From positions 8,742,001 to 8,806,000 of the forward strand of contig NZ_CP108938.1 of NCBI RefSeq assembly GCF_036347135.1: a stretch of 64,000 bases of DNA, written 5' to 3'. The notes below the pieces were generated by a model. That model ran no database searches, was not told the origin of the DNA, and was given only the letters and a program-made list of their open reading frames with translations. Made by a program: the position numbers and the translations under genes. Positions 1 to 64,000 of this stretch are shown here, in pieces (the stretch's first letter is position 1; each line of letters starts with the position of its first letter). The stretch is from Streptomyces sp. NBC_00775 (GTDB lineage: Bacteria > Actinomycetota > Actinomycetes > Streptomycetales > Streptomycetaceae).

Positions 1-291
1 GACCGGCACGCGCCGCGCGGCACGGTCACCGAGGCGTTCTCCTGGCTTGTGACGACGTTCACCGTGGGCGCGTCGGTCGGAACGGGCCTCGCGGGCCCCG
101 TAGTCGAGTGGGGCGGGGCGGTGTGGGGCTTCGCCCTACCGGGTGCCGCCGGGGCCGCCGCGCTGGTGGTTCTGCTGGCCACGGGGCGGGTCCTCGCAGC
201 TACCGGGGACAGCGCGGTCGTTGCGGTCTCATCGGAAAATGATCCAAACCGTGCTGTCGAACCCCGTTTCAGCTCGGGGGATCGGGCGTAA
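1..291 (+). CDS. MFS transporter, C-terminal fragment (cut by window edge)
   Basis: The reading frame is open from the first base and ends at a TAA ten bases before pafA. The visible 96 residues begin with the GTVTEAFSWL segment seen near the last helices of actinobacterial major facilitator superfamily exporters. Two hydrophobic, glycine-rich stretches follow (TFTVGASVGTGLAGPVVEW and the GFALPGAAGAAALVVLLAT region), then a short polar cytoplasmic tail. In other streptomycetes an MFS gene commonly lies just before pafA. The substrate cannot be told from this piece, and the N-terminal ten or so helices lie outside the window. Confidence 0.75.
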   Translation, partial: DRHAPRGTVTEAFSWLVTTFTVGASVGTGLAGPVVEWGGAVWGFALPGAAGAAALVVLLATGRVLAATGDSAVVAVSSENDPNRAVEPRFSSGDRA

Positions 292-300
292 TGTTCAGTC

Positions 301-1662
301 ATGGACCGCCGCATTTTCGGGCTGGAGAACGAGTACGGCGTCACGTGTACGTTCAGGGGACAGCGCCGCCTGTCTCCCGACGAGGTGGCGCGGTACCTCT
401 TCCGCCGTGTCGTGTCATGGGGCCGCAGCAGCAATGTCTTTCTGCGGAACGGTGCCCGCCTCTATCTCGACGTGGGATCACATCCGGAATATGCGACACC
501 CGAATGTGACAACGTGACGGAACTCGTCACCCACGACAAGGCCGGCGAGCGCATTCTCGAAGGACTCCTGGTGGACGCCGAACGACGCCTGCACGAGGAA
601 GGAATCGCGGGCGACGTCTACCTGTTCAAGAACAACACCGACTCGGCAGGCAACTCCTACGGGTGCCATGAGAACTATCTGGTGGCCCGGCACGGGGAGT
701 TCTCCCGACTCGCGGACATCCTCATTCCGTTCCTCGTCACGAGGCAGCTTCTGTGCGGTGCCGGCAAGGTGCTGCAGACCCCGCGCGGCGCCGTGTACTG
801 CGTCAGCCAGCGCGCCGAGCACATCTGGGAGGGCGTCAGCTCCGCGACGACCCGCTCCCGGCCCATCATCAACACCCGCGACGAACCGCACGCCGACGCC
901 GAGCGCTACCGCAGGCTGCACGTCATCGTCGGCGACTCGAACATGTCCGAGACGACCATGCTCCTCAAGGTCGGAGCCACCGACCTCGTCCTGCGCATGA
1001 TCGAGGCGGGCACGGTGATGCGTGACCTCACCCTGGAGAACCCCATTCGGGCGATCCGCGAGGTCAGCCACGACATCACGGGCCGCCGCAAGGTGCGCCT
1101 GGCCAGTGGCCGCGAGGCCTCCGCGCTCGAAGTGCAGCGCGAGTACTACGAGAAGGCCGTGGACTTCTGCGAGCGCCGCGGAATCCGCACCGGCACCGTC
1201 GAGCAGGTCCTCGAACTGTGGGGCCGTGTGCTCGACTCGATCGAGGCCGAGGACCTCGACCGGATCGGTACCGAAATCGACTGGGTCATGAAGTACCAGC
1301 TCATCGAGCGGTACCGAGCCAAGCACAACATGACGATGTCCCACCCGAGGGTCGCGCAGATAGACCTCGCCTACCACGACATCCACCGTCGCCGAGGCCT
1401 GTACTACCTGTTGGAGAGGAAGGGACAAGCCGCCCGGATCTGCAACGACTTGAAGATCTTCGAGGGCAAGTCCGTGCCGCCCCAGACCACTCGGGCGCGG
1501 CTGCGTGGCGACTTCATCCGGCGCGCTCAGGAACAGCGCCGCGATTTCACCGTCGACTGGGTCCATCTGAAGCTGAACGACCAGGCACAGCGCACCGTGT
1601 TGTGCAAGGACCCGTTCCGTTCGGTCGACGACAGGGTGGAGAAGCTCATCGCGGGAATGTGA
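301..1662 (+). CDS. pafA: Pup--protein ligase PafA
   Basis: Ligates the C-terminal glutamate of the prokaryotic ubiquitin-like protein Pup to lysines of target proteins, using ATP, in the cytoplasm. At 453 residues it is full length for the family. It opens with the diagnostic [14 protein letters not shown], whose glutamate belongs to the metal/ATP site of the carboxylate-amine ligase fold. [17 protein letters not shown] and the [16 protein letters not shown] segment, also conserved in PafA and the depupylase Dop, follow. The short first motif without the Dop loop favours PafA over Dop. The proteasome and pup genes are not in the window and would lie upstream. A strong hairpin follows the stop, so pafA probably ends its own transcript. 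Confidence 0.95.
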
Positions 1663-1699
1663 TGCGTACGTTCCGGGAGTGAATCCGGAACGCAACGCG

Positions 1700-1728
1700 G
1701 GGCGCCGTACGTTTTCCGTACGGCGCCC
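1700..1728 (+). terminator. Intrinsic terminator after pafA
   Basis: A perfect 12-bp stem (GGGCGCCGTACG / CGTACGGCGCCC) closes a 5-base loop, TTTTC, 37 bases past the pafA stop, followed by TTCTC. It is a strong GC stem of the kind that ends transcription in streptomycetes, and it separates pafA from the FKBP genes. Confidence 0.8.
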
Positions 1729-1791
1729 TTCTCACGTCGTAGAGTTGCGCGCACGCCATCAACCAAGATCGATCGATACGAGGCCCTCACC

Positions 1792-2793
1792 GTGCGCCGA
1801 CGCTCACTCCTCATCGCCGTACCCGCTGGATTGGTCACACTCGCCGGATGCGGTGACGACGGCAAGTCAGACACGGCCAAGTCCAGCAGCAGCCCGTCGG
1901 CTTCGGCCTCCGCCTCGTCGGCCCCGCCGCCGAAGATCGTCGACGGTCCGCTGCCGGCCATCACCGCCGGTACGAAGTTCGACGAGAAGCCGACCGTCGC
2001 CAAGGGCACCGGGGATCCGTCGAAGAACCTGGCGGTGAGGACGGTCATCGCGGGAGGTGGCCAGACAGTCGCGGAGAACGACTACATCCAGGCCAACTAC
2101 CTGGGCCAGATCTGGGACACGGCGAAGGTCTTCGACAACTCCTACGACCGCAAGACGCCCCTGGTCATCCAGCTCGCGCAGGGCGGCATCATCGACGGCT
2201 GGCGCTACGGCCTGGTCGGCAAGAAGGTCGGCAGCCGCGTCGAGATGTCCGTGCCGCCCACCTGGGGCTACGGCACGTCGGGCAACACCCAGGCGGGCAT
2301 CAAGGGCACCGACACGCTGGTGTTCGTCGTCGACATCCAGGACACGTTCAACGCCAAGAGCTCCGCCAAGGGCAAGGACGTCGCGCAGAGCGACGCGGCC
2401 CTCCCGAAGGTCGGCACCAACACCGACGGCAAGGCCCCCTCCATCACCGTGCCGAAGGCGACCGCCCCGACCAAGCTCGTGGCGAACTACGTCATCGAGG
2501 GCGACGGCGACGAGGTCAAGGCCGACAGCAGCGTCCTCGTGCAGTACAAGGGTGTGCTCTGGGACGGCGGCAAGGAGTTCGACTCGACGTACAGCCGGGG
2601 CCAGCTGACCTCGTTCTCGCTCCAGCAGGTCGTCAAGGGCTGGTCCCAGGGCCTGACCGGCAAGAAGGTCGGTAGCCGCGTCCTCATCGTCGTCCCGCCG
2701 AGCCTGGGCTACGGCGACAGCCCGCCCAGCGGCAGCGGCATCAAGAAGGACTCCACGCTCGTCTTCTCGGTCGACATCCTGGCGAAGATGTAA
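1792..2793 (+). CDS. Lipoprotein with two FKBP-type peptidyl-prolyl isomerase domains
   Basis: Predicted extracytoplasmic prolyl cis-trans isomerase and chaperone. The GTG start gives an Arg-rich N-terminus (MRRRSLL), a hydrophobic core and a lipobox, LAGC, with Cys at about residue 22. A Ser/Ala-rich linker follows. Two FKBP domains lie at roughly residues 85-185 and 230-333. Each carries the IxGWxxGLxGKKVGSR-type and PPxxGYG signatures (IIDGWRYGLVGKKVGSR and VVKGWSQGLTGKKVGSR). The tandem arrangement is longer than a one-domain FKBP. The next gene encodes a single-domain FKBP without a signal peptide, so the pair probably serves both sides of the membrane. Confidence 0.9.
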   Translation: MRRRSLLIAVPAGLVTLAGCGDDGKSDTAKSSSSPSASASASSAPPPKIVDGPLPAITAGTKFDEKPTVAKGTGDPSKNLAVRTVIAGGGQTVAENDYIQANYLGQIWDTAKVFDNSYDRKTPLVIQLAQGGIIDGWRYGLVGKKVGSRVEMSVPPTWGYGTSGNTQAGIKGTDTLVFVVDIQDTFNAKSSAKGKDVAQSDAALPKVGTNTDGKAPSITVPKATAPTKLVANYVIEGDGDEVKADSSVLVQYKGVLWDGGKEFDSTYSRGQLTSFSLQQVVKGWSQGLTGKKVGSRVLIVVPPSLGYGDSPPSGSGIKKDSTLVFSVDILAKM

Positions 2794-2857
2794 CCCCTCC
2801 TCCGGGGATGTAAGACTGTCCGAGTTGCCTTTACGTAAACAAGCAGGAGCTAGAGAC

Positions 2858-3232
2858 GTGAGCATCGAGAAGCCCGAGATCGACTTCCCGGAGGGTCAGC
2901 CCCCGGCGGACCTCGAGATCAAGGACATCTGGGAAGGCGACGGTGCGGTCGCCAAGGCCGGCGACTTCGTCAAGGTCCACTACGTGGGCGTGGCCTTCTC
3001 CACCGGTGAGGAGTTCGACGCCTCCTGGAACCGCGGCAACCCGCTGGAGTTCAAGCTCGGCGCCGGCCAGGTCATCGCCGGCTGGGACCAGGGCGTGCAG
3101 GGCATGAAGGTCGGTGGCCGCCGCCGGCTGACCATCCCGGCGCACCTCGCCTACGGCGACCGCGGCGCCGGCGCCGGCCTCATCGCCCCCGGCGAGACGC
3201 TGATCTTCGTCTGCGACCTGGTCGCGGTCTGA
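2858..3232 (+). CDS. Cytoplasmic FKBP-type peptidyl-prolyl isomerase
   Basis: A 124-residue single FKBP domain without a signal peptide. The GTG start is chosen because AGGAG lies 9 bases before it; a longer open frame upstream has no ribosome site. Conserved features include VKVHYVGV near residue 45, the FDASWNRG loop, VIAGWDQGVQGMKVGGRRRL and the C-terminal strand LIFVCDLVAV. The aromatic pocket residues Y, F, D and W are present. It starts 64 bases after the lipoprotein FKBP and is probably co-transcribed with it. Paired FKBP genes next to pafA are usual in actinobacteria. Confidence 0.9.
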   Translation: MSIEKPEIDFPEGQPPADLEIKDIWEGDGAVAKAGDFVKVHYVGVAFSTGEEFDASWNRGNPLEFKLGAGQVIAGWDQGVQGMKVGGRRRLTIPAHLAYGDRGAGAGLIAPGETLIFVCDLVAV

Positions 3233-3373
3233 CATCAGCACGGGGATCGGCGTCGGGTTCGGTGGTCATGATGGCCACGGAGTTCCGGCTCCGGTCCGAT
3301 CATCACGAAGGCCCGACTTCAGTCCGATCTTCGTACGCCGTGTGATCAGGGTCTGACCGGACCCGATCACCTG

Positions 3374-3401
3374 GGGCCCATGCCTGTCCGGGCATGGGCC
3401 C
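3374..3401 (+). terminator. Intrinsic terminator after the FKBP genes
   Basis: An 11-bp perfect stem, GGGCCCATGCC / GGCATGGGCCC, with a 6-base loop is followed within a few bases by a CTTTT run. It lies about 140 bases past the FKBP stop and before pafB, so pafBC has its own promoter. Confidence 0.75.
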
Positions 3402-3468
3402 TCGGCTTTTGCCGCGACACTCCGGAGCGGTACGGTCATCGGTCGGAAGCACCATAGGAAGGGCATCG

Positions 3469-4446
3469 ATGGCCATTGCCAAGGCCGAGCGGCTGATGAA
3501 CCTGGCGCTGTGTCTGCTGGGGACTCGGCGGCCGCTCAGCAAGCGGGAACTCCGCGATTCCATCGAGGCGTATGTCGAGGCCTTCAGGCCGGGCAAGGGT
3601 GCGGCCGGCTCCGACGACTCCTTCAATCGGATGTTCGAGCGCGACAAGGACGATCTCCGCGAGCTCGGTCTGGTCATCGAGACGGTCGAGAACCTCGACG
3701 GCGAGGTCGGCTACCTCGCCCGCCGCGACAGCAACCGCCTCCCGCCCATCACCCTCGACGCCGAGGAGGCCGCCGCCCTCGGCCTCGCCGCGAAGGTCTG
3801 GCAGCAGGCCCGGCTGGCCGGTGCCGCGAGCGGCGCCCTGCAGAAGCTGCGCGCCGCGGGTCTGCCCGAGGACGTGGACCCCTACGAGGCCCATGGCGCC
3901 CTGGAACCGCACATCCCCGTCCACGAGGCGGCCTTCGAACCGTTGATGCTCGCCCTCCGTGACCGCCGTCCGGTCGTCTTCGACTACCGCAAGGCCACCG
4001 CCGCGCACCCCGAGACCCGGCACGTCGAGCTGTGGGCCCTGGAGTGCTGGCGCGGCCACTGGTACGTCGCGGGCTGGGACCGCGACCGCGGCGCCGAACG
4101 TGTCTTCCGGCTCTCCCGGATCACCGGCAAGGTCCGCGCCCGCGCGGGGCGGTACACGGCCGAGGTACCCGACGTCGTCACCGTGCGCGAGACCGTCGCG
4201 GGCTGGGCGGGGGAGATCGCCGACCGCTCCGCGCTGATCCGGCTGCGCAGCGGCTCCGGCTACCCGCTGCGGGCCAAGGCCGTCTCGGTGCGGGAACTGG
4301 GCGACGGCTGGGACGAGTTGGAGATTCCGTACGGGCACGGCCTGGACGCCTGGCTCGTGGAGTTCGGGCCCGACGTGGTGGTCCTGGAGCCTGCCGAACT
4401 GCGGGCCGATGTGGTGGACCGGCTGCGCGCTGTGGCCAAGGGCTGA
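3469..4446 (+). CDS. pafB: WYL-domain DNA-damage response regulator PafB
   Basis: A 325-residue regulator of the DeoR-HTH/WYL family. In mycobacteria PafB and PafC form the activator of the LexA/RecA-independent DNA-damage response. The ATG start has AGGAAGGG 6 bases before it. The N-terminal winged helix (MAIAKAERLMNLALCLLGTRRPLSKRELR) covers about residues 1-80. The central WYL domain includes RHVELWALECWRGHWYVAGWD, where the usual W-Y-L residues are largely kept, and a C-terminal WCX domain ends the protein. pafC begins 17 bases after the stop with a similar domain plan, consistent with an obligate pair. Confidence 0.9.
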   Translation: MAIAKAERLMNLALCLLGTRRPLSKRELRDSIEAYVEAFRPGKGAAGSDDSFNRMFERDKDDLRELGLVIETVENLDGEVGYLARRDSNRLPPITLDAEEAAALGLAAKVWQQARLAGAASGALQKLRAAGLPEDVDPYEAHGALEPHIPVHEAAFEPLMLALRDRRPVVFDYRKATAAHPETRHVELWALECWRGHWYVAGWDRDRGAERVFRLSRITGKVRARAGRYTAEVPDVVTVRETVAGWAGEIADRSALIRLRSGSGYPLRAKAVSVRELGDGWDELEIPYGHGLDAWLVEFGPDVVVLEPAELRADVVDRLRAVAKG

Positions 4447-4462
4447 GGGGGAACGTAAGAAA

Positions 4463-5479
4463 GTGGCAGGAAAACCGGCCAGGCCCACGAACGCGATCGA
4501 CCAGACCCGGCGGATGCTCTCCCTGGTGACGTATCTGCGCGAGCGCCCCGGCGCCCGCGTCGGTGACGTGGCCCGGGCCTTCGGGATCACCGAGGACGAG
4601 CTGATCTCCGATCTCGACGTGCTGCCGCTGTGCGGGACCAGCTTCCGCGGCGGCGATCTGCTCGACATCGACACCGACGGCGACCGGATCTGGTGGCACA
4701 ACCCGGACGATGTCGCGGAGCCTCTGCGTATCGCCGCCGACGAGGCGACCGCGCTGCTGGTGGCCGCCCGTGCGGTGTCCACGCTGCCGGGCCTGCGCGA
4801 GGGCGACCGGCAGGCGCTGCTGCGCGCCACCGCCAAGGTGGAGGCCGCCTCCGGCGAGGCGGCGGGTGCCAGCTCCCGGCTGTCCGTGACCTTCGAGTCG
4901 GAGGGCGGCGTCTTCGCGGACGTCGACCGGGCGATCTCCGAGCGGCGCCGGCTGTGGATCCGCTACTACTCGCCCTCCCGGGACGAGCTCACCGAGCGCG
5001 AGATCGACCCGATCCGGCTGGTCAGCGTGGGCCACACCTATGTGGAGGCCTGGTGCCGCCGCTCCGAGGCGCGCCGCACCTTCCGGCTCGACCGGGTCGC
5101 CGAGATCCGCATCCTGGACGAGCCGTCCGCGCCGCCCGAGGTGGAGCTGCGGGACCTCTCCGAGGGGCTGGTGCAGCCCGCCGCCGAGGATCCCGAGGTG
5201 GTCATCGAGGTGGGGCCAGGCGGGCGCTGGGTCGCCGAGTACTACCCGCACGACAGCGCGGATGAGCTGCCGGACGGCGGGCTGCGTATCACCCTGCGGA
5301 CCCCCGATCCCACGTCACTGCGCCGACTGGCGCTGCGCCTCGGCGGCGACGGCCGGATCGTGTCGCCGCAGGACCTCGCGGACAGTGCCCGGCAGGCCGC
5401 CCGGGAGGCGCTCGCGGCCTACGACGGGCTTCAAGGGGATCAGGACGGGCCGTACGACAGGCAGGAGCAGGGGCTTTGA
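4463..5479 (+). CDS. pafC: WYL-domain DNA-damage response regulator PafC
   Basis: A 338-residue partner of PafB. The GTG start gives MAGKPARPTNAIDQTRRMLSL; a longer in-frame extension would overlap pafB and has no better ribosome site. Residues 10-75 form the HTH (LVTYLRERPGARVGDVARAFGI). The WYL core lies near residues 165-205 (RRLWIRYYSPSRDELTEREI, VSVGHTYVEAWCRRSEARRTF), and the C-terminal WCX domain follows. The stop overlaps the TTG start of the next small gene, indicating translational coupling. By family knowledge it acts with PafB on DNA-repair promoters in response to single-stranded DNA or replication stress. Confidence 0.9.
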   Translation: MAGKPARPTNAIDQTRRMLSLVTYLRERPGARVGDVARAFGITEDELISDLDVLPLCGTSFRGGDLLDIDTDGDRIWWHNPDDVAEPLRIAADEATALLVAARAVSTLPGLREGDRQALLRATAKVEAASGEAAGASSRLSVTFESEGGVFADVDRAISERRRLWIRYYSPSRDELTEREIDPIRLVSVGHTYVEAWCRRSEARRTFRLDRVAEIRILDEPSAPPEVELRDLSEGLVQPAAEDPEVVIEVGPGGRWVAEYYPHDSADELPDGGLRITLRTPDPTSLRRLALRLGGDGRIVSPQDLADSARQAAREALAAYDGLQGDQDGPYDRQEQGL

Positions 5480-5871
5480 GCACGTCGTCGATGTCTGGTG
5501 CGCCGGAGAAGGCCGGAACCTCGGAGAAGGCCGCTGTCTCGGAGAAGGCCGCTGTTTCGGAGAAGGCCGGCGGGCCGGGGAGAGCGGGGGCGCCTTCCGG
5601 CGCGACGGAGATGTCGGTGGTGGCCGCGTTCGCCGGGATGAGAAGGGTGGTCGACGTGATGTTCAAGGCCGCCTGCCCCGACTGCCGGGCCGGCTTCGAG
5701 CTCAAGGCGAGCGCCCTGCGGCTGGCCATCGGCGCCAGCAGCCGCACCACCTTCTACTCCTTCACCTGCCCCGAGTGCGGCATCGCCGTGCGCAAGCCCG
5801 CGGGTGAGCGCATCGTCGAGCTGCTCACCGGGGGCGGGGTGCGGACCCTGCGCCTGCACTCCACCCTCTAG
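5476..5871 (+). CDS. Small zinc-ribbon protein with repetitive N-terminus
   Basis: Function unknown. The C-terminal 70 residues carry two CxxC knuckles (ACPDCRAGF and FTCPECGIAV), a treble-clef or zinc-ribbon pattern that suggests zinc binding, and the sequence ends in the GERIVELLTGGGVRTLRLHS tail. The TTG start overlaps the pafC stop by 3 bases and has AGGAG 8 bases upstream. The first 60 residues are low complexity, with an 18-base DNA repeat encoding SEKAAV copies. A GTG/ATG pair at 5656/5659, preceded by GAAGGGTGG, could instead start a 70-residue protein containing only the zinc domain. Which start is used cannot be settled here. Confidence 0.65.
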   Translation: MSTSSMSGAPEKAGTSEKAAVSEKAAVSEKAGGPGRAGAPSGATEMSVVAAFAGMRRVVDVMFKAACPDCRAGFELKASALRLAIGASSRTTFYSFTCPECGIAVRKPAGERIVELLTGGGVRTLRLHSTL

Positions 5872-5881
5872 GGTCGACGTC

Positions 5882-6076
5882 ATGTTCTGGCCGATGTTTG
5901 CGATCGCTGTGGGTTTTCTGGGAATCGCCGTTCTCGGAGTGCTCGCTGTCCGTGTCTTTGTGGAAGCGGAGCGTCTGGGGCGACAGGTTTCCGACTCCGC
6001 GCAGCGCATCAATCGAGCGGCCGAAGACCTGGAACGCGCGGCTGTGACCACCGCCCGCTCTGTGGATGCACTGTGA
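5882..6076 (+). CDS. Small single-pass membrane protein
   Basis: A 64-residue protein with one strong hydrophobic helix at about residues 3-25 (MFWPMFAIAVGFLGIAVLGV) and an amphipathic, charged tail (ERLGRQVSDSAQRINRAAEDLE) that looks like a short coiled coil. It begins 10 bases after the zinc-ribbon gene and has the same direction. The ribosome site is weak (AGGG). No family with a known function is recognised. The tail resembles membrane-anchored partner or scaffold proteins, but that is only an impression from composition. Confidence 0.6.
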   Translation: MFWPMFAIAVGFLGIAVLGVLAVRVFVEAERLGRQVSDSAQRINRAAEDLERAAVTTARSVDAL

Positions 6077-6314
6077 GTAGCGGGTGCCCTGCGTTTTGAG
6101 TGGCTTTCGCCCTGTCAACTTTCCGGCAACGGCAGGTACGCTGCTGATCGCGGCCCGGATAACGAGGCGCGGGTCGCGAACTGGGAGTACGCACAGGGAT
6201 TGCCCCGCGTTTACCCCTGAGCGTTACGATCGCTGTCAACACGACGATCGGACACATGTCCGACCGATCGGACGGCACCCCGACCATGCAGCCTCGGTGA
6301 GAAGGTAAAGACTT

Positions 6315-6599
6315 ATGTTCGGAAGGCTCGGAGCTCCCGAGATCATTCTCATCCTCGTCGTCATCATCCTGCTGTTCGGCGCGAAGAAGCTTCCGGACAT
6401 GGCGCGCTCGCTCGGCAAGTCCGCTCGCATCCTCAAGAGCGAGGCCAAGGCGATGAAGGACGAGGGCAGCACGCCCGCCCCGGCAGGCCCGCCCAGCACC
6501 GACGAGCAGCCCCCGGCTCAGCGCACGATCCAGGCCGCCCCCGGCGACGTGACCAGCTCGCGCCCGGTCAGCGAGCCGACGGACACGACCAAGCGCTGA
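6315..6599 (+). CDS. tatA: Twin-arginine translocase subunit TatA
   Basis: Forms the oligomeric pore component of the Tat system, which exports folded proteins with RR signal peptides. The 94-residue sequence opens with [19 protein letters not shown], a short N-terminal helix containing the conserved Glu, then [16 protein letters not shown], the hinge FG plus amphipathic helix. An unstructured Pro/Ala-rich tail follows. GAGAAGG precedes the start. tatC lies 47 bases downstream in the same direction, as usual in streptomycetes, where tatB is elsewhere. Confidence 0.95.
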
Positions 6600-6646
6600 C
6601 GCAGGGCCGGACACCTCCGGCCCGCCGCACGAGATGAGGACGTGGG

Positions 6647-7597
6647 TTGCTCAAGTCTGCCCGCAAAGAGGAGAAGGATCCCGAGGGGAGGATGCCCCTC
6701 GCGGATCACCTTCGTGAGCTCCGCAACCGGCTCGCGAAGGCGATGCTGGCCATCGTTGTTATCACGACCGTGGCCGCCTTCTTCTATAACGACATCATCA
6801 ACATCATCACCAAGCCGGTGCTGGACTCGGTCGGCTGTTCCCAGACCTTCGAGCAGCTGGCGAACTCGCATCAGAAGACCCAGCAGTGCGCGCAGATCAC
6901 CATCAACGGTCTTCTCACGCCGTTCACGCTGGCGCTGAAGGTGTCCCTGATGGCCGGTGTCGTGCTGGCCTCGCCGATCTGGCTGTACCAGCTGTGGGCC
7001 TTCGTCGCCCCCGGCCTGCACCGGCACGAGCGCAAGTACGCGTACGCGTTCGTCGGCACGGGCGCGCCGCTGTTCCTCGGCGGCGCCTACTTCGCCTACC
7101 GGGTGCTCCCCACCACGGCGAAGGTCCTGATCGGCTTCACGCCGAACGGCGTCAACAACCTGCTGCCGCTGGACGATCTGCTCGACCTCGTCCTGCGCAT
7201 GGTGCTCGTCTTCGGTCTGTCCTTCGAGCTGCCACTGCTGCTGATCATGCTCAACCTCACGGGCATCCTCACCGGTCAGCGCATGCTCGGCTGGTGGCGC
7301 GGCATGATCATGGGCATCACGGTCTTCGCGGCCGTCGCCACGCCCAGCACCGACCCGCTGACCATGCTGGCGCTCGCCGGACCCATCTGGATCCTGTACT
7401 TCGGCGCCGTGGCCTTCTCGCTCCTCAACGACCGCCGCAAGCGGCGCCGCGACGCCGAGGGCCCGGACGACGACGAGGCCTCCGACCTCGACCTCACGCC
7501 CGAGGACATCGGCGAGGTCGAGACCGTGTCGGCCAGCCGGGCACTGCCGGAGCAGGCGGGCTCGGACCGGGTCAACGGTTATGACGACGTGACCTGA
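6647..7597 (+). CDS. tatC: Twin-arginine translocase subunit TatC
   Basis: A polytopic receptor for RR signal peptides. The TTG start gives MLKSARKEEKDPEGRMPLADHLRELRNRL, containing the conserved cytoplasmic HLRELRNRL motif, with GAGGA 8-12 bases upstream. An ATG 14 codons later would keep only the motif. Six hydrophobic segments can be followed (AMLAIVVITTVAAFFYN, LKVSLMAGVVLASPIWLYQLW, the PLFLGGAYFAYRV, LVLRMVLVFGLSFELPLLL and GMIMGITVFAAVATPSTDPL regions, and the last near PIWILYFGAVAF). FELP and PSTDPLTM are family signatures. The C-terminal tail is acidic and long (about 60 residues). Confidence 0.95.
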   Translation: MLKSARKEEKDPEGRMPLADHLRELRNRLAKAMLAIVVITTVAAFFYNDIINIITKPVLDSVGCSQTFEQLANSHQKTQQCAQITINGLLTPFTLALKVSLMAGVVLASPIWLYQLWAFVAPGLHRHERKYAYAFVGTGAPLFLGGAYFAYRVLPTTAKVLIGFTPNGVNNLLPLDDLLDLVLRMVLVFGLSFELPLLLIMLNLTGILTGQRMLGWWRGMIMGITVFAAVATPSTDPLTMLALAGPIWILYFGAVAFSLLNDRRKRRRDAEGPDDDEASDLDLTPEDIGEVETVSASRALPEQAGSDRVNGYDDVT

Positions 7598-7628
7598 CGG
7601 AGCACGTGAACCTCGTAGGGTCAGGGCT

Positions 7629-8528
7629 GTGACCAGCGAGATCACCCTCTTCGTCAATCCCACCGCGGGACGCGGCCGGGGCGCCCACGCGGCGCAGCCG
7701 GCCGCTTCGGCTTTGCGGGCGGCGGGATTCTCCGTCCGCACGATCCTCGGGGAGAACGCGCAAGACGCCCTCACGCGCGCGCGTGCCGCAGTCGAGGGCG
7801 GCACCGGCGCCCTCATCGCCGTCGGCGGCGACGGCATGGCGAACCTGGCCCTCCAGGCCGTCGCCGGGACCCGCACCCCGCTCGGCCTGGTCGCCGTCGG
7901 CACCGGGAACGACTTCGCGCGGGCCCTGGGCCTCCCCGTACGCGACCCGGCGGCCGCGGGACGCCTGATCGCCGAGTCCCTCAAAGGGGCGCTGCTGCGC
8001 GACATCGACCTGGGGCGCGTGGGCGACACCTGGTTCGGCACCGTCCTCGCCACCGGCTTCGACTCCCGGGTGAACGACAGGGGCAACCGCATGCGGTGGC
8101 CCACCGGCCGCTTCAAGTACGACCTCGCCATGCTCGCCGAACTGGCCGCCTTCAAGCCCTTCCCGTACCGCATCACGCTGGACGACGGCGAGGTCCAGGA
8201 GATCGAGGCGACGCTCGTGGCCGTCGGCAACGGATCGTCGTACGGCGGCGGCATGAAGATCTGCGCGAGCGCCGACCTCACCGACGGACTGTTCGACATC
8301 ACGGTCGTCGGGGACTGCAGCCGTACGACGCTGCTCAAGGTGTTCCCCAAGGTCTACAAGGGCACCCACCTCGACCATCCCAAGGTCACCGTGCACCGGG
8401 CCGCGAGGGTCGAACTCGTCGCGGACGGCATCGCGGGGTACGCGGACGGGGAGCCGCTGGGGCCGCTGCCGCTGACCGCGGACTGTATACCGGCAGCGGT
8501 GCGGGTGGCGCTTCCTGAGCTGCGGTGA
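7629..8528 (+). CDS. Diacylglycerol/lipid kinase family protein
   Basis: A predicted lipid kinase of the DAGK/YegS-type fold acting on diacylglycerol or a related lipid at the inner membrane face. The 299-residue protein starts at GTG with VNPTAGRGRG at residue 9, followed by the GGDGMANL loop (a GGDGT variant) and VGTGNDFAR, which form the nucleotide site. The C-terminal beta domain holds VAVGNGSSYGGGMKI, another family signature. It starts 31 bases after tatC and precedes the helicase gene, so all three may share a transcript. The exact lipid substrate cannot be read from sequence. Confidence 0.88.
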   Translation: MTSEITLFVNPTAGRGRGAHAAQPAASALRAAGFSVRTILGENAQDALTRARAAVEGGTGALIAVGGDGMANLALQAVAGTRTPLGLVAVGTGNDFARALGLPVRDPAAAGRLIAESLKGALLRDIDLGRVGDTWFGTVLATGFDSRVNDRGNRMRWPTGRFKYDLAMLAELAAFKPFPYRITLDDGEVQEIEATLVAVGNGSSYGGGMKICASADLTDGLFDITVVGDCSRTTLLKVFPKVYKGTHLDHPKVTVHRAARVELVADGIAGYADGEPLGPLPLTADCIPAAVRVALPELR

Positions 8529-8603
8529 TCCCGGGCTTCACAGGTATGGATCCGGATATTGATCGTCCTGTTGTCAGTGCCTCCCGGTAGTCTCGAAAGC
8601 ACG

Positions 8604-11420
8604 ATGACAGAGGACCTCTCACCGGCCGAGCGGTATGCGGCAGCACGGCAGCGCGCTGTCGAGCAGGCCACCGCGCTCGCCTCCTTCCGCGAGATGTACG
8701 ACTTCGGCCTCGACCCCTTCCAGATCGAGGCCTGCCGGGCTCTCGAGGCGGGCAAGGGTGTGCTGGTGGCCGCGCCCACCGGCTCGGGCAAGACGATCGT
8801 CGGCGAGTTCGCCGTCCACCTCGCCCTCCAGCAGGGCAAGAAGTGCTTCTACACCACGCCGATCAAGGCGCTCTCGAACCAGAAGTACGCCGATCTGTGC
8901 CGCCGTTACGGCGCGGACAAGGTCGGCCTGCTCACCGGCGACAACAGCGTCAACTCCGAGGCCCCGGTGGTCGTGATGACCACCGAGGTGCTCCGCAACA
9001 TGCTGTACGCGGGCTCGCAGACCCTCCTCGGCCTCGGCTATGTGGTCATGGACGAGGTGCACTATCTCTCCGACCGCTTCCGTGGCGCCGTCTGGGAGGA
9101 AGTGATCATCCACCTCCAGGAGTCGGTGACCCTGGTGTCGCTCTCGGCGACCGTGTCGAACGCGGAGGAGTTCGGCGACTGGCTGGACACCGTCCGCGGT
9201 GACACCCAGGTGATCGTCTCCGAGCACCGGCCCGTGCCGCTGTTCCAGCACGTGCTGGCCGGACGCCGGATGTACGACCTCTTCGAGGAGGGCGAGGGCA
9301 GCAAGAAGGCCGTCAACCCCGACCTCACGCGCATGGCGCGCATGGAGGCCAGCCGCCCGTCGTACCAGGACCGCAGACGGGGCCGCGCCATGCGCGAGGC
9401 CGACCGCGAGCGGGAGCGCAGACAGCGCTCGCGCATGTGGACGCCGGGCCGCCCCGAGGTCATCGAGCGGCTCGATTCCGAAGGGCTGCTGCCCGCCATC
9501 ACGTTCATCTTCAGCCGCGCGGCCTGCGAGGCCGCCGTCCAGCAGTGCCTGTACGCGGGCCTCCGGCTGAACGACGACGAGGCGCGGGCGAGGGTCCGCG
9601 AACTCGTGGAGGAGCGCACGGCCTCCATCCCCGACGAGGACCTGCACGTCCTGGGCTACTACGAATGGCTGGAGGGCCTGGAGCGCGGCATCGCGGCCCA
9701 CCACGCGGGCATGCTGCCGACGTTCAAGGAGGTCGTCGAGGAACTCTTCGTACGCGGCCTGGTCAAGGCCGTCTTCGCGACCGAGACCCTCGCGCTGGGC
9801 ATCAACATGCCCGCCCGCTCGGTGGTGCTGGAGAAGCTCGTCAAGTGGAACGGCGAGCAGCACGCCGACATCACCCCCGGCGAGTACACCCAGCTGACCG
9901 GTCGTGCGGGCCGCCGAGGCATCGATGTCGAGGGCCACGCGGTCGTGCTGTGGCAGCGCGGCTTCAGCCCCGAGCACCTGGCGGGACTCGCGGGCACGCG
10001 CACCTATCCGCTCCGCTCCAGCTTCAAGCCGTCGTACAACATGGCGGTGAACCTGGTCGAGCAGTTCGGCCGGCACCGCTCGCGCGAGCTCCTTGAGACG
10101 TCCTTCGCTCAGTTCCAGGCCGACAAGTCGGTCGTCGGGATCTCCCGGCAGGTGCAGCGCAACGAGGAGGGCCTTGAGGGCTACAAGGAGTCCATGACCT
10201 GCCACTTGGGCGACTTCGACGGGTACATGCGGCTGCGCCGCGAGCTCAAGGACCGCGAGACCGAGCTGGCCAAGCAGGGCGCCACACAGCGGCGTGCCGA
10301 AGCCGCCGTCGCCCTGGAGAAGCTCAAGCCCGGCGATGTCATCCATGTCCCGACCGGCAAGTACGCGGGCCTGGCTCTGGTGCTTGACCCCGGCCTGCCC
10401 GCCGGCCGGTCGAACGGTCACCGCGGCTTCGAGCAGCACGACGGCCCCCGCCCGCTGGTGCTCACCTCCGAGCGCCAGGTGAAGCGGCTCGCCTCGATGG
10501 ACTTCCCGGTGCCGGTCGAGGCGCTGGACCGGATGCGCATCCCCAAGTCCTTCAACCCGCGCTCCCCGCAGTCCCGTCGCGACCTGGCGTCCGCGCTGCG
10601 CACCAAGGCCGGGCACATCGTCCCCGACCGGCACCGCAAGAAGCGGGCCGAGGCCGCCGACGACCGCGAGATCGCCCGGCTGCGCACGGCGATCCGGGCC
10701 CACCCCTGCCACGGGTGCAGCGACCGTGAGGACCACGCCCGTTGGGCCGAGCGCTACCACCGGCTGGAGCGCGACACCAAGCAGCTGGAGCACCGCATCG
10801 AGGGTCGGACGAACACCATCGCCCGCACCTTCGACCGGATCGTGGCCCTCCTCACCGAGCTGGACTACCTGCGCGGCGACGACGTCACCGAACACGGCAA
10901 GCGGCTGGCCCGGCTGTACGGCGAACTGGACCTGCTCGCCAGCGAATGCCTGCGCGCCGGAGTCTGGGAGGGCCTCAGCCCCGCCGAACTCGCGGCCTGT
11001 GCCTCGGCGTTGGTCTACGAGTCCCGGGTCGCCGACGACGCCATGGCGCCGAAGGTGCCCTCCGGCAAGGCCAAGGCCGCGCTCGGCGAGATGGTCCGCA
11101 TCTGGGGCCACCTGGACGCGCTGGAGGAGGAGTTCCGGATCACCCAGACCGAGGGCGTCGGCCAGCGCGAGCCGGACCTGGGCTTCGCCTGGGCCGCGTA
11201 CGAGTGGGCTTCCGGCAAGGGCCTCGACGAGGTGCTGCGCGAGGCCGAGATGCCCGCCGGTGACTTCGTGCGCTGGTGCAAGCAGGTCATCGACGTACTC
11301 GGCCAGATCGCGGCCGCCGCGCCGGTCTCCGGCGGCGGGAGCTCGACCGTCGCGAAGAACGCGCGCAAGGCGGTCGACGGACTGTTGCGCGGGGTGGTGG
11401 CTTACTCCTCGGTGGGGTGA
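8604..11420 (+). CDS. Ski2/Mtr4-like DEAD/DEAH-box RNA helicase
   Basis: A 938-residue SF2 helicase. The ATG start is chosen over an upstream in-frame codon because the protein then opens with MTEDLSPAERYAAARQRA. Domains in order: RecA1 with Walker A APTGSGKT near residue 65, TTPIKALSNQK (Ia) and DEVHYLSD (II); RecA2 with AAHHAGMLP, FATETLALGINMPA and QLTGRAGRRGID (V-VI); then a long beta/KOW-like insert and a C-terminal DSHCT domain. DEVH and GRAGRRGID place it with Ski2/Mtr4 relatives, common in actinobacteria. A role in RNA turnover or ribosomal RNA handling is inferred from the family only. Confidence 0.92.
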   Translation: MTEDLSPAERYAAARQRAVEQATALASFREMYDFGLDPFQIEACRALEAGKGVLVAAPTGSGKTIVGEFAVHLALQQGKKCFYTTPIKALSNQKYADLCRRYGADKVGLLTGDNSVNSEAPVVVMTTEVLRNMLYAGSQTLLGLGYVVMDEVHYLSDRFRGAVWEEVIIHLQESVTLVSLSATVSNAEEFGDWLDTVRGDTQVIVSEHRPVPLFQHVLAGRRMYDLFEEGEGSKKAVNPDLTRMARMEASRPSYQDRRRGRAMREADRERERRQRSRMWTPGRPEVIERLDSEGLLPAITFIFSRAACEAAVQQCLYAGLRLNDDEARARVRELVEERTASIPDEDLHVLGYYEWLEGLERGIAAHHAGMLPTFKEVVEELFVRGLVKAVFATETLALGINMPARSVVLEKLVKWNGEQHADITPGEYTQLTGRAGRRGIDVEGHAVVLWQRGFSPEHLAGLAGTRTYPLRSSFKPSYNMAVNLVEQFGRHRSRELLETSFAQFQADKSVVGISRQVQRNEEGLEGYKESMTCHLGDFDGYMRLRRELKDRETELAKQGATQRRAEAAVALEKLKPGDVIHVPTGKYAGLALVLDPGLPAGRSNGHRGFEQHDGPRPLVLTSERQVKRLASMDFPVPVEALDRMRIPKSFNPRSPQSRRDLASALRTKAGHIVPDRHRKKRAEAADDREIARLRTAIRAHPCHGCSDREDHARWAERYHRLERDTKQLEHRIEGRTNTIARTFDRIVALLTELDYLRGDDVTEHGKRLARLYGELDLLASECLRAGVWEGLSPAELAACASALVYESRVADDAMAPKVPSGKAKAALGEMVRIWGHLDALEEEFRITQTEGVGQREPDLGFAWAAYEWASGKGLDEVLREAEMPAGDFVRWCKQVIDVLGQIAAAAPVSGGGSSTVAKNARKAVDGLLRGVVAYSSVG

Positions 11421-11435
11421 GCCGACCGCATTCGT

Positions 11436-11466
11436 GTGCGCCGCCTCCGGTTTGGGGGCGGCGCAC
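11436..11466. terminator. Terminator between helicase and allophanate hydrolase genes
   Basis: A 10-bp perfect stem, GTGCGCCGCC / GGCGGCGCAC, with an 11-base loop, followed by CTGTTTGT. It lies between two converging genes and may serve both. Confidence 0.7.
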
Positions 11467-11510
11467 CTGTTTGTACGGGCCGGGGGCGCCCTTCGTGAGC
11501 GATGTGCGCG

Positions 11511-13163
11511 TCAGCGGTTCAGATACGCGCGCCAGCCGCCGTACGCCGTGATGTCGGGTGCCTCGGCGAGTGCGCCGGGTTCGCAGAGGAAACCCGGTAC
11601 ACGGCTGCCGTCGGCCAGTTCGACCTGTCCGAGAGCCATCGGCCGTGGCAGGGCGGCGAGCAGCTGCCCGAGGCCTTCGGCGGGCAGCCGCCACACCTCG
11701 GCCTCGATGGCGGCACCGCCCTCGCCGATGTGGACGAGGCCCGGCTTGGGCGGGGTGGTGGGCAGCGCGTGCAGGCGGTACACGGGTGCGGTGGTCGTCG
11801 TGCTCTCCCACTCTGCTCCCAGCGAGAGGAGTTGGGTGTTGAGCGGTTGGCCGGACAGATGTGCGCCGACCACGGCGATCCGGAGCCGGGGCTGGAGCAG
11901 CCCGGCGATCCGTGCGAGTCGTTCGTCGGTGAAGGCGGGGCCGATCAGCATCACGCCGAAGGGCAGACCGGCGGGCGTGAGACCGGCCGGGACGGCTACG
12001 GCCGCCAGGTCGAAGAGGTTCGTGGAGTTGGTGAAGCGGCCCAGGCGGGCGTTGGCGCCCAGCGGGTCGGCGGCGACCTCGGCGAGCGTGGGGTGGCCGG
12101 GCGTGGTCGGCAGCAGCAGTGCGTCGGCGTCGCCGAGCTGGGCGATCGCTCGGGTGCGGAGTTCGGCGAGACGGTCCTGGTCGGCGTACAGCTGGTGGGC
12201 GGGGATGTCGCGGGCGCGGGTGATGATCCCGGCGACCGTCGGGTCGAGACCCTCACCGCCCTCGGTGATCAACTTGTCGACAAAGCTCCCCACCGCCGTG
12301 TAGCGCTCGGCGACGAACGCGCCCTCGTAGAGCATCGCCGCCGCCTCGGTGAACGGGGTGAGGTCGAGGGTGCGGATCTCGGCGCCGGCCGCGGCGAGTT
12401 GGGCGACGGCGGATGCGTACGCCTGTGCCCAGCCCTCGTCCAGTTCGCCGAGCTGCGCCGTCGGCGGGACGGCGACGCGCCATGGGCCGGGGGTGCGCTG
12501 GGGGAGCGCCGGGAGTTCGCGATCCGACGGGGAGGCCAGGTACGCGAGGGCCTGCTCGGCCTCCGGGAGCGTACGGGCGAACACGGTCACGCAGTCCAGC
12601 GAGGCGCAGGCCGGGACGACGCCGGCCGTCGGCACCAGGCCGCGGGTCGGCTTCAGGCCGACGATGCCGTTGAACGCGGCGGGGACGCGGCCCGAGCCCG
12701 CGGTGTCCGTGCCGAGGGCGAGGTCGACGATGCCGAGGGCCACGGCCACGGCCGATCCTGAACTGGAGCCGCCGCTGATTCTGGCCGGGTCCAGGGCGCC
12801 CCGTACGGCGCCGTAGGGGGAGCGGGTGCCGACGAGGCCTGTGGCGAACTGGTCGAGGTTGGTGGTGCCGAGGACCAGTGCGCCGGCTGTGCGCAGGCGG
12901 GCGACCGCGGGGGCGTCGGTCTCCGGGGTGTACGCGTAGGCCGGGCAGCCGGCGGTGGTCTGGAGTCCGGCCACGTCGATGTTGCCCTTCGCGGCGAGGA
13001 GCTTGCCGGCGAGGGGGAGGTGTTCGCCTGCGGCGACTCGGGCGTCGATGGCTTGGGCTTCCTGCTCGACCTCTGCCTGGGGGCGCAGGTCGATCCAGAT
13101 CTCGGGGCGGTTCGTGGCCTCGATGCGGGCGTAGGCCATGCGGAGTCGGGTGAGGGCGGACAT
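11511..13163 (-). CDS. atzF: Allophanate hydrolase
   Basis: Hydrolyses allophanate (urea-1-carboxylate) to ammonium and CO2, the last step of urea carboxylase or guanidine pathways. It is 550 residues long, fitting two-domain AtzF. The amidase-signature domain has the catalytic Lys in LLAAKGNIDVAG (K59), the Ser-rich loop SGGSSSGSA (S133) and the nucleophile region DTAGSGRVPA (S157), so the Ser-cisSer-Lys triad is complete. The C-terminal 110 residues form the smaller decarboxylation domain found in AtzF and Dur1,2. It is the last gene of the minus-strand operon, about 120 bases after the biotin carboxylase gene. Confidence 0.93.
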   Translation of the reverse strand: MSALTRLRMAYARIEATNRPEIWIDLRPQAEVEQEAQAIDARVAAGEHLPLAGKLLAAKGNIDVAGLQTTAGCPAYAYTPETDAPAVARLRTAGALVLGTTNLDQFATGLVGTRSPYGAVRGALDPARISGGSSSGSAVAVALGIVDLALGTDTAGSGRVPAAFNGIVGLKPTRGLVPTAGVVPACASLDCVTVFARTLPEAEQALAYLASPSDRELPALPQRTPGPWRVAVPPTAQLGELDEGWAQAYASAVAQLAAAGAEIRTLDLTPFTEAAAMLYEGAFVAERYTAVGSFVDKLITEGGEGLDPTVAGIITRARDIPAHQLYADQDRLAELRTRAIAQLGDADALLLPTTPGHPTLAEVAADPLGANARLGRFTNSTNLFDLAAVAVPAGLTPAGLPFGVMLIGPAFTDERLARIAGLLQPRLRIAVVGAHLSGQPLNTQLLSLGAEWESTTTTAPVYRLHALPTTPPKPGLVHIGEGGAAIEAEVWRLPAEGLGQLLAALPRPMALGQVELADGSRVPGFLCEPGALAEAPDITAYGGWRAYLNR

Positions 13164-13286
13164 GGGTTGCTCCTTGTTCTTCGGCCGCGGGCCGGTGGGT
13201 GGTCTGTGCCCACCCGTTCCGCCCTGCGGAACGCCTGCCCACAGACCAGCGGCGGTGTCAGGGCGCCGTTGGAATTGCTCGTGTCT

Positions 13287-16200
13287 TCAGCTTGCCGGAG
13301 CGAGGACCAGCAGTGCCGTGCCCGCCTCCACCTGGTCGCCCGGCTTCGCCAGGATTTCGTGTACTACTCCGTTCATGGGGGCGGGCACCCGTGACTCCAT
13401 CTTCATGGCCTCCAGGGCCAGCAGCGGCTGACCGGTGGTGACCGTGTCGCCCGGCTGGACGTTGAGCTGCCAGACGGACGCGGCGAATTCGGCCTCGATC
13501 AGACGGCCGCCCTCGGGGATGGTCACCTCGACGGGGGGAGTGGCGGGTGTGGAGGCCGCCTCCGCGCGGGTGAACTCGCCCGCGGCCTCCCAGGCGTCGC
13601 GTTCCGCCGAGAAGGCGGTGCCCTGGCGGGTCCTGAACTCCGCGATGGAGTCGGCGTTCTCGGTGAGGAAGCTCTGGTAGTCCGCGAGTGAGAAGACTCC
13701 CTCCTCGATGCGCGGTACGAAGCGGCCCGATGTGATGTCGGCCCGCAGTTCCAGCAGTTCGTCGGCGTCCACCGGGTACCACTTGATGCGGTCGAAGAAG
13801 CGCAGCAGCCAGGGCGAGCCCGGCTCGAACGCGCCGCGCTGCTGCCAGCCCGACCACACCTGGGTCGTACGCCCGACGAACTGGTAGCCGCCGGGGCCCT
13901 CCATGCCGTAGACGCAGAGGTACGCGCCGCCGATGCCGACCGAGTTCTCGGCGGTCCAGGTGCGTGCCGGGTTGTACTTGGTGGTGACCAGGCGGTGGCG
14001 CGGGTCGAGCGGTGTCGCCACCGGGGCGCCCAGGTACACGTCTCCCAGGCCGAGTACGAGGTACTCCGCGTCGAAGACCGTGCGGTACACGTCCTCCACC
14101 GCGTCCAGGCCGTTCACACGGCGGATGAACTCGATGTTCCACGGGCACCAGGGCGCGTCGTCGCGGACGCCCGCCATGTAGCGGGCGATCGCCTCGCGGG
14201 TGGCCGGGTCGTCCCAGGAGAGGGGGAGGTGGACCGTGCGGGAGGGGACCACCAGCTGGTCGCTGGGCGGCAGCGTCCGCGCGATCTCCCGTACGGCGGC
14301 GAGGAGTTCGCGCTGGGGGAGGCGGCGCGGGTCCGCCTGGATCTGGAGGGAGCGGATGCCGGGCGTGAGGTCCGTGACCCCGTCGAGGTCGGCCTCGGCC
14401 ACCGCCTCCATCAGGGCGTGCACGCGCATGCGCAGCGCCAGGTCCAGCTGCATGGGCCCGAATTCGACCAGCAGGTTGTCGTCGCCGCTGCGCCGGAAGG
14501 TGACGTCGCCGTCCCGGGCGAGCACTCCGCCGTCGACGATCGCGGGCCGCGCCGAGCCGTCGTCGGCGAGCGGCGCGAAGCGCACCGTGTCGCCGGGGCG
14601 GAACTGGCCGAGCTTCCAGCGTTCCGTGCTGACGACCGTCGCCGGGCAGACGAAGCCGCCGAGCGAAGGACCGTCGGGGCCGAGCAGGACCGGCATGTCG
14701 CCGGTGTAGTCGACCGCGCCGACGGAGTACGGCGTGTCGTGGATGTTGGAAGGGTGCAGGCCCGCCTCGCCGCCGTCCGTGCGCGCCCAGCGGGGCTTCG
14801 GCCCGACCAGCCGGACACCTGTGCGGGCCGAGTTGAAGTGGACCTTCCAGTCGGCGGCGTAGAAGTCGTGGATGTCGTCCTCGGTGAAGAACTCCGGTGC
14901 GGCGTGCGGGCCTTCGAGGGCGCCGACCCGCCAGGCGGCGGAGAACAGGGGGCGGTCGCCGATCGGTACGGGCGCCCCGTGATCCGTGGCCGAGCCGCCG
15001 TGCAGCACGTCGCCCGTTCGCAGGGTCCGGCCCCCATGGCCGCCGAACCGGCCCAGCGTGAAGGTGGACGCGCTGCCGAGGAACGCCGGCACGTCCAGGC
15101 CCCCGCCCGCGAACAGCACGTAGGTGCGCAGGCCGTGTTCGGTGGGAGCGCCGACCTCCAGTACGGCCCCCGCGGGCACCGTCACCGGCTCCCACTGCGC
15201 GACCGCCGTGCCGTCCACGGTGACCGGCGCCGGAGCGCCCGTGACGCAGACCGTCGTGGTGTGCGTGAAGCGCAGGCTCGGCCCCTGGAGCGTGCACTCC
15301 AGGCCCGGCGCGCCCTCGTGGTTGCCGAGCGCCCGGTTGCCCAGCCGGAACGACAGGTCGTCCATCGGGCCGCACGGCGGCACGCCCACCTGCCAGTAGC
15401 CGGTGCGGCCCGGCCAGTCCTGCACCGTGGTGAGCGTCCCGCCGGACACGACCTCGATGCGCTGAGTGGGATCGGTGACGCCGGCCAGCGTCGCCGTCGA
15501 GTGTGTGGCCCGCCGGAAGGAGCCGTCGGCGAGCGCGGCCCGTACCAGTCCCAGGTTTGTCTCGATGCCGTCGATCCGGGTCCTGGCCAGCGCCTCGTCG
15601 AGCCGCTCCAGGGCGTGCGCCCGGTCCGAGCCGTACGCGATGACCTTCGCGAGCATCGGGTCGTACGACGTGGTCACCTCGGTGCCCGTCTCGACCCAGC
15701 CGTCCACGCGGACGCCGCCGGGGAACTCGACCCGCGTCAACAGGCCCGCGCTCGGCCGGTGTTCGCGCGAGGGGTCCTCGGCGTACACGCGGGCCTCGAC
15801 GGCGTGGCCGCGGGGCGCCCCCGGGTCCCGTACGACATCGGATTCCCCGCGGGCCAGCCGCAGCATCCAGGCGACGAGGTCGACGCCGTAGATCTCCTCG
15901 GTGACCGGATGTTCCACCTGGAGACGCGTGTTGACCTCCAGGAAGTACGCCTCCTCGCGCGCCGCGTCGTACACGAACTCGACGGTTCCGGCCGAGCGGT
16001 ATCCGACACTGGCGCACAAGTCGCGGGCCGCGGAGGCCAGTCGGCCGCGGACGGCGGCCGGCAGGCCCGGTGCCGGGGCCTCCTCCAGGACCTTCTGGTT
16101 GCGGCGCTGGAGCGAGCAGTCGCGGTCGCCGAAGGTGACGACGCGGCCCCGGCCGTCGCCGAAGACCTGCACCTCGACATGGCGGGCGTCCTCGACCAGG

Positions 16201-16802
16201 CGCTCCAGGAAGACTCCGGCCGAGGAGAAGGAGGCCGCGGCGACCCGCTGGACCCGCTCCCAGGCCTCGGTCAGTTCATCGGCGGAACGACATGCCGACA
16301 TACCGATGCCACCACCACCGCCGGTGGCCTTGAGCATGACGGGATAGCCGATACGCGCGGCTGCTTCCAGGGCCTCCGGAAGACCGGGGAGGAGCCCCGT
16401 ACCCGGCGCCAACGGCACCCCCGCCGCCTCTGCCGCGGCCCGCGCCGTGTGCTTGGCGCCGAACAGCTCCAGCTGCTCCGGCGTCGGCCCCACGAACACG
16501 ATGCCGGCGTCCTCGCAGCGCCGCGCGAAGGCCGCGTCCTCGGAGAGGAAGCCGTATCCGGGGTGGATCGCCCCGGCCCCGGTGTCCTTGGCCGCCTTCA
16601 GGACGAGGTCGGCGTCCAGGTACGACTCCTTGGCGGGCGCGGGGCCCAGCCGTACCGCCTCGTCGGCGAGCCGGACGTGCGGCGCGGAGCGGTCGGGGTC
16701 GGAGTACACGGCGACCGTGCGCAGTCCGAGTTCGCGGGCCGTACGGATGATCCGCACCGCGATCTCGCCGCGGTTGGCGACCAGCAGCGTGTCGAAGGTC
16801 AT
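13287..16802 (-). CDS. Biotin-dependent urea/guanidine carboxylase
   Basis: An ATP- and biotin-dependent carboxylase of 1171 residues. Domains in order: biotin carboxylase (about 1-450; MTFDTLLVANRGEIAVRI and the glycine-rich ATP loop ATGGGGGIGMS), KipA/AHS2 (from about 460; TVQDWPGRTGYWQVGVPPCG), KipI/AHS1 (about 780-1060) and a C-terminal biotinyl domain with ALEAMKMES, whose biotin lysine is K1134. The substrate may be urea or guanidine. The two DUF1989 genes just upstream argue for guanidine, because DUF1989 pairs act as carboxyguanidine deiminase in characterised systems. Its ATG overlaps the preceding stop by 4 bases, so translation is coupled. Confidence 0.93.
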   Translation of the reverse strand: MTFDTLLVANRGEIAVRIIRTARELGLRTVAVYSDPDRSAPHVRLADEAVRLGPAPAKESYLDADLVLKAAKDTGAGAIHPGYGFLSEDAAFARRCEDAGIVFVGPTPEQLELFGAKHTARAAAEAAGVPLAPGTGLLPGLPEALEAAARIGYPVMLKATGGGGGIGMSACRSADELTEAWERVQRVAAASFSSAGVFLERLVEDARHVEVQVFGDGRGRVVTFGDRDCSLQRRNQKVLEEAPAPGLPAAVRGRLASAARDLCASVGYRSAGTVEFVYDAAREEAYFLEVNTRLQVEHPVTEEIYGVDLVAWMLRLARGESDVVRDPGAPRGHAVEARVYAEDPSREHRPSAGLLTRVEFPGGVRVDGWVETGTEVTTSYDPMLAKVIAYGSDRAHALERLDEALARTRIDGIETNLGLVRAALADGSFRRATHSTATLAGVTDPTQRIEVVSGGTLTTVQDWPGRTGYWQVGVPPCGPMDDLSFRLGNRALGNHEGAPGLECTLQGPSLRFTHTTTVCVTGAPAPVTVDGTAVAQWEPVTVPAGAVLEVGAPTEHGLRTYVLFAGGGLDVPAFLGSASTFTLGRFGGHGGRTLRTGDVLHGGSATDHGAPVPIGDRPLFSAAWRVGALEGPHAAPEFFTEDDIHDFYAADWKVHFNSARTGVRLVGPKPRWARTDGGEAGLHPSNIHDTPYSVGAVDYTGDMPVLLGPDGPSLGGFVCPATVVSTERWKLGQFRPGDTVRFAPLADDGSARPAIVDGGVLARDGDVTFRRSGDDNLLVEFGPMQLDLALRMRVHALMEAVAEADLDGVTDLTPGIRSLQIQADPRRLPQRELLAAVREIARTLPPSDQLVVPSRTVHLPLSWDDPATREAIARYMAGVRDDAPWCPWNIEFIRRVNGLDAVEDVYRTVFDAEYLVLGLGDVYLGAPVATPLDPRHRLVTTKYNPARTWTAENSVGIGGAYLCVYGMEGPGGYQFVGRTTQVWSGWQQRGAFEPGSPWLLRFFDRIKWYPVDADELLELRADITSGRFVPRIEEGVFSLADYQSFLTENADSIAEFRTRQGTAFSAERDAWEAAGEFTRAEAASTPATPPVEVTIPEGGRLIEAEFAASVWQLNVQPGDTVTTGQPLLALEAMKMESRVPAPMNGVVHEILAKPGDQVEAGTALLVLAPAS

Positions 16803-17434
16803 TCAGCTGCCCCGATTGCCTCGGCTGCCGCCATGACGTCGGCTGCCTCGATGGTCATCTCCACGGCCGTCGGCTCGAAGCCGTTGCAAGGGTTGTTGAT
16901 CTGCGGGCAGTTGGAGACCAGTACGATCACGTCGCGCTCGGCGCGCAGCGTCAGCTTCAGCCCCGGGGCCGAGATGCCGTCGACGATGCCGAGGGTGCCG
17001 TCCTTCTCGACCGGCACGTTCATGTACCAGTTGATGTTCGAGACGAGATCGCGCTTGCCGAGCCCGTGCTTGGCGCCCTCCGCGAGGAAGTTGTCCACGC
17101 AGGCGTGCTGGGACCAGGTGTGGTGCCCGTACCGGAGGGTGTTCGACTCCTTGGAGCAGGCGCCGCCGACCGTGTCGTGCCGGCCGACCTCGTCCTCCAC
17201 GACGGTCATCAGCGGGGTGTGCTCGTTGGACATCAGCACACTGCCGGTGGTGAGGAAGAGGTTGCCCTGCGCGTGGATCGTGTCGGGCGCGCTGTAGCGG
17301 ACGGCCGTGTCCTGGGCGTCGTACACCAGGAAGTCGACGGCCTGGTTGCCGTGCAGATCGGTGACGGTGAGCGTCTCGCCGGTGCGGATGACGGCCGACC
17401 AGGCGGCCCGGGCCGGGACAGTGACGCGGGTCAT
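16799..17434 (-). CDS. DUF1989 protein, urea carboxylase-associated protein 1 (probable carboxyguanidine deiminase subunit)
   Basis: A 211-residue DUF1989 protein, a subunit of a two-protein deiminase that in studied bacteria converts carboxyguanidine to allophanate between the carboxylase and AtzF steps. The ATG is fixed by GAGGGGGAT just upstream and by its 4-base overlap with the previous stop; a longer frame has no ribosome site. Visible family features are LHGNQAVDFLVYDA near residue 30, SNEHTPLMTVVEDEVGRHDT, a Cys-containing CSKESNTLRYGHHTWSQHAC stretch with likely metal ligands and SNCPQINNPCNGF near the C-terminus. It belongs to the same operon as the carboxylase. Confidence 0.88.
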   Translation of the reverse strand: MTRVTVPARAAWSAVIRTGETLTVTDLHGNQAVDFLVYDAQDTAVRYSAPDTIHAQGNLFLTTGSVLMSNEHTPLMTVVEDEVGRHDTVGGACSKESNTLRYGHHTWSQHACVDNFLAEGAKHGLGKRDLVSNINWYMNVPVEKDGTLGIVDGISAPGLKLTLRAERDVIVLVSNCPQINNPCNGFEPTAVEMTIEAADVMAAAEAIGAAE

Positions 17435-18255
17435 GCGATCCCCCTCGTGGCAAGGAACTCGGCGGTGTTCAGGAAGGCGCGGCGGGCCTCGGGCGTGGCT
17501 TCCCACAGCGGGTCGCCCGGCTTGGTCGCCTCGGTGCGCCAGGCCAGCACCTCCAGGGGGGTGCTCACGTACGCGGGGCGCGGATCGGCGGGATGCGGCA
17601 CGTTCGCGATCAGTACGGTGACGTCCTGCTCGGCGCGCAGGGTCACGCTGCCGCCGGGTCCTGCCGAGCCGGTGAAGTCCAGCGAGCCGTCGTCGCGTAC
17701 CTCCACGCCCTGGAAGAAGGAGAGCGAGGGGGCCAGATCACGTGGTTCGAGCCCGTTCTTGGCGGCGGCCAGCTTGAACAGCTCGCGTCCGGCGGGGGAG
17801 TCCGACTGCGGAGTGCCGTCCCCGTACCGCTCCGTGTTGCGTACGAGCGTGGAAGTGCCGCACAGCGCGTCGTGCCGCCCGGAGGTGTCGGCGACCACCG
17901 AGGCCAGCACGCGGCCCTGGTCGGACAGGAGCAGCTGTCCCTCGCCCAGGTAGGCGTTCCACTGGACCTTGACCGTGTCCGCCACGTTCAGGCGCTCCCA
18001 CGGGCGGTCGGCGACGTACAGGAGGACGTGCGCGCAGGCGTCGCCCTTCAGGTCGGTCAGCCTGAGCTCCGTGCCCCGGGCCAGCACCTTGTGCGTGTAG
18101 TTGCCGCCCGCCACCGTCTCGGCCCACACCAGGTGGCCTGCCTCGCAGGGCGGGGTCGGCCAGGCGCTCGCGGGGACGACGGGCATGGCCTCGGTGCGGG
18201 TGCCGTCCTGTGCTCGGGCGTGGTCGCGTGCTCCGTAGGTGGTTGCTGTCGCCAT
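17431..18255 (-). CDS. DUF1989 protein, urea carboxylase-associated protein 2 (probable carboxyguanidine deiminase subunit)
   Basis: A 274-residue paralogue and partner of the downstream DUF1989 protein and first gene of the minus-strand operon. ATG preceded by GGAGGACC on the minus strand. Conserved stretches include LKGDACAHVLLYVADRPWERL, DTSGRHDALCGTSTLVRN and a central FFQGVEVRDDGSL, paralleling GRHDT and the NVPVEKDGTL region of its sister. The last codons overlap the sister start (ATGA), so the pair is translated as a unit. An inverted repeat sits 32 bases before the start and probably controls the operon. Confidence 0.87.
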   Translation of the reverse strand: MATATTYGARDHARAQDGTRTEAMPVVPASAWPTPPCEAGHLVWAETVAGGNYTHKVLARGTELRLTDLKGDACAHVLLYVADRPWERLNVADTVKVQWNAYLGEGQLLLSDQGRVLASVVADTSGRHDALCGTSTLVRNTERYGDGTPQSDSPAGRELFKLAAAKNGLEPRDLAPSLSFFQGVEVRDDGSLDFTGSAGPGGSVTLRAEQDVTVLIANVPHPADPRPAYVSTPLEVLAWRTEATKPGDPLWEATPEARRAFLNTAEFLATRGIA

Positions 18256-18286
18256 CGCGGGTCCTCCGGCTGTTGACGGCTTCGGT

Positions 18287-18310
18287 TATTTCTGTCGCCC
18301 GACAGAAATT
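18287..18310. promoter_or_regulatory. Inverted-repeat operator of the DUF1989/carboxylase operon
   Basis: Two 10-base arms, TATTTCTGTC and GACAGAAATT, separated by GCCC, form a near-perfect dyad (a perfect 10-bp core also reads with a 2-base spacer). On the minus strand the upstream flank reads CCTAATTTCTGTC, so a TAATTT-like -10 overlaps the dyad. It lies 32 bases before the DUF1989 gene and about 140 before the divergent TetR gene. The same element with the same spacing is at 30006-30029 before the APC permease. The TetR product is the obvious candidate binder. Confidence 0.75.
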
Positions 18311-18343
18311 AGGAGCCCAGGGGGTCGCAGCCGTTGCCCGTGT

Positions 18344-18359
18344 GTTGCCGTACGGTTAC
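18344..18359. promoter_or_regulatory. Candidate second dyad in the TetR intergenic region
   Basis: GTTGCCGTACGGTTAC is an imperfect 16-base dyad around CCGTACGG, placed between the operon operator and the TetR gene. It may be an autoregulatory site or part of the TetR promoter. It has no second copy at the permease, so it is weaker evidence than the 10-4-10 element. Confidence 0.35.
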
Positions 18360-18370
18360 CGATCCCTCAC

Positions 18371-18422
18371 GGGGTGCGGGGCTGTGACGCCATGCGGCTC
18401 CGCCGCGCGGGCGCGGCCGGCC
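18371..18422. repeat. Dispersed GC-rich intergenic element
   Basis: The stretch GGGGTGCGGGGCTGTGAC... through GGCTCCGCCGCGCGGGCGCG closely matches the sequence at 59029-59079 after the mycosin gene, differing at only a few bases. It contains a GGCTCCGCCG block with local self-complementarity. It lies in the leader region of the TetR gene. Confidence 0.6.
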
Positions 18423-18451
18423 ATCGCGAACCCGCGGCTAGGATCGAACAC

Positions 18452-19078
18452 ATGGGCACAGGTGGTGGGCGAAAGGTAGGCAGGCCGCGGGCCGCGCAGC
18501 GGCCGGACAGCGGGCTTACCCCCCGTGCCGAACTGCTCGACGCCGCCGCCGAGTTGTTCACCACGCGGGGATACGCCGCCACGACCACCCGTGCCGTCGC
18601 CGAGCGGGCCGGGATGCGTCAGGCGTCCATGTACCACTACGTCTCCGGCAAGGAGGAGCTGCTCGCCGAGCTCCTGGAGTCCACGGTCACGCCCTCGCTG
18701 ACCTTCGCCCGTGAGCTCCTCGCGGACGACGCGACCCCGGCCGGGGCCCGGCTGTGGGAGCTGTGCCGCACGGATGTCGAGCTGCTCTGCGGCGGCCCGC
18801 ACAACCTCGGCGGGCTCTATCTGCTGCCCGAGGTGCGCACCGAACGCTTCGCCGGCTTCCATGCCGTACGGGCCGAACTCAAGGACGCCTACCGCCAGTT
18901 GCTCGCCGCGACGGCGGCGGGCGGCGCGCTCGCCAAGAGCGAGCTGGACCTGCGGACGGATCTGCTGTTCGGGCTGATCGAGGGTGTCATCCTCGTGCAC
19001 CGCTCGGAGCCGGAGCGGCCGGTGTCGGCGTTCGCGGAGGCCACGGCGGACGCGGCGCTGCGGATCGCCGGGATCTGA
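18452..19078 (+). CDS. TetR/AcrR-family transcriptional regulator
   Basis: A 208-residue regulator. The N-terminal HTH spans about residues 22-68 (AELLDAAAELFTTRGYAATT, TRAVAERAGMRQASMYHYVSGKEELL), and the C-terminal ligand domain is all-helical. The ATG start gives a basic arm, GGGRKVGRPRAAQRP, before the HTH. It is divergent from the DUF1989/carboxylase operon with a 196-base gap holding the 10-4-10 inverted repeat, the usual layout for a local repressor. It probably senses guanidine, urea or a related signal and controls both the operon and the remote permease; that is inferred from the shared sites, not from the protein. Confidence 0.88.
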   Translation: MGTGGGRKVGRPRAAQRPDSGLTPRAELLDAAAELFTTRGYAATTTRAVAERAGMRQASMYHYVSGKEELLAELLESTVTPSLTFARELLADDATPAGARLWELCRTDVELLCGGPHNLGGLYLLPEVRTERFAGFHAVRAELKDAYRQLLAATAAGGALAKSELDLRTDLLFGLIEGVILVHRSEPERPVSAFAEATADAALRIAGI

Positions 19079-19390
19079 ACTCACCGCATTTCAGGGGGGT
19101 TTCACCCGTCCGGGCAGCGGTTTTCGCATGCCCGTGCGCCGTCACGCACCGTGTGCGAATGAAGGCTCAGCGTGTAAATGGGCCGAGGGTACTCCTGTCC
19201 CGTGGGCGATTTCAGGTGCTTGCCGAATATGACACAGCGATGATCCGGTCGGACTAAGCTCGCCCGCAGCGCACCGAGTTGAGGTGTATTCGTGCGCTTG
19301 TTCCCAAAAGTTCCGAAGATTCTGTTTGACCATGACGTTTCCCCCACAAACTTCCCCGACCCCCCAGCCGATTTGTCTCAGAGGGCATAC
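19079..19390 (+). other. Gene-free leader before the rar conservon operon
   Basis: About 310 bases between the TetR stop and rarA, presumably holding the conservon promoter. The central part is less GC-rich than its surroundings. An in-frame GTG at 19292 could extend RarA by 33 residues but has no ribosome site. I see no RNA gene, repeat or clear hairpin here. Confidence 0.5.
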
Positions 19391-20980
19391 ATGGTGAGTG
19401 TTCAATCGCCTCCCGGTGGCCGTGAACTTCCCTACGCGCGCGTGCTGTTGCTGCCGGCCATACTGATGGCCGCGGTGACCGGAGCCGCCGTCGCCGTTGT
19501 GACGGAGCCGGCCCGGGCCGCCGTCGGCTGGTGCGGCGGCATCGCGACACTGCTGGTCGTCGTGATCGGCGCCGAAGCCGTACGCCGCGGTCGCGTCGCC
19601 CGCGGCCTGCGCGCCGAACTCGCTCGGCGCACCGCCTACCTGGAACAGCGCATCGTCGCCCACGACCAGGAGATCGTGCGCCTCCACCACGAGGTCCTGC
19701 CCGCGGCGCTCGACCGCCTGCGCGGCGGCGATTCACTCGCAGAGGTGGTTCGCACCCTCGGCCGCGACGACCCCAACCTCCGCGAAGTCCCCAAGTCTCA
19801 GCGCGACTTGCTGGCGACGGTGCTCAAGATCGTCGACACCGAGGAGTCGATGCGCGACGCGGCCTACCGGGCCTTCGTCAACATCGCCCGGCGCGTCCAG
19901 GCGATCGTCCACCAGCAGAACAAGGAACTCCGCGAGATGGAGGAGGACCACGGGCGCAACCCCGAGGTCTTTGACGACCTGCTGCGCATCGACCACGGCA
20001 CCGCGCTGATCGGCCGTCTCGCCGACTCCATCGCGGTGCTCGGCGGTGGCCGTCCAGGGCGTCAATGGCCGCAGCCCGTACCGCTGTTCAGCGTACTGCG
20101 CGGCGCGATGTCCCGAATCCTCGAATACCGCCGCATCGAGCTGCACAACATCGTCGAGGTCGCCGTCAACGGCGTGTCCGTCGAACCGCTCATCCACGCC
20201 CTGGCCGAGCTCCTCGACAACGCCACGCGCTACTCGCCGCCGCACACCAAGGTCCACGTCACCGCAATCGAGGTGCAGACCGGCATCGCCATCGAGATCG
20301 AGGACGGCGGCGTCAGCCTCAGCGACGAGGCCCGCGCGAAGACCGAGGGCCTGCTCCAGAAGGCCGCGGAGGGCGCCGACCTCGACTTCCTCGGGGAGAA
20401 CCCCCGGCTCGGCATGGCCGTCGTCGGCCGGCTCTCGCGGATGTACGACATGCAGGTCTCGCTGCGGCAGTCCGCGTACGGCGGTGTCCGCGTCGTCCTC
20501 GTCGCGCCGAGCGCCATGCTCACCGCCGACCGTGCCCTCGGTGTCGCCCACGGCATCGGCGCGACCGCCGTACCGCAGATGGACACCGGCGGAGTCGAAG
20601 GCCCGGCGCGCAAGCCCAAGAAGCGCCGCCCGACCACCGGACCCCGCATTCCCAACCCGAACGGCGGCTCCCTGGACGACGACGTCCCCACGGTCACCGA
20701 ATGGACGCCCAACGGGCTGCCGCAGCGCCGCAGCCGGGTCAAGGTCCCGCTCAGCCAGCGGATCGCCGAGGCCCGCGCCGAGGCGGAGGCGGCCGAGGCC
20801 GCGGCGGCAGCGGCACCCTCCTGGGCCGCCGAGGCCGCTCCGGAGGAGAAGGAGCCCGAACCGGGACTGTGGGTCGAGGCGTTCATGAACGGACTCAAGG
20901 GTGACCCGGATCCGACCGCATTCAGCTCGAACAACCAGTCGGCCCCTGTCGAGGCCGACGACGAGGGGGACCTCAAGTGA
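19391..20980 (+). CDS. rarA: Conservon histidine-kinase-like protein RarA (CvnA9)
   Basis: A 529-residue membrane sensor-like protein of the conservon, a complex likened to eukaryotic G-protein receptor systems. GAGGG lies 5 bases before ATG. Two transmembrane helices sit at about residues 15-60 (LLLPAILMAAVTGAAVAVV and GWCGGIATLLVVVIG). A coiled linker and a cytoplasmic HATPase domain follow (N box ALAELLDNATRYSPP near residue 275; DGGVSLSD). No phospho-acceptor H box is evident, as in other CvnA proteins. The Ala-rich tail is disordered. In S. coelicolor the rar operon restrains aerial mycelium formation. Its stop overlaps rarB. Confidence 0.92.
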   Translation: MVSVQSPPGGRELPYARVLLLPAILMAAVTGAAVAVVTEPARAAVGWCGGIATLLVVVIGAEAVRRGRVARGLRAELARRTAYLEQRIVAHDQEIVRLHHEVLPAALDRLRGGDSLAEVVRTLGRDDPNLREVPKSQRDLLATVLKIVDTEESMRDAAYRAFVNIARRVQAIVHQQNKELREMEEDHGRNPEVFDDLLRIDHGTALIGRLADSIAVLGGGRPGRQWPQPVPLFSVLRGAMSRILEYRRIELHNIVEVAVNGVSVEPLIHALAELLDNATRYSPPHTKVHVTAIEVQTGIAIEIEDGGVSLSDEARAKTEGLLQKAAEGADLDFLGENPRLGMAVVGRLSRMYDMQVSLRQSAYGGVRVVLVAPSAMLTADRALGVAHGIGATAVPQMDTGGVEGPARKPKKRRPTTGPRIPNPNGGSLDDDVPTVTEWTPNGLPQRRSRVKVPLSQRIAEARAEAEAAEAAAAAAPSWAAEAAPEEKEPEPGLWVEAFMNGLKGDPDPTAFSSNNQSAPVEADDEGDLK

Positions 20981-21384
20981 TCCAGCAGCGAGCCAACTTC
21001 GACTGGATGCTCAAGGAGCTCGCCGACGGCGTACCCGGTATCCAGCAGATCGTGGTGCTCTCCGCCGACGGACTGCGCATCGCGCGGTTCGGCGGTGACC
21101 CGGACGCCGCCGACCGGGTCGCCGCGGCCTGCGCGGGCCTGCAGAGCCTGGCCGGAGCCGTCGCGGGAGAGATCCCCAACAGCGACGGCCGGATGCGCAT
21201 GGTCATCATCGAGATCAACGGCGGCTACTTCTACCTGATGTCGGCAGGGCCCAACGCCTACCTCGCGGTCCTCGCCGACCAGACGGCGGAGCCCGGACTG
21301 ATGAGCAACCGTATGCGCGACCTCGTCGTACGGATCGGCGCCCACCTGACGAGTCCGCCGCGGCGCAACGGGCAGACCGTATGA
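20977..21384 (+). CDS. rarB: Roadblock/LC7 protein RarB (CvnB9)
   Basis: A 135-residue roadblock/LC7 domain protein of the conservon, thought to act as a regulator of the RarD GTPase, like MglB. QQRANFDWMLKELADGVPGI starts the fold; VVLSADGLRIARFGGD and MRMVIIEINGGYFYLMSAG follow the typical alpha/beta plan. The GTG start overlaps the rarA stop (GTGA) and the stop overlaps rarC (ATGA), so the four proteins are translationally coupled. Confidence 0.93.
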   Translation: MIQQRANFDWMLKELADGVPGIQQIVVLSADGLRIARFGGDPDAADRVAAACAGLQSLAGAVAGEIPNSDGRMRMVIIEINGGYFYLMSAGPNAYLAVLADQTAEPGLMSNRMRDLVVRIGAHLTSPPRRNGQTV

Positions 21385-21818
21385 CTCCTCCGCAACGCCG
21401 GCGGCGCTACCCCAAGGAAGAGTTCCAGGAACCCCCCCAAGAGAGGTCCCCCGAAAAGGGATCCCCCGCAGAGGGCCAGGACAACCCGAGGGACCCCGAG
21501 CGCCTGTATGTGCTCACGGGCGGGGGCGAGGGCGGCGACCGGGCCGCCCTCGACCTGGTGACGTTAATCGTGGCGCGCGCCGACGAGCCGACCCCCGCCA
21601 CCCAGCCGGAGCAGTCGGCGCTGCTCCGGCTCTGCAAGGCCCCTCTCTCCGTGGCCGAGCTCTCGGCCTATCTCAATCTGCCGTTCAGCGTGGTGACCGT
21701 CCTGCTCACCGAGCTGCTGGCGGCCGAACTGGTACAGGCGCGCGCCCCGATCGTCCGCTCGGCGCTCCCCGACCGTTCCCTCCTCGAAGCGGTGATGCAT
21801 GGACTTCAAAAGCTCTGA
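21381..21818 (+). CDS. rarC: DUF742 protein RarC (CvnC9)
   Basis: A 145-residue DUF742 conservon component. A basic, disordered N-terminus (PPQRRRRYPKEEFQ) is followed by RLYVLTGGG near residue 35 and a winged-helix-like region (LLRLCKAPLSVAELSAYLNL then VVTVLLTELLAAELV) typical of the family. It overlaps rarB by 4 bases and rarD by 20. The conserved helix-turn-helix-like part suggests protein or DNA contact, but its role is not established by the sequence. Confidence 0.92.
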   Translation: MTPPQRRRRYPKEEFQEPPQERSPEKGSPAEGQDNPRDPERLYVLTGGGEGGDRAALDLVTLIVARADEPTPATQPEQSALLRLCKAPLSVAELSAYLNLPFSVVTVLLTELLAAELVQARAPIVRSALPDRSLLEAVMHGLQKL

Positions 21819-22413
21819 CACGATCACCGGCCCTCGCGCCGAGGACCATCTGCCGCACACGGCGCAGGCCGCCGTGAAGATCGTGATCGTGGGCGGCTTC
21901 GGGGTCGGCAAGACGACCATGGTGGGCTCCGTCAGCGAGATCAGGCCGCTGACCACCGAGGAGACCATGACGCAGGCCGGTATCGGAGTCGACGACAACT
22001 ACGGCTCCGAGACCAAGACGGCCACCACCGTCGCCATGGACTTCGGCCGCATCTCGATCACCGAACAGCTGGTGCTCTACCTGTTCGGCACCCCTGGCCA
22101 GGAGCGCTTCTGGTTCCTGTGGAACGGCCTGTTCGAGGGCGCGCTCGGCGCGGTCGTCCTGGTCGACACCCGCCGCCTGGAGGTCAGCTTCGACGTGATC
22201 GGCCGCCTGGAGGAGCGCGGTGTGCCGTTCGTCATCGCCATAAACGACTTCCCGGACGCGCCCCGCTATCCGGTCGAGGACCTGCGGACCGCGCTCGACC
22301 TCTCCGAGGACATCCCGATCATCAAGTGCGACGCGCGCCGCAGGGCCTCCAGCCGGGATGTCCTGATGACGCTGATGCGCTTCCTGCACTCGCTGGCCAT
22401 GACGCGCGCCTGA
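21799..22413 (+). CDS. rarD: Conservon small GTPase RarD (CvnD9)
   Basis: A 204-residue Ras-like GTPase of the conservon. G1 GGFGVGKTTMVGSV lies near residue 31-44, a switch-I region rich in Thr follows (TTEETMTQAGIG), G3 is GTPGQERFWFLW, and G4 reads AINDFPD (NDxxD instead of the NKxD of Ras, the form seen in this family). It starts within the rarC end and is followed by rarE after an 80-base gap. The GTPase is thought to cycle on the RarA/RarB membrane complex. Confidence 0.93.
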   Translation: MDFKSSDTITGPRAEDHLPHTAQAAVKIVIVGGFGVGKTTMVGSVSEIRPLTTEETMTQAGIGVDDNYGSETKTATTVAMDFGRISITEQLVLYLFGTPGQERFWFLWNGLFEGALGAVVLVDTRRLEVSFDVIGRLEERGVPFVIAINDFPDAPRYPVEDLRTALDLSEDIPIIKCDARRRASSRDVLMTLMRFLHSLAMTRA

Positions 22414-22494
22414 ACCCCCCGCACGCACCGAATCCGTACGCAGATACGCCAACTCCCAAGACACCGGATCCACTTCAGTTTCGGAGCGATCACC

Positions 22495-23967
22495 GTGACG
22501 CCTGAATCCCACTCCCCGACCGGTACGGACGACCCCACGCTCGGCCCGCCGCCCGGCTGCCCCGCCCACGGCCTCGGTCCCGGCGGACTGCGCCGGCTGT
22601 ACGGCCCCGAAGCCGAGGACCTGGGAGCCGTATACGAGAAACTGCGCGCCGAGCACGGCTCGGTGGCCCCCGCGCTGCTCCACGAGGACGTGCCGGTCTG
22701 GGTGGTGCTCGGTCACGGCGAGAACATGCACATGGTGCGCACCCCCTCGCAGTACACCCGTGACACCCGGTTGTGGGCCCCCTTGCAGGACGGCACGGTC
22801 AAGCCGGATCACCCGCTCATGCCGATCGTCGCCTGGCAGCCCATCTGCTGCCACGCCGAGGGCGACGAGCACCTGCGGCTGCGCGGCGCGGTCACCGGCG
22901 CCATGTCGACCATCGACCACCGGGGCATCCGCCGCCACATCAACCGCGCGACTCAGCACCTCGTCAACAAGTTCTGCGAGGAGGGCAGGGCCGACCTGGT
23001 GGCCCAGTTCGCCGAGCACCTGCCGATGGCAATGATGTGCGAGATCCTCGGCATGCCCGAGGAGTACAACGACCGGCTCGTGCACGCCGCCCGCGACATG
23101 CTCAAGGGCACCGAGACCGCCATCGCCAGCAACGCGTACCTCATGGACGTGCTGATGCGGCTCACCACCCGCCGCCGGGCCGACCCCAGGGAGGACTTCA
23201 CCAGCCACCTGATCAACCACCCGGCGCGGCTCGACGACCAGGAGATCGGCCAGCACCTGCGCGTCGTCCTGATCGTCGCGTACGAGAGCACCGCCAACCT
23301 GCTCGCCAACGTACTGCGGGTCGTGCTCACCGACCCGGGGTTCCGCGCCCGGCTCAACGGCGGCCAGATGACGGTGCCTCAGGCGGTCGAGCAGTCCCTG
23401 TGGGACGAGCCGCCGTTCAGCACCATCCTCCCCTACGTCGCCAAGCAGGAGACCGAGCTGGGTGGCCAGCGCATCCGCAAGGGTGACGGGCTCATCCTGG
23501 GCATGGCGCCGGGCAACGTCGACCCGCGCGTCCGTCCCGACCTCAAGGCCAACATGCAGGGCAACCGCTCCCACCTCGCTTTCAGCGGCGGTCCCCACGA
23601 GTGCCCGGGCCAGGACATCGGCCGCGCCATCGCCGACGTCGGCGTCGACGCGCTGCTGACCCGCCTTCCGGACATCCAACTCGACTGCGAAGAGTACGAA
23701 CTGCGCTGGCGAGCGTCCATCTCGAACCGGCACCTGGTGGAACTGCCGGTGAAGTTCGCGCCGAGGCCTCAGCAGGACGTCAGGCAGCGGCCCTCCATCA
23801 ACCCGGTGCCGCCGCAGCGCCCGAACGACTGGCTGGTCAGCACGTATCAGCCACAGCCCATGGCTCCGGAACCCGTCATCCCGGCCGGCGAGCCCACGCC
23901 CGCGCCCGAACTGGCCCGCCGGCCGGGAGTGTTCCGGCGCCTCCTGCGCTGGTGGCGCGGCGACTGA
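22495..23967 (+). CDS. rarE: Conservon cytochrome P450 RarE (CYP157-type, no ExxR arginine)
   Basis: A 490-residue P450-fold protein, last gene of the rar operon. The heme loop FSGGPHECPGQDIGR has its cysteine at C370, and the I helix is VAYESTANLLANVLR. The K-helix, normally ExxR, reads EQSLW at residues 299-303, with Trp replacing the arginine and Gln and Ser between. The same EQSLW is described in CYP157C1 of S. coelicolor. The GTG start is preceded by AGCGATCACC, a weak ribosome site. A Pro-rich extension and basic tail (RRLLRWWRGD) follow the P450 fold. It may serve as a structural or redox partner of the conservon complex. Confidence 0.9.
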   Translation: MTPESHSPTGTDDPTLGPPPGCPAHGLGPGGLRRLYGPEAEDLGAVYEKLRAEHGSVAPALLHEDVPVWVVLGHGENMHMVRTPSQYTRDTRLWAPLQDGTVKPDHPLMPIVAWQPICCHAEGDEHLRLRGAVTGAMSTIDHRGIRRHINRATQHLVNKFCEEGRADLVAQFAEHLPMAMMCEILGMPEEYNDRLVHAARDMLKGTETAIASNAYLMDVLMRLTTRRRADPREDFTSHLINHPARLDDQEIGQHLRVVLIVAYESTANLLANVLRVVLTDPGFRARLNGGQMTVPQAVEQSLWDEPPFSTILPYVAKQETELGGQRIRKGDGLILGMAPGNVDPRVRPDLKANMQGNRSHLAFSGGPHECPGQDIGRAIADVGVDALLTRLPDIQLDCEEYELRWRASISNRHLVELPVKFAPRPQQDVRQRPSINPVPPQRPNDWLVSTYQPQPMAPEPVIPAGEPTPAPELARRPGVFRRLLRWWRGD

Positions 23968-23985
23968 GCCGACCGGGCACCGGGG

Positions 23986-24930
23986 CTACCCGGCCCACTC
24001 CTCGTACGACGACCAGGCCCGCAGCACACGCGGGCTGACGAACCGGTGCTCGCGTCCCGTGACCGGATCGGTGAACTCCAGGGCCCGCGCCAGCAGTTGG
24101 AGCGGGCGCCGGAAGTCACCGTCCGCCACGGGGCCGGTCACCACCGGATAGAGGGGATCGCCGAGGATCGGCACCCCCAACGCGCTCATGTGCACCCGCA
24201 GTTGGTGCGTCTGCCCGGTGCGGGGTCTCAGCCGGTAGCGAGCCAGCCCGTCGTCCCGCTGTTCCAGCAGCTCCACGTCGCTGACGGCATTGGGCTCGCC
24301 CTCGACCTCGCGCGCCGCCATGACCCCACGCTCCTTCACGATCCGACTGCGCACGGTGCGCGGCAGGGCGAGCGCCGGATCGTACAGGGCGACGGCCTCG
24401 TATTCCTTGGTGATGAGCCGGTCGCTGAACAACGACTGGTACGCGCCGCGCTCCGCGGGGCGCACAGTGAACAGGACCAGCCCGGCGGTGAGCCGGTCCA
24501 GGCGGTGGGCGGCGCCCAGCGTGGGCAGGCCCAGCTCCCGGCGCAGTCGCGCGAGCGCGGTCTCCGTGACATGGCTGCCGCGTGGCGTCGTGGCCAGGAA
24601 ATGCGGCTTGTCGACGACGACGACGTGCTCGTCGCGGTACACGACGTCCAGCGCGAACGGCACCGGCACTTCGTACGGCAGCTCCCGGTGGAACCACACG
24701 AACATGCCCGGCACGTACGCCATGTCACGCGGCACGGCACGCCCGTCGGCGTCCACGATCAGCCCCGCGTCCAGCATCCCGTCGATCACCCCCGCCCCGG
24801 CCGCGAGCCGCTCCACCAGATGATCACGCACGGTTGCCCAGGCCGCCCCCTGCGGCAGTTTCACCCGCACCGGATCGACCCCGTCGCGCTGCGGCAGGGG
24901 GGAAGGGGGGATCGGGCTTCTGCGTCTCAT
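23986..24930 (-). CDS. RluA-family 23S rRNA/tRNA pseudouridine synthase
   Basis: A 314-residue enzyme isomerising uridine to pseudouridine in RNA. The ATG giving MRRRSPIPPSPLPQRDG is chosen; the frame stays open far upstream but without a ribosome site. An N-terminal region (RVKLPQGAAWATVRDHLVERL) precedes the catalytic domain with VVVDKPHFLATTPRGSH and GAAHRLDRLTAGLVLF, where the HRLD aspartate is the catalytic residue, and LRPRTGQTHQLRVHMSALG downstream. It ends 18 bases from rarE and converges on it. The exact RNA site cannot be assigned from sequence. Confidence 0.9.
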   Translation of the reverse strand: MRRRSPIPPSPLPQRDGVDPVRVKLPQGAAWATVRDHLVERLAAGAGVIDGMLDAGLIVDADGRAVPRDMAYVPGMFVWFHRELPYEVPVPFALDVVYRDEHVVVVDKPHFLATTPRGSHVTETALARLRRELGLPTLGAAHRLDRLTAGLVLFTVRPAERGAYQSLFSDRLITKEYEAVALYDPALALPRTVRSRIVKERGVMAAREVEGEPNAVSDVELLEQRDDGLARYRLRPRTGQTHQLRVHMSALGVPILGDPLYPVVTGPVADGDFRRPLQLLARALEFTDPVTGREHRFVSPRVLRAWSSYEEWAG

Positions 24931-25709
24931 CACGATCAAGCGTACGAGGGGGCACTGACAGGCGGGGTACGAGCCGGTCCCGACCTTGTGTTCGGGCCGG
25001 TGGAGAACCGGACTTCCACGGACCGGGGCCGGTGGAAATACGGTGTGCCCGCCCGTGCTCCGTCGGCAGGACGCGGGCCATGCCTTTCCTCTCCAGCGCA
25101 GCCCTGCCCGCCGGAACCCATGCCCAGCGCCCACAGCCCAGAACGCACAGTGGGCCGTCACCGACGCGGACACCGACCCGCTGCGAGGGCGATCCTGACT
25201 CGCTGGGCCCTCGGCGAGATCGGCTTCCACCGCCTCGAATCTCTGGCCCAGTTCGTCCTTCGCCGACCGGTTGTCGCGCCAATCCACCGTCCGCCTCGTG
25301 GCTCCGTCCGGGACCGAGGGGGGCGCGCGTGTCGTGATCTGCGACCGTCCAGATGTGAGTGCAACTCGTTCAAGCATGGATCAATGGCGGCCACTTCCGG
25401 TCTGGACCGAACTGCGATGTGATAGAAGCTGCAACCGTCGAAGGCGGCGCGTCCTGTTCGCGCCACCGCGGAAGGAGGAGCCCGTTGCGCCACTCGTTCC
25501 CGTCGTCGCCCGCCGGGGCCGCCACTGCCTCGGCCCTCTTGGAGCACGCCCGTGAGCGGGCGCGCCAACAGCGCACACGGGGATGTCCTCGTACGTCACC
25601 GTGAAGCACCGATCGTCCAACTCCTCGGCTTCTCGCTGCGAGAGCAGGCAACCTGCCCCACGCCTCACGCGCCTCAGCCAACTTCGGCGCCATAGACATG
25701 GAGGACTTA
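24931..25709. other. Gene-poor 780-base stretch before the terpene cassette
   Basis: No credible gene is seen. Short open frames on both strands have no consistent codon bias or ribosome site. The last 300 bases are less GC-biased than the flanks. A minus-strand frame near 25600-25690 contains SQREAEELDDRCFTVTYEDI, which reads like coding debris, and a plus-strand frame near 25380-25430 reads SGPNCDVIEAATVEGG, loosely like a DUF397 core. Neither can be assigned. The stretch may be the remains of a regulator locus broken up before or when the terpene pair arrived. Confidence 0.4.
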
Positions 25710-26759
25710 GTGCTCGCCATGATCCCAACGTACGCGGAGCCCACCCCCCCGACGGTAAGTCCATACACTCGGCGGATCGAAGAATATGTCCGCTCGCTCG
25801 GAGAGAGCCTCGGGCTGGCAGAGACGAAGGGCGGCCGGGAACGGCTGGAAGCAGGCTACGGGCAATTTGTTGCCTGGACCTATCCAGAAGCCTCATTCCG
25901 CGATCTCTGCCTCTGTGCGGAATGGCTTTTCTTCACCTTCATCCTGGACGACTTGCACACGTTGAAGGTCTATGACGATCCGGAAGCCTGGACTCCGGTC
26001 CACCGGCGTCTGATGGACATCATCAACACCGGGAAAGACCCTGCACCCGCATGGGAGCAAACTCCTTTCACTGAGGCGCTCACGGATCTGTCCATCCGTA
26101 CGGGCGAAAGGCTCTCACCAGCGCTCCATGGGCGACTGAACCGGCACCTGGACCTGTTCTTCCAAGGATTCACCGAGGAATCCGAGAATCGGTTCCGCGG
26201 AACTCCCCCTGGGATCGACAGTTTCACCCAGACCAGGCGACTGTCGGTAGGTATGGAGTTCGGCTTCGATTTGGTTGAACTCAGCCAGGGCACGGAGGTG
26301 CCTGAAAGCATCTATGAGACAGGCTTGTTCAGGAAGATCGTCGAAGCCGCGAGCGATGTGGTCGCCTGGCAGAATGACTTGCATTCGATTCACCTGGATG
26401 GCATGCGTGGAGACTTCCACAATGTCGTCATCGTCATGCAGCATGCCGACGGAATCTCGCTGCAGGAAGCCATCGACTCGGCCGTTGCCAGGGTTCAGGG
26501 GCGCGTGGCCGACTTCCTGGCCGCCGAAGAACAGCTCCGGCCCTTCCTGGAGAGCCGTGGTGTGCCGTCCCGCACCCGTGACGACGTTCTGAAGGTCACT
26601 GCCGGAATGCGGCAGTGGACGAATGGATGCCTGCATTGGTACGGGAACACCACCCGCTACACCATCCCCACCACCTCGGACGAGTCGGACCAGCAGCATG
26701 CTCACCTGCAGGCGATGCTCCCGAGTCAGGATCGTGCCCTCCGGCATAGTTGCGGGTGA
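25710..26759 (+). CDS. Class I terpene synthase with variant metal motifs
   Basis: A 349-residue class I terpene cyclase, expected to cyclise farnesyl or related diphosphate. The GTG start has GGAGG 5 bases upstream; an ATG four codons earlier overlaps that site and has none of its own. The aspartate motif is FILDDLHT, so DDxxT (D80, D81, T84) replaces DDxxD/E. The second motif is NDLHSIHLD (N222, S226, D230), with Asp for the usual Glu. The diphosphate sensor Arg (R176) lies 46 residues before N222 and the RY pair is in NTTRYTIP. Length and helix pattern fit a complete one-domain enzyme. Codon use is less GC-biased than in neighbours. A P450 gene follows, so a modified terpenoid is likely; its identity is unknown. 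Confidence 0.85.
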   Translation: MLAMIPTYAEPTPPTVSPYTRRIEEYVRSLGESLGLAETKGGRERLEAGYGQFVAWTYPEASFRDLCLCAEWLFFTFILDDLHTLKVYDDPEAWTPVHRRLMDIINTGKDPAPAWEQTPFTEALTDLSIRTGERLSPALHGRLNRHLDLFFQGFTEESENRFRGTPPGIDSFTQTRRLSVGMEFGFDLVELSQGTEVPESIYETGLFRKIVEAASDVVAWQNDLHSIHLDGMRGDFHNVVIVMQHADGISLQEAIDSAVARVQGRVADFLAAEEQLRPFLESRGVPSRTRDDVLKVTAGMRQWTNGCLHWYGNTTRYTIPTTSDESDQQHAHLQAMLPSQDRALRHSCG

Positions 26760-26890
26760 CCAGCAAGGAATACGCACCGGCTTCCTCGACGCCGGCCCGC
26801 ACGAGGCTCCCGCCCCATCGACGCGAACCAAGAGCGACTTGCAGCACAAGCTCGCCAACATCCTGGATCGACAAGAAGGGCCAACGCGCC

Positions 26891-28234
26891 ATGGCAACGG
26901 ACCATGAAGGCATCGCACAGGCTCCAGGGGCACTGCCGATCGTCGGGCATCTGTTTCCCCTGCTCCGTGACCCGCTGCGTTTCCTGAACACCCTCCCCTC
27001 CTATGGGGATTTAGTGCAGATACGGCTGGGTACACAAACGGCCGTCGTAGTCTGCCGGCCTGAACTCGTCCAGGAAGTTCTCCTGCATGACCGCACTTAC
27101 GACAAGGGCGGACCCATCATCGAACGGATCGGGAATGCGCTGGGGGACGGTCTTGCCTCGTGCCCCCACAGCGCCCATCGGCGACAGCGACGCAGCTTGC
27201 AGCCGGCCTTCTCCCGCGCTTGCCTGCGCGAATACGCCGCCCTCATGACCGAGCAGATCGACACGCTCGCCGTCGGCTGGAGCGACGGACGGACCGTGGA
27301 CGTAGCCGCGCAGATGTACGATTTCGCGAGTGACACAATTTCTCGAACATTGTTCACGGCTGAAGCCGCGCGACCCGCCATAGACACTGTCAAGGAATGT
27401 CTGCCGGATATCTTCCGGGGTATCTACCAGCAGGCTGTCCTCCCGCCCTGGCTGAGCCGTCTGCCACTCCCCCCGAACTTGCGTTACGAGCGGGCTCGCA
27501 ACCGAGCATGGGCCGCGGTCAGCAAGACCATCAGCTTGTACCGGCAAGACGATGAAACCCACGGCGATGTGCTGTCGATGCTCCTCAAGACGCATGACGA
27601 CGCGGGAGAACTCCTCGGCGACGCCGAGATCCACGCTCAGATCATGACCCTGCTCGTCGCCGGCATCGAATCCACCGCGGTGGCTCTTACCTGGGCTGTG
27701 CATCTCCTGTGCCAAAACCCCGATGTCCAAGAGCGATTGCGCGCCGAGACAGCCGAGGTTCTCGGCACCCGAACGGCCACTTGGGATGATCTTCCCCGGC
27801 TCGACCTGGCGCGCCGGGTCATCACCGAGACGCTGCGCATCTACCCTCCCGGATGGATCTTGACTCGAACGACCGCCACCGAAGCCCGGCTGGCGGACGC
27901 TGTGATTCCCCCCGAAACCACCCTCATCTACAGCCCGTATCTCATGCACCACGATGCACGATTCAATCCGAGCCCCAGCTCCTTCGATCCCGACCGGTGG
28001 CTTCCGGAGCAGGAACACGTGCGCGGCGCTTTCATTCCGTTCGGCGGAGGTGCGCGCAAGTGCATCGGTGACAACTACGCGATGACCTTGGCGACACTCG
28101 CCCTGTCCACGATCGTGGCCCAATGGCGGCTCTCGAGTGTTGACCAGCAACTGCCGCATATCGAACCCCGTATGACCCTGACCCCTCACGGTGTCCAGGT
28201 CCGAGTGGAGTGTCTGCAGAGAGTGCCTGATTGA
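26891..28234 (+). CDS. Cytochrome P450 paired with the terpene synthase
   Basis: A 447-residue bacterial P450, complete. ATG with AGAAGGG about 10 bases upstream; an upstream in-frame extension would overlap the terpene synthase end and has no ribosome site. I helix LLVAGIESTAVALTWA contains the AGxxST oxygen-activation motif, the K helix has ETLR (ExxR intact, unlike RarE), and the heme loop FIPFGGGARKCIGD holds C391. The LPIVGHLFPLLRDPLRF N-terminus resembles terpenoid-oxidising P450s such as CYP170. It lies 131 bases after the terpene synthase in the same direction and probably oxidises its product. Codon use is similarly relaxed. Confidence 0.85.
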   Translation: MATDHEGIAQAPGALPIVGHLFPLLRDPLRFLNTLPSYGDLVQIRLGTQTAVVVCRPELVQEVLLHDRTYDKGGPIIERIGNALGDGLASCPHSAHRRQRRSLQPAFSRACLREYAALMTEQIDTLAVGWSDGRTVDVAAQMYDFASDTISRTLFTAEAARPAIDTVKECLPDIFRGIYQQAVLPPWLSRLPLPPNLRYERARNRAWAAVSKTISLYRQDDETHGDVLSMLLKTHDDAGELLGDAEIHAQIMTLLVAGIESTAVALTWAVHLLCQNPDVQERLRAETAEVLGTRTATWDDLPRLDLARRVITETLRIYPPGWILTRTTATEARLADAVIPPETTLIYSPYLMHHDARFNPSPSSFDPDRWLPEQEHVRGAFIPFGGGARKCIGDNYAMTLATLALSTIVAQWRLSSVDQQLPHIEPRMTLTPHGVQVRVECLQRVPD

Positions 28235-28260
28235 CGGAGGATCACCCGTCTGTGTCGGGT

Positions 28261-28377
28261 TGGCTTGATCGCTGGACTGGAGAAGCCCGCGAGACCGGCC
28301 AGTGCCACAGCAGTCAGACCCGCGTCCTTGCGGATCTCACGAAGGCACTGGCCGAGTGCTCGTCGGGCTTCGGCGAC
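28261..28377 (-). pseudogene. Debris of an XRE-family (DUF5753-type) regulator N-terminus
   Basis: On the minus strand the frame reads VAEARRALGQCLREIRKDAG then LTAVALAGLAGFSS, the first half of an XRE helix-turn-helix typical of abundant Streptomyces regulators (xxARRALGxxLRELRKDAGLTGRELA). The recognition helix and the rest of the protein are missing, no start codon lies in frame, and a TGA stands 30 bases upstream of the first residue shown. It sits directly between the P450 and the permease and looks like a scar of a broken gene next to the terpene cassette. Confidence 0.6.
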
Positions 28378-28395
28378 GCCGGACGGCGGAACCGC

Positions 28396-29958
28396 TCAGC
28401 TGGACTCTGCGGGCACCGCCAGCGGTGCTCCTTCCTCCGCGGTGTGCCCTCGATGTGCCCTCAGCCACCGGTACAGGCACCCCAGCCCCACCGTGACCAG
28501 CAAGAACAACACGGTGAACCACTGGAAGTACCAGTGCCCGCCCGCCGGGTCGTACACCTCGGCGCGCGGCCAGGCGAGGTTGACGGTCATGAAGAGGCCG
28601 TAGACGAGGGCGAGCGCGTTGACCGGGGCGCCCCAGCGGCCGAGGGAGAAGAGGGGGCGGCCCTCCTCGTCGACGCCGTCCGAGCCGGTGAACTCGCCGC
28701 GCAGACGGCGGACCAGCATCGGCCCGGTCACCATCGCGTACGCCAGGTACAGCATCACGATGCAGGTGGTGCCGATCGCCAGGAAGGCGTCCGGGGAGGC
28801 GAAGTTGAGGAGCAGCAGGGCGGCGGCGAGGACGCCGACGACCAGGGCGGGCGCGCTCGGCATGCCCGTGCGCGGGTTGACCTTCGCGAGGCGGCGGGAG
28901 AAGGGGAGCTGGTTGTCGCGGGCCATCGAGAAGAGCATGCGGCAGGCGGCCGTCTGGATCGCCAGGGTCGCCACCGCGATGGCCACCACCACGTCGGCGA
29001 GCAGCGCCCGGCCGACCCCGTCGCCGAGGCTGCTGGTCAGGACGTAGCTCAGACCGTCGACGCCCAGATGCCCGTCCGTGAGGCTGGGCGCGGCCAGCAG
29101 ACCGCCGAGCACGATCAGCCCGCCGAGCAGGCCCGCCGCGCCGAGCGCGGTGAGGATCGTACGGGGCGCGGTACGGCGCGGGTTGTGGGTCTCCTCGCTC
29201 ATCTCGCCCGCGCTGTCGAAGCCGATCATCACGTACGCCGCCATGAAGGAGCCCACCATGAGCGCGCCGAAGAGGCCGGTGCTGCCCTCGCCCGTGTGGA
29301 AGGTGATGCCGGGGGAGCGCTCGGAGTGCGTGAGCAGCAGCACGATGATCAGGACCGCGCCGATGATCTCGGCGGTCACACCGACCCGGTTGATCACGGA
29401 CATCACGCGGTTGTCGACGACGTTGACCAGCGTGGTCAGCACCAGCAGGATCACGCCGAGTACGGCCGCGTTGGCGGCGCCGTCGGCGCTGATCGGTGAC
29501 GGATCGCCGCCCACCAGCTGGAAGCCGGACCAGATCGCCGGCAGCACCATCTGCAGCGCGAGCGCGGCCGCTGCGACCACCACGATCTGCCCGATCACCA
29601 TGATCCAGCCGGCGAACCAGCCGAACGAGAGGTTCGACAGGCGCGAGGACCACTGGTAGATCGCGCCCGAGATCGGATAGCGCGCGGCCAGCTCCGCGAA
29701 GCACGCGGCGACCGCCAACTGGCCCACCAGCACGGCCGGCCAGGTCCAGAAGAAGACGGGGCCGCCGAACGCGTACCCGAAGGCGAAGAACTGGAAGACG
29801 GTCGTCAGGACGGAGATGAAGGAGAACCCGGCGGCGAACGAGGCGTACCGGCCGAGGCTGCGGTGCAGCTCCTGGCGGTAGCCGAACTCGGCCAGGGAGT
29901 GGTCGCCGGGGGACTCCGGCGGGTCCGGGCGTACGTCGGAGGGGGCGGTGGTGGTCAC
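28396..29958 (-). CDS. APC-superfamily permease, likely guanidine/urea-pathway uptake partner
   Basis: A 520-residue amino acid/polyamine/cation permease with about 12 helices. N-terminal signature: FGYRQELHRSLGRYASFAAGFSFISV; central GFDSAGEMSEETHNPRRTAP is a strong APC loop. GTG start with GGCAGGTG just before it on the minus strand. The N- and C-termini are hydrophilic, as for a symporter. No transporter accompanies the DUF1989/carboxylase operon itself. Forty-seven bases before this start lies the inverted repeat shared with that operon, so the permease probably imports its substrate. The substrate is inferred; sequence alone says only APC family. Confidence 0.88.
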   Translation of the reverse strand: MTTTAPSDVRPDPPESPGDHSLAEFGYRQELHRSLGRYASFAAGFSFISVLTTVFQFFAFGYAFGGPVFFWTWPAVLVGQLAVAACFAELAARYPISGAIYQWSSRLSNLSFGWFAGWIMVIGQIVVVAAAALALQMVLPAIWSGFQLVGGDPSPISADGAANAAVLGVILLVLTTLVNVVDNRVMSVINRVGVTAEIIGAVLIIVLLLTHSERSPGITFHTGEGSTGLFGALMVGSFMAAYVMIGFDSAGEMSEETHNPRRTAPRTILTALGAAGLLGGLIVLGGLLAAPSLTDGHLGVDGLSYVLTSSLGDGVGRALLADVVVAIAVATLAIQTAACRMLFSMARDNQLPFSRRLAKVNPRTGMPSAPALVVGVLAAALLLLNFASPDAFLAIGTTCIVMLYLAYAMVTGPMLVRRLRGEFTGSDGVDEEGRPLFSLGRWGAPVNALALVYGLFMTVNLAWPRAEVYDPAGGHWYFQWFTVLFLLVTVGLGCLYRWLRAHRGHTAEEGAPLAVPAESS

Positions 29959-30005
29959 GGCGGCACCTGCCTTCGGCGCGGAAGGGTGAGCGGGACGACG
30001 AGCTG

Positions 30006-30029
30006 AATTCCTGTCGGGTGACAGAAATT
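30006..30029. promoter_or_regulatory. Inverted-repeat operator upstream of the APC permease
   Basis: Arms AATTCCTGTC and GACAGAAATT around GGGT, with one mismatch, the same 10-4-10 dyad as at 18287-18310. The flanks agree too: on the minus strand both read CCTAATTTCTGTC, placing a TAATTT-like -10 across the dyad in the same orientation relative to the gene. Two copies of a 24-base dyad 12 kb apart, each before one unit of a possible pathway, suggest control by one regulator. Confidence 0.75.
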
Positions 30030-30128
30030 AGGGAGACCCTGTTTCGCTCGCGTGACGCGGCCATGTCGACGGCGGGCCTAAGTCCTCACGCCTTGCCTCC
30101 CCTGCCGAAACGCGATACATCGTGTCTA

Positions 30129-30158
30129 TTGACGCTCCCTTCGGATACGCGATATGTT
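30129..30158 (+). promoter_or_regulatory. Candidate promoter/operator of the PadR gene
   Basis: TTGACG at 30129 is followed after 16-18 bases by GATATG/TATGTT, a plausible sigma-70-type promoter. GATACGCGATAT overlaps the -10, and CGCGATA recurs at 30111, 37 bases away, as expected for a PadR operator. Function is inferred from position only. Confidence 0.45.
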
Positions 30159-30196
30159 CGGCTACGGATATTCGGAGGCGAGGTGGGATCATCGTG

Positions 30197-30841
30197 GTGA
30201 CGAAACGCCGCAAGCTGAGCAATCCTCTGGCGCTCGCGGTCATGGTGCTGCTCACCGAGCGGTCGATGCACCCGTACGAGATCGCCCAGACCCTGCGCCG
30301 ACGCGGCAAGGACACCAGTCTGAAGATCAACTACGGCTCGCTCTACACCGTCGTCCAGAACCTGGAGAAGCACGGCTTCGTCGAGGTCGCGGAGGTGCAG
30401 CGGCAGGGCAAGCGCCCTGAGCGCACGCTCTACGGCATCACGGACGCCGGGCGCGAGGAGGCCACGGAGTGGCTGTCGGACCTGATCGCCGTTCCGGCAC
30501 GGGAGTTCCCGATCTTCGAGACCGCGCTGTCGCTCGTCGGGGTGATCCACCCCGACGAGGTCGTGCGGTTGCTGGGGGAGCGGCTCACGACGCTTGAGTT
30601 CCAGGCCGCCAGCACGCGCGGCGGTCTGACGAAGCTGTGCGAGAGCCTGCCGCGGATCTTCCTGGTGGAAAGCGAGTACCGCCTGCACATGGTCGAGGCG
30701 GAGGCCGAGTGGGTCCGCGGCCTCCTGCGAGAGCTCAAGGACGGCACACTCGACGGTGTCGAGCAGTGGCGGAGCTTCCATGAGACGGGGGAGATCCCGC
30801 CGGAGTTCCAGGAGTTGGAGGACCGCCACTTCGAGGAGTGA
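30197..30841 (+). CDS. PadR-family transcriptional regulator
   Basis: A 214-residue PadR regulator. The N-terminal winged helix spans about residues 5-85 (LSNPLALAVMVLLTERSMHPYEIAQTL, INYGSLYTVVQNLEKHGFVE, GKRPERTLYGITDAGREE), and a C-terminal helical Vir-like dimerisation region follows. GTG start with AGGTGGG 9 bases upstream; a GTG one codon earlier is equally possible. The gene directly precedes a DrrAB-type ABC exporter and probably represses it until a drug or metabolite appears, the normal job of PadR regulators beside such pumps. Confidence 0.88.
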   Translation: MTKRRKLSNPLALAVMVLLTERSMHPYEIAQTLRRRGKDTSLKINYGSLYTVVQNLEKHGFVEVAEVQRQGKRPERTLYGITDAGREEATEWLSDLIAVPAREFPIFETALSLVGVIHPDEVVRLLGERLTTLEFQAASTRGGLTKLCESLPRIFLVESEYRLHMVEAEAEWVRGLLRELKDGTLDGVEQWRSFHETGEIPPEFQELEDRHFEE

Positions 30842-30975
30842 CCCAGACGTAAACAGACCCCGGCAGAGCTGTTGCAGCAGCTCCACCAGGGTCTCGAACC
30901 CCGAACCGAATCCGCTGTGAGGCAGTTCCAGGCGATCGAGGTGCGGCACACCCAGGATAGCCCGGCGCTCTTCAC

Positions 30976-31100
30976 GCGAATCAGTCGTCGATCCGTTCAT
31001 GCGGATCAGTCGTATGTCCGCCCATGCGGATCAGTCGTACGTCCGCACGCGCGGATCAGTCGTCGATCCGCTCCCGCGGATCCTTCGCATTCGCTCACTC
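30976..31100. repeat. 25-bp tandem repeat array with internal dyads
   Basis: Four back-to-back 25-base units start at 30976, 31001, 31026 and 31051, each beginning GCGGATCAGTCGT (first unit GCGAATC...), and a fifth degenerate copy runs to 31100. Each unit can pair GCGGAT or GCGGA with ATCCG or TCCGC across a 7-11 base centre, so it is both a direct repeat and a small dyad. The array fills the gap between the PadR stop and the ABC ATPase start, ending just before its AGGAG site. It could be repeated operators, an attenuating leader, or expanding neutral DNA. Confidence 0.8.
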
Positions 31101-31115
31101 AGGAGAGCAGTCGCC

Positions 31116-32132
31116 ATGAGCAGTACCCGTGCGCCCGCGGTAGCGGCGCGTCAGCTGGTCAAGACCTACCCCGGTGACGTCACCGCCCTCAACGGCATGG
31201 ACGTCACCGTCGAGACGGGCACCGTCTTCGGACTCCTCGGTCCGAACGGCGCCGGCAAGTCCACCACCGTCAAGATCCTCACCACCCTGGCCCGCCCCGA
31301 CTCGGGCACCGCCACCGTCGCGGGCCATGACGTGCTGCGCCACCCGGACCGGGTGCGCCGTGCGATCGGCGTGGTCGCCCAGAGCTCGGGCGCCGACCCC
31401 GTGGCGACCGGCTGGGAGAACCTCCAACTCCAGGGCAGGCTCTACGGATTGAAGGGAGCCGACCTCGGCCGCCGGGTGGACGAGCTCCTTCAGCGCTTCA
31501 AGCTCGCCGACGCCGCCGGGCGCCAGGTGAAGGGCTACTCCGGGGGCATGCGGCGCCGCCTGGACGTGGCGCTCGGCCTGGTCCACCGCCCCGAGGTGCT
31601 CTTCCTCGACGAGCCCACCACCGGTCTCGACCCCGAGGCGCGCACCGCGATGTGGGACGAGATCGCCCGCCTCGCCGGCGACGAGGGCCTGACCATCCTG
31701 CTCACCACGCACTACCTCGAAGAGGCCGACCGGCTCGCCGAGCGCATCGCCATCGTCGACCGCGGCCGTGTCGTGGTCGAGGGCACACCGGACGCCCTGA
31801 AGGGCGAACTCCGCGGTGACGCCGTCCACTTGGAGGTGCGCGACGCGGTCGGCGAAGCCGGTCGTACGCTGCTGAACGGCACCCTCACCAGGCTGCCCGG
31901 CGTGCACGAGGCACTCATCGAGGGCCGCCGGATCAGCGTCCGCGCCGACGACGGAGCCGCCGCGGTGCCCGCCCTGCTCGGAGCCCTTGAGCGCGCCGGG
32001 GTCTCGGTCGCCGCCGCGACCGTGGCCCGCCCCTCGCTCGACGACGTCTATCTCCGCTACGCGGGCCGCCGTTACTCCGAGGCGGAGGCCGAGTCCACCG
32101 AGAGCCTCGCCCTCGCCGGAGGTGCCCGATGA
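31116..32132 (+). CDS. DrrA-type ABC exporter ATPase
   Basis: A 338-residue ATPase of the daunorubicin-resistance (DrrA) exporter family. AGGAG lies 10 bases before ATG. Walker A GLLGPNGAGKSTTVKIL near residue 37, Q-loop AQSSGADP, signature YSGGMRRRL, Walker B VLFLDEPTTGLD and H-loop TTHYLEEADRLA are complete. The C-terminal DUF4162-like domain is typical of DrrA. Its stop overlaps the permease start (ATGA), so the two form one unit that expels a lipophilic compound; which one is unknown. Confidence 0.92.
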   Translation: MSSTRAPAVAARQLVKTYPGDVTALNGMDVTVETGTVFGLLGPNGAGKSTTVKILTTLARPDSGTATVAGHDVLRHPDRVRRAIGVVAQSSGADPVATGWENLQLQGRLYGLKGADLGRRVDELLQRFKLADAAGRQVKGYSGGMRRRLDVALGLVHRPEVLFLDEPTTGLDPEARTAMWDEIARLAGDEGLTILLTTHYLEEADRLAERIAIVDRGRVVVEGTPDALKGELRGDAVHLEVRDAVGEAGRTLLNGTLTRLPGVHEALIEGRRISVRADDGAAAVPALLGALERAGVSVAAATVARPSLDDVYLRYAGRRYSEAEAESTESLALAGGAR

Positions 32133-32905
32133 CCACCGCCGTATCCCAGACCTGGTACATGACCCAGCGTCAACTCATGGTGTTCGTACGGCAGCCCGCG
32201 TACATGCTGATCACCCTGATCCAGCCGGTGGTCTGGCTGTTCCTGTTCGGCAACCTCTTCAAGAAGGTCGTTGAGCTGGGCGGCTTCGGCACCACCTCGT
32301 ATCTCGACTACCTGGTGCCCGGCGTCGTGGTGATGAGCGCGCTCAGCTCCAACATGTGGGCGGGCATGACCACGCTGGACGAGATCCAGCGGGGCACACT
32401 CAATCGGTTCCTCACCACACCCGTCAGCCGGGCCGCCCTGATGAACGGCAATGTCGTCAACAACGGCCTGGTCACCGCGTTGCAGTCGGTCATCATCGTG
32501 CTGCTCGGACTGCTCGGCGGTGCCGACTACCCGGGCGGGACCGGCGGGATCGCGATCCTGATCATCGCCTCGGTACTGCTCGGCACGATCTTCGGGGCGC
32601 TGTCGAACGCGCTGGGCATGCTGGTCCAGGAGCGGGAGTCGATCATCGGCATCAACACCTTCCTGCTGCTGCCGCTGACGTTCCTCTCCTCGGCCTTCAT
32701 GGCCCCGTCCCAGATGCCCGGCTGGATGCGGCACATCGCCGACTTCAATCCGCTCAACTGGGCGATGGTGGCGGGCCGTTCGGCGATGTCGGCCGACCCC
32801 GACTGGGGCGATGTGTTCAGCCGGGGAGGCGCGTTGCTCGCGCTCGCGGTGGCGGCGGTGTGGCTGTCGATCCGTACGTTCCGGTCGTATCAGCGGTCGG
32901 TGTGA
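32129..32905 (+). CDS. DrrB-type ABC exporter permease
   Basis: A 258-residue ABC-2 permease with about six transmembrane helices (among them LITLIQPVVWLFLFGNLF, the VVMSALSSNMWAG region, IIVLLGLLGGADY, ILIIASVLLGTIFGALSNAL and TFLLLPLTFLSSAFM). The LVPGVVVMSAL and LNPLNWAM-type motifs are characteristic of DrrB (here FNPLNWAMVAGR). Translationally coupled to the ATPase. A strong hairpin 57 bases past the stop closes the unit. Confidence 0.92.
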   Translation: MTTAVSQTWYMTQRQLMVFVRQPAYMLITLIQPVVWLFLFGNLFKKVVELGGFGTTSYLDYLVPGVVVMSALSSNMWAGMTTLDEIQRGTLNRFLTTPVSRAALMNGNVVNNGLVTALQSVIIVLLGLLGGADYPGGTGGIAILIIASVLLGTIFGALSNALGMLVQERESIIGINTFLLLPLTFLSSAFMAPSQMPGWMRHIADFNPLNWAMVAGRSAMSADPDWGDVFSRGGALLALAVAAVWLSIRTFRSYQRSV

Positions 32906-32961
32906 GGCGGTTGTTCGACAGGCGGTCGGCCGGGAGGTAGTCGGCCGAGAAGCAGTTGACC

Positions 32962-32994
32962 GGAAGGCGGCCACCAAGTCGGCGGCCGCCTTCC
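32962..32994. terminator. Terminator after the DrrAB unit
   Basis: An 11-bp perfect stem, GGAAGGCGGCC / GGCCGCCTTCC, with an 11-base loop lies between the permease stop and the converging siderophore-interacting-protein gene. It may terminate both. Confidence 0.7.
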
Positions 32995-33047
32995 GTGGCC
33001 ACCGAACCGGCGGCTCGCCTTCCCTGCCTCGCACCGTCACCCGGTCG

Positions 33048-33884
33048 TCAGGCGGACGCCTCCTGCTCCGCCTCCACCTGCGCGTTCCATTCGCGCTTCG
33101 ACGCCTGCCAGCCGTCCTCGTTGTGCCCGAGCCGCCAGTAGCCGGAGATCGACAGGTCCTCGCGCGCGACCTCACGCTCGACCCGCAGCAGCTGGCGCAG
33201 CTCCTTCACGAAGCCCGCCTCGCCGTGCACGAAGGCGTGCACCCGGCCCTGCGGGAAGTCGAGGGCGCGTACGGCCTCCACCAGGGCCTCTCCCTGGGGC
33301 CGGTTCCCGCGGTGCAGCCAGACGACCTCCACATCGGAGTTGATCTTCTGCTCCTCCTCACGGCCGGAGACCTCGATGAAGGCATGGGCCACGGCACCGT
33401 CGGGCAGCACCTCCAGAGAAGCCGCGATCGCGGGCAGCGCGCTCTCGTCACCGGCCAGCAGATGCCAGTCGGCGCCCGCGTCGGGGGCGTAGGCGCCGCC
33501 GGGGCCCATGAACCGTACGACCTCGCCCGGCTGGACCCGGGTGGCCCACGGTCCGGCCAGACCCTCGTCGCCGTGAATCACGAAGTCCAGCGTCAGCTCG
33601 CGCAGTTCGGGGTCGAAGGCGCGCACGGTGTACGTCCGTGTCACGGGCCACTGCTCGCGCGGGAACTCCTCGCGGATGCGCTCCATGTCGAAGGGCTCGG
33701 GGTAGCTGACACCCTCGGGGCCGAACAGCAGCTTCACATAGTGGTCCGTGCTGGACCCCGCGGTGAATTCGGCCAGGCCTTCGCCGCCCATCACGACCCG
33801 CTGCATATGCGGTGTGAGTCGCTCGGTCCGCAGCACCTGCGCGGAGTGGGGCTTCCGGGGCTTGCGTGCCGGGCGCTCTGCCAT
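33048..33884 (-). CDS. Siderophore-interacting protein (FAD-dependent ferric reductase)
   Basis: A 278-residue SIP of the ViuB/YqjH family, which releases iron from ferric siderophores in the cytoplasm using NAD(P)H and FAD. The second ATG is the start because GGAGG precedes it; the first ATG, 6 codons earlier, has no such site. The FAD domain contains RTYTVRAFDPELRELTLDF, with the RxYS/T motif, and GPWATRVQPGEVVRFMGPGG. The NAD domain includes LLAGDESALPAIAASLE and the C-terminus SGYWRLGHNEDGWQASKREW, all family signatures. An iron box lies just upstream. Confidence 0.93.
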   Translation of the reverse strand: MAERPARKPRKPHSAQVLRTERLTPHMQRVVMGGEGLAEFTAGSSTDHYVKLLFGPEGVSYPEPFDMERIREEFPREQWPVTRTYTVRAFDPELRELTLDFVIHGDEGLAGPWATRVQPGEVVRFMGPGGAYAPDAGADWHLLAGDESALPAIAASLEVLPDGAVAHAFIEVSGREEEQKINSDVEVVWLHRGNRPQGEALVEAVRALDFPQGRVHAFVHGEAGFVKELRQLLRVEREVAREDLSISGYWRLGHNEDGWQASKREWNAQVEAEQEASA

Positions 33885-33901
33885 GACGGCCTCCTGGTTC
33901 A

Positions 33902-33920
33902 CATAGTTAGGCTTACCTAA
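33902..33920. promoter_or_regulatory. Iron box (DmdR/IdeR operator) before the SIP gene
   Basis: TTAGGCTTACCTAA forms the core of a 19-base element matching about 14 positions of the IdeR/DmdR consensus, with TTAG and CTAA arms. It lies 18 bases before the SIP start. By DmdR1 knowledge in S. coelicolor this represses the gene when iron is plentiful. Confidence 0.75.
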
Positions 33921-33966
33921 GTTAGCATCCCTCCCTCTGAGTCACCTATGCGTGAAGCGAAATCAC

Positions 33967-34905
33967 TTATGCCTGAAGGGTCGAAAGCAAGCGGTGCAAC
34001 GACCCGCCCAGGCCCCAGCGGGCGGCGAGCGCGTCCAGCGCGGCGGGATCGCGCGGCGCGTGCGGCAGCGCCGTGTCGACGGCCGGCAGGGGGACGTCAC
34101 CGGCGACCTTGACGACCTTGGGCGCGACCGCGACGTACGGCCGCGACTCGTCCAGACGCTTGCGCTGTGACGGGGTCAGCTTGGCCTTGGGGTCGTCGAC
34201 CGCGGCCATGATGCCGGCCAGGTCGCCGAACTCGGCGAGCAGTTTGGCGGCCGTCTTCTCGCCGATGCCGGGCACCCCGGGCAGACCGTCGCTCGGGTCG
34301 CCGCGCAGCAGTGCCAGATCCGCGTATCCCCGGCCGTCCACGCCGTACTTCTCGCGCAGCCATGCCTCGTCGGTGAGCTGGAGCGTGCCGACGCCCTTGA
34401 GGGGATACAGGACGCGGATTCCCCGCTTGTCGTCGACCAGTTGGTAGAGGTCGCGGTCGCCGGTGACGATGTCGACCGGTCCGGTGGCGCGTCCGGTGAA
34501 CGTGCCGATCACATCGTCCGCCTCGTACGCCTCGACCCCCACCCGCGCGATGCCCAGCGCGTCCAGGACGTCCTCGATGACGGGCACCTGCGGTGAGAGC
34601 GTGTCCGGCACCTCCTCGTCGTCCGGGCCCGCCTCGTGCTCCTCGGCCACCCGGTGCGCCTTGTAGGACGGGATGAGGTCGACCCGCCACTGCGGGCGCC
34701 AGTCCGCGTCCATGCACGCCACCAGATCGTCGGGGCGGTGGTCCTTGACCAGGCGGTCGATGAATTCGAGCAGCCCGCGCACGGCGTTGACCGGCGTGCC
34801 GTCCGGGGCCTTCACGGATTCCGGGACGCCGAAATAGGCGCGGAAGTACAGCGAGGCGGTGTCGAGAAGCATGAGTCGTCGAGTTTGCTGCGTCACGTTT
34901 CGCAT
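33967..34905 (-). CDS. 5'-3' exonuclease (FEN/polymerase-I N-terminal type)
   Basis: A 312-residue 5'-3' exonuclease of the stand-alone PolA N-domain family, acting on flaps or RNA primers in repair. MLLDTASLYFRAYFGVPESV holds the first metal aspartate; DLVACMDADWRPQWR, YEADDVIGTF and VTGDRDLYQLVDD carry the acidic metal ligands; GVPGIGEKTAAKLLAEFG is the helix-hairpin-helix. The start is uncertain: two ATGs 1 and 2 codons into MMRNVTQQ and one four codons earlier are possible and none has a good ribosome site. Here the start giving MRNVTQQTRRLMLLD is used. Confidence 0.9.
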   Translation of the reverse strand: MRNVTQQTRRLMLLDTASLYFRAYFGVPESVKAPDGTPVNAVRGLLEFIDRLVKDHRPDDLVACMDADWRPQWRVDLIPSYKAHRVAEEHEAGPDDEEVPDTLSPQVPVIEDVLDALGIARVGVEAYEADDVIGTFTGRATGPVDIVTGDRDLYQLVDDKRGIRVLYPLKGVGTLQLTDEAWLREKYGVDGRGYADLALLRGDPSDGLPGVPGIGEKTAAKLLAEFGDLAGIMAAVDDPKAKLTPSQRKRLDESRPYVAVAPKVVKVAGDVPLPAVDTALPHAPRDPAALDALAARWGLGGSLHRLLSTLQA

Positions 34906-35000
34906 CATGCCGTACGCCACTGACAGTGACCTGAACCACTCCTGTGTTTGCTCCGGGTGAGCGGGGGCAGGCGCCGCCTCTGAGTGAGCCGGTTTCGTTT

Positions 35001-35054
35001 TGAACCGTTTGGCGTATCCCGTTCCGGCCGTTCAAATCATTTCAAACTGGTTCA
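35001..35054. promoter_or_regulatory. Spaced dyad in the betaine transporter leader
   Basis: TGAACCGTTTG at 35001 and CAAACTGGTTCA at 35043 are inverted copies (one inserted base), about four helical turns apart, in a relatively AT-rich leader with GTTC repeats. It may bind the osmotic regulator of this transporter. No regulator gene lies beside it. Confidence 0.45.
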
Positions 35055-35090
35055 TATCGTTCCAGGGAATCGTTCCAACGAGAGGTACAC

Positions 35091-36170
35091 GTGTCATCCA
35101 GGCTTGAGGCCGAGCATCTCTACAAGGTGTTCGGGAGACGACCGGGCGAGGCCGTGGAGCGGCTCCGGCAGGGGGCCGACCGCGAGGAGCTGCGCGCCGA
35201 CGGCGCGACCGCCGCGGTGATCGACGCGTCCTTCACGGTGGAGCCGGGCCAGATCTTCGTCGTCATGGGCCTGTCCGGATCCGGCAAGTCCACGCTGCTG
35301 CGCATGCTCAACGGACTTCTGGAGCCGACCGCCGGACAGGTGCGCTTCGACGGCCAGGACCTGACCGCGCTCAGCGCCCGTGAACTGCGCGAGGTCCGCT
35401 CCAAGAAGATCAGCATGGTCTTCCAGCACTTCGCGCTCTTCCCGCACCGCAGCGTCCTGGAGAACGCCGCGTACGGCCTGGAGGTCCAGGGCGTGCCGAG
35501 CGCCGAGCGCAAGGAGCGCGCCACCAGGGCCCTGGAGCTGGCAGGACTCGCCGGCTGGGAGAAGTCCTGGCCCGACGAGCTGTCGGGCGGGATGCAGCAG
35601 CGTGTGGGTCTCGCCCGGGCGCTCGCCACCGACGCCGACCTGCTGCTGATGGACGAGTCCTTCAGCGCGCTCGACCCGCTGATCCGGCGCGACATGCAGG
35701 ACCAGCTGATCGAACTCCAGAAGAAGCTCAAGAAGACCATCGTCTTCATCACGCACGACCTCAACGAGGCGATGCGCCTGGGCGACCGGATCGCCGTCAT
35801 GCGCGACGGCCGCATCGTGCAGACCGGCAGTGCCGAGGACATCCTGGTGCGCCCCGCCAACGACTACGTCGCCTCCTTCACCCAGGACGTCGACCGCTCC
35901 CGCGTCCTGACCGCGGACGCCGTCATGGACACGGACGTCCGCGGCGACGAGGCGGACTGCGCCTGCGAGACCGCCACACCCGACACCTCCTTCGTGGACC
36001 TCTGCGCCATCAGCGCCCGCCTCACGCACCCCGTCGCGGTGCTCGACGAGCGGCGCGAACTCGTTGGTGTCGTCCCCCGGCAGCGCCTCGTCGCCTTCCT
36101 CGGCGACGAGCGGGAGACCCCCGCAGGCTGCGCCAGCCCTCGGAACGAGGCGGTGAAGGCCGGTGCCTAG
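35091..36170 (+). CDS. Glycine betaine/proline ABC transporter ATPase
   Basis: A 359-residue ATPase of the ProV/OpuAA type that powers osmoprotectant uptake. GTG start with GAGAGG upstream. Before Walker A (GLSGSGKSTLLRML near residue 65) is the family N-terminal LEAEHLYKVFGRRPGEAVE. Signature ELSGGMQQRVGLARAL, Walker B LLLMDESFSALDPLIRR and H-loop ITHDLNEAMRLGDRI are complete. The C-terminal region after residue 265 contains a shortened CBS-like region that may sense ionic strength. Its stop overlaps the next gene by 8 bases. Confidence 0.93.
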   Translation: MSSRLEAEHLYKVFGRRPGEAVERLRQGADREELRADGATAAVIDASFTVEPGQIFVVMGLSGSGKSTLLRMLNGLLEPTAGQVRFDGQDLTALSARELREVRSKKISMVFQHFALFPHRSVLENAAYGLEVQGVPSAERKERATRALELAGLAGWEKSWPDELSGGMQQRVGLARALATDADLLLMDESFSALDPLIRRDMQDQLIELQKKLKKTIVFITHDLNEAMRLGDRIAVMRDGRIVQTGSAEDILVRPANDYVASFTQDVDRSRVLTADAVMDTDVRGDEADCACETATPDTSFVDLCAISARLTHPVAVLDERRELVGVVPRQRLVAFLGDERETPAGCASPRNEAVKAGA

Positions 36171-38772
36171 GATCCCCTTCGGCGACTGGGTCAACAGCGC
36201 CGTCGACTGGCTGCTGGGCCACATGGCCTGGCTCTTCGACTTCTTCAAGACGGTCTTCCAGGGCACGTACGACGGCATCGACGCCGTCCTTCAGGCTCCC
36301 GAGCCGCTGCTCCTCGCGGGCGTCTTCGCCGTCATCGCGTTCTGGCTGCGCGGCACCTCCGCCGGTGTCCTCGCCTTCGTGGGCTTCGCCTTCATCGACT
36401 CCCTCGAACTGTGGGAGGACGCGATGGTGACCCTCTCGCTCGTCCTCGTGGCGACCCTCATCGCGCTGGTCGTCTCCGTGCCCGTGGGCATCTGGGCGGC
36501 GCGCTCCGACCGGGTCAGCGGGATCGTCCGGCCGGTCCTCGACTTCATGCAGACGCTGCCCGCGATGATCTACCTCATCCCGGCCATCCTGTTCTTCGGC
36601 ACGGGTGCCCCGGCGGGCATCGTGGCCACCCTGATCTTCGCGCTGGCACCCGGCGTCCGCATGACCGAGCTGGGCATCCGCCAGGTCGACAAGGAGCTCG
36701 TCGAAGCCGCCGAGGCGTTCGGCACCACACCCCGCGACACCCTGCTGCGCATCCAGCTGCCGCTCGCGCTGCCCACCGTCATGGCCGGCGTCAACCAGGT
36801 CATCATGCTGGGCCTGTCCATGGCCGCCATCGCGGGCATGGTCGGCACCGGCGGCCTCGGCGGCGACGTCAACGAGGCCATCGGCCAGCTGAACGTCGGC
36901 CTCGGCTCCGAAGCCGGCGTCGCCATCGTCATCCTGGCCATCTACCTCGACCGCATGACCAGCGCCCTGGGCACCCAGGTCTCCCCGCTCGGCCGCCGCG
37001 CCGCCGCCAGACTGCGCGCCGCGCAGGGCCTGAAGATCTGGTCCTACCGCCCCCGGCCCGCCGTGGCCATGGCGGGCGTCGTCGTGCTCGCCCTTGTCGC
37101 GGGCGGCATGGGCATCTTCGGCGGCACGAACGCGACGTCCACCGCGGCCGACGGCGCGAACGTCGGCCAGGGCAAGAAGGTCACCATCGGCTACATCCCG
37201 TGGGACGAGGGCGTCGCCTCCACCTTCCTGTGGAAGGAGGTCCTGGAGGAACGCGGTTTCCAGGTCGACACCAGGCAGTTCGACGCGGGCCCGCTGTACA
37301 CCTCCCTCGCCCAGGGCGACATCGACTTCCAGACGGACTCCTGGCTGCCGACCACGCACGAGCAGTACTGGAAGAAGTACGGCAGCAAACTCGACGACCT
37401 GGGCTCCTGGTACGGCCCCACCTCGCTGGAGCTGAGCGTGCCCGCGTACATGAAGGGCATCGACTCCCTGGACGACCTCAAGGGCCAGGCGTCCAAGTTC
37501 GGCGGCAAGATCACCGGCATCGAGCCCAGCGCCGGAATGATGAGCCTGCTCAAGAGCAAGGTGCTCAAGGAGTACGGCCTCGACAAGGAGTACAAGGTCG
37601 TCGACAGCTCCACGCCCGCCATGCTGGCCGAGCTGAAGCGCGCGTACGCCAAGCAGGAGCCCGTCGTCGTCACCCTCTGGTCGCCGCACTGGGCGTACAG
37701 CGACTACAAGCTGAAGAAGCTCAAGGACCCCAAGGGCGCCTGGGGCAAGGGCGACGGAGTACACACGCTCGCCCGCAAGGGCTTCGCCCAGGACAACCCG
37801 GTCGTCGGACAGTGGCTCAAGAACTTCAAGATGACCGAGAAGCAGCTCACCGGCCTTGAGGCGGAGATCAACAAGGCGGGCAAGGGCAAGCAGCAGGACG
37901 CCGTGCGCGCCTGGCTGAAGAAGAACCCCGGCGTCGTCGAGAAGCTCGCCCCGGTCAAGAGCACCGCCACCAGTGCCGAGGCCAAGCGTCCGCTGGACGT
38001 CGCCTGGTTCCCCTGGGACGAGGACGTCGCCGTCACCTACCTGTGGAAGAACGTCCTCGCCCGGCGCGGCTACACGCTCAACCTCAAGCAGATGGACGTC
38101 GGCCCCGTCTACACGGGACTGGCCTCCGGCGACCTCGACCTCAACTTCGACGCGTGGCTGCCGTACGCCCAGTCCAACTACTGGGACCAGCACAAGGACG
38201 ACCTGAAGGACCTCGGCACCTGGTACCAGCCGACCTCCCTGGAGATCGCCGTGCCCTCGTACGTGAAGGACGTCAAGTCCCTCGCGGACCTCAAGGGCAA
38301 GGGCAGCACCTTCGACGGGAAGATCATCGGTATCGAGCCGGGTACCGGCGAGATGAACCTCCTCAAGAAGAAGGTGCTGCCGGGCTACGGCCTGGACAAG
38401 GAGTACAAGGTCGTCGACGGCTCCACGCCCGCGATGCTCGCCGAGCTGAAGCGCGCGTACGCCAAGAAGCAGCCGGTCGCCGTCGTTCTGTGGTCCCCGC
38501 ACTGGGCCTACAGCGAGTACAAGCTCACCAAGCTCGCCGACGACAAGAAGCTGTTCGGCGAGGGCAACACGATCCGGACCATCTCCAGCAAGAAGTTCCC
38601 GAGCCAGTATCCGCAGCTCACCAAGTGGATCAAGAACTTCAGGATGAGCGAGGCCGAACTCGGCAGCCTGGAGAGCGAGATCAAGCAGCGCGGGCAGGGG
38701 CACGAGGAGGACGCCGTCGCCGCGTGGCTGAAGGAGCACCCGGACATGGTGGAGCGGATGACTCCGCAGTAG
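36163..38772 (+). CDS. Glycine betaine ABC permease fused to two OpuAC-type binding domains
   Basis: An 869-residue permease plus extracytoplasmic receptor chain. The N-terminal half (about 1-300) is an OpuAB permease with the EAA loop VDKELVEAAEAFGTTPRDTL and five or six helices. Another hydrophobic segment, AVAMAGVVVLALVAGGMGIFG, anchors the receptor part. Two OpuAC domains follow (about 345-600 and 610-869): VTIGYIPWDEGVASTFLWKE / LDVAWFPWDEDVAVTYLWKN and WSPHWAYSDYKLKKL / WSPHWAYSEYKLTKL. Fused OpuA-type proteins exist, but two receptor domains in tandem mean one protein with two receptors, or four per dimer. GTG start, coupled to the ATPase. Confidence 0.92.
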   Translation: MPRIPFGDWVNSAVDWLLGHMAWLFDFFKTVFQGTYDGIDAVLQAPEPLLLAGVFAVIAFWLRGTSAGVLAFVGFAFIDSLELWEDAMVTLSLVLVATLIALVVSVPVGIWAARSDRVSGIVRPVLDFMQTLPAMIYLIPAILFFGTGAPAGIVATLIFALAPGVRMTELGIRQVDKELVEAAEAFGTTPRDTLLRIQLPLALPTVMAGVNQVIMLGLSMAAIAGMVGTGGLGGDVNEAIGQLNVGLGSEAGVAIVILAIYLDRMTSALGTQVSPLGRRAAARLRAAQGLKIWSYRPRPAVAMAGVVVLALVAGGMGIFGGTNATSTAADGANVGQGKKVTIGYIPWDEGVASTFLWKEVLEERGFQVDTRQFDAGPLYTSLAQGDIDFQTDSWLPTTHEQYWKKYGSKLDDLGSWYGPTSLELSVPAYMKGIDSLDDLKGQASKFGGKITGIEPSAGMMSLLKSKVLKEYGLDKEYKVVDSSTPAMLAELKRAYAKQEPVVVTLWSPHWAYSDYKLKKLKDPKGAWGKGDGVHTLARKGFAQDNPVVGQWLKNFKMTEKQLTGLEAEINKAGKGKQQDAVRAWLKKNPGVVEKLAPVKSTATSAEAKRPLDVAWFPWDEDVAVTYLWKNVLARRGYTLNLKQMDVGPVYTGLASGDLDLNFDAWLPYAQSNYWDQHKDDLKDLGTWYQPTSLEIAVPSYVKDVKSLADLKGKGSTFDGKIIGIEPGTGEMNLLKKKVLPGYGLDKEYKVVDGSTPAMLAELKRAYAKKQPVAVVLWSPHWAYSEYKLTKLADDKKLFGEGNTIRTISSKKFPSQYPQLTKWIKNFRMSEAELGSLESEIKQRGQGHEEDAVAAWLKEHPDMVERMTPQ

Positions 38773-38949
38773 GCCGCGGTCATCCGTGATCGTCCCCGGT
38801 GGTCCACCGGGGGCTCGCGCCGAGGGGTGGCCTTCGTCGTACGGGGCCCGTGTCCCGTGTGGCGAAGCCCATCCCTCGCGGCATTCACGGGGCCCGCGAT
38901 TCCTCCGTACGCTCGGCTCTCCTCTTCCGCTCGTTCCTGTGAGACCTCC

Positions 38950-39915
38950 GTGCGATCCCTGTTCCGGCTCGGCCCCCTCGTCGCGGTGGCGCTGCTGATC
39001 GCCGTGCTCCCGGGCGCGAGCGCGGAACCCGCGTCCCTGGCGACGGCGCGCTTCGCGGAACTCGCCGGCGACGTGCGCGACGCCGACGGATACGTGTACG
39101 GCCTGCGGGACACCTCCGGCCGCACCATGGACGCCGCGCAGATCACCCAGGCGGCGGACGGCACCTATCTCGCCGTCTACCACACGACCCTCGGCGACGG
39201 CCGGTTCCACGCCGCGGTCGCCACCTCCACGGATCTGCGCACCTGGACCCGCCGCCACGACTTCGGCGCGGGCACCAGCCAGCCCGCACTCGCGGCCGAC
39301 GACACCGGTGGCTACGTACTGGCGTATGAGAAGGATCCGGACAACCACATCGCCGTACGCGGCTACGCCGATCCGGCCGCCCTGCTGGCCGGGGAGGCGG
39401 CCCACGCGTACGACGCGCCGCGCACCCTCTCGCGCTGCGCCGAGGGCACGCCGGACATCACCTCCGTGCACGACGGCACGGTCGAACTCACCGGCCACTA
39501 CCGGGCGGAGTGCGACACGGACCGCCAACTCCGGGCCACCCTCACGGACTTCACGACCTGGCAGGCCGAGCCCGACCGGCGCCTGGACCGCGCCCTGGAG
39601 TCCTGGGGGACCGGCGGCAACATAGGCGACCGCTCGCTCCTGCGACTCGGGGGCCGGAAGCTGGTACTGATAGAGGGTCAGCGGTGGCGTGGGGACTTCG
39701 GGAGCTGGCGGACGTACGCCTACGATCCCGCGACCGGACGGGCCGACCGGCTGACCCTGCGCACTCACGGCGGCAGCCGGGCTTTCGCCAATCCCTCGGC
39801 GACTTGGCTCACCGATCCGGACGGGCATCCGGCCCTGCTGGTCAGCCTTTTCGTGCCGCGCGAGGGCGCGGCGCCGGGGGAGTCGGGACAGCTCGTGTAT
39901 TGGCGAGAACTGTGA
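38950..39915 (+). CDS. Secreted five-bladed beta-propeller-like protein
   Basis: A 321-residue protein with a Sec signal peptide (MRSLFRLGPLVAVALLIAVL, cleavage near ASA-EPA at about residue 26). The rest is rich in beta strands and aromatic/acidic residues: DADGYVYGLRDTSGR, AADGTYLAVYHTTLGDGRFH and TSTDLRTWTRRHDFGAGTSQ resemble repeated blades of glycosidase-family-43/sialidase-like propellers. No catalytic acid set can be assigned. GTG start with GAGACC nearby. It follows the betaine transporter but has its own promoter space, so no link is claimed. Confidence 0.7.
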   Translation: MRSLFRLGPLVAVALLIAVLPGASAEPASLATARFAELAGDVRDADGYVYGLRDTSGRTMDAAQITQAADGTYLAVYHTTLGDGRFHAAVATSTDLRTWTRRHDFGAGTSQPALAADDTGGYVLAYEKDPDNHIAVRGYADPAALLAGEAAHAYDAPRTLSRCAEGTPDITSVHDGTVELTGHYRAECDTDRQLRATLTDFTTWQAEPDRRLDRALESWGTGGNIGDRSLLRLGGRKLVLIEGQRWRGDFGSWRTYAYDPATGRADRLTLRTHGGSRAFANPSATWLTDPDGHPALLVSLFVPREGAAPGESGQLVYWREL

Positions 39916-40065
39916 CCCTCGCACTCCCTCGATGTGACAGCGATGTGACGGGTGCATGAAACGGTTTGCCGAACATGCGTAGGGTGCAAACAACTCTTCA
40001 GAGGTAGTGGACCGAAGAGACCGAAGAACCAGCGGACCGACTACGCAAGGGAGGCAGCCGGAGCG

Positions 40066-40647
40066 ATGGGCGACCACAAAGAACAGCCCCTTCGGGTGGG
40101 CGCGGCCGTCCGGCGGCGGCGCCGGGCACTGGAGCTCACGCTCGCCGTCGTGGCCGAGCGCAGCGGCCTGTCGGTCCCCTTTCTCAGCCAGGTCGAGAAC
40201 GAGCGGGCCCGGCCCAGCAAGAGCTCCCTGGAGAGAGTCGCCGACGCCCTCGGCACCACCGCCGTGGAACTGCTCGCCGCGGCCGACCCGGCGTGCAGCG
40301 TCGACGTCGTGCGCGCCGACGCCGGTGCCGAGTTCACCCCCGAAGCCCAAGTGCGCCCCCTGGTGCGCGGTCACCACCAGCTGCACGCCACCGAGTTCAC
40401 CGGTGACCACGACGAGGGGCGCGAACTCCAGCACCGCAACGACAAGTTGATGTACGTCGCCGACGGCGCCGTCGAGGTCGAGGCGGAGGGCCGCGCCCAT
40501 CGGCTCGGGCGCGGCGACACGCTGTATCTGACGGGCGGTGTACGCCATCGGTGGCGGGCGACCGTCCCGGACACCCGGGTCATCGTGGTCGAGGTCGCCG
40601 ACCACATCGACGCGGTGGAGGACCGGCACGGCTTCGGCAGACGCTGA
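40066..40647 (+). CDS. XRE-cupin transcriptional regulator
   Basis: A 193-residue regulator. The N-terminal XRE HTH (residues 10-68) includes VGAAVRRRRRALELTLAVVA, ERSGLSVPFLSQVENERARP and SLERVADALGTT. The C-terminal cupin_2 domain (about 110-190) has ERxxRxHRLG-type strands: LMYVADGAVEVEAEGRAHRL, LYLTGGVRHRW. Such regulators often bind a small metabolite in the cupin. GGGAGG lies upstream of ATG. It precedes the methyltransferase but with a 90-base gap, so co-transcription is possible, not shown. Confidence 0.88.
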   Translation: MGDHKEQPLRVGAAVRRRRRALELTLAVVAERSGLSVPFLSQVENERARPSKSSLERVADALGTTAVELLAAADPACSVDVVRADAGAEFTPEAQVRPLVRGHHQLHATEFTGDHDEGRELQHRNDKLMYVADGAVEVEAEGRAHRLGRGDTLYLTGGVRHRWRATVPDTRVIVVEVADHIDAVEDRHGFGRR

Positions 40648-40734
40648 CCGTTGCCCGGGTGACGGGCACACTTTTGGGTGGCGCTGACCCTTCCGTGGCG
40701 GATCCATGTCAGGGGGCACTGCGATACTGACGCC

Positions 40735-41532
40735 ATGTCCGGTACCTCCGGTTATGCCTTCGACAACACCTCCGAGCTCGCCGGCGGGCGCTTCGACGCC
40801 CTGGAGACCTGCTACGACCCGGTGACCTTCGCCCGCCTCGCCGACCTGGGCGTCGGTCCCGGGATGCGCTGCCTGGAGCTGGGCGGAGGCGGCGGCTCCG
40901 TCGCCGGCTGGCTCGCCGACCGGGTCGGCCCGACCGGCTCCGTCCTCGTCACCGACCTCGAACCACGCTGGATGGACGGCCTCCCCGGACGCGCCAACCT
41001 GCGCGTCGTACGGCACGACATCGGCGCGGAAGAGCTCCCGGAGGGCGACTTCGACCTGATCCACGCCCGGCTCGTGCTGCTCCACGTGCCCGAACGCGGG
41101 GCGGCCCTCGACCGGCTGGTGCGGGCGCTGCGCCCCGGCGGTCTGCTCGTCCTTGACGAGTTCGACTGCGGCTGGATCCCCGTGCTCGCGTCCCCCTCGC
41201 CCGAGTCGGCCGCACTGTTCGAGAGGATGCACGACGCGGTGATGGGCATCATCACGGCGGCCGGCGCCGACATGCGCTGGGGCGCGCATGCCTACGCGGC
41301 GCTGTGCCGGGCGGGTCTGACCGAGGTGGCGTCCGCCACGTACGCCGAGTCCTGGCGCGGCGGCTCGTCCGGCACCCGTCTGCACCAGGTCAACATCCGC
41401 CAGTTGGCCGGCCGCCTGGTCGAGAAGGGCCTGACCGAGGAGCAGCTGGCCGACTGCATGCGGCTCCTCGACGACCCCGACTTCGCCGTCAACTCCTATC
41501 CGCTGATCACGACTTGGGGCGTACGGCCGTGA
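40735..41532 (+). CDS. Class I SAM-dependent methyltransferase
   Basis: A 265-residue methyltransferase with the Rossmann SAM-binding motif I MRCLELGGGGGSVAGWLADRV near residue 42, VTDLEPRWMD (motif II acidic residue) and FDLIHARLVLLHVPERGAAL (motif III/IV). RALRPGGLLVLDEFD is the strand 5 motif. Substrate unknown. ATG start; its stop overlaps the GTG of the following gene, so the two are translationally coupled and may work together. Confidence 0.85.
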   Translation: MSGTSGYAFDNTSELAGGRFDALETCYDPVTFARLADLGVGPGMRCLELGGGGGSVAGWLADRVGPTGSVLVTDLEPRWMDGLPGRANLRVVRHDIGAEELPEGDFDLIHARLVLLHVPERGAALDRLVRALRPGGLLVLDEFDCGWIPVLASPSPESAALFERMHDAVMGIITAAGADMRWGAHAYAALCRAGLTEVASATYAESWRGGSSGTRLHQVNIRQLAGRLVEKGLTEEQLADCMRLLDDPDFAVNSYPLITTWGVRP

Positions 41533-42281
41533 CACGCGCCGTACCGCGAGCCGCACCGCGTGTCGTCTCGCTCGTGCCCTCACTCACCGAGGCCGTGGCC
41601 GTCTCCGTCCCCGGGGCCCTGGTCGGCGCGACGGACTGGTGCAGCCATCCCGCGGACCTCGATGTCGTACGGATCGGGGGCACCAAGAATCCCGGGGTCG
41701 ACCGGATCGTGCGGCTCGCGCCCGATCTGGTCGTCGCCAACGAGGAGGAGAACCGCGAGCCCGATCTGACCGCCCTGCGGGAGGCGGGAATCGAGGTGCT
41801 GGTCACCGAGGTGCGGGATGTGCCGGGAGCCTTCCGCGAGCTGGCGCGGGTGCTGGACGCGTGCGGCGCGGGCAGCCGGCCGCGCTGGCTCGACGAGGCG
41901 GAGACGGCGTGGTCGGAGCTGCCCGCTCCCGACCGCCGCACGACCGCGATCGTGCCGGTCTGGCGGCGGCCCTGGATGGTCCTGGGCCGGGACACCTTCG
42001 CCGGGGACGTGCTGGCCCGGCTGGGCGTGGACAACGTGTACGCGCACCACGAGGACCGCTACCCCCGCATCCCGCTCCCCGAACTCAGGGCCACGGCCCC
42101 GGACCTCGTCGTCCTGCCCGACGAGCCGTACCGCTTCACCGCCGACGACGGACCCGAAGCCTTCGAGGGCATGCCCTGCGCGCTCGTCGACGGCCGCCGA
42201 CTCACCTGGTACGGGCCGTCGTTGGCGCAAGCGCCCCGGGTGCTCGGCGAGGCGCTGCGAGCAGCGCATCGCTGGATGTAG
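41529..42281 (+). CDS. Cytoplasmic helical-backbone metal/corrinoid-receptor-like protein
   Basis: A 250-residue member of the periplasmic-binding fold that binds vitamin B12 or ferric siderophores (PF01497-type): RVVSLVPSLTEAVAV at residue 11, VRIGGTKNPGVDRIVRLAPD, YPRIPLPELRATAPDLVVLPDEPYRF. It lacks a signal peptide or lipobox, so it is predicted cytoplasmic. The GTG overlaps the methyltransferase stop (GTGA), which argues for a joint function and against a classical transporter receptor. Confidence 0.8.
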   Translation: MTRAVPRAAPRVVSLVPSLTEAVAVSVPGALVGATDWCSHPADLDVVRIGGTKNPGVDRIVRLAPDLVVANEEENREPDLTALREAGIEVLVTEVRDVPGAFRELARVLDACGAGSRPRWLDEAETAWSELPAPDRRTTAIVPVWRRPWMVLGRDTFAGDVLARLGVDNVYAHHEDRYPRIPLPELRATAPDLVVLPDEPYRFTADDGPEAFEGMPCALVDGRRLTWYGPSLAQAPRVLGEALRAAHRWM

Positions 42282-42398
42282 GCGACGTCAGTTCATCGAG
42301 AGCCGAGGTGGCCGGTACATCCACACCTACCTGGAGCCGGAGACCTCGGCTTGGAAGCGCGGGCGCGTACGTCTGCCCGAGCTCATCCGGCCAGCCGG

Positions 42399-42782
42399 CT
42401 ACGTGGTTGCCGCGCGGAAGAGGTCCAGGAGGGCCTGGGCCGGCGGGGTGTCCACGTCGAAGAACTGCGTGGCCAGCGCGGCTGGCACTGCCGTTCCGTG
42501 CATGCGGACCTCGTGGCAACTGAAACAGAACGCCGCCTCGAATAGCGCCAGGTCGAGAGAGTCCTCGTACGCTCGGACACTCCAGCCTGGCGAGAAGCCG
42601 CAGCGGTGCTGTTGGCTGCCGGGCAGGTTCTCGATCAAAGTCAGGGCTTTGGCGGCCTCGCTCCCGGTCCAGTGGGCGACCGCCCTGCCGGGGTAGGGCG
42701 CACCCTTCTTGGCCGGCAGGGCGGAGATCCTCACGACCTCGATCAGCACGGTGGACGCGACGGCGTCGGGAGGGAGCTGCAT
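42399..42782 (-). CDS. Hypothetical protein
   Basis: A 127-residue protein of unknown function. The start MQLPPDAVASTVLIEVVRIS is preceded by AAGAAGAGC on the minus strand, a moderate ribosome site; a 48-residue longer frame is less likely. Sequence features: EVVRISALPAKKG, EAAFCFSCHEVRMHG (with two Cys near a His) and SPGWSVRAYEDSLDLALFEA. No known motif is recognised. Codon use is less GC-biased than the core genes, and it sits in a patch of small unrelated genes, suggesting an accessory insert. Confidence 0.45.
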   Translation of the reverse strand: MQLPPDAVASTVLIEVVRISALPAKKGAPYPGRAVAHWTGSEAAKALTLIENLPGSQQHRCGFSPGWSVRAYEDSLDLALFEAAFCFSCHEVRMHGTAVPAALATQFFDVDTPPAQALLDLFRAATT

Positions 42783-42965
42783 GTGCACAGTCTGCTCTTC
42801 TTGCCGGCGGCCGGCTGAGGCATGCCGAGACCTGGTCAGAGCGCAGCCCAGGCTTGCCGTTCCCCGTGGTTCCCGGCTGCGACCCGCTGGAACCGGCGCG
42901 GTGTTCTTGACCGTCAGAGGCAGCAACTTCTCGCCGGCCGGGCCGATTTGTATGGCTTGTGTCGA

Positions 42966-43274
42966 TCAGTGGCGGAGGCGCGCCGTGTTCCCGTAGATGC
43001 GCAGGATGCAGTCCCTGAAGCAGCCCAGCGGCGCGCCCCCGTCCGAGGGGTGCAGGGTCAGTTCCAGATCCATCAGGGGGCGGATGGCCTCCGCGTTCCT
43101 ACTCCCGTCGGGGTCAGGTCCTTGTACGGCCGCCCACGCCTCGAACGGCGCCCTGACGGCCTCCCAACCCGGTCCGGGCACGAAGTGGCACAAGTACGTC
43201 GGCTGGTCGATCCCGTACTGGCGGAGCTCACCGATCCGAACGTCTCCGCGCATGAGCCACCACGTCCTAGTCAC
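42966..43274 (-). CDS. Small hypothetical protein
   Basis: A 102-residue protein of unknown function. The GTG start is chosen because GGGAGGGGAC stands just upstream; a longer frame lacks such a site. RTWWLMRGDVRIGELRQYGI, YLCHFVPGPGWEAVRAPFE and GCFRDCILRIYGNTARLRH are visible blocks without a recognised motif. It lies between another small hypothetical and a palindrome at 43304-43393 that could end or control its transcript. Confidence 0.6.
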   Translation of the reverse strand: MTRTWWLMRGDVRIGELRQYGIDQPTYLCHFVPGPGWEAVRAPFEAWAAVQGPDPDGSRNAEAIRPLMDLELTLHPSDGGAPLGCFRDCILRIYGNTARLRH

Positions 43275-43609
43275 CCTGTCCCCTCCCGATCTCCGGCCCC
43301 GGAAGCACGGCTTGACCTGGATCAAGCCCTCGTTCCGCTCAGGGGGAGCGGCCAGCCGTAGGAACGGTGACTTGATCCATGCCAAGCCGTGCTCACAGAC
43401 CTCTGCATCGACGTCGGTCACTCACCAATCAGGAGGCTCTGCCGCTCTCAGCACAGGCTCTCGTTCCGGATTGTGCAGTACGTCCACGGCTTGCGGGGGA
43501 GATCCTCCAAGGCCGTGTGCGCCGACCCTGGTCGCGCGACCGCATCTGGGTTATCCGTGTGGGCTGTTGCTACGGTGCCTCTCCGCTGACACCGACCGCT
43601 GGAGAGTAG
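43275..43609. other. Non-coding stretch before the Sel1 gene
   Basis: Apart from the inverted repeat at 43304-43393 and the GGAGAG ribosome site of the next gene, I see no gene or RNA here. Short open frames lack codon bias. The sequence is less GC-rich than average. Confidence 0.5.
43304..43393. repeat. 90-base imperfect inverted repeat
   Basis: Arms at 43304-43326 (AGCACGGCTTG then TGGATCAAG) and 43371-43393 (CTTGATCCA then CAAGCCGTGCT) match in 21 of 23 positions, and inner CGTTCC/GGAACG pair on the same axis. The long stem lies 30-120 bases before the small hypothetical gene and inside a non-coding gap. It may be a miniature insertion element remnant or a terminator. Confidence 0.65.
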
Positions 43610-44401
43610 ATGTCTTCCGAATCCGCCCCTTCAACCGACGTCCTGGGCAGCGCTCAACGGGCTCTGGCCGCTGCTCAGTGGGGGGACCATGATGCGAAGG
43701 CAAGGCTCGATGAGCTACGGGGGCCACTCGCTGCGCTGGCGGAGGCGGGCGATCTGGAAGCGCGAAGCCTCTTGGGTGGCGTCGCGCTGGAGTACGACGA
43801 AGACGCTGTGACGGCGTTGCTGCATTTCACACTCGCGGCTGAGCAGGGCCATCCTGCCGGGCAGCGCGGTCTGGGCCACTTGTTGGCGACAGGCCGCGGT
43901 ACGCAGCGCGACCCGCAGCGTGCGGAGCGGCTCTTCACCTTGGCGGCCGAGGCAGGTGACAGCCACGCCATGTTCAACCTGGCGATGATGCACCTCATGG
44001 ACACGGCGACTGATCATATGAGCCCGCAGGCAGTGATGACGTTGCTGATGACAGCAGCGGAGCAGGACGTGCCGGAGGCTGCCGGCGTACTCGGCGAGTG
44101 GTTCAGCGAGCTCGGCCGTGAGGTTGACGCACTGACCTGGTACGAGCGGGCGGCAGAGGGCGGACATGGGCCTTCGATGTTCGCCACCGCTGTCCGCTAC
44201 CGGGACGCGGTCGGTACGGACAGAGACGCGGTTCGCTCACTGACCTGGTTCTTGATGATGCTCCACGTCGGCAACGGAGACGGCATACATGAGTCGCACC
44301 AGCTCGTCTCAGACATGAGCGACCAACAGATCAGAGATGCGGCACGTCGGGCCCATTCACCTGAGTGGGCGGAAGCGTTGATCAATTCGCGGCACCAATA
44401 G
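43610..44401 (+). CDS. Sel1/TPR-repeat protein
   Basis: A 263-residue protein built of Sel1-like repeats, helical pairs that bind partner proteins. ATG with GGAGAG just before. At least four repeats can be followed (AAEQGHPAGQRGLGHLLATG, AAEAGDSHAMFNLAMMHLMD, AAEQDVPEAAGVLGEWFSEL, AAEGGHGPSMFATAVRY), each with the LGxxA-type pattern. The N-terminal 40 residues are disordered and the C-terminus is charged. No signal peptide; cytoplasmic scaffold or regulator role is inferred from the repeats only. Confidence 0.85.
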   Translation: MSSESAPSTDVLGSAQRALAAAQWGDHDAKARLDELRGPLAALAEAGDLEARSLLGGVALEYDEDAVTALLHFTLAAEQGHPAGQRGLGHLLATGRGTQRDPQRAERLFTLAAEAGDSHAMFNLAMMHLMDTATDHMSPQAVMTLLMTAAEQDVPEAAGVLGEWFSELGREVDALTWYERAAEGGHGPSMFATAVRYRDAVGTDRDAVRSLTWFLMMLHVGNGDGIHESHQLVSDMSDQQIRDAARRAHSPEWAEALINSRHQ

Positions 44402-44458
44402 CCGCGACAACACGTTGAGGGCAGGTGAAGGCTGGAGACGCGACGCAAGAGGTTACTT

Positions 44459-45592
44459 TCATCGAGGCGCTGCGAGCAGCTCACCACTGAGCAGGCCGCG
44501 TGCCGTGCGGAAGGCGGCCACGGACCAGGCGGCCACCAGCAGCACGTACAGGGCGACCGCCAGCCCGTCGAAGGCGACCAGGCCGGTGTGCCGGGCCAGC
44601 CCCTCGGCGCCGGTCACACAGGTCCCCACCGGGAACGTGAACGCCCACCAGGTCATCGCGAAACCCATGCCCCGGCGGCGGGCCCGCAGCACCATCGCGG
44701 TGGCCAGCCCCAGCCAGAGCAGCGCGAAGCCCATCACGGGGACGCCATAGAGGACGGTGAGCATGCCGAACCCCTGGTCGTACGGGGCGGGCACCACGCC
44801 CGGCGCGAAGTCCGCGAACTTGCCGACGGCGGTGGTCGATTGGCCCAGCGGGCCGAGCACGAGGAACAGGGTCGGGGTGAGCGCGAGCGGCAGCGGCCCC
44901 CCGGTGATGAGCCGGGCGAAGATCACCGGCAGCATCACGAAGGTGGCCAGCAGGCTCAGTCCGAACATCGCGACACAGGCAAGGAGGAGAGTCTCCTGGG
45001 CCTGTCCGGAAGGCAGATGGGGGACGAGGAGGGGGCCGAGGGCGGCCGAGACCATGGGCGCGACGAGCGGGAGCAGCCAGACCGGTGTCGCCTGGCCGGG
45101 CTCGATCCGATGGCGTACGACCATGAGGTACGGCACGGCCACGGCGGCGACGAGCCCGACGACCGTACCGGCGGTGAACAGGACGGCGTCCAGGGCGACG
45201 GCCGCCCCGGTTCCGATCCAGTCCTGGCCCACGACCAGGGCGCCGCCGCCGACGGCCAGCAGGGCCATGGAGAGGCAGCCGTAGAAGGGGGCCATGGCCG
45301 GGTCGAGGAGGTGGGCGCGGGCCTGGTCGCGGTGGTGCGTCCAGTGCAGCGCGCGGGCGGCGAGCAGGGTCACGAGCACCGCGAGTGAGAGCGCCCATAC
45401 GGCGGTGCAGACGGTTCGCAGGCCCGGAACGTCCCCGGGGAGTCCGGCGCCCGCCGTGGCCACGATCGCGGTGCCCATCACCGAGGCGTACCAGTTGGGG
45501 CCGAGGTGCCGGACGGCGACGGCGCGAGGGGTTCCCGAGGTGCGGGGGGTTCCGGCCTTGCGGAGGGTGAGGGGCTGGGCTGCGGTGACCAT
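44459..45592 (-). CDS. TDT-family (TehA/Mae1-like) membrane transporter
   Basis: A 377-residue tellurite-resistance/dicarboxylate transporter (TDT) family channel or carrier with about ten helices. NWYASVMGTAIVATAGAGLP opens the fold, and DPAMAPFYGCLSMALLAVGG, LVAPMVSAALGPLL and TWWAFTFPVGTCVTG are family hallmarks. ATG preceded by GTGGGGAC. It is divergent from a LysR gene with a dyad between them, so that regulator probably controls it. Substrate (C4 acid, sulfite or other anion) is not defined by sequence. Confidence 0.87.
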   Translation of the reverse strand: MVTAAQPLTLRKAGTPRTSGTPRAVAVRHLGPNWYASVMGTAIVATAGAGLPGDVPGLRTVCTAVWALSLAVLVTLLAARALHWTHHRDQARAHLLDPAMAPFYGCLSMALLAVGGGALVVGQDWIGTGAAVALDAVLFTAGTVVGLVAAVAVPYLMVVRHRIEPGQATPVWLLPLVAPMVSAALGPLLVPHLPSGQAQETLLLACVAMFGLSLLATFVMLPVIFARLITGGPLPLALTPTLFLVLGPLGQSTTAVGKFADFAPGVVPAPYDQGFGMLTVLYGVPVMGFALLWLGLATAMVLRARRRGMGFAMTWWAFTFPVGTCVTGAEGLARHTGLVAFDGLAVALYVLLVAAWSVAAFRTARGLLSGELLAAPR

Positions 45593-45640
45593 GTCCCCAC
45601 GGTCGCGTGGCGCCGCGCTCCCCACCAGGGAGTGTCGTTC

Positions 45641-45652
45641 TATGGGGGCATA
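45641..45652. promoter_or_regulatory. LysR-type operator between TDT and LysR genes
   Basis: TATG-GGGG-CATA is a perfect dyad within a T-N-A type LysR box, centred between the divergent starts. It probably binds the LysR product to control both genes. Confidence 0.55.
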
Positions 45653-45662
45653 AGCTGGGTTT

Positions 45663-46637
45663 ATGGGCAACGCGGAAGGGCCGACCGGAGCAGAGGCGGC
45701 TGGGACTGGGGCGACCGGGAGCAGAGGCGGGGAGTCGTCCGCGGTCGGGATCGCGCACCGGGTGCCGGACCTGGGGGCGATGGAGCTGTTGCTGGCCGTG
45801 GCGCGCCTCGGGAGTCTGGGGCGGGCCGCGCGCGAACTGGGGATCACCCAGCCGGCGGCCAGCAGCCGGATCCGCTCCATGGAACGGCAGCTGGGAGTGG
45901 CCCTCGTCGACCGGTCGCCGCGCGGGTCGCGGCTCACCGACGCGGGGGCGCTGGTCACGGACTGGGCGCGGCGGGTGGTGGAGGCGGCCGAGGCGTTCGA
46001 CGCGGGGGCGCAGGCGTTGCGGGACCGGCGGGACTCGCGGCTTCGGGTCGCCGCGAGCATGACCATCGCCGAGTATCTGCTCCCGGGCTGGCTGATCGCG
46101 TTGCGCGCGCAGCGGCCCGACACGGCGGTGTCGCTGCTCGCCGGGAACTCGGCCGTCGTCGCGGAACGGCTCCTCGCCGGTGAGGCGGATCTGGGCTTCG
46201 TCGAGGGGTTGTCGGTTCCGGCGGGTCTGGACTCGACGGTGATCGCCCACGACCGGCTGATCGTGGTGACGTCACCCGGACATCGCTGGGCGCGTCGCCG
46301 GGCGCCCCTGTCCGCCGCCGAGCTGGCGGCTACGCCGCTCATCCTCCGGGAGGAGGGGTCGGGTACGCGTCAGGTCCTCGACACCGCGCTGGGTGGCCTT
46401 GCCCGGCCTCTCATCGAGCTCTCCTCGACCACGGCGGTCAAGGCCTCCGCGGTCAGTGGCGCCGGGCCCGCCGTCCTGAGCGAGCTGGCACTCGGCGAGG
46501 AACTCTCGGCCCACCGTCTGGTGAACATCCCCCTCGCCGACGTCCAACTCGCCCGCTCCCTCCGCGCCGTCTGGCCAACGGGCCATCGCCCCACGGGCCC
46601 GGCCCGAGACCTACTGTCGCTGACGCGGGGCATGTAG
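45663..46637 (+). CDS. LysR-family transcriptional regulator
   Basis: A 324-residue LysR regulator. The HTH is near residues 38-98 (LGAMELLLAVARLGSLGRAA, ARELGITQPAASSRIRSMER); the first 35 residues are a disordered Gly/Ala stretch not typical of the family, and a later GTG could be the true start. The effector domain (about 120-310) contains ASMTIAEYLLPGWL, VTSPGHRWARRR and the LREEGSGTRQVLD ligand motif. It is divergent from the TDT transporter, its likely target. Confidence 0.88.
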   Translation: MGNAEGPTGAEAAGTGATGSRGGESSAVGIAHRVPDLGAMELLLAVARLGSLGRAARELGITQPAASSRIRSMERQLGVALVDRSPRGSRLTDAGALVTDWARRVVEAAEAFDAGAQALRDRRDSRLRVAASMTIAEYLLPGWLIALRAQRPDTAVSLLAGNSAVVAERLLAGEADLGFVEGLSVPAGLDSTVIAHDRLIVVTSPGHRWARRRAPLSAAELAATPLILREEGSGTRQVLDTALGGLARPLIELSSTTAVKASAVSGAGPAVLSELALGEELSAHRLVNIPLADVQLARSLRAVWPTGHRPTGPARDLLSLTRGM

Positions 46638-46653
46638 CCGAGGCCGGGTGTTT

Positions 46654-46857
46654 TCGCCCCCGCCGCCCCTACCCGTCCCATCCTTGGGGGCTGCGCCCCC
46701 AGACCCCCCTAAAAGACTGCGCAGTTCCCCGCGCCCCTTAAGGGGCGCGGGGAACTGCGCGACCAGCCCCCACCCACCCGCACCCGACACACAACCGAAC
46801 GGGGTCTGGTGCGGAGCCCCAGGAACGGGATGGGACGGGTAGGGGCGGCGGGGGCGA
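46654..46857. repeat. Nested 200-base inverted repeat
   Basis: Outer arms 46654-46683 and 46828-46857 are perfect 30-base inverse copies (TCGCCCCCGCCGCCCCTACC...). A further inverted copy of CCCCAGACCCC-like sequence lies inside, and at the centre a 42-base perfect palindrome (46719-46760). The reverse complement of 46739-46768 recurs without a mismatch at 63423-63452, and similar GC-rich segments stand at 18371 and 59029, so this is a dispersed intergenic element. Confidence 0.85.
46719..46760. terminator. 42-base perfect palindrome, probable terminator
   Basis: Arms of 21 bases (GCGCAGTTCCCC... and its complement) meet with no loop at CTT/AAG. It lies between the LysR stop and the converging gamma-glutamyl hydrolase gene and would form a very stable hairpin on either strand, suited to bidirectional termination. 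Confidence 0.65.
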
Positions 46858-46874
46858 GAAACCGGTGGTCTGGC

Positions 46875-47552
46875 TTACGCAGACTCGATCAGGGCCCGCA
46901 TGACGCGCAGGTCCTCGCCCGCCTCCGGATGCCATTGGACCCCCAACACCCACGAGGAGCCGGGGAGTTCGATCGCCTCCACCGTCCCGTCCGCCGCATG
47001 GGCCGAGGCCCGCAGGCCATCGCCGAGACGCTCCACCGCCTGATGGTGGTACGTGGGCACGGCGGTCACCTCCGGGACGACACCGGCGTACAGGCTTCCC
47101 GGCACGGGCGTCACCTCGTGGTGCCCGAAGACACCGGCATCCTTCACATGCCCGTCGATGTGCTGGACGAGCGTGCCGCCCAGGGCGACGTTGAGGAGTT
47201 GCAGGCCCCGGCAGATCCCGAGCAGCGGCGTGCCGGAGGCCAACGCGGCCCGGATCAGGGCGAGTTCCCAGACGTCACGCTCGGGCGCGGCCGGCCCCGT
47301 ACGCGGGGAACGCTCGGCGCCGTAGCGGACGGGGTCGACGTCGGGGCCGCCCGCGACGACCACCCCGTCGAGGCGGGCGACGGTCGCGGCCGCCTGTGCC
47401 GGGTCGTCCGGCGGCAGCATCACGGCGAGCCCGCCCGCCCGCTGCACGAGCCGCGGATAACCGGCCGGCAGCAGCGCCGCCTCCAGCTCCCACACCCCCC
47501 AGCGCGCCCCGGACTCCAGATACGTACTCACACCGATCAGCGGCCTGCCCAC
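46875..47552 (-). CDS. Gamma-glutamyl-gamma-aminobutyrate hydrolase-like (PuuD-type) amidotransferase
   Basis: A 225-residue class I glutamine-amidotransferase-like hydrolase. GTPLLGICRGLQLLNVALGG carries the nucleophile Cys, and VLGVQWHPEAGEDLRVMRA the His/Glu of the triad. Such enzymes split gamma-glutamyl amides. In the glnA4-type locus it may remove the glutamyl group after amine oxidation. It lies downstream of the GntR gene on the same strand, with a TGTC-G-GACA dyad and the element CAATGG-N9-ATACCTT in the leader. Confidence 0.88.
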   Translation of the reverse strand: MGRPLIGVSTYLESGARWGVWELEAALLPAGYPRLVQRAGGLAVMLPPDDPAQAAATVARLDGVVVAGGPDVDPVRYGAERSPRTGPAAPERDVWELALIRAALASGTPLLGICRGLQLLNVALGGTLVQHIDGHVKDAGVFGHHEVTPVPGSLYAGVVPEVTAVPTYHHQAVERLGDGLRASAHAADGTVEAIELPGSSWVLGVQWHPEAGEDLRVMRALIESA

Positions 47553-47567
47553 GCTGTCTCCCTCACT

Positions 47568-47599
47568 TGTCGGACATCAATGGAACAGGCTTATACCTT
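47568..47599. promoter_or_regulatory. Candidate GntR operators before the hydrolase gene
   Basis: TGTCGGACA (47568-47576) is a 4-1-4 palindrome, followed at once by CAATGG-N9-ATACCTT (47578-47599). The second element has a copy at 48425-48446 before the glutamine synthetase gene. Their positions in the leaders of both transcription units suggest control by the adjacent GntR protein. Confidence 0.55.
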
Positions 47600-47631
47600 T
47601 GCGTGGCCGGTCCCGCGGAAGCAAGGTCCCG

Positions 47632-48402
47632 TCACGTCAGGAACCCCCGCAGCAGCGCCGCCGTTCCCGCACAGTGCTCCCGCATCATCTCCCGCGCCCC
47701 GTCCGCGTCCCCGTCGAGCACCGCCTCGACCAGCGCGGTGTGCTGCCGCTGGGAATGCTCCAGGTTCCGTACCAAAAGGGGGATGCAGTCGAGGAGGTCG
47801 TTGACGGAGGCACGGACGGCCGCGTACTGGGCCGTCAGCGACGGGGAGCCGCACAGTTCCGCGAGGGTGAGGTGGAGCATCGTGTCCAGGCGCCGGTAGT
47901 CGGCCAGCGGCGCGTCGTGGGTGCGGGCGAGCGCCTCACGCAGCCGGTCGGCCTGGTCGTCGTCGAGCCCGTGTGCGGCGCACAGTCCCGCCGCGCCCAC
48001 CTCCAGCACCTCGCGGAAGCGCAGCACGTCCTCGATGTCGACCTCGGCGACCCGCCGCCGCAGCTCCTGCTCGCCGGGCGCGTCGGTCCTCGGCACCACG
48101 AAGGTCCCGCCGTACCTGCCGCGCCGCGACTCGACCAGGCCCTGGTCCTGGAGCACCTTCAGCACCTCGCGCAGCGTCACCCGGCTGATCCCGAGCCGCT
48201 CCGCCAACTCCCGCTCGGCGGGCAGCCGTTCGCCGCCCGGCACCAGGCCGAGCCGGACGACCTGGAGGATCTGCTCCAGGGCTTCCTCGAAACCGTTGCC
48301 CGCCCGCACCGGGCGCAGCACCGGCGTCAGCCCGTCGCCCAAGCTTCCCGGACCGCTCCCCGGACCGCTCGCCGGACCACTGTCAGGACCCGCCTGCGTC
48401 AT
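47632..48402 (-). CDS. GntR/FadR-type (FCD) transcriptional regulator
   Basis: A 256-residue FadR-subfamily regulator. Winged helix about 45-105 (GGERLPAERELAERLGISRVTLREVLKVL) and an FCD domain with RFREVLEVGAAGLCA, YRRLDTMLHLTLAELCGSP and LEHSQRQHTALVEAVLDGD, with the His/Asp residues used for metal binding. The first 30 residues are a Gly/Pro-rich stretch. ATG of MTQAGP chosen; 7 codons more are possible. It is divergent from the glutamine synthetase gene and upstream of the hydrolase, so it should control the amine-utilisation locus. Confidence 0.9.
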   Translation of the reverse strand: MTQAGPDSGPASGPGSGPGSLGDGLTPVLRPVRAGNGFEEALEQILQVVRLGLVPGGERLPAERELAERLGISRVTLREVLKVLQDQGLVESRRGRYGGTFVVPRTDAPGEQELRRRVAEVDIEDVLRFREVLEVGAAGLCAAHGLDDDQADRLREALARTHDAPLADYRRLDTMLHLTLAELCGSPSLTAQYAAVRASVNDLLDCIPLLVRNLEHSQRQHTALVEAVLDGDADGAREMMREHCAGTAALLRGFLT

Positions 48403-48424
48403 CTGGTCGTGCCCCCTTCCCAAG

Positions 48425-48458
48425 CAATGGTTCTCGGCAATACCTTATGGCTCTCGGC
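48425..48458. promoter_or_regulatory. Candidate GntR operator and direct repeats before glnA4-type gene
   Basis: CAATGG-N9-ATACCTT (48425-48446), the partner of the site at 47578, and direct repeats ATGGTTCTCGGC / ATGGCTCTCGGC with a 20-base period (48427 and 48447) lie in the divergent promoter region. Twenty bases is about two helical turns, suiting cooperative binding. Confidence 0.55.
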
Positions 48459-48479
48459 TGACCCAAGGAGGCTTTTCCG

Positions 48480-49850
48480 GTGGCAGACCGCACACCCCCG
48501 CTCGCCGTCGAGGAGCTGCACGCCCTCGTCGCGGGCGGCGAGATCGACACGGTAGTCCTGGCCTTCCCCGATATGCAGGGGCGGCTCCAGGGCAAACGGT
48601 TCGCCGCGCGCTTCTTCCTCGACGAGGTCCTGGAGCACGGTACGGAGGGCTGCAACTACCTCCTCGCCGTCGACACCGAGATGAACACCGTCGACGGGTA
48701 CGACATGTCCTCCTGGGACCGGGGTTACGGCGACTTTGCCATGCACCCGGATCTCAGCACCCTACGGCTCGTCCCGTGGAACGAGGGCACCGCCCTGCTC
48801 ATCGCCGACCTGGCCTGGAACGACGGCTCCCCGGTCGTGGCCGCGCCCCGCCAGATCCTGCGCCGCCAGCTCGACCGCCTCGCCGAACTCGGCTACACCG
48901 CCCAGGTCGGCACCGAGCTCGAATTCATCGTCTTCAAGGACACGTACGAGCAGGCCTGGGACGCCCATTACCGAGGGCTGACCCCTGCCAATCAGTACAA
49001 CATCGACTACTCGGTGCTCGGGACCGGGCGCATCGAGCCCCTCCTGCGCCGCATCCGCAACGACATGCAGGCCGCGGGGCTGACCGTCGAGTCCGCCAAG
49101 GGCGAGTGCAACCCCGGCCAGCACGAGATCGCCTTCAAGTACGACGAGGCCCTCGTCACCTGCGACCAGCACGCCATCTACAAGACCGGCGCCAAGGAGA
49201 TCGCCTCCCAGGAGGGCGTCTCGCTCACCTTCATGGCGAAGTACAACGAGCGCGAGGGCAACTCCTGTCACATCCACCTCTCGCTCACCGACGCGGACGG
49301 CACGAATGTGATGGCCGGCTCCGCACAGGACCCCGGCGGCATGTCGGACGTCATGCGGCACTTCCTCGCCGGACAGCTGGCGGCCCTGCGCGACTTCTCG
49401 CTCCTCTACGCGCCCAACATCAACTCGTACAAGCGCTTCCAGCCCGGCTCCTTCGCGCCGACCGCCGTCGCCTGGGGGTACGACAACCGCACCTGCTCCC
49501 TCCGCGTCGTCGGCCACGGCCGCTCGATGCGCTTCGAGAACCGGCTGCCCGGCGGTGACGTCAATCCGCACCTGGCCGTCGCCGGACTCGTCGCGGCCGG
49601 TCTGTACGGCATCGAGCAGAAGCTGGAGCTGCCGGAGCCGTGCGCGGGCAACGCGTACACCGCCGAGTACGAGCACGTGCCCACCACCCTGCGCGAGGCC
49701 GCCGAGCTCTGGGAGAACAGCCCCATCGCCAAGGCCGCCTTCGGCGACGAGGTGGTCGCGCACTACCGCAACATGGCACGCGTCGAGCTGGACGCCTTCG
49801 ACGCCGCGGTGACCGACTGGGAGCTGCGCCGCTCCTTCGAACGCATGTGA
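48480..49850 (+). CDS. glnA4: Glutamine synthetase-like gamma-glutamyl-amine ligase (GlnA4-type)
   Basis: A 456-residue member of the glutamine synthetase fold. GTG start with AAGGAGG 6 bases upstream. Conserved GS blocks include GTELEFIVF, ESAKGECNPGQHEIAFKYDE, FMAKYNEREGNSCHIHLSL and the C-terminal RLPGGDVNPHLAVAGLVAAG. The Asn-to-Tyr/adenylylation tyrosine of true GlnA is not present in the usual place. Gene context (GntR, PuuD-like hydrolase, ALDH, SDR) matches S. coelicolor glnA4 (SCO1613), reported as a gamma-glutamylethanolamide synthetase, rather than the central-nitrogen enzyme. That substrate is an inference. Confidence 0.88.
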   Translation: MADRTPPLAVEELHALVAGGEIDTVVLAFPDMQGRLQGKRFAARFFLDEVLEHGTEGCNYLLAVDTEMNTVDGYDMSSWDRGYGDFAMHPDLSTLRLVPWNEGTALLIADLAWNDGSPVVAAPRQILRRQLDRLAELGYTAQVGTELEFIVFKDTYEQAWDAHYRGLTPANQYNIDYSVLGTGRIEPLLRRIRNDMQAAGLTVESAKGECNPGQHEIAFKYDEALVTCDQHAIYKTGAKEIASQEGVSLTFMAKYNEREGNSCHIHLSLTDADGTNVMAGSAQDPGGMSDVMRHFLAGQLAALRDFSLLYAPNINSYKRFQPGSFAPTAVAWGYDNRTCSLRVVGHGRSMRFENRLPGGDVNPHLAVAGLVAAGLYGIEQKLELPEPCAGNAYTAEYEHVPTTLREAAELWENSPIAKAAFGDEVVAHYRNMARVELDAFDAAVTDWELRRSFERM

Positions 49851-49858
49851 GGCCCTTC

Positions 49859-51274
49859 TTGTCCGAGCAGTCCCAGCAGGCCGAGCGGTACGGGCTGTCC
49901 GACCCGTACGAGCTTCCCGTACTCAACCCCGCGACCGAAGAAGTCATCGCCACGGTGCCGGGCGCCACCGCGCAGGACGTGGACGCCGCCGTCGTACGGG
50001 CGACGAAGGCGCAGTCCGCATGGGCGGCCCTGGCTCCCGGCGACCGCGCCCGGCTGCTGCGCCGCTTCGCCGTCGCCGTCGACGACCACCTCGAAGAACT
50101 GGCCCGCCTTGAGGTCCGCGAGGCCGGTCACACCCTCGGCAACGCCCGCTGGGAGGCGGGCAACGTCCGTGATCTGCTCGACTACGCGGCCGGGGGAGTG
50201 GAGCGGCTCACCGGCCGCCAGATCCCGGTCCCGGGCGGCCTCGACGTGACGATCCTCGAACCGCTCGGGGTCGTGGGCGTCATCGCGCCCTGGAACTTCC
50301 CCATGCCCATCGCGGCCTGGGGCACCGCCCCCGCGCTCGCGGCCGGCAACGCGGTCATCCTCAAGCCCGCCGAGACGACCCCCCTGACGGCCCTGCGACT
50401 GGCCGAACTCGCCCTGGCGGCGGGCCTTCCCGAGCACCTCTTCCAAGTGCTGCCGGGCGCGGGACCCGTCGCGGGCAACGCCCTGGTCGAGCACCCGGGG
50501 GTGGCGAAAATCGTCTTCACCGGGTCAACGACCGTGGGCAAACAGGTGTTGGCGAAGGGCTCGGCCCTCCTCAAGCGCGTCACCCTCGAACTCGGCGGCA
50601 AGAGCCCCAACATCGTCTTCGCCGACGCCGACATCGAGGCCGCCGCGGCCGCCGCCCCCATGTCCTTCCTCGACAACTCCGGCCAGGACTGCTGCGCCCG
50701 CACCCGCATCCTCGTCCAGCGCTCCGTGTACGACCGTTTCCTCGGACTCCTCGCCCCCGCCGTCGAATCCGTCGTCGTCGGCGACCCGTCCGACGAGCAG
50801 ACGCAGATGGGCCCGCTGATCTCCCGGGCGCAGCTGGAGCGCGTACGGTCGTACGTCGACGCCGACGCGCCCGGCATCCGCGGCAAGGCGCCCGAAGGCC
50901 CCGGCTTCTGGTTCCCGCCGACCGTCCTCACCGAGGTCGAGCCCCACGCGCGCGTGGCCGTCGAAGAGGTCTTCGGCCCCGTCGCCGTGGTCCTGCCCTT
51001 CGAGGACGAGGCCGACGCGATCCGCCTCGCCAACGCCACCGACTACGGCCTCTCCGGCTCCATCTGGACCCGCGACGTGGGCCGGGCGCTGCGCGTCTCG
51101 GGAGCCGTCCGCGCCGGGAACCTGTCCGTCAACTCCCACTCCAGCGTCCGCTACTGGACCCCCTTCGGCGGCTTCAAGCAGTCGGGGATCGGCCGCGAAC
51201 TCGGCCCGGACGCGCTCACCGCCTTCACCGAAACCAAGAACGTCTTCATCAGCACGGAGGGCCCCGCACAGTGA
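49859..51274 (+). CDS. Aldehyde dehydrogenase of the amine-utilisation locus
   Basis: A 471-residue NAD-dependent aldehyde dehydrogenase. TTG start with GTGAGG 7 bases upstream; the in-frame region before it belongs to the glutamine synthetase gene. Catalytic set is complete: VLEPLGVVGVIAPWNFPMPIA-type N169 region, ELGGKSPNIVF (Glu), and NSGQDCCARTRI (Cys). VFGPVAVVLPF and TPFGGFKQSGIGRE close the fold. It begins 8 bases after the glutamine synthetase stop and probably oxidises gamma-glutamyl-aminoaldehyde to the acid. Its stop overlaps the SDR start. Confidence 0.92.
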   Translation: MSEQSQQAERYGLSDPYELPVLNPATEEVIATVPGATAQDVDAAVVRATKAQSAWAALAPGDRARLLRRFAVAVDDHLEELARLEVREAGHTLGNARWEAGNVRDLLDYAAGGVERLTGRQIPVPGGLDVTILEPLGVVGVIAPWNFPMPIAAWGTAPALAAGNAVILKPAETTPLTALRLAELALAAGLPEHLFQVLPGAGPVAGNALVEHPGVAKIVFTGSTTVGKQVLAKGSALLKRVTLELGGKSPNIVFADADIEAAAAAAPMSFLDNSGQDCCARTRILVQRSVYDRFLGLLAPAVESVVVGDPSDEQTQMGPLISRAQLERVRSYVDADAPGIRGKAPEGPGFWFPPTVLTEVEPHARVAVEEVFGPVAVVLPFEDEADAIRLANATDYGLSGSIWTRDVGRALRVSGAVRAGNLSVNSHSSVRYWTPFGGFKQSGIGRELGPDALTAFTETKNVFISTEGPAQ

Positions 51275-52062
51275 CCGAAGCCACCGAGGGAAACATCTGC
51301 CGCCGTCTCGTCGGCCGTACCGCCGTCATCACCGGCGCCGGCAGCGGCATCGGCCTCGCCACCGCGCGCCGGCTCGCCTCCGAGGGCGCCCATGTCGTCT
51401 GCGGCGACGTGGACGAGCAGCGCGGCAAGGCGGCCGCCGAGGAGATCGGCGGGATCTTCGTCAAGGTCGACGTCACCGACCCCGAGCAGGTCGAGGCGCT
51501 CTTCAAGACGGCGTACGACACCTACGGTTCCGTCGACATCGCCTTCAACAACGCGGGCATCTCGCCGCCCGACGACGACTCCATCCTGGAGACGGGCCTG
51601 GAGGCCTGGAAGCGCGTCCAGGAGGTCAACCTCACCTCCGTCTACCTGTGCTGCAAGGCCGCGATCCCCTACATGCGGCGCCAGGGCAAGGGCTCCATCA
51701 TCAACACGGCGTCCTTCGTGGCCCGGATGGGCGCGGCGACCTCGCAGATCTCGTACACGGCCTCCAAGGGCGGCGTCCTGGCCATGTCCCGCGAACTGGG
51801 CGTCCAGTTCGCCCGCGAGGGCATCCGGGTCAACGCCCTGTGCCCCGGGCCGGTGAACACCCCGCTCCTCCAGGAGCTGTTCGCCAAGGACCCGGAGCGG
51901 GCCGCGCGGCGGCTCGTGCACATCCCGGTCGGGCGGTTCGCCGAGGCGAACGAGATCGCCGCGGCGGTCGCGTTCCTCGCCAGCGACGACTCCTCCTTCG
52001 TCAACGCCACCGACTTCCTGGTGGACGGCGGAATCTCGGGCGCGTACGTCACGCCCCTGTAG
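51271..52062 (+). CDS. Short-chain dehydrogenase/reductase
   Basis: A 263-residue SDR. GRTAVITGAGSGIGLATARRL is the nucleotide motif TGxxxGIG; NNAGISPPDDD, then the catalytic Ser-Tyr-Lys set ending in SYTASKGGVLAM (YxxxK) and CPGPVNTPLL follow. GTG start overlaps the ALDH stop (GTGA). It may handle an alcohol/aldehyde step in the same pathway, but its substrate is not evident; ketoreductase annotation would also fit. Confidence 0.9.
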   Translation: MTEATEGNICRRLVGRTAVITGAGSGIGLATARRLASEGAHVVCGDVDEQRGKAAAEEIGGIFVKVDVTDPEQVEALFKTAYDTYGSVDIAFNNAGISPPDDDSILETGLEAWKRVQEVNLTSVYLCCKAAIPYMRRQGKGSIINTASFVARMGAATSQISYTASKGGVLAMSRELGVQFAREGIRVNALCPGPVNTPLLQELFAKDPERAARRLVHIPVGRFAEANEIAAAVAFLASDDSSFVNATDFLVDGGISGAYVTPL

Positions 52063-52086
52063 ATCACCTCGGTGTATGTACGTCCC

Positions 52087-53364
52087 ATGCGATGCCGATC
52101 CGTTTTCGCGTGGACCCTGGTCGCGGCCGCCGCCCTGGCGGCCGCACCGGCCGAGGCCGCACCGCCGGTCAGCCCGGTCAGCCTGGTCAGCCCGGACTGC
52201 CCCCGACTGTCCGGGAGTTGGTACGGCGACAACCGCGCCCACCTCCAGCAGGTGATCGATGAACGGGGCACCTGCGCCGGGCACGTCGGCCTGGGCCGGC
52301 GGCCGGTCGCCGCCTTCGACTGGGACAACACGGTCACCAAGAACGACGTCACCGACGCCACCCTCGCCTGGGCCCTCAAACACGACAAGATCCTGCGCCC
52401 GGCGGACTGGCAGGCCACCAGCGAATGGCTCACCGACGGGGCGAACACCGCCCTCACCGCCGCCTGCGGCACCGGCGTACCCGTGGGCGCGCCCCTGCCG
52501 ACCGCCACGAACACCCGCTGCACCGACGAGATCTTCGAGATCCGCGAGGACGGGCGGACCATGAGCGGCGCCGCCGCCTTCGCCGGCGACTGGAACCACC
52601 GGCGCACCGTCCCGCAGTACGCCTGGGTGCCCCAGCTGTTCGCCGGACACACGACCGCCGAGCTGACCTCGTACGCCCGACAGGCACGGAAGGCGGCCCT
52701 CGCGGCGCCCGTCGGCTCGACGCAGACCCTCGGCACCCACACGATCCCGGCGTACGTCCGCTACTACGACCAGCAGCGCGATCTGATCCGTACGCTCCAA
52801 AGAGCCGGATTCGACGTCTACATCGTCTCGGCGGGATCCGAACCCGTCACCGAGGTCTGGTCGCGCGGCGTCGGCGTCGACGCCCGGCACACGATCGCGA
52901 TCCGCTCCGTCCTCGACCGGCGCGGGCGGATCACCACCTGGAACCAGGGCTGCGGCGACGTACCGGCGAGCCGGGGCGAGGCCATCCCGTACATCGACGG
53001 GAAGCGCTGCTGGATCAACCAGGAGATCTACGGAGTGCGCGGCGCCACCGCCTGGCAGAAGCAGGACCGGCGCCACCGCACCGCGATCGCGGGCGGCGAC
53101 GCCGACACCGACGTCACGTTCGTCGGCGACGCCACCGGCGCGCACCTCGTCCTCAACCGCAACAAGAACGAACTCATGTGCCGGGCGTACGACGACGCCG
53201 ACGGCCGCTGGGTGATCAACCCGATGTTCATCGAGCCGCTGCCGCGCAGGCGGGATCCCTACCCGTGCTCGACCACCGCGTACAACGAGCCTGACGGGAC
53301 CAAAGGCCCGGTACTGAGGGAGGACGGTTCGGTCGTGCCCGACCGGGCGGACACCGTGTACTGA
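52087..53364 (+). CDS. Secreted HAD-superfamily phosphatase-like protein
   Basis: A 425-residue secreted HAD-fold protein. Signal peptide MRCRSVFAWTLVAAAALAAA, cleaved near AEA. Motif I is VAAFDWDNTVTKND (DxDxT with nucleophile Asp), near residue 70; motif II-like YIVSAGSEPV and motif III/IV-like AGGDADTDVTFVGDA supply Thr/Ser and the acidic residues. Many Cys and Trp residues suggest disulfides for life outside the cell. ATG 52087 is used, since an ATG five codons earlier would give a less regular signal peptide. Confidence 0.85.
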   Translation: MRCRSVFAWTLVAAAALAAAPAEAAPPVSPVSLVSPDCPRLSGSWYGDNRAHLQQVIDERGTCAGHVGLGRRPVAAFDWDNTVTKNDVTDATLAWALKHDKILRPADWQATSEWLTDGANTALTAACGTGVPVGAPLPTATNTRCTDEIFEIREDGRTMSGAAAFAGDWNHRRTVPQYAWVPQLFAGHTTAELTSYARQARKAALAAPVGSTQTLGTHTIPAYVRYYDQQRDLIRTLQRAGFDVYIVSAGSEPVTEVWSRGVGVDARHTIAIRSVLDRRGRITTWNQGCGDVPASRGEAIPYIDGKRCWINQEIYGVRGATAWQKQDRRHRTAIAGGDADTDVTFVGDATGAHLVLNRNKNELMCRAYDDADGRWVINPMFIEPLPRRRDPYPCSTTAYNEPDGTKGPVLREDGSVVPDRADTVY

Positions 53365-53392
53365 TCTTCGGGGCTCGTCCTAGAGTTTGGGG

Positions 53393-54328
53393 ATGAGCAT
53401 GACGCCTCCGCCCGGCTGGTACCGCGATCCGTCGTACCCGCTCGTCGAGCGCTGGTGGGACGGGACCGCGTGGACCGACCACCGGCGCCAGCCCGAGGCG
53501 CCCCAACTGCCGTTGACGCAGCCGGAGTCCCCCGGAGGGGGCGGTTCCGGCCGCGCCAAGGCCGTCGCGCTCTCCGTGGCCGGAGTCGTCCTCGTCGCCT
53601 CGATCGTCACGGGCGCCGTCCTGCTCCGCCGGGACGACGGCGGCGGCGACGCGGCGGCGACGACGACCGAGACGACGACCGCGACGACCGCGGTGTCCCC
53701 CACCGCGAGCGACACCCCGTCGCCCTCGGCGTCCACCTCCGCACCCTCGCCGGACGACCCGTCCGTCGTCGTGGACGAGCTCAACGGCATCACGTTGCCG
53801 CTGCTCGACGGCTGGGTCAGACCCCAGTACGTCGCCGAGCACGACATCGTGATGACGACTCCGGGCACGTACGACTGCCCGGGCGACCCCGGCCTCTGCC
53901 GGCACGGCCGGGTCATCTCGCGCACGGTCACGGGGAACGACGAGAAGTCCCCGAAGGCCCTCGCCCAGCAGGACATCGAGGACGCCGCGAAGAGCTCGTA
54001 CGACCGCGACCTCATCGACAACCGCCCCTTCAAGGGCATCACGTCCCACCAGGAGGTGAAGTCGGGCCAGGTCGCCGTCGCCGGACGTGCCGGGTACTTC
54101 GTGCGGTGGAAGGTCAAAACCCGGGTGGGGCCCGGCGGTTACGTCGAATCGCTGGCCTTTCCGTCCAGCGTGGGCTCGGAGTCGCTCGTCATCGTCCGCT
54201 TCGCCTTCGACGCGGGACCCGACGGCCCGCCGCTCACCGACATGGACAGGATCACCAAGGGGATCCGGCCGGTGGGCGACGCGGACACGGGTGGGGGCGT
54301 GGGCAGCAGCATCGGCCCGTCGAAGTGA
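53393..54328 (+). CDS. DUF2510 membrane-anchored secreted-domain protein
   Basis: A 311-residue protein. The N-terminal DUF2510 motif is TPPPGWYRDPSYPLVERWWD, GTAWTDH, followed by a Pro/Gly linker, one transmembrane helix (VALSVAGVVLVASIVTGAVL, about 56-75) and a Thr/Ser/Pro-rich stalk (TTTETTTATTAVSPTASDTP). The external domain (about 125-300) is beta-rich with a YDCPGDPGLCRHGR segment whose Cys pair may be a disulfide. Function unknown; the domain plan is common in actinobacterial envelope proteins. Confidence 0.8.
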   Translation: MSMTPPPGWYRDPSYPLVERWWDGTAWTDHRRQPEAPQLPLTQPESPGGGGSGRAKAVALSVAGVVLVASIVTGAVLLRRDDGGGDAAATTTETTTATTAVSPTASDTPSPSASTSAPSPDDPSVVVDELNGITLPLLDGWVRPQYVAEHDIVMTTPGTYDCPGDPGLCRHGRVISRTVTGNDEKSPKALAQQDIEDAAKSSYDRDLIDNRPFKGITSHQEVKSGQVAVAGRAGYFVRWKVKTRVGPGGYVESLAFPSSVGSESLVIVRFAFDAGPDGPPLTDMDRITKGIRPVGDADTGGGVGSSIGPSK

Positions 54329-54377
54329 ACCGGGTCACAAGGAGGAAGTGAACCGGATCACAGGCAAGTGGACCGGG

Positions 54378-55580
54378 TCACAGGAAGGTGTGGCCCTCGC
54401 CGCGATACGTCGGGACCGTGGCCGTCACCGCATCGCCCTCCACCAGATGCAGCGTGTCGAACCGCTCGCACAGTTCGCCGGCCTTGGCGTGCCGGAACCA
54501 CACCTTGTCGCCGATGAGCAGATCGTCGGCCGGGGAGCCGAGCAGCGGTGTCTGCACCTCGCCGGGGCCCTCCTGAGGGTCGTACTTCAGCCCCTCCGGG
54601 AGGTACGGGACCGGCAGCCGGTCGCGGCCCGGAGCGCCCGAGGCCGGGTAACCGCCGCCGAGGACCGTCACGATCCCGACGCCCGGCCGGCGGACGACGG
54701 GCTGGGCGAACAGCGCGGCGGGGCGCCCGGTGAACGAGGTGTAGTTGTCGAAGAGCCTCGGCACATAGAGCCCGGAGCCGGCCGCGATCTCGGTGACCGC
54801 GTCCTCGGCGGCCGTGTGCTGGACGCTGCCGGTGCCGCCGCCGTTGACGAACTCGAGGTCGGGCTCCACGGCCCGTACGGCGCGGACGACGTCGGCCCGC
54901 CGCTGGGCGAGCTCCTTGCGGGCGGTGGCCTGCATCAGCCGGACGGCACGCGAGCGCAGGGGCCTTCCCTCGACCGAGTCCCCGACGCCGGCGATATGAC
55001 CCTCGTAGGCCATGATCCCGACGAGCTTGAACCCCGGCCGCCGGACGACGGCGCGGGCCATGTCGGCGACCTGGCTGGGGGAGTGCAGCGGCGAACGGAG
55101 GGCGCCGACGCGGACCCGCCCGCCGAGCAGCTTGAGGGAGGTGTCCAACTCCAGGCAGACGCGCACGACTTCGGTGCCGCCCTGCCGGGCCTCGTCGATG
55201 AGACGGAGCTGGGCCGGGTCGTCGACCATGACGGTCACGGCGGCGGCGAGCTTGGGGTCGCTGGTCAGCTCGGCGTAGCCCTTGCGGTCCGCCGAGGGAT
55301 AGGCGAGCAGTACGTCGTCGAAGCCGGACCTCGCCAGCCACAGGGACTCGGCGAGGGTGAAGGACATGATTCCCGCGAAGCCGTCCCGGTCCAGGACACG
55401 TTCGAGCAGGGTGCGGCAGCGGACGGACTTGCTGGCGACACGGATCGGCTTGCCGCCGGCCCGGCGGACGAGATCGTCCGCGTTCGCGTCGAAGGCCTCC
55501 AGGTCCACGATCGCGACGGGGGCGTCGAGGTGAGCGGTGGCCCGGTCGTAACGGGCCCGGTCTGCGGCGCGGGCAGTCAT
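54378..55580 (-). CDS. PLP-dependent amino acid deaminase/aldolase (fold type III)
   Basis: A 400-residue enzyme of the alanine racemase/D-threonine aldolase N-domain fold. RVASKSVRCRTLLERVL includes the PLP lysine in the ASKSVRC motif (about residue 50); GIMAYEGHIAG, NGGGTGSVQHT and VLGGGYPASGAPGRDRLP follow the family order. The C-terminal domain holds GDKVWFRHAKAGELCERFD. Likely acts on a D-hydroxy-amino acid or other amino acid; exact reaction unknown. ATG with GGCAGG upstream. Confidence 0.85.
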   Translation of the reverse strand: MTARAADRARYDRATAHLDAPVAIVDLEAFDANADDLVRRAGGKPIRVASKSVRCRTLLERVLDRDGFAGIMSFTLAESLWLARSGFDDVLLAYPSADRKGYAELTSDPKLAAAVTVMVDDPAQLRLIDEARQGGTEVVRVCLELDTSLKLLGGRVRVGALRSPLHSPSQVADMARAVVRRPGFKLVGIMAYEGHIAGVGDSVEGRPLRSRAVRLMQATARKELAQRRADVVRAVRAVEPDLEFVNGGGTGSVQHTAAEDAVTEIAAGSGLYVPRLFDNYTSFTGRPAALFAQPVVRRPGVGIVTVLGGGYPASGAPGRDRLPVPYLPEGLKYDPQEGPGEVQTPLLGSPADDLLIGDKVWFRHAKAGELCERFDTLHLVEGDAVTATVPTYRGEGHTFL

Positions 55581-55853
55581 GACCGAAGCCTGCCAGACTC
55601 GATTACCGCAGGGTAGGGGGACGTTCCGGGCAGATGCCCCGGGGCCCCGGACTGGTTCCCTCCGGGCCAGGGTCAACCCGTAGAGTGACGCGCACGCAGG
55701 GAGGAACGACCTTGTCCCGACGGGCTCTGCCCGGGGTGACGGTCCACCGGTGCGGGTATGCGTGCCCGTGGCGGTTTCCCTTCCGCACCTGTGAAACGGC
55801 CCCGCCGAGCTCCGCGGCGGTCCGACAGCCCGGTACGAGGAAACGGGGGGTCC

Positions 55854-57785
55854 ATGAGCACGGAAGCGCGCCGCGCCTCCATCCCCCCGCGTCCGTCGAC
55901 TCCGCCCGGTTCTTCGGCATCGTCTTCTTCGACTCCGCCCGGTTCCTCGACTCCAGCCGGTTCTTCGACTCCGTCCGGTTCGCCGACTTCGTCCGGTTCC
56001 TCGGCTCCGTCCGGTTCGCCGACTTCGTCCGGTTCCTCGGCTCCGTCCCGTTCGCGGACTCCGTCCGGCCCGGCGGACCAGGCCGGTCCCATGCCTCCGT
56101 CCAGTCCTCCTACGTCTCCGCCCGGCCCGGCGACCCCACCTCGCCCGGAGCGGCCTCCGACGTCGGGAGAGTCGTTCGTGCCGGACGGGACCGACTCTCG
56201 GGGAGAGCCCGCGTCGCGAGGCGAAGCCGCAGGGTGGGCTGAGACCGCGGGGCGCGAGGTCCCGTCGCCGGGACAGACCTCGTCGCGGGAAGCGACCGCG
56301 GCGCGGGCAGAGTCACTGGCGCCGCCCCGCCCGACGACCCCGCCGACCCGCAGCCCCGTGCTTCCGCCCCGCCCCCAGGCCGCACCGGCGGGCAGCAACC
56401 CTCCGCCCCGTCCGGTGAACCCGCCCGCGGCGGGGGAGGCCTTCGGCTCGTCCTCGTCCTCGTCCTGGTCCCGGCCGGGTGAAGGGACGGCGGAGGGCGA
56501 CGGTCCTCGGTCGTCCGGTGGCGGCCCTGTGTCGGGTGCGGGGCGAGGCCCGCGTGTGCCGGCGCCGGCGAGGTCCTTCGACTTCTTCGACTCCTCCTCC
56601 GATACGCCGGTGTCGGCGCCGGACGCCACCAGTGGCCCGCAGGGCTCCGCGTCGGCGGCCGGGGTGGAGGCCCGGCGTTTTCCCGAGCTGCGGCCCGGGC
56701 GCCGGGCCGGTCAGGTGGGCCCGCCGCCGCCCGCTGCCTCCGCGCGGTTCCCGGACGCGCCGCCCGTGACCGCGGAGAGCGGCCGTGGTGTGTCGCCCGC
56801 CGCTGCCGCACGCCGTGCCGGCGTGTCCGTGGAGGGGCCCAGCGAGACCACCAGGCGGCTGCGGCCCATCCCGGCCGAGGACCCCGCCGGAAAACCCCCG
56901 GCTCCCACACCTACGGTTCCCACACCTCCGTCAGTAACCCCGTCACCAACCCCGAGCGTGGAGCGCCCCTTCGTGTCGTTCGCGCAGCCGGAGACGTACG
57001 ACGACGGCACGCGCCCGGTCGCCAGGCGGCGCACCCGACCCCGTACGGCCGCAGCTGCGGCCTGTGTCGTCCTCGGGCTCGGGCTCATCGGCGGTGCGGT
57101 GACGGGGAGTTGGCTGACCGGTGACGGCGGGGACGGGCCCGGTTCGCGCAGCGCCTACGCGGCGGCCGCGGAGCTCTGGCACAGCGTTCCCGTGGACGAG
57201 CTCTTCCCGCCCACCGTGCAGGGCGACGGCGCGGGCCCCGGCGGCGCCGACCGCACCTGGACCCGTATCGCCGTCGCTCCGGACACCGGCTGCAAGGACG
57301 CCTTCGACCCGCTGCTGCGCAAGGCCCTCGCCCCGGTCGGCTGCCTGCGGCTGCTGCGCGCCACCTACACGGACGCGACCCGCAGCCATGTCACCACCGT
57401 CGGCCTGCTGTTCACCAAGGCGGACGCGGCGGCCATGACCTCCCTGAAGGCTCGCTTCCAGAAAGAGGACCTGGGCAGCCGCACCGACCTGATGCCCCGC
57501 CCGTACGCCGTGAAGGGCACCGCCGCCGAGGGCTTCGGCGACGCCCAGCGCGCCTCCTGGACGGTGTCGGTCCTCACCGACGCCCCCGTCGTCGTCTACG
57601 CCGTCTCCGGCTTCGCGGACGGCCGCACCGTCACGGCTCCCCAGCCCGCCGCCGACGCCATGAAGGCCGGCGCCACCACGGCCCCGGCCCAGGCGGGTCT
57701 CGGCCACGAGGCGCAGGGCCTCGCCGACCGTGTGGAGCGAGGCCTTCGCAAGACCGCCACCTCGGCCACGGAGAAGCCTTCATGA
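55854..57785 (+). CDS. Ser/Pro-rich membrane-anchored protein
   Basis: A 643-residue protein. The first 390 residues are disordered and rich in Ser, Pro and Thr, including repeats at about 25-75 (GSPTSSGSSAPS copies encoded by near-identical DNA, and SSxPPG units). A transmembrane helix, RTAAAAACVVLGLGLIGGAV, near 395-415, is followed by a 220-residue outer domain with two Cys (APDTGCKDAF, APVGCLRLL) likely disulfide-bonded. The large disordered N-terminal part is cytoplasmic if this is type II topology. ATG with GGGGGG upstream. Its stop overlaps the mycosin gene, so the pair is coupled; a substrate or regulator role for the protease is inferred. Confidence 0.8.
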   Translation: MSTEARRASIPPRPSTPPGSSASSSSTPPGSSTPAGSSTPSGSPTSSGSSAPSGSPTSSGSSAPSRSRTPSGPADQAGPMPPSSPPTSPPGPATPPRPERPPTSGESFVPDGTDSRGEPASRGEAAGWAETAGREVPSPGQTSSREATAARAESLAPPRPTTPPTRSPVLPPRPQAAPAGSNPPPRPVNPPAAGEAFGSSSSSSWSRPGEGTAEGDGPRSSGGGPVSGAGRGPRVPAPARSFDFFDSSSDTPVSAPDATSGPQGSASAAGVEARRFPELRPGRRAGQVGPPPPAASARFPDAPPVTAESGRGVSPAAAARRAGVSVEGPSETTRRLRPIPAEDPAGKPPAPTPTVPTPPSVTPSPTPSVERPFVSFAQPETYDDGTRPVARRRTRPRTAAAAACVVLGLGLIGGAVTGSWLTGDGGDGPGSRSAYAAAAELWHSVPVDELFPPTVQGDGAGPGGADRTWTRIAVAPDTGCKDAFDPLLRKALAPVGCLRLLRATYTDATRSHVTTVGLLFTKADAAAMTSLKARFQKEDLGSRTDLMPRPYAVKGTAAEGFGDAQRASWTVSVLTDAPVVVYAVSGFADGRTVTAPQPAADAMKAGATTAPAQAGLGHEAQGLADRVERGLRKTATSATEKPS

Positions 57786-58984
57786 CCCGCAAGGCCGGAG
57801 CGTCCCGCAGGGCCGGAGTGACCCGCAGGACCGGACTCCTCAGCGTCCTGCTGGCCGCCTCCCTCGCCCTGGTCCCGTCCACGGCCGCCCACGCCGACGG
57901 CATACGCGCCCAGCAGTGGGCCCTCGACGCGATGCACACCCAGGAGGCCTGGCGCACGACGAAGGGCAAGGGCATCACCGTCGCCGTCCTCGACACCGGC
58001 GTCGACGCCCAGCACCCGGACCTCGCGGGCAACGTCCTCACCGGCAAGGACATGGTCGGCTTCGGAGCCTCCCGCGGCGACCGGTCCTGGGCCCGGCACG
58101 GCACCGCCATGGCGGGCATCATCGCCGGTCACGGCCACGGCGCGGGCAACGCCGACGGCGTCATGGGCATCGCCCCCAAGGCCAAGATCCTCCCGGTCCG
58201 GGTGATCCTCGAAGACGGCGACTCGGCCCGGACGAAGGCCCGAAACACCCGCGGCAACGCCCTCGCCGAGGGCATCCGCTGGGCCACCGACCACGGCGCC
58301 GACGTCATCAACCTCTCCCTCGGCGACGACTCCAAGTCAGCCCACCCCGAACCCGCCGAGGACGAGGCCGTCCAGTACGCCCTGAAGAAGGGCGCCGTCG
58401 TCGTCGCCTCGGCCGGCAACGGGGGCGAGAAGGGCGACCACATCTCCTACCCGGCCGCGTACCCGGGCGTGATCGCCGCGACCGCCGTCGACCGGTACGG
58501 CACCCGCGCCTCGTTCTCCACCCGCCGCTGGTACGCCACCGTCAGCGCCCCGGGCGTCGACGTCGTCATCGCCGACCCGGACGACCGCTACTACTCGGGC
58601 TGGGGCACCAGCGCGGCGTCCGCGTTCGTCTCCGGCGCGGTCGCGCTCGTCAAGGCGGCCCACCCGGGCCTCTCCCCGGCCCAGATCAAACAGCTTCTGG
58701 AAGACACCGCCCGCGACGCCCCCTCCGGCGGCCACGACGACTCCCGCGGCTTCGGCTTCGTCGACCCCGCCGCCGCCATCAAGGCCGCCGCCCGCATCAA
58801 GCCGGAGGGCCTCGACTCGGCGGCGTACGGCGAGAAGTACTTCGGTACGGGCCCCGACGCCCCCGAGGACGACAACAACTCCGCCGGCTGGGCGGGCCCA
58901 CTCGCCGGCGGCCTCGGCGCGGTCCTGCTCGCATCGGCGGTGGCGCTGTGGCGGGGCCGCAGATTCTCGGAGCACACCCGGTAA
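57782..58984 (+). CDS. Mycosin-like membrane-anchored subtilisin (S8) protease
   Basis: A 400-residue subtilase like type VII secretion-associated mycosins. Signal peptide to about residue 38 (LLSVLLAASLALVPSTAAHA). The triad is D71 in VAVLDTGVDAQHPDL, H106 in RHGTAMAGIIAGHG and S277 in GTSAASAFVSGAVAL (GTSAASAF instead of GTSMATPF). Oxyanion N lies in VASAGNGG. A C-terminal helix, GWAGPLAGGLGAVLLASAVAL, anchors it, followed by RGRR. It overlaps the Ser/Pro-rich gene by 4 bases. No ESX secretion genes are in the window. Confidence 0.9.
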   Translation: MTRKAGASRRAGVTRRTGLLSVLLAASLALVPSTAAHADGIRAQQWALDAMHTQEAWRTTKGKGITVAVLDTGVDAQHPDLAGNVLTGKDMVGFGASRGDRSWARHGTAMAGIIAGHGHGAGNADGVMGIAPKAKILPVRVILEDGDSARTKARNTRGNALAEGIRWATDHGADVINLSLGDDSKSAHPEPAEDEAVQYALKKGAVVVASAGNGGEKGDHISYPAAYPGVIAATAVDRYGTRASFSTRRWYATVSAPGVDVVIADPDDRYYSGWGTSAASAFVSGAVALVKAAHPGLSPAQIKQLLEDTARDAPSGGHDDSRGFGFVDPAAAIKAAARIKPEGLDSAAYGEKYFGTGPDAPEDDNNSAGWAGPLAGGLGAVLLASAVALWRGRRFSEHTR

Positions 58985-59017
58985 AGGCGCCCCGCAAGGT
59001 AAGCGCGCCTCGGAGGA

Positions 59018-59079
59018 GCGCCCCGCAAGGGGCGCGGGGCTGTGACATATGGGGCTCCGCCGCATGGGCGCGACCAGCC
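59018..59079. repeat. Intergenic hairpin plus dispersed GC-rich element
   Basis: GCGCCCC-gcaa-GGGGCGC (59018-59035) is a terminator-like hairpin after the mycosin gene, and the following bases to 59079 match the element at 18371-18422 nearly base for base. It separates mycosin from the converging beta-lactamase-fold gene. Confidence 0.6.
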
Positions 59080-59123
59080 GCATACGGCCGCAACTATGAC
59101 GACGGCGGCGACAGAACCAACGC

Positions 59124-60098
59124 TCAGGCCTGGCCGTCCGCGAGCGCGGACACGGCGGCCTTGGCCGTGGCCTCCACCAGCGAAATCCCCTTCGCCTGCG
59201 TCGAGTTGCCGTTCGACAGCGTCGCCACCAGATAGTCGTGCCCGTCGACGGTGACCCGCCCGATGCTGTTGATGTCCCACAGCCCGGTCGTGCTGCGCGC
59301 CAGCCACCCGTTCTTCAGGGCCCACTTGGAGCCGTCGGCCGCGGCCGACACCCCCCATTGCTGATCGACCTCGATCTCCCCCATGAGCCCCTGAAGGTAC
59401 GTCTGCGAGGACTCGCTGAGCTTCGAGTCGTCCCCGAACACCTGCTGGAGCAGGGTGAGTTGATCGGCGGCCGTGGTCTGGGTCAGCCCCCACAGCATGT
59501 TGTCGCCGCCCGCGGTGTCCGTGAGTCCGAAGCGCTTGTTCGCGGCGTCGAGCCCCTTCGCCTTGCCGATGATCCGCCACAGCGCCGACGCCGATGTGTT
59601 GTCGCTGTTCTCGATCATCGCCGTGGCGTACGTCTTCTCCTGCGCCGTCAGATGCCGGTCCGCGTCCTGCGCCTGGAGCAGCAGCGTGGCCAGGATGTCG
59701 ACCTTCACGATGCTCGCCGTGTCGAAGGCGGAGTCGCCGTACGTGGCGCTCTCGCCGGAGTCGGTGTCGAGGACCGCGACCGACACCTTCGCGGTGTCCG
59801 CCACGGTCACGTCCTTCATCGCCTTGGCGAGAGTTGCGTCCCAGTCAACCGAGGGCTCCGCCACAGGTTCCACCGAGGCCTCCTCGCTGACGGCCGGCGA
59901 TGTCGAGGACGACGCCGAGGGCGCGGACGACGACGCCGACGACGATACGAGGCCCGGGCCGTCGTGCGCCTGCGCCTTCACGTACACGGTCCCGGCAGCC
60001 GTACCGCCCACAAGGACGACGGAGGCCACCAAGGTGTAGAGGATTGGCGTGCGTCGGGAGGGGCGGGCTCGGCGCCCGCGTGCTCTGTGACGGTCCAT
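59124..60098 (-). CDS. Class A beta-lactamase-fold serine hydrolase
   Basis: A 324-residue secreted or membrane-anchored penicillin-recognising-fold protein. N-terminal basic patch and helix (PILYTLVASVVLVGGTAAGT), then a Ser-rich linker. The SxxK motif is DTASIVKVDIL, SDN is IENSDNTSASAL, and the third motif is WALKNGWL (KNG instead of KTG). No Glu166-type omega loop is evident, so peptidase or carboxyesterase activity is as likely as beta-lactamase. It is on the opposite strand to the mycosin gene and converges on it. Confidence 0.85.
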   Translation of the reverse strand: MDRHRARGRRARPSRRTPILYTLVASVVLVGGTAAGTVYVKAQAHDGPGLVSSSASSSAPSASSSTSPAVSEEASVEPVAEPSVDWDATLAKAMKDVTVADTAKVSVAVLDTDSGESATYGDSAFDTASIVKVDILATLLLQAQDADRHLTAQEKTYATAMIENSDNTSASALWRIIGKAKGLDAANKRFGLTDTAGGDNMLWGLTQTTAADQLTLLQQVFGDDSKLSESSQTYLQGLMGEIEVDQQWGVSAAADGSKWALKNGWLARSTTGLWDINSIGRVTVDGHDYLVATLSNGNSTQAKGISLVEATAKAAVSALADGQA

Positions 60099-60247
60099 CC
60101 CGCGATGCTGGATGCCGGGCCTGTGTCCGCGGTTAGACGAATGTTAGAGGTGTGTCAGGGAAACCTGAGAAACCGATGAGTCCCGTCACTGCCGGGTTTC
60201 CGGGGCCGCACAAGCGCAGCAGCATCCCCCCTATAGGGTCGGGGACC

Positions 60248-60979
60248 GTGGCGAACAAGAACATTCCCGACTCCGGCTTCTCCGACGACGACGGTTCCGC
60301 CGATCCCCGGCTGAGCGCGGCGCTCGCGGCCTGGGCCGAGGACCGCACCGCCGTAGGGCCCGTCCTGGAGGCGCTCACGGGCGCCCGGCTGCTCGTGCCC
60401 GTCGTGGCCGTCCTCGGCGAGGTCGAGGAGGACGCGAAGGGGCTGCGCCACGAGAAGACCAGCGACATGGCCGTGCCGACCCTGAAGGCCGGCAGCCGCA
60501 CCGCGCTGCCCGCCTTCACGTCCACCGAGTCGCTGGCCCGCTGGGACCCCGAGGCCCGCCCCGTCGCCGTACCCCTGCATCAGGCCCTGCAGGCGGCGGC
60601 GCACGAGAAGGCCGACACGATCGTGCTCGACATGGCAGGGCCCGTGCCCTACGAGCTGACGGGCTCGGCCCTGCTGGCGCTCGCTGAGGGGCGTACGTCC
60701 GCCGACCCGCTCGCCGACCCGGCCGTCGTCGACGCGGTACGGGCCGCGGTCGCCGCCGAGCCCATGGTGCTCCGCGCCCACCTCGGCCCCGGTCAGGCCG
60801 ACGGCATCCTCGCCCTCGTACTGGACCCGTCCGCCGCCCCGGCCGAGACCGCCCGCGCGCTCGGCGAGCGGCTCGCGGCCGACGAAACGCTGAGGGCCCG
60901 CCTGGTGCGCGGCCTCGACCTGGCATTTCTGCCGGCCGGAGCGACGCCGCCGGGCGAGCCCCTCTATGTACGTTCCTGA
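60248..60979 (+). CDS. SseB-family protein
   Basis: A 243-residue protein of the SseB N-terminal domain family, whose role in actinobacteria is not established. GTG start with GGGG six bases before. LVPVVAVLGEVEEDAKG, TDMAVPTLKAGSRTALPAFT-type strands and RPVAVPLHQALQAAAHEKAD follow the family pattern. No membrane segment or signal peptide. Usually found near the infC operon in streptomycetes, as here. Confidence 0.85.
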   Translation: MANKNIPDSGFSDDDGSADPRLSAALAAWAEDRTAVGPVLEALTGARLLVPVVAVLGEVEEDAKGLRHEKTSDMAVPTLKAGSRTALPAFTSTESLARWDPEARPVAVPLHQALQAAAHEKADTIVLDMAGPVPYELTGSALLALAEGRTSADPLADPAVVDAVRAAVAAEPMVLRAHLGPGQADGILALVLDPSAAPAETARALGERLAADETLRARLVRGLDLAFLPAGATPPGEPLYVRS

Positions 60980-60997
60980 TGTTCTGGCGGTGCGGTC

Positions 60998-61354
60998 CTA
61001 GCCGTAGACCGGGCCCGTGTACTTCTCGCCCGGGCCCTGGCCCGGCTCGTCCGGGACGATCGACGCCTCGCGGAAGGCCAGCTGCAGCGACTTCAGACCG
61101 TCGCGCAGCGGCGCCGCGTGGAAGGAGCTGATCTCGGTCGCGCTCGCGTCGAGCAGCCCGGCCAGCGCGGTCACCAGCTTGCGCGCCTCGTCCAGGTCCT
61201 TGTGTTCGTCGCCCTCGTCGGTGAGACCGAGCTTCACCGCGGCGGCGCTCATCAGGTTGACGGCGACCGTCACGATCACCTCGACCGCGGGGACCTCGGC
61301 GATGTCGCGGGTCATGGTGTCGTAGTCGGGCGTCTGGGGAGGGGTGTCACTCAT
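60998..61354 (-). CDS. DUF1844 protein
   Basis: A 118-residue helical protein of unknown function. The characteristic DUF1844 region is VEVIVTVAVNLMSAAAVKLG and LDEARKLVTALAGLLDASAT. It is acidic with no signal peptide. It lies opposite SseB and upstream of infC, an arrangement common in streptomycetes. Confidence 0.88.
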   Translation of the reverse strand: MSDTPPQTPDYDTMTRDIAEVPAVEVIVTVAVNLMSAAAVKLGLTDEGDEHKDLDEARKLVTALAGLLDASATEISSFHAAPLRDGLKSLQLAFREASIVPDEPGQGPGEKYTGPVYG

Positions 61355-61782
61355 GCATCACACGATAGGTCGTAGCTGGGAGCGACCCCTACACACCCCT
61401 GGTTGGCCGTCTTCTGTACCCGCGGATGCCTTCGGTTAGCCCTGGCTGCCCCGAGCTGCTAACCTTGTGTAACGACCGGCCGGACGCGCCAAGAAGTATG
61501 TCAGCGTGCTCGGCCCACAAGTGGAGGCTCCGATCTCCCACCCGACCATCCTCCGGGACGGCGGGTCACCCGGTCAGGCGGCCACCACCGTTCCGTACGG
61601 ACGGTGGAGTCGCCCGAATGTGCGCCCCGCGGTTCACCGCGGCGGTGCTCCGGTATTCCTTGGAGCCCCGCCTGTGTCCCGTCCGGGGCATTTTTCATGC
61701 CCCGCGGTGGTTGGTCCAACTGTCATCAGAGACATACGCGGCTGTCCGCCAGACCGCCGTGTGGTGCTACCGAGGAGGATCC
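61355..61782 (+). other. Structured leader of the infC operon
   Basis: About 430 bases between DUF1844 and infC with no gene, holding several hairpins: CCACCG...CGGTGG (61585-61607), CCGCGG-TTCA-CCGCGG (61627-61642) and CGGGGCAT-TTTTC-ATGCCCCG (61684-61704). Such structure before infC/rpmI/rplT suggests autogenous control by L20 or IF3, as known in other bacteria. No classical riboswitch motif is recognised. Confidence 0.6.
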
Positions 61783-62478
61783 ATCAGCACCGAGCCCCGC
61801 ATCAACGACCGGATTCGCGTTCCCGAAGTGCGACTTGTCGGTCCCAGCGGCGAGCAGGTCGGGATTGTTCCGCTTGCCAAGGCCCTGGAGCTTGCGCAGG
61901 AGTACGACCTCGACCTGGTCGAGGTGGCGGCGAACGCACGTCCGCCGGTCTGCAAGCTCATGGACTACGGGAAGTTCAAGTACGAGTCGGCCATGAAGGC
62001 CCGTGAGGCGCGCAAGAACCAGGCGCACACGGTCATCAAGGAAATGAAGCTCCGGCCGAAGATCGACCCGCACGACTACGACACCAAAAAGGGTCACGTC
62101 GTCCGGTTCCTCAAGCAGGGCGACAAGGTCAAGATCACGATCATGTTCCGTGGTCGCGAGCAGTCCCGGCCCGAGCTGGGCTACCGACTGCTGCAGCGTC
62201 TCGCGTCGGACGTCGAGGACCTCGGGTTCATCGAGTCGAACCCGAAGCAGGACGGCCGGAACATGATCATGGTTCTCGGTCCGCACAAGAAGAAGACCGA
62301 GGCGATGGCCGAGGCCCGTGAGGCTCAGGCGGCTCGCAAGGCAGAAGCGAAGGCCAACCCGGGCAAGTCGCAGAACGCCGCGGAGACCGACATCGTCGAC
62401 GAGGACATCGCCGACGAGGCCGAGACCGCCGAGGTCGAGACCGCCGAGGCTCCGGCCGAGGCATCTGCCGAGGCCTGA
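61783..62478 (+). CDS. infC: Translation initiation factor IF-3 with ATC start
   Basis: A 231-residue IF-3 that binds the 30S subunit and checks start-codon pairing. In-frame coding continues upstream, but AGGAGG at 61773 is followed 4 bases later by ATC, giving [19 protein letters not shown], the standard IF-3 N-terminus. Non-AUG starts of this kind (AUU in E. coli, AUC in other bacteria) allow IF-3 to limit its own synthesis. [29 protein letters not shown] and [18 protein letters not shown] are IF-3 signatures. The C-terminal 50 residues are acidic/Ala-rich, usual in actinobacteria. Confidence 0.95.
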
Positions 62479-62584
62479 TCCCAGGGCTCACGCCCCGGGA
62501 TGGCAATCCATACATATGACGTTCCACCGTGCCCGGTTTCACGACCGGGCACCGGAACGCCACTGACGAGGAGAGAACGGCGCT

Positions 62585-62779
62585 ATGCCGAAGAACAAGT
62601 CGCACAGCGGTGCCAGCAAGCGCTTCAAGATCACCGGCTCCGGCAAGGTGCTCCGTGAGCGCGCCGGCAAGCGCCACCTGCTCGAGCACAAGTCGTCCCG
62701 CGTGACGCGCCGCCTGACCGGCAACGCCGAGATGGCCCCGGGCGACGCCGCGAAGATCAAGAAGCTTCTCGGCAAGTGA
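62585..62779 (+). CDS. rpmI: 50S ribosomal protein L35
   Basis: A 64-residue L35. [20 protein letters not shown] and the conserved [19 protein letters not shown] are diagnostic. GAGGAGAG lies before the start. It follows infC by 106 bases and precedes rplT, the universal infC-rpmI-rplT order. Confidence 0.97.
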
Positions 62780-62889
62780 CGTATCGGCGCCTGATCATTT
62801 GATCGCCGCGCGCCGTATGTCTGGACCGGGACCCCATCGATTTCGGGCCGTGTGACGATCACCACGGCCCCGCTACAAGGAGTTAACAA

Positions 62890-63273
62890 GTGGCACGCGT
62901 CAAGCGGGCAGTCAACGCCCACAAGAAGCGCCGGGCGATCCTCGAGGCCGCCTCTGGCTACCGCGGTCAGCGCTCGCGCCTGTACCGCAAGGCCAAGGAG
63001 CAGGTCACCCACTCGCTGGTCTACAACTACAACGACCGCAAGAAGCGCAAGGGCGACTTCCGTCAGCTGTGGATCCAGCGCATCAACGCCGCTGCCCGCC
63101 AGAACGGCATGACGTACAACCGCCTCATCCAGGGTCTGAAGGCCGCCAACATCGAGGTGGACCGCAAGATCCTCGCGGAGCTGGCCGTCAACGACGCCAA
63201 CGCGTTCGCCGCGCTCGTCGAGGTCGCGCAGAAGGCGCTGCCGTCGGACGTCAACGCGCCGAAGGCTGCGTGA
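62890..63273 (+). CDS. rplT: 50S ribosomal protein L20
   Basis: A 127-residue L20, binding 23S rRNA early in assembly. [40 protein letters not shown] and [20 protein letters not shown] are family signatures. GTG start with AAGGAG upstream. Last gene of the operon; a hairpin at 63312 ends the transcript. L20 may repress the operon, as in other bacteria. Confidence 0.97.
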
Positions 63274-63311
63274 CGCTGCGCTGGCCTTGAGCCGGATGTA
63301 GCTGTGGCTGT

Positions 63312-63341
63312 GGACCCGCTTGCCTCTTGGCTTGCGGGTCC
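63312..63341 (+). terminator. Terminator of the infC-rpmI-rplT operon
   Basis: An 8-bp perfect stem, GGACCCGC / GCGGGTCC, continues inward with a GC pair and encloses a loop of about 14 bases, 38 bases past the rplT stop. Placement and stability fit operon termination. Confidence 0.7.
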
Positions 63342-63422
63342 ATGTGCGTTTCCGCACGCGCTGCCGCCCAGTACGACCGCGCCGTAGGGGTTTCGGCCGT
63401 TCAGTGGCCACCGGTCGATCGT

Positions 63423-63460
63423 GGCTGGTCGCGCAGTTCCCCGCGCCCCTTACGGGGCGC
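63423..63460. repeat. Copy of the dispersed palindromic element
   Basis: GGCTGGTCGCGCAGTTCCCC and ten further bases match the complement of 46739-46768 without a mismatch, then GCGCCCC-tta-CGGGGCGC forms a short hairpin. It stands in the 300-base gap between rplT and the methyltransferase, which otherwise holds only the terminator. Confidence 0.7.
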
Positions 63461-63577
63461 TGCCACCCGCGACCCCGCCACGCGAGCCCCCTACGTAGCC
63501 GGGAGCGCTTCCGCCGTCGCTTCGGCTCGGCGCGGCGGACACCGAACAACCCTCCGTAACCCTCCGAAGGTGAACCC

Positions 63578-64000
63578 ATGGCTGCCGCACCCGAGTTGAT
63601 CTCCCCGCGCTCGCCTCGCGTCTCTGCCGCGCGGCGGCTGGCGAGGCGGAACTTCCGGGGCAAGGAGCGGCTCTTCCTGGCCGAGGGGCCGCAGGCCGTG
63701 CGGGAGGCGGCGGCGCATCGGCCCGACGGCGTCCCCACTCTCGTCGAGCTCTTCGCGACCGTCGAGGCCGCGGAGCGTTACGCCGACATCATCGGGGAGG
63801 CCCAAGACGCCGGAGCCCGGGTGCACCTCGCCGAAGAGGACGTGATCGCCGACATCTCGACGACCGTCACCCCGCAGGGGCTCGTCGGGATCTGCCGCTT
63901 CCTGGACACCTCGTTCGAGGACATCCTCAAGGCCGGGCCCAAGCTCGTCGCCGTACTCGCGCATGTCCGGGACCCCGGGAACGCCGGGACCGTGCTGCGC
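63578..64000 (+). CDS. SpoU/TrmH-family RNA 2'-O-methyltransferase (N-terminal part)
   Basis: The first 141 residues of an RNA methyltransferase, cut by the window end. ATG with GAAGG 7 bases upstream. SPRVSAARRLARRNFRGKERLFLAEGPQAV is the SpoU substrate-binding N-domain seen in TrmH-like RNA methylases of actinobacteria, and VLAHVRDPGNAGTVLR at the edge is motif 1 (N-x-G-x-x-x-R) of the SPOUT fold. It follows rplT, as in many streptomycetes. Confidence 0.85.
   Translation, partial: MAAAPELISPRSPRVSAARRLARRNFRGKERLFLAEGPQAVREAAAHRPDGVPTLVELFATVEAAERYADIIGEAQDAGARVHLAEEDVIADISTTVTPQGLVGICRFLDTSFEDILKAGPKLVAVLAHVRDPGNAGTVLR

Follow-up and report, generated by a model that had tools for sequence, protein, structure and literature searches.

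The 64,000-nucleotide stretch of DNA from Streptomyces sp. NBC_00775 analysed here (the window) very probably carries a Streptomyces AmtR regulon, in which one local TetR-type repressor acts through two operators on a guanidine-type operon and on an APC permease, with GlnR probably activating. At each of the two promoters, AmtR (18452-19078) would bind CTGTC-N4-GACAG immediately downstream of a TAATTT -10 element. Bound there, it would block transcription of the operon, whose products are allophanate hydrolase, a biotin carboxylase of guanidine type and two deiminase subunits of the DUF1989 family, as well as that of the APC permease gene at a distance of 12 kb. The general nitrogen regulator GlnR would probably activate both promoters from phased half-sites just upstream. 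With nitrogen scarce and substrate present, guanidine would be imported, carboxylated and deiminated to allophanate, which would yield ammonia and CO2. The features are as follows.

11511..13163, minus strand: allophanate hydrolase (TIGR02713, 707 bits, cutoff 511)
13287..16802, minus strand: biotin-dependent carboxylase, annotated as urea carboxylase, predicted guanidine type (TIGR02712, 1847 bits)
16799..17434, minus strand: DUF1989-type protein UAAP2, putative second deiminase subunit (TIGR03424, 329 bits, cutoff 285), with a 4-base overlap with each neighbour
17431..18255, minus strand: DUF1989 protein UAAP1, putative CgdA/CgdB-type carboxyguanidine deiminase subunit (PF09347; TIGR03425, 318 bits, cutoff 206)
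18287..18310 (core 18292-18305), no strand: predicted AmtR operator 1, a dyad before the DUF1989/carboxylase operon
18306..18311, minus strand: TAATTT, -10-like hexamer of the operon promoter, adjoining the core of operator 1
18322..18370, minus strand: GlnR-box-like half-sites of the operon promoter in 11-bp phase, GTGAG (18370-18366), GTAAC (18359-18355), GCAAC (18348-18344), GCAAC (18337-18333) and GACCC (18326-18322)
18452..19078, plus strand: amtR, TetR-family repressor of 208 aa (PF00440), divergent from the operon
28396..29958, minus strand: APC-superfamily permease, probable guanidine importer (PF13520)
30006..30029 (core 30011-30024), no strand: predicted AmtR operator 2, a dyad before the APC permease
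30025..30030, minus strand: TAATTT, -10-like hexamer of the permease promoter, adjoining operator 2
30041..30089, minus strand: GlnR-box-like phased half-sites of the permease promoter, GTGAG (30089-30085), GACAT (30067-30063), GTCAC (30056-30052) and GAAAC (30045-30041)

The UAAP1 and UAAP2 genes form a pair beside the carboxylase, both above cutoff, and their assignment as CgdA/CgdB-type proteins is based on these profiles and on gene position. In the carboxylase, Asp698 corresponds to K. lactis position 1330, as read from an alignment to 5I8I, and Asp921 to position 1584, as placed via the conserved VLGLGD motif. Aspartate at both positions is the mark of a guanidine carboxylase in the methods of PMC11410670, and the present enzyme bears it. 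The first-pass annotation had left the choice between urea and guanidine undecided; the active-site residue points to guanidine. From its active site and partner genes, the "urea carboxylase" operon is probably a guanidine operon, and its substrate in vivo would be guanidine.

Comparison of 60 loci, drawn from 36 of the 55 carboxylase genomes of the genus sample and, outside the genus, from 20 stretches of 19 of the 22 carboxylase genomes (G329, G338 and G428 being left out), revealed 51 carboxylases with Asp at K. lactis position 1330 and nine with Asn. Judged inside the fetched stretches, at identity thresholds of 38% for AmtR and 45% for the DUF1989 proteins and the permease, all 51 Asp-type loci harbor both DUF1989 genes and 50 harbor AmtR, the 51st (in genome G370) having its amtR elsewhere in the genome, whereas DUF1989 and AmtR genes are lacking from all nine Asn-type stretches. 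In the loci compared, AmtR goes with the guanidine-type enzyme and not with the urea-type. The Asp and Asn carboxylases fall on the two sides of a single branch, and the association of Asp with AmtR therefore represents one evolutionary split, not many. A search with a mycobacterial carboxylase gave Asp-type enzymes in all of its best 80 matches, which is no unbiased test because the query is itself Asp-type; of the stretches around these 80, which do not include M. smegmatis, 73 hold AmtR, 78 hold a DUF1989 gene, 50 hold the permease and 35 hold a perfect core.

The two inverted repeats that the first-pass annotation had described are both present in the window sequence, and the identical context it had reported, CCTAATTTCTGTC, does occur at both dyads when each is read toward its gene. 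Both sites carry a CTGTC-N4-GACAG-type operator as judged against the published AmtR consensus, TAtCTGTCa-n2-cGACAGATAT, whose core is identical (PMC8864220). When up to three mismatches to the full 24-mer are allowed, the 11.1-Mb genome contains no sites other than these two (reversed control, 0). Among 199 genomes of the same genus, the exact form TTYCTGTCN4GACAGAAA was found in 47 (reversed control, 0 in all 199), at two places in 40 of them, at one in seven and at more in none. All 47 belong to the 55 carboxylase-positive genomes, and none of the 144 carboxylase-negative genomes has it. The eight carboxylase genomes without the exact dyad comprise two with Asn-type carboxylases, five with the form TACCTGTC-N4-GACAGGTA and one with one-mismatch copies. 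Many further copies before unrelated genes, named at the outset as an outcome that would count against a shared operator, were found neither in this genome nor in the 199 relatives. A core with at most one mismatch is present in 58/58 operon promoters compared (45 distinct) and in 26/26 permease promoters; locus L158 yielded no match at this tolerance.

Searched against the PDB, the TetR protein best matched M. smegmatis AmtR (5E57, E 2.4e-38); the top six sequences range from E 2.4e-38 to 2.6e-29, and the next TetR protein follows at 1.6e-12. Three of the six bear the AmtR name (5E57, 5MQQ and 6GY3), and the others (5DY1, 5DY0 and 5DXZ) we take to be C. glutamicum AmtR entries. Judged by these nearest relatives, the TetR protein is AmtR. 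Relatives at E<=1e-30 occur in 65 of the 199 genomes, 13 of which lack the carboxylase and have no perfect core in the stretch around the AmtR relative, which may thus have another target. Ligand-domain residues such as Asp108, Asn118, Glu127 and Glu177 are conserved in operon-linked AmtR but are not discriminating, since they are largely kept in the AmtR relatives without the operon.

The TAATTT hexamer is identical and in the same place in 45/45 distinct operon promoters and occurs in 25/26 permease promoters, the remaining one being TATTTT. It had been proposed to overlap the dyad both times, which holds for the outer arm of the dyad, inside which it lies; it abuts the CTGTC core and does not overlap it. 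The GlnR-like half-sites of the two promoters share one common 11-bp register. GTNAC-N6-G[AC]AA[CT] recurs at the same offset (-54) in 42/45 distinct operon promoters. Upstream of the -10 elements, the operon and permease promoters fit the GlnR box consensus, gTnAc-n6-GaAAc (PMC10704036), at 8/9 and 9/9 specified bases, respectively, the latter through GTCAC-N6-GAAAC, and a score of at least 8 occurs in 0.22% of 20000 random 80-mers from the window. By these motifs, GlnR probably binds and activates both promoters, and AmtR probably represses them.

The permease is a relative of the TIGR03428 urea carboxylase system permease, not a member (E 1.8e-196; 653.6 bits, below the cutoff of 740.45). 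Its first-pass interpretation as an uptake gene split off from the operon gains support from other loci: no more than 0.5 kb separates it from amtR in 9 of the 26 loci having both genes, and in a more distant locus type it is first in the operon, with the dyad ahead. The genes separating the permease from amtR had been described as conservon and terpene blocks; a conservon-like set and a terpene synthase are indeed there, together with a pseudouridine synthase, a P450 and a weak P450 match.

The AmtR motif of M. smegmatis, CTGTC-N4-GACAG, is the same kind of dyad as found here. In S. avermitilis, Chen et al. 2013 reportedly showed that AmtR directly controls both units, with direct binding between 6700/6701 and between 6709/6710; two further AmtR sites are said to have been found, and the pathway to have been taken as urea or general nitrogen metabolism. 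The S. avermitilis gene set, as listed in Table 3 of PMC4222082, comprises amidase sav6697, carboxylase sav6698, AmtR sav6701 and permease sav6709, and the present locus resembles this AmtRsav regulon of another species in gene types and layout, AmtR being transcribed the opposite way and the permease lying apart. In the account of M. smegmatis given there, the operon starts with the permease gene, AmtR binds upstream of this gene, and an amtR deletion brings derepression (PMC4222082). As proposed here, AmtR represses a set of permease, urf, carboxylase and allophanate hydrolase genes under GlnR, but amtR lies elsewhere and permease msmeg_2184 comes first, whereas the present strain has an adjacent amtR and, for its two units, two predicted sites (PMC4222082). 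Together with the identity of the protein as AmtR, these precedents support the earlier proposal that both units are under the control of the TetR protein. Neither the precedents nor the GlnR-like boxes appeared in the first-pass annotation. A related species is already known to have this operator pair with its regulator, so the finding as first posed confirms known work.

C. glutamicum AmtR belongs to the same protein family and has a related dyad, CTAT-N6-ATAG, but is a central nitrogen repressor, in contrast to the very small regulon here (PMC8864220). The pathway itself resembles the guanidine pathway of Raoultella, Klebsiella and others, with an Asp1330 carboxylase, CgdA/CgdB-type DUF1989 proteins, allophanate hydrolase and a dedicated importer; unlike the riboswitch control and ABC importer described there, a protein repressor and a probable APC-type importer are found here (PMC12186494, PMC11410670). 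Control by a guanidine riboswitch was rejected for the present locus: none was detected in window positions 11000-31500 at E up to 5, and none at gathering score in 28 further stretches, with 27 loci of the nearest type (L073, L077-L082 and L087-L106) outside the scan.

Three other explanations were weighed. It is hardly credible that the dyads arose by chance or serve another regulator, with the TetR gene a mere neighbour. The bare core is near genome background (15 places genome-wide, 9 for the reversed control), and a loose test of the 18-mer within the window, allowing up to three mismatches, was not significant (2 matches, shuffle mean 1.14, 33/100 shuffles equal or better); against this stand the uniqueness of the 24-mer, the conservation of the dyads at both promoters, their absence from the genomes without carboxylase, the agreement of the core with the published consensus (PMC8864220), and genome G370, which keeps both dyads with amtR elsewhere in the chromosome. 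That the same regulator and sites control a pathway for urea, as annotated, is improbable: the TIGR02712 label of the enzyme and the treatment of urea metabolism in the AmtR papers favor it, but the enzyme has Asp instead of Asn at K. lactis position 1330, the adjoining deiminase genes would be superfluous for a urea route, the stretches of the nine Asn-type loci examined lack both DUF1989 and AmtR genes, and urea at 0.5-5 mM left the binding of M. smegmatis AmtR unaltered (PMC4222082).

Not far short of an even chance is the possibility that AmtR has no metabolite inducer and merely dampens expression, with GlnR as the sole source of induction, or with a PII protein in that role as in C. glutamicum. 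An amtR mutant of M. smegmatis keeps its nitrogen control, which is lost without glnR (PMC4222082); the account of C. glutamicum AmtR gives no known small effector and proposes release by adenylylated GlnK (PMC8864220); and both promoters here carry GlnR-like boxes. Conversely, a repressor tied to a single pathway suggests pathway-specific sensing, and the effectors named as tried on M. smegmatis AmtR are urea and amino acids (PMC4222082). A candidate inducer of AmtR is guanidine itself or one of the intermediates of the pathway.

The two-operator AmtR arrangement is largely already known, and the new part is the link to guanidine, through which the AmtR-controlled "urea" operon would be reassigned. 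In the library searched, which covers few subscription journals, no literature joining an AmtR repressor with guanidine was found. We tentatively propose, with the balance leaning against it, that in actinomycetes that also have GlnR, AmtR may be a dedicated repressor of the guanidine pathway rather than a regulator of urea or general nitrogen metabolism, and may be released by guanidine or carboxyguanidine/allophanate. Such release would explain the failure of urea and amino acids as effectors in M. smegmatis, and AmtR would constitute the protein counterpart of the guanidine riboswitches. Guanidine sensing by AmtR, if true, would mean that actinomycetes use a protein to detect a compound for which the known bacterial sensors, in the literature covered, are riboswitches.

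The locus encodes an allophanate hydrolase, an enzyme of the urea carboxylase family, the proteins UAAP1 and UAAP2, a TetR regulator and a permease of the APC type, accompanied by two dyads.

18287-18310, dyad before the operon
minus strand, operon of UAAP1, UAAP2 (both DUF1989-type), carboxylase and allophanate hydrolase
18452-19078, plus strand, TetR protein (AmtR)
28396-29958, minus strand, APC-superfamily permease
30006-30029, dyad before the permease

The best PDB match of the TetR protein is M. smegmatis AmtR (5E57; E 2.4e-38), and at compared locus L165 a mycobacterial relative of AmtR reaches E 2.4e-82 against the same entry. Both dyads claimed by the first-pass annotation are present as it described them, and the full 24-mer, searched with up to three mismatches, occurs at two places in the 11,096,612-base genome (reversed control, 0), so that many further copies before unrelated genes were not found. 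Searched loosely and by itself, the window does not stand out from shuffled sequence (2 matches versus a shuffle mean of 1.14, with at least 2 reached by 33 of 100 shuffles), and the bare core CTGTC-N4-GACAG is frequent genome-wide, at 15 places (reversed control, 9).

Guanidine carboxylases are told apart from urea carboxylases by Asp at K. lactis position 1330 (PMC11410670), the residue being Asp in the guanidine enzymes and Asn in the urea enzymes (PMC12186494). Alignment places Asp698 of the window carboxylase at this position, and the conserved VLGLGD motif places Asp921 at the 1584 site. The comparison took in 60 loci: 40 from the genus, counting the window, plus 20 stretches contributed by 19 genomes that belong to other genera in the class. 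Of the 60, 51 are of the Asp type (38 genus, 13 others) and nine of the Asn type (2 genus, 7 others). Asp-type loci carry the DUF1989 pair in 51/51 cases, AmtR in 50/51, a perfect core in 43/51 and the permease in 39/51, several stretches stopping short of the permease, whereas each of these four features was found in 0/9 of the fetched Asn-type stretches. Since the Asp and Asn enzymes are divided by one branch, the association of Asp with AmtR amounts to one split. Where the perfect core is missing from Asp-type loci, additional DNA (L168-L170) supplied the site for L108, L109 and L111, sites with one mismatch are present in L100, L162, L163 and L165, and L158 yielded not even a one-mismatch core site. 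At L175 (genome G370), also of the Asp type, both dyads and composite promoters are retained with amtR ~1.15 Mb distant. Scans of window positions 11000-31500 and of 28 other stretches, these drawn from loci other than the nearest type, revealed no guanidine riboswitch. Two Mycobacterium sp. loci among the matches listed (L242, L243) hold an Asp-type cluster, permease and perfect core with no AmtR within the stretch, an arrangement resembling that published for M. smegmatis. Plasmid records with carboxylase relatives number 1270, of which 330 cover at least 80% of the carboxylase, Rhizobium being the commonest.

In a sample of 199 genus genomes, the pattern TTYCTGTCN4GACAGAAA, with no mismatches allowed, was found in 47 (at two places in 40, at one in 7), and its reverse in none of the 199. 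A carboxylase (E<=1e-250) is present in 55 and an AmtR-like protein (E<=1e-30) in 65; comparison of the lists showed all 47 exact-dyad genomes to be carboxylase-positive. The search of related genomes proposed earlier placed the exact dyad in 47/55 carboxylase-positive and 0/144 carboxylase-negative genomes. As for the eight carboxylase genomes lacking the exact dyad, G069 and G171 have an Asn-type carboxylase and neither DUF1989 nor AmtR inside the stretch; G003, G007, G020, G063 and G111 have a distant AmtR and the form TACCTGTC-N4-GACAGGTA before a permease heading the operon; and the copies in G097 carry one mismatch. AmtR accompanies the carboxylase in 52/55 genomes, the exceptions being G069, G171 and G139, a 1010-contig assembly in which it was not found even at E<=1e-15. 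A second, distant cluster type inside the genus (L107-L111, L167-L170) has a permease-led operon, amtR last and the operator TACCTGTC-N4-GACAGGTA. Genome G014 (contig C90, 135960-135999) and locus L149 (8849-8893) carry the AmtR dyad in tandem, as copies or close variants 20-22 bp apart. Thirteen genus genomes harbor an AmtR relative, 65-80% identical, without the operon (L067-L072, L074-L076, L083/L116, L084-L086); it lies between a DEAD-box helicase and a pseudouridine synthase, the window's flanking genes, in 10 of the 13 and beside the helicase only in two more, and neither permease nor perfect core was seen in these stretches.

Promoters from 70 loci and the window were aligned ungapped, anchored on the dyad, with none excluded for a missing site, giving 58 operon promoters (45 distinct; the 13 loci without the gene are the operon-less AmtR loci) and 26 permease promoters, all distinct. 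TAATTT immediately precedes CTGTC in 45/45 operon and 25/26 permease promoters, and upstream of it half-sites spaced 11 bp occupy a single register in both classes: GTAAC at -54, GCAAC at -43, GCAA at -32 and GAC at -21 before the operon, and GACA at -43, GTCAC at -32 and GAAAC at -21 before the permease, where nothing box-like stands at -54 in the 26 promoters. The pattern GTNAC-N6-G[AC]AA[CT], with a background frequency of one per 29.5 kb, occurs at -54 in 42/45 distinct operon promoters and at -32 in 17/26 permease promoters, and matches the Streptomyces GlnR box gTnAc-n6-GaAAc (PMC10704036). The window's best boxes score 8/9 and 9/9 specified bases, a score of 8 being reached by 0.22% of random window 80-mers. 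From these matches we infer that GlnR, the general nitrogen regulator, may bind these promoters. As dyad, TAATTT and phased half-sites are common to both promoters, the shared unit is a composite promoter, beyond the operator alone. GTGAG at -65 in both classes (window copies 18366-18370 and 30085-30089) is conserved about as well as the GlnR-like half-sites and keeps the 11-bp register, with a poor fit to the quoted GlnR consensus.

The proposal that conservon and terpene blocks separate the permease from its operon is supported in the window, where conservon-like genes and a terpene synthase lie between amtR and the permease. Across 26 loci with both genes, the distance between them is <=0.5 kb in nine, ~1.7 kb in two and 5.9-9.3 kb in 15, the window among these last. 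The intervening block contains a pseudouridine synthase, a P450-like gene and conservon-like genes both in the window and in the four loci examined whose permease is far from amtR (L088, L090, L095, L101); that of the window also includes the terpene synthase and another P450. The permease stands first in the operon, behind a dyad, in the five genomes with the distant AmtR, as it does in certain loci outside the genus. A PadR-family regulator gene (30194-30841) is divergent from the window permease, and 7 of 25 fetched genus loci with both genes have a PadR relative next to the permease, some stretches ending earlier.

The same gene types are tabulated for S. avermitilis in PMC4222082, which also describes, for M. 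smegmatis, derepression upon amtR deletion with a requirement for GlnR, binding of AmtR to the permease promoter, and AmtR binding unaffected by urea and amino acids. The AmtR consensus is given as TAtCTGTCa-n2-cGACAGATAT (PMC8864220, which cites Chen 2013). The window layout resembles the gene layout given for S. avermitilis; together with a chromosome of 11 Mb and the conservon-like genes, this makes Streptomyces the probable genus. Both S. avermitilis sites were reportedly found by Chen in 2013 to be bound directly, and two further sites are said to have been found. With the same gene types and AmtR work already published, the window system is an instance of the published regulon, of an ordinary kind that a related species had already provided. 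What is added here is the proposed reassignment to guanidine, together with a testable inducer hypothesis.
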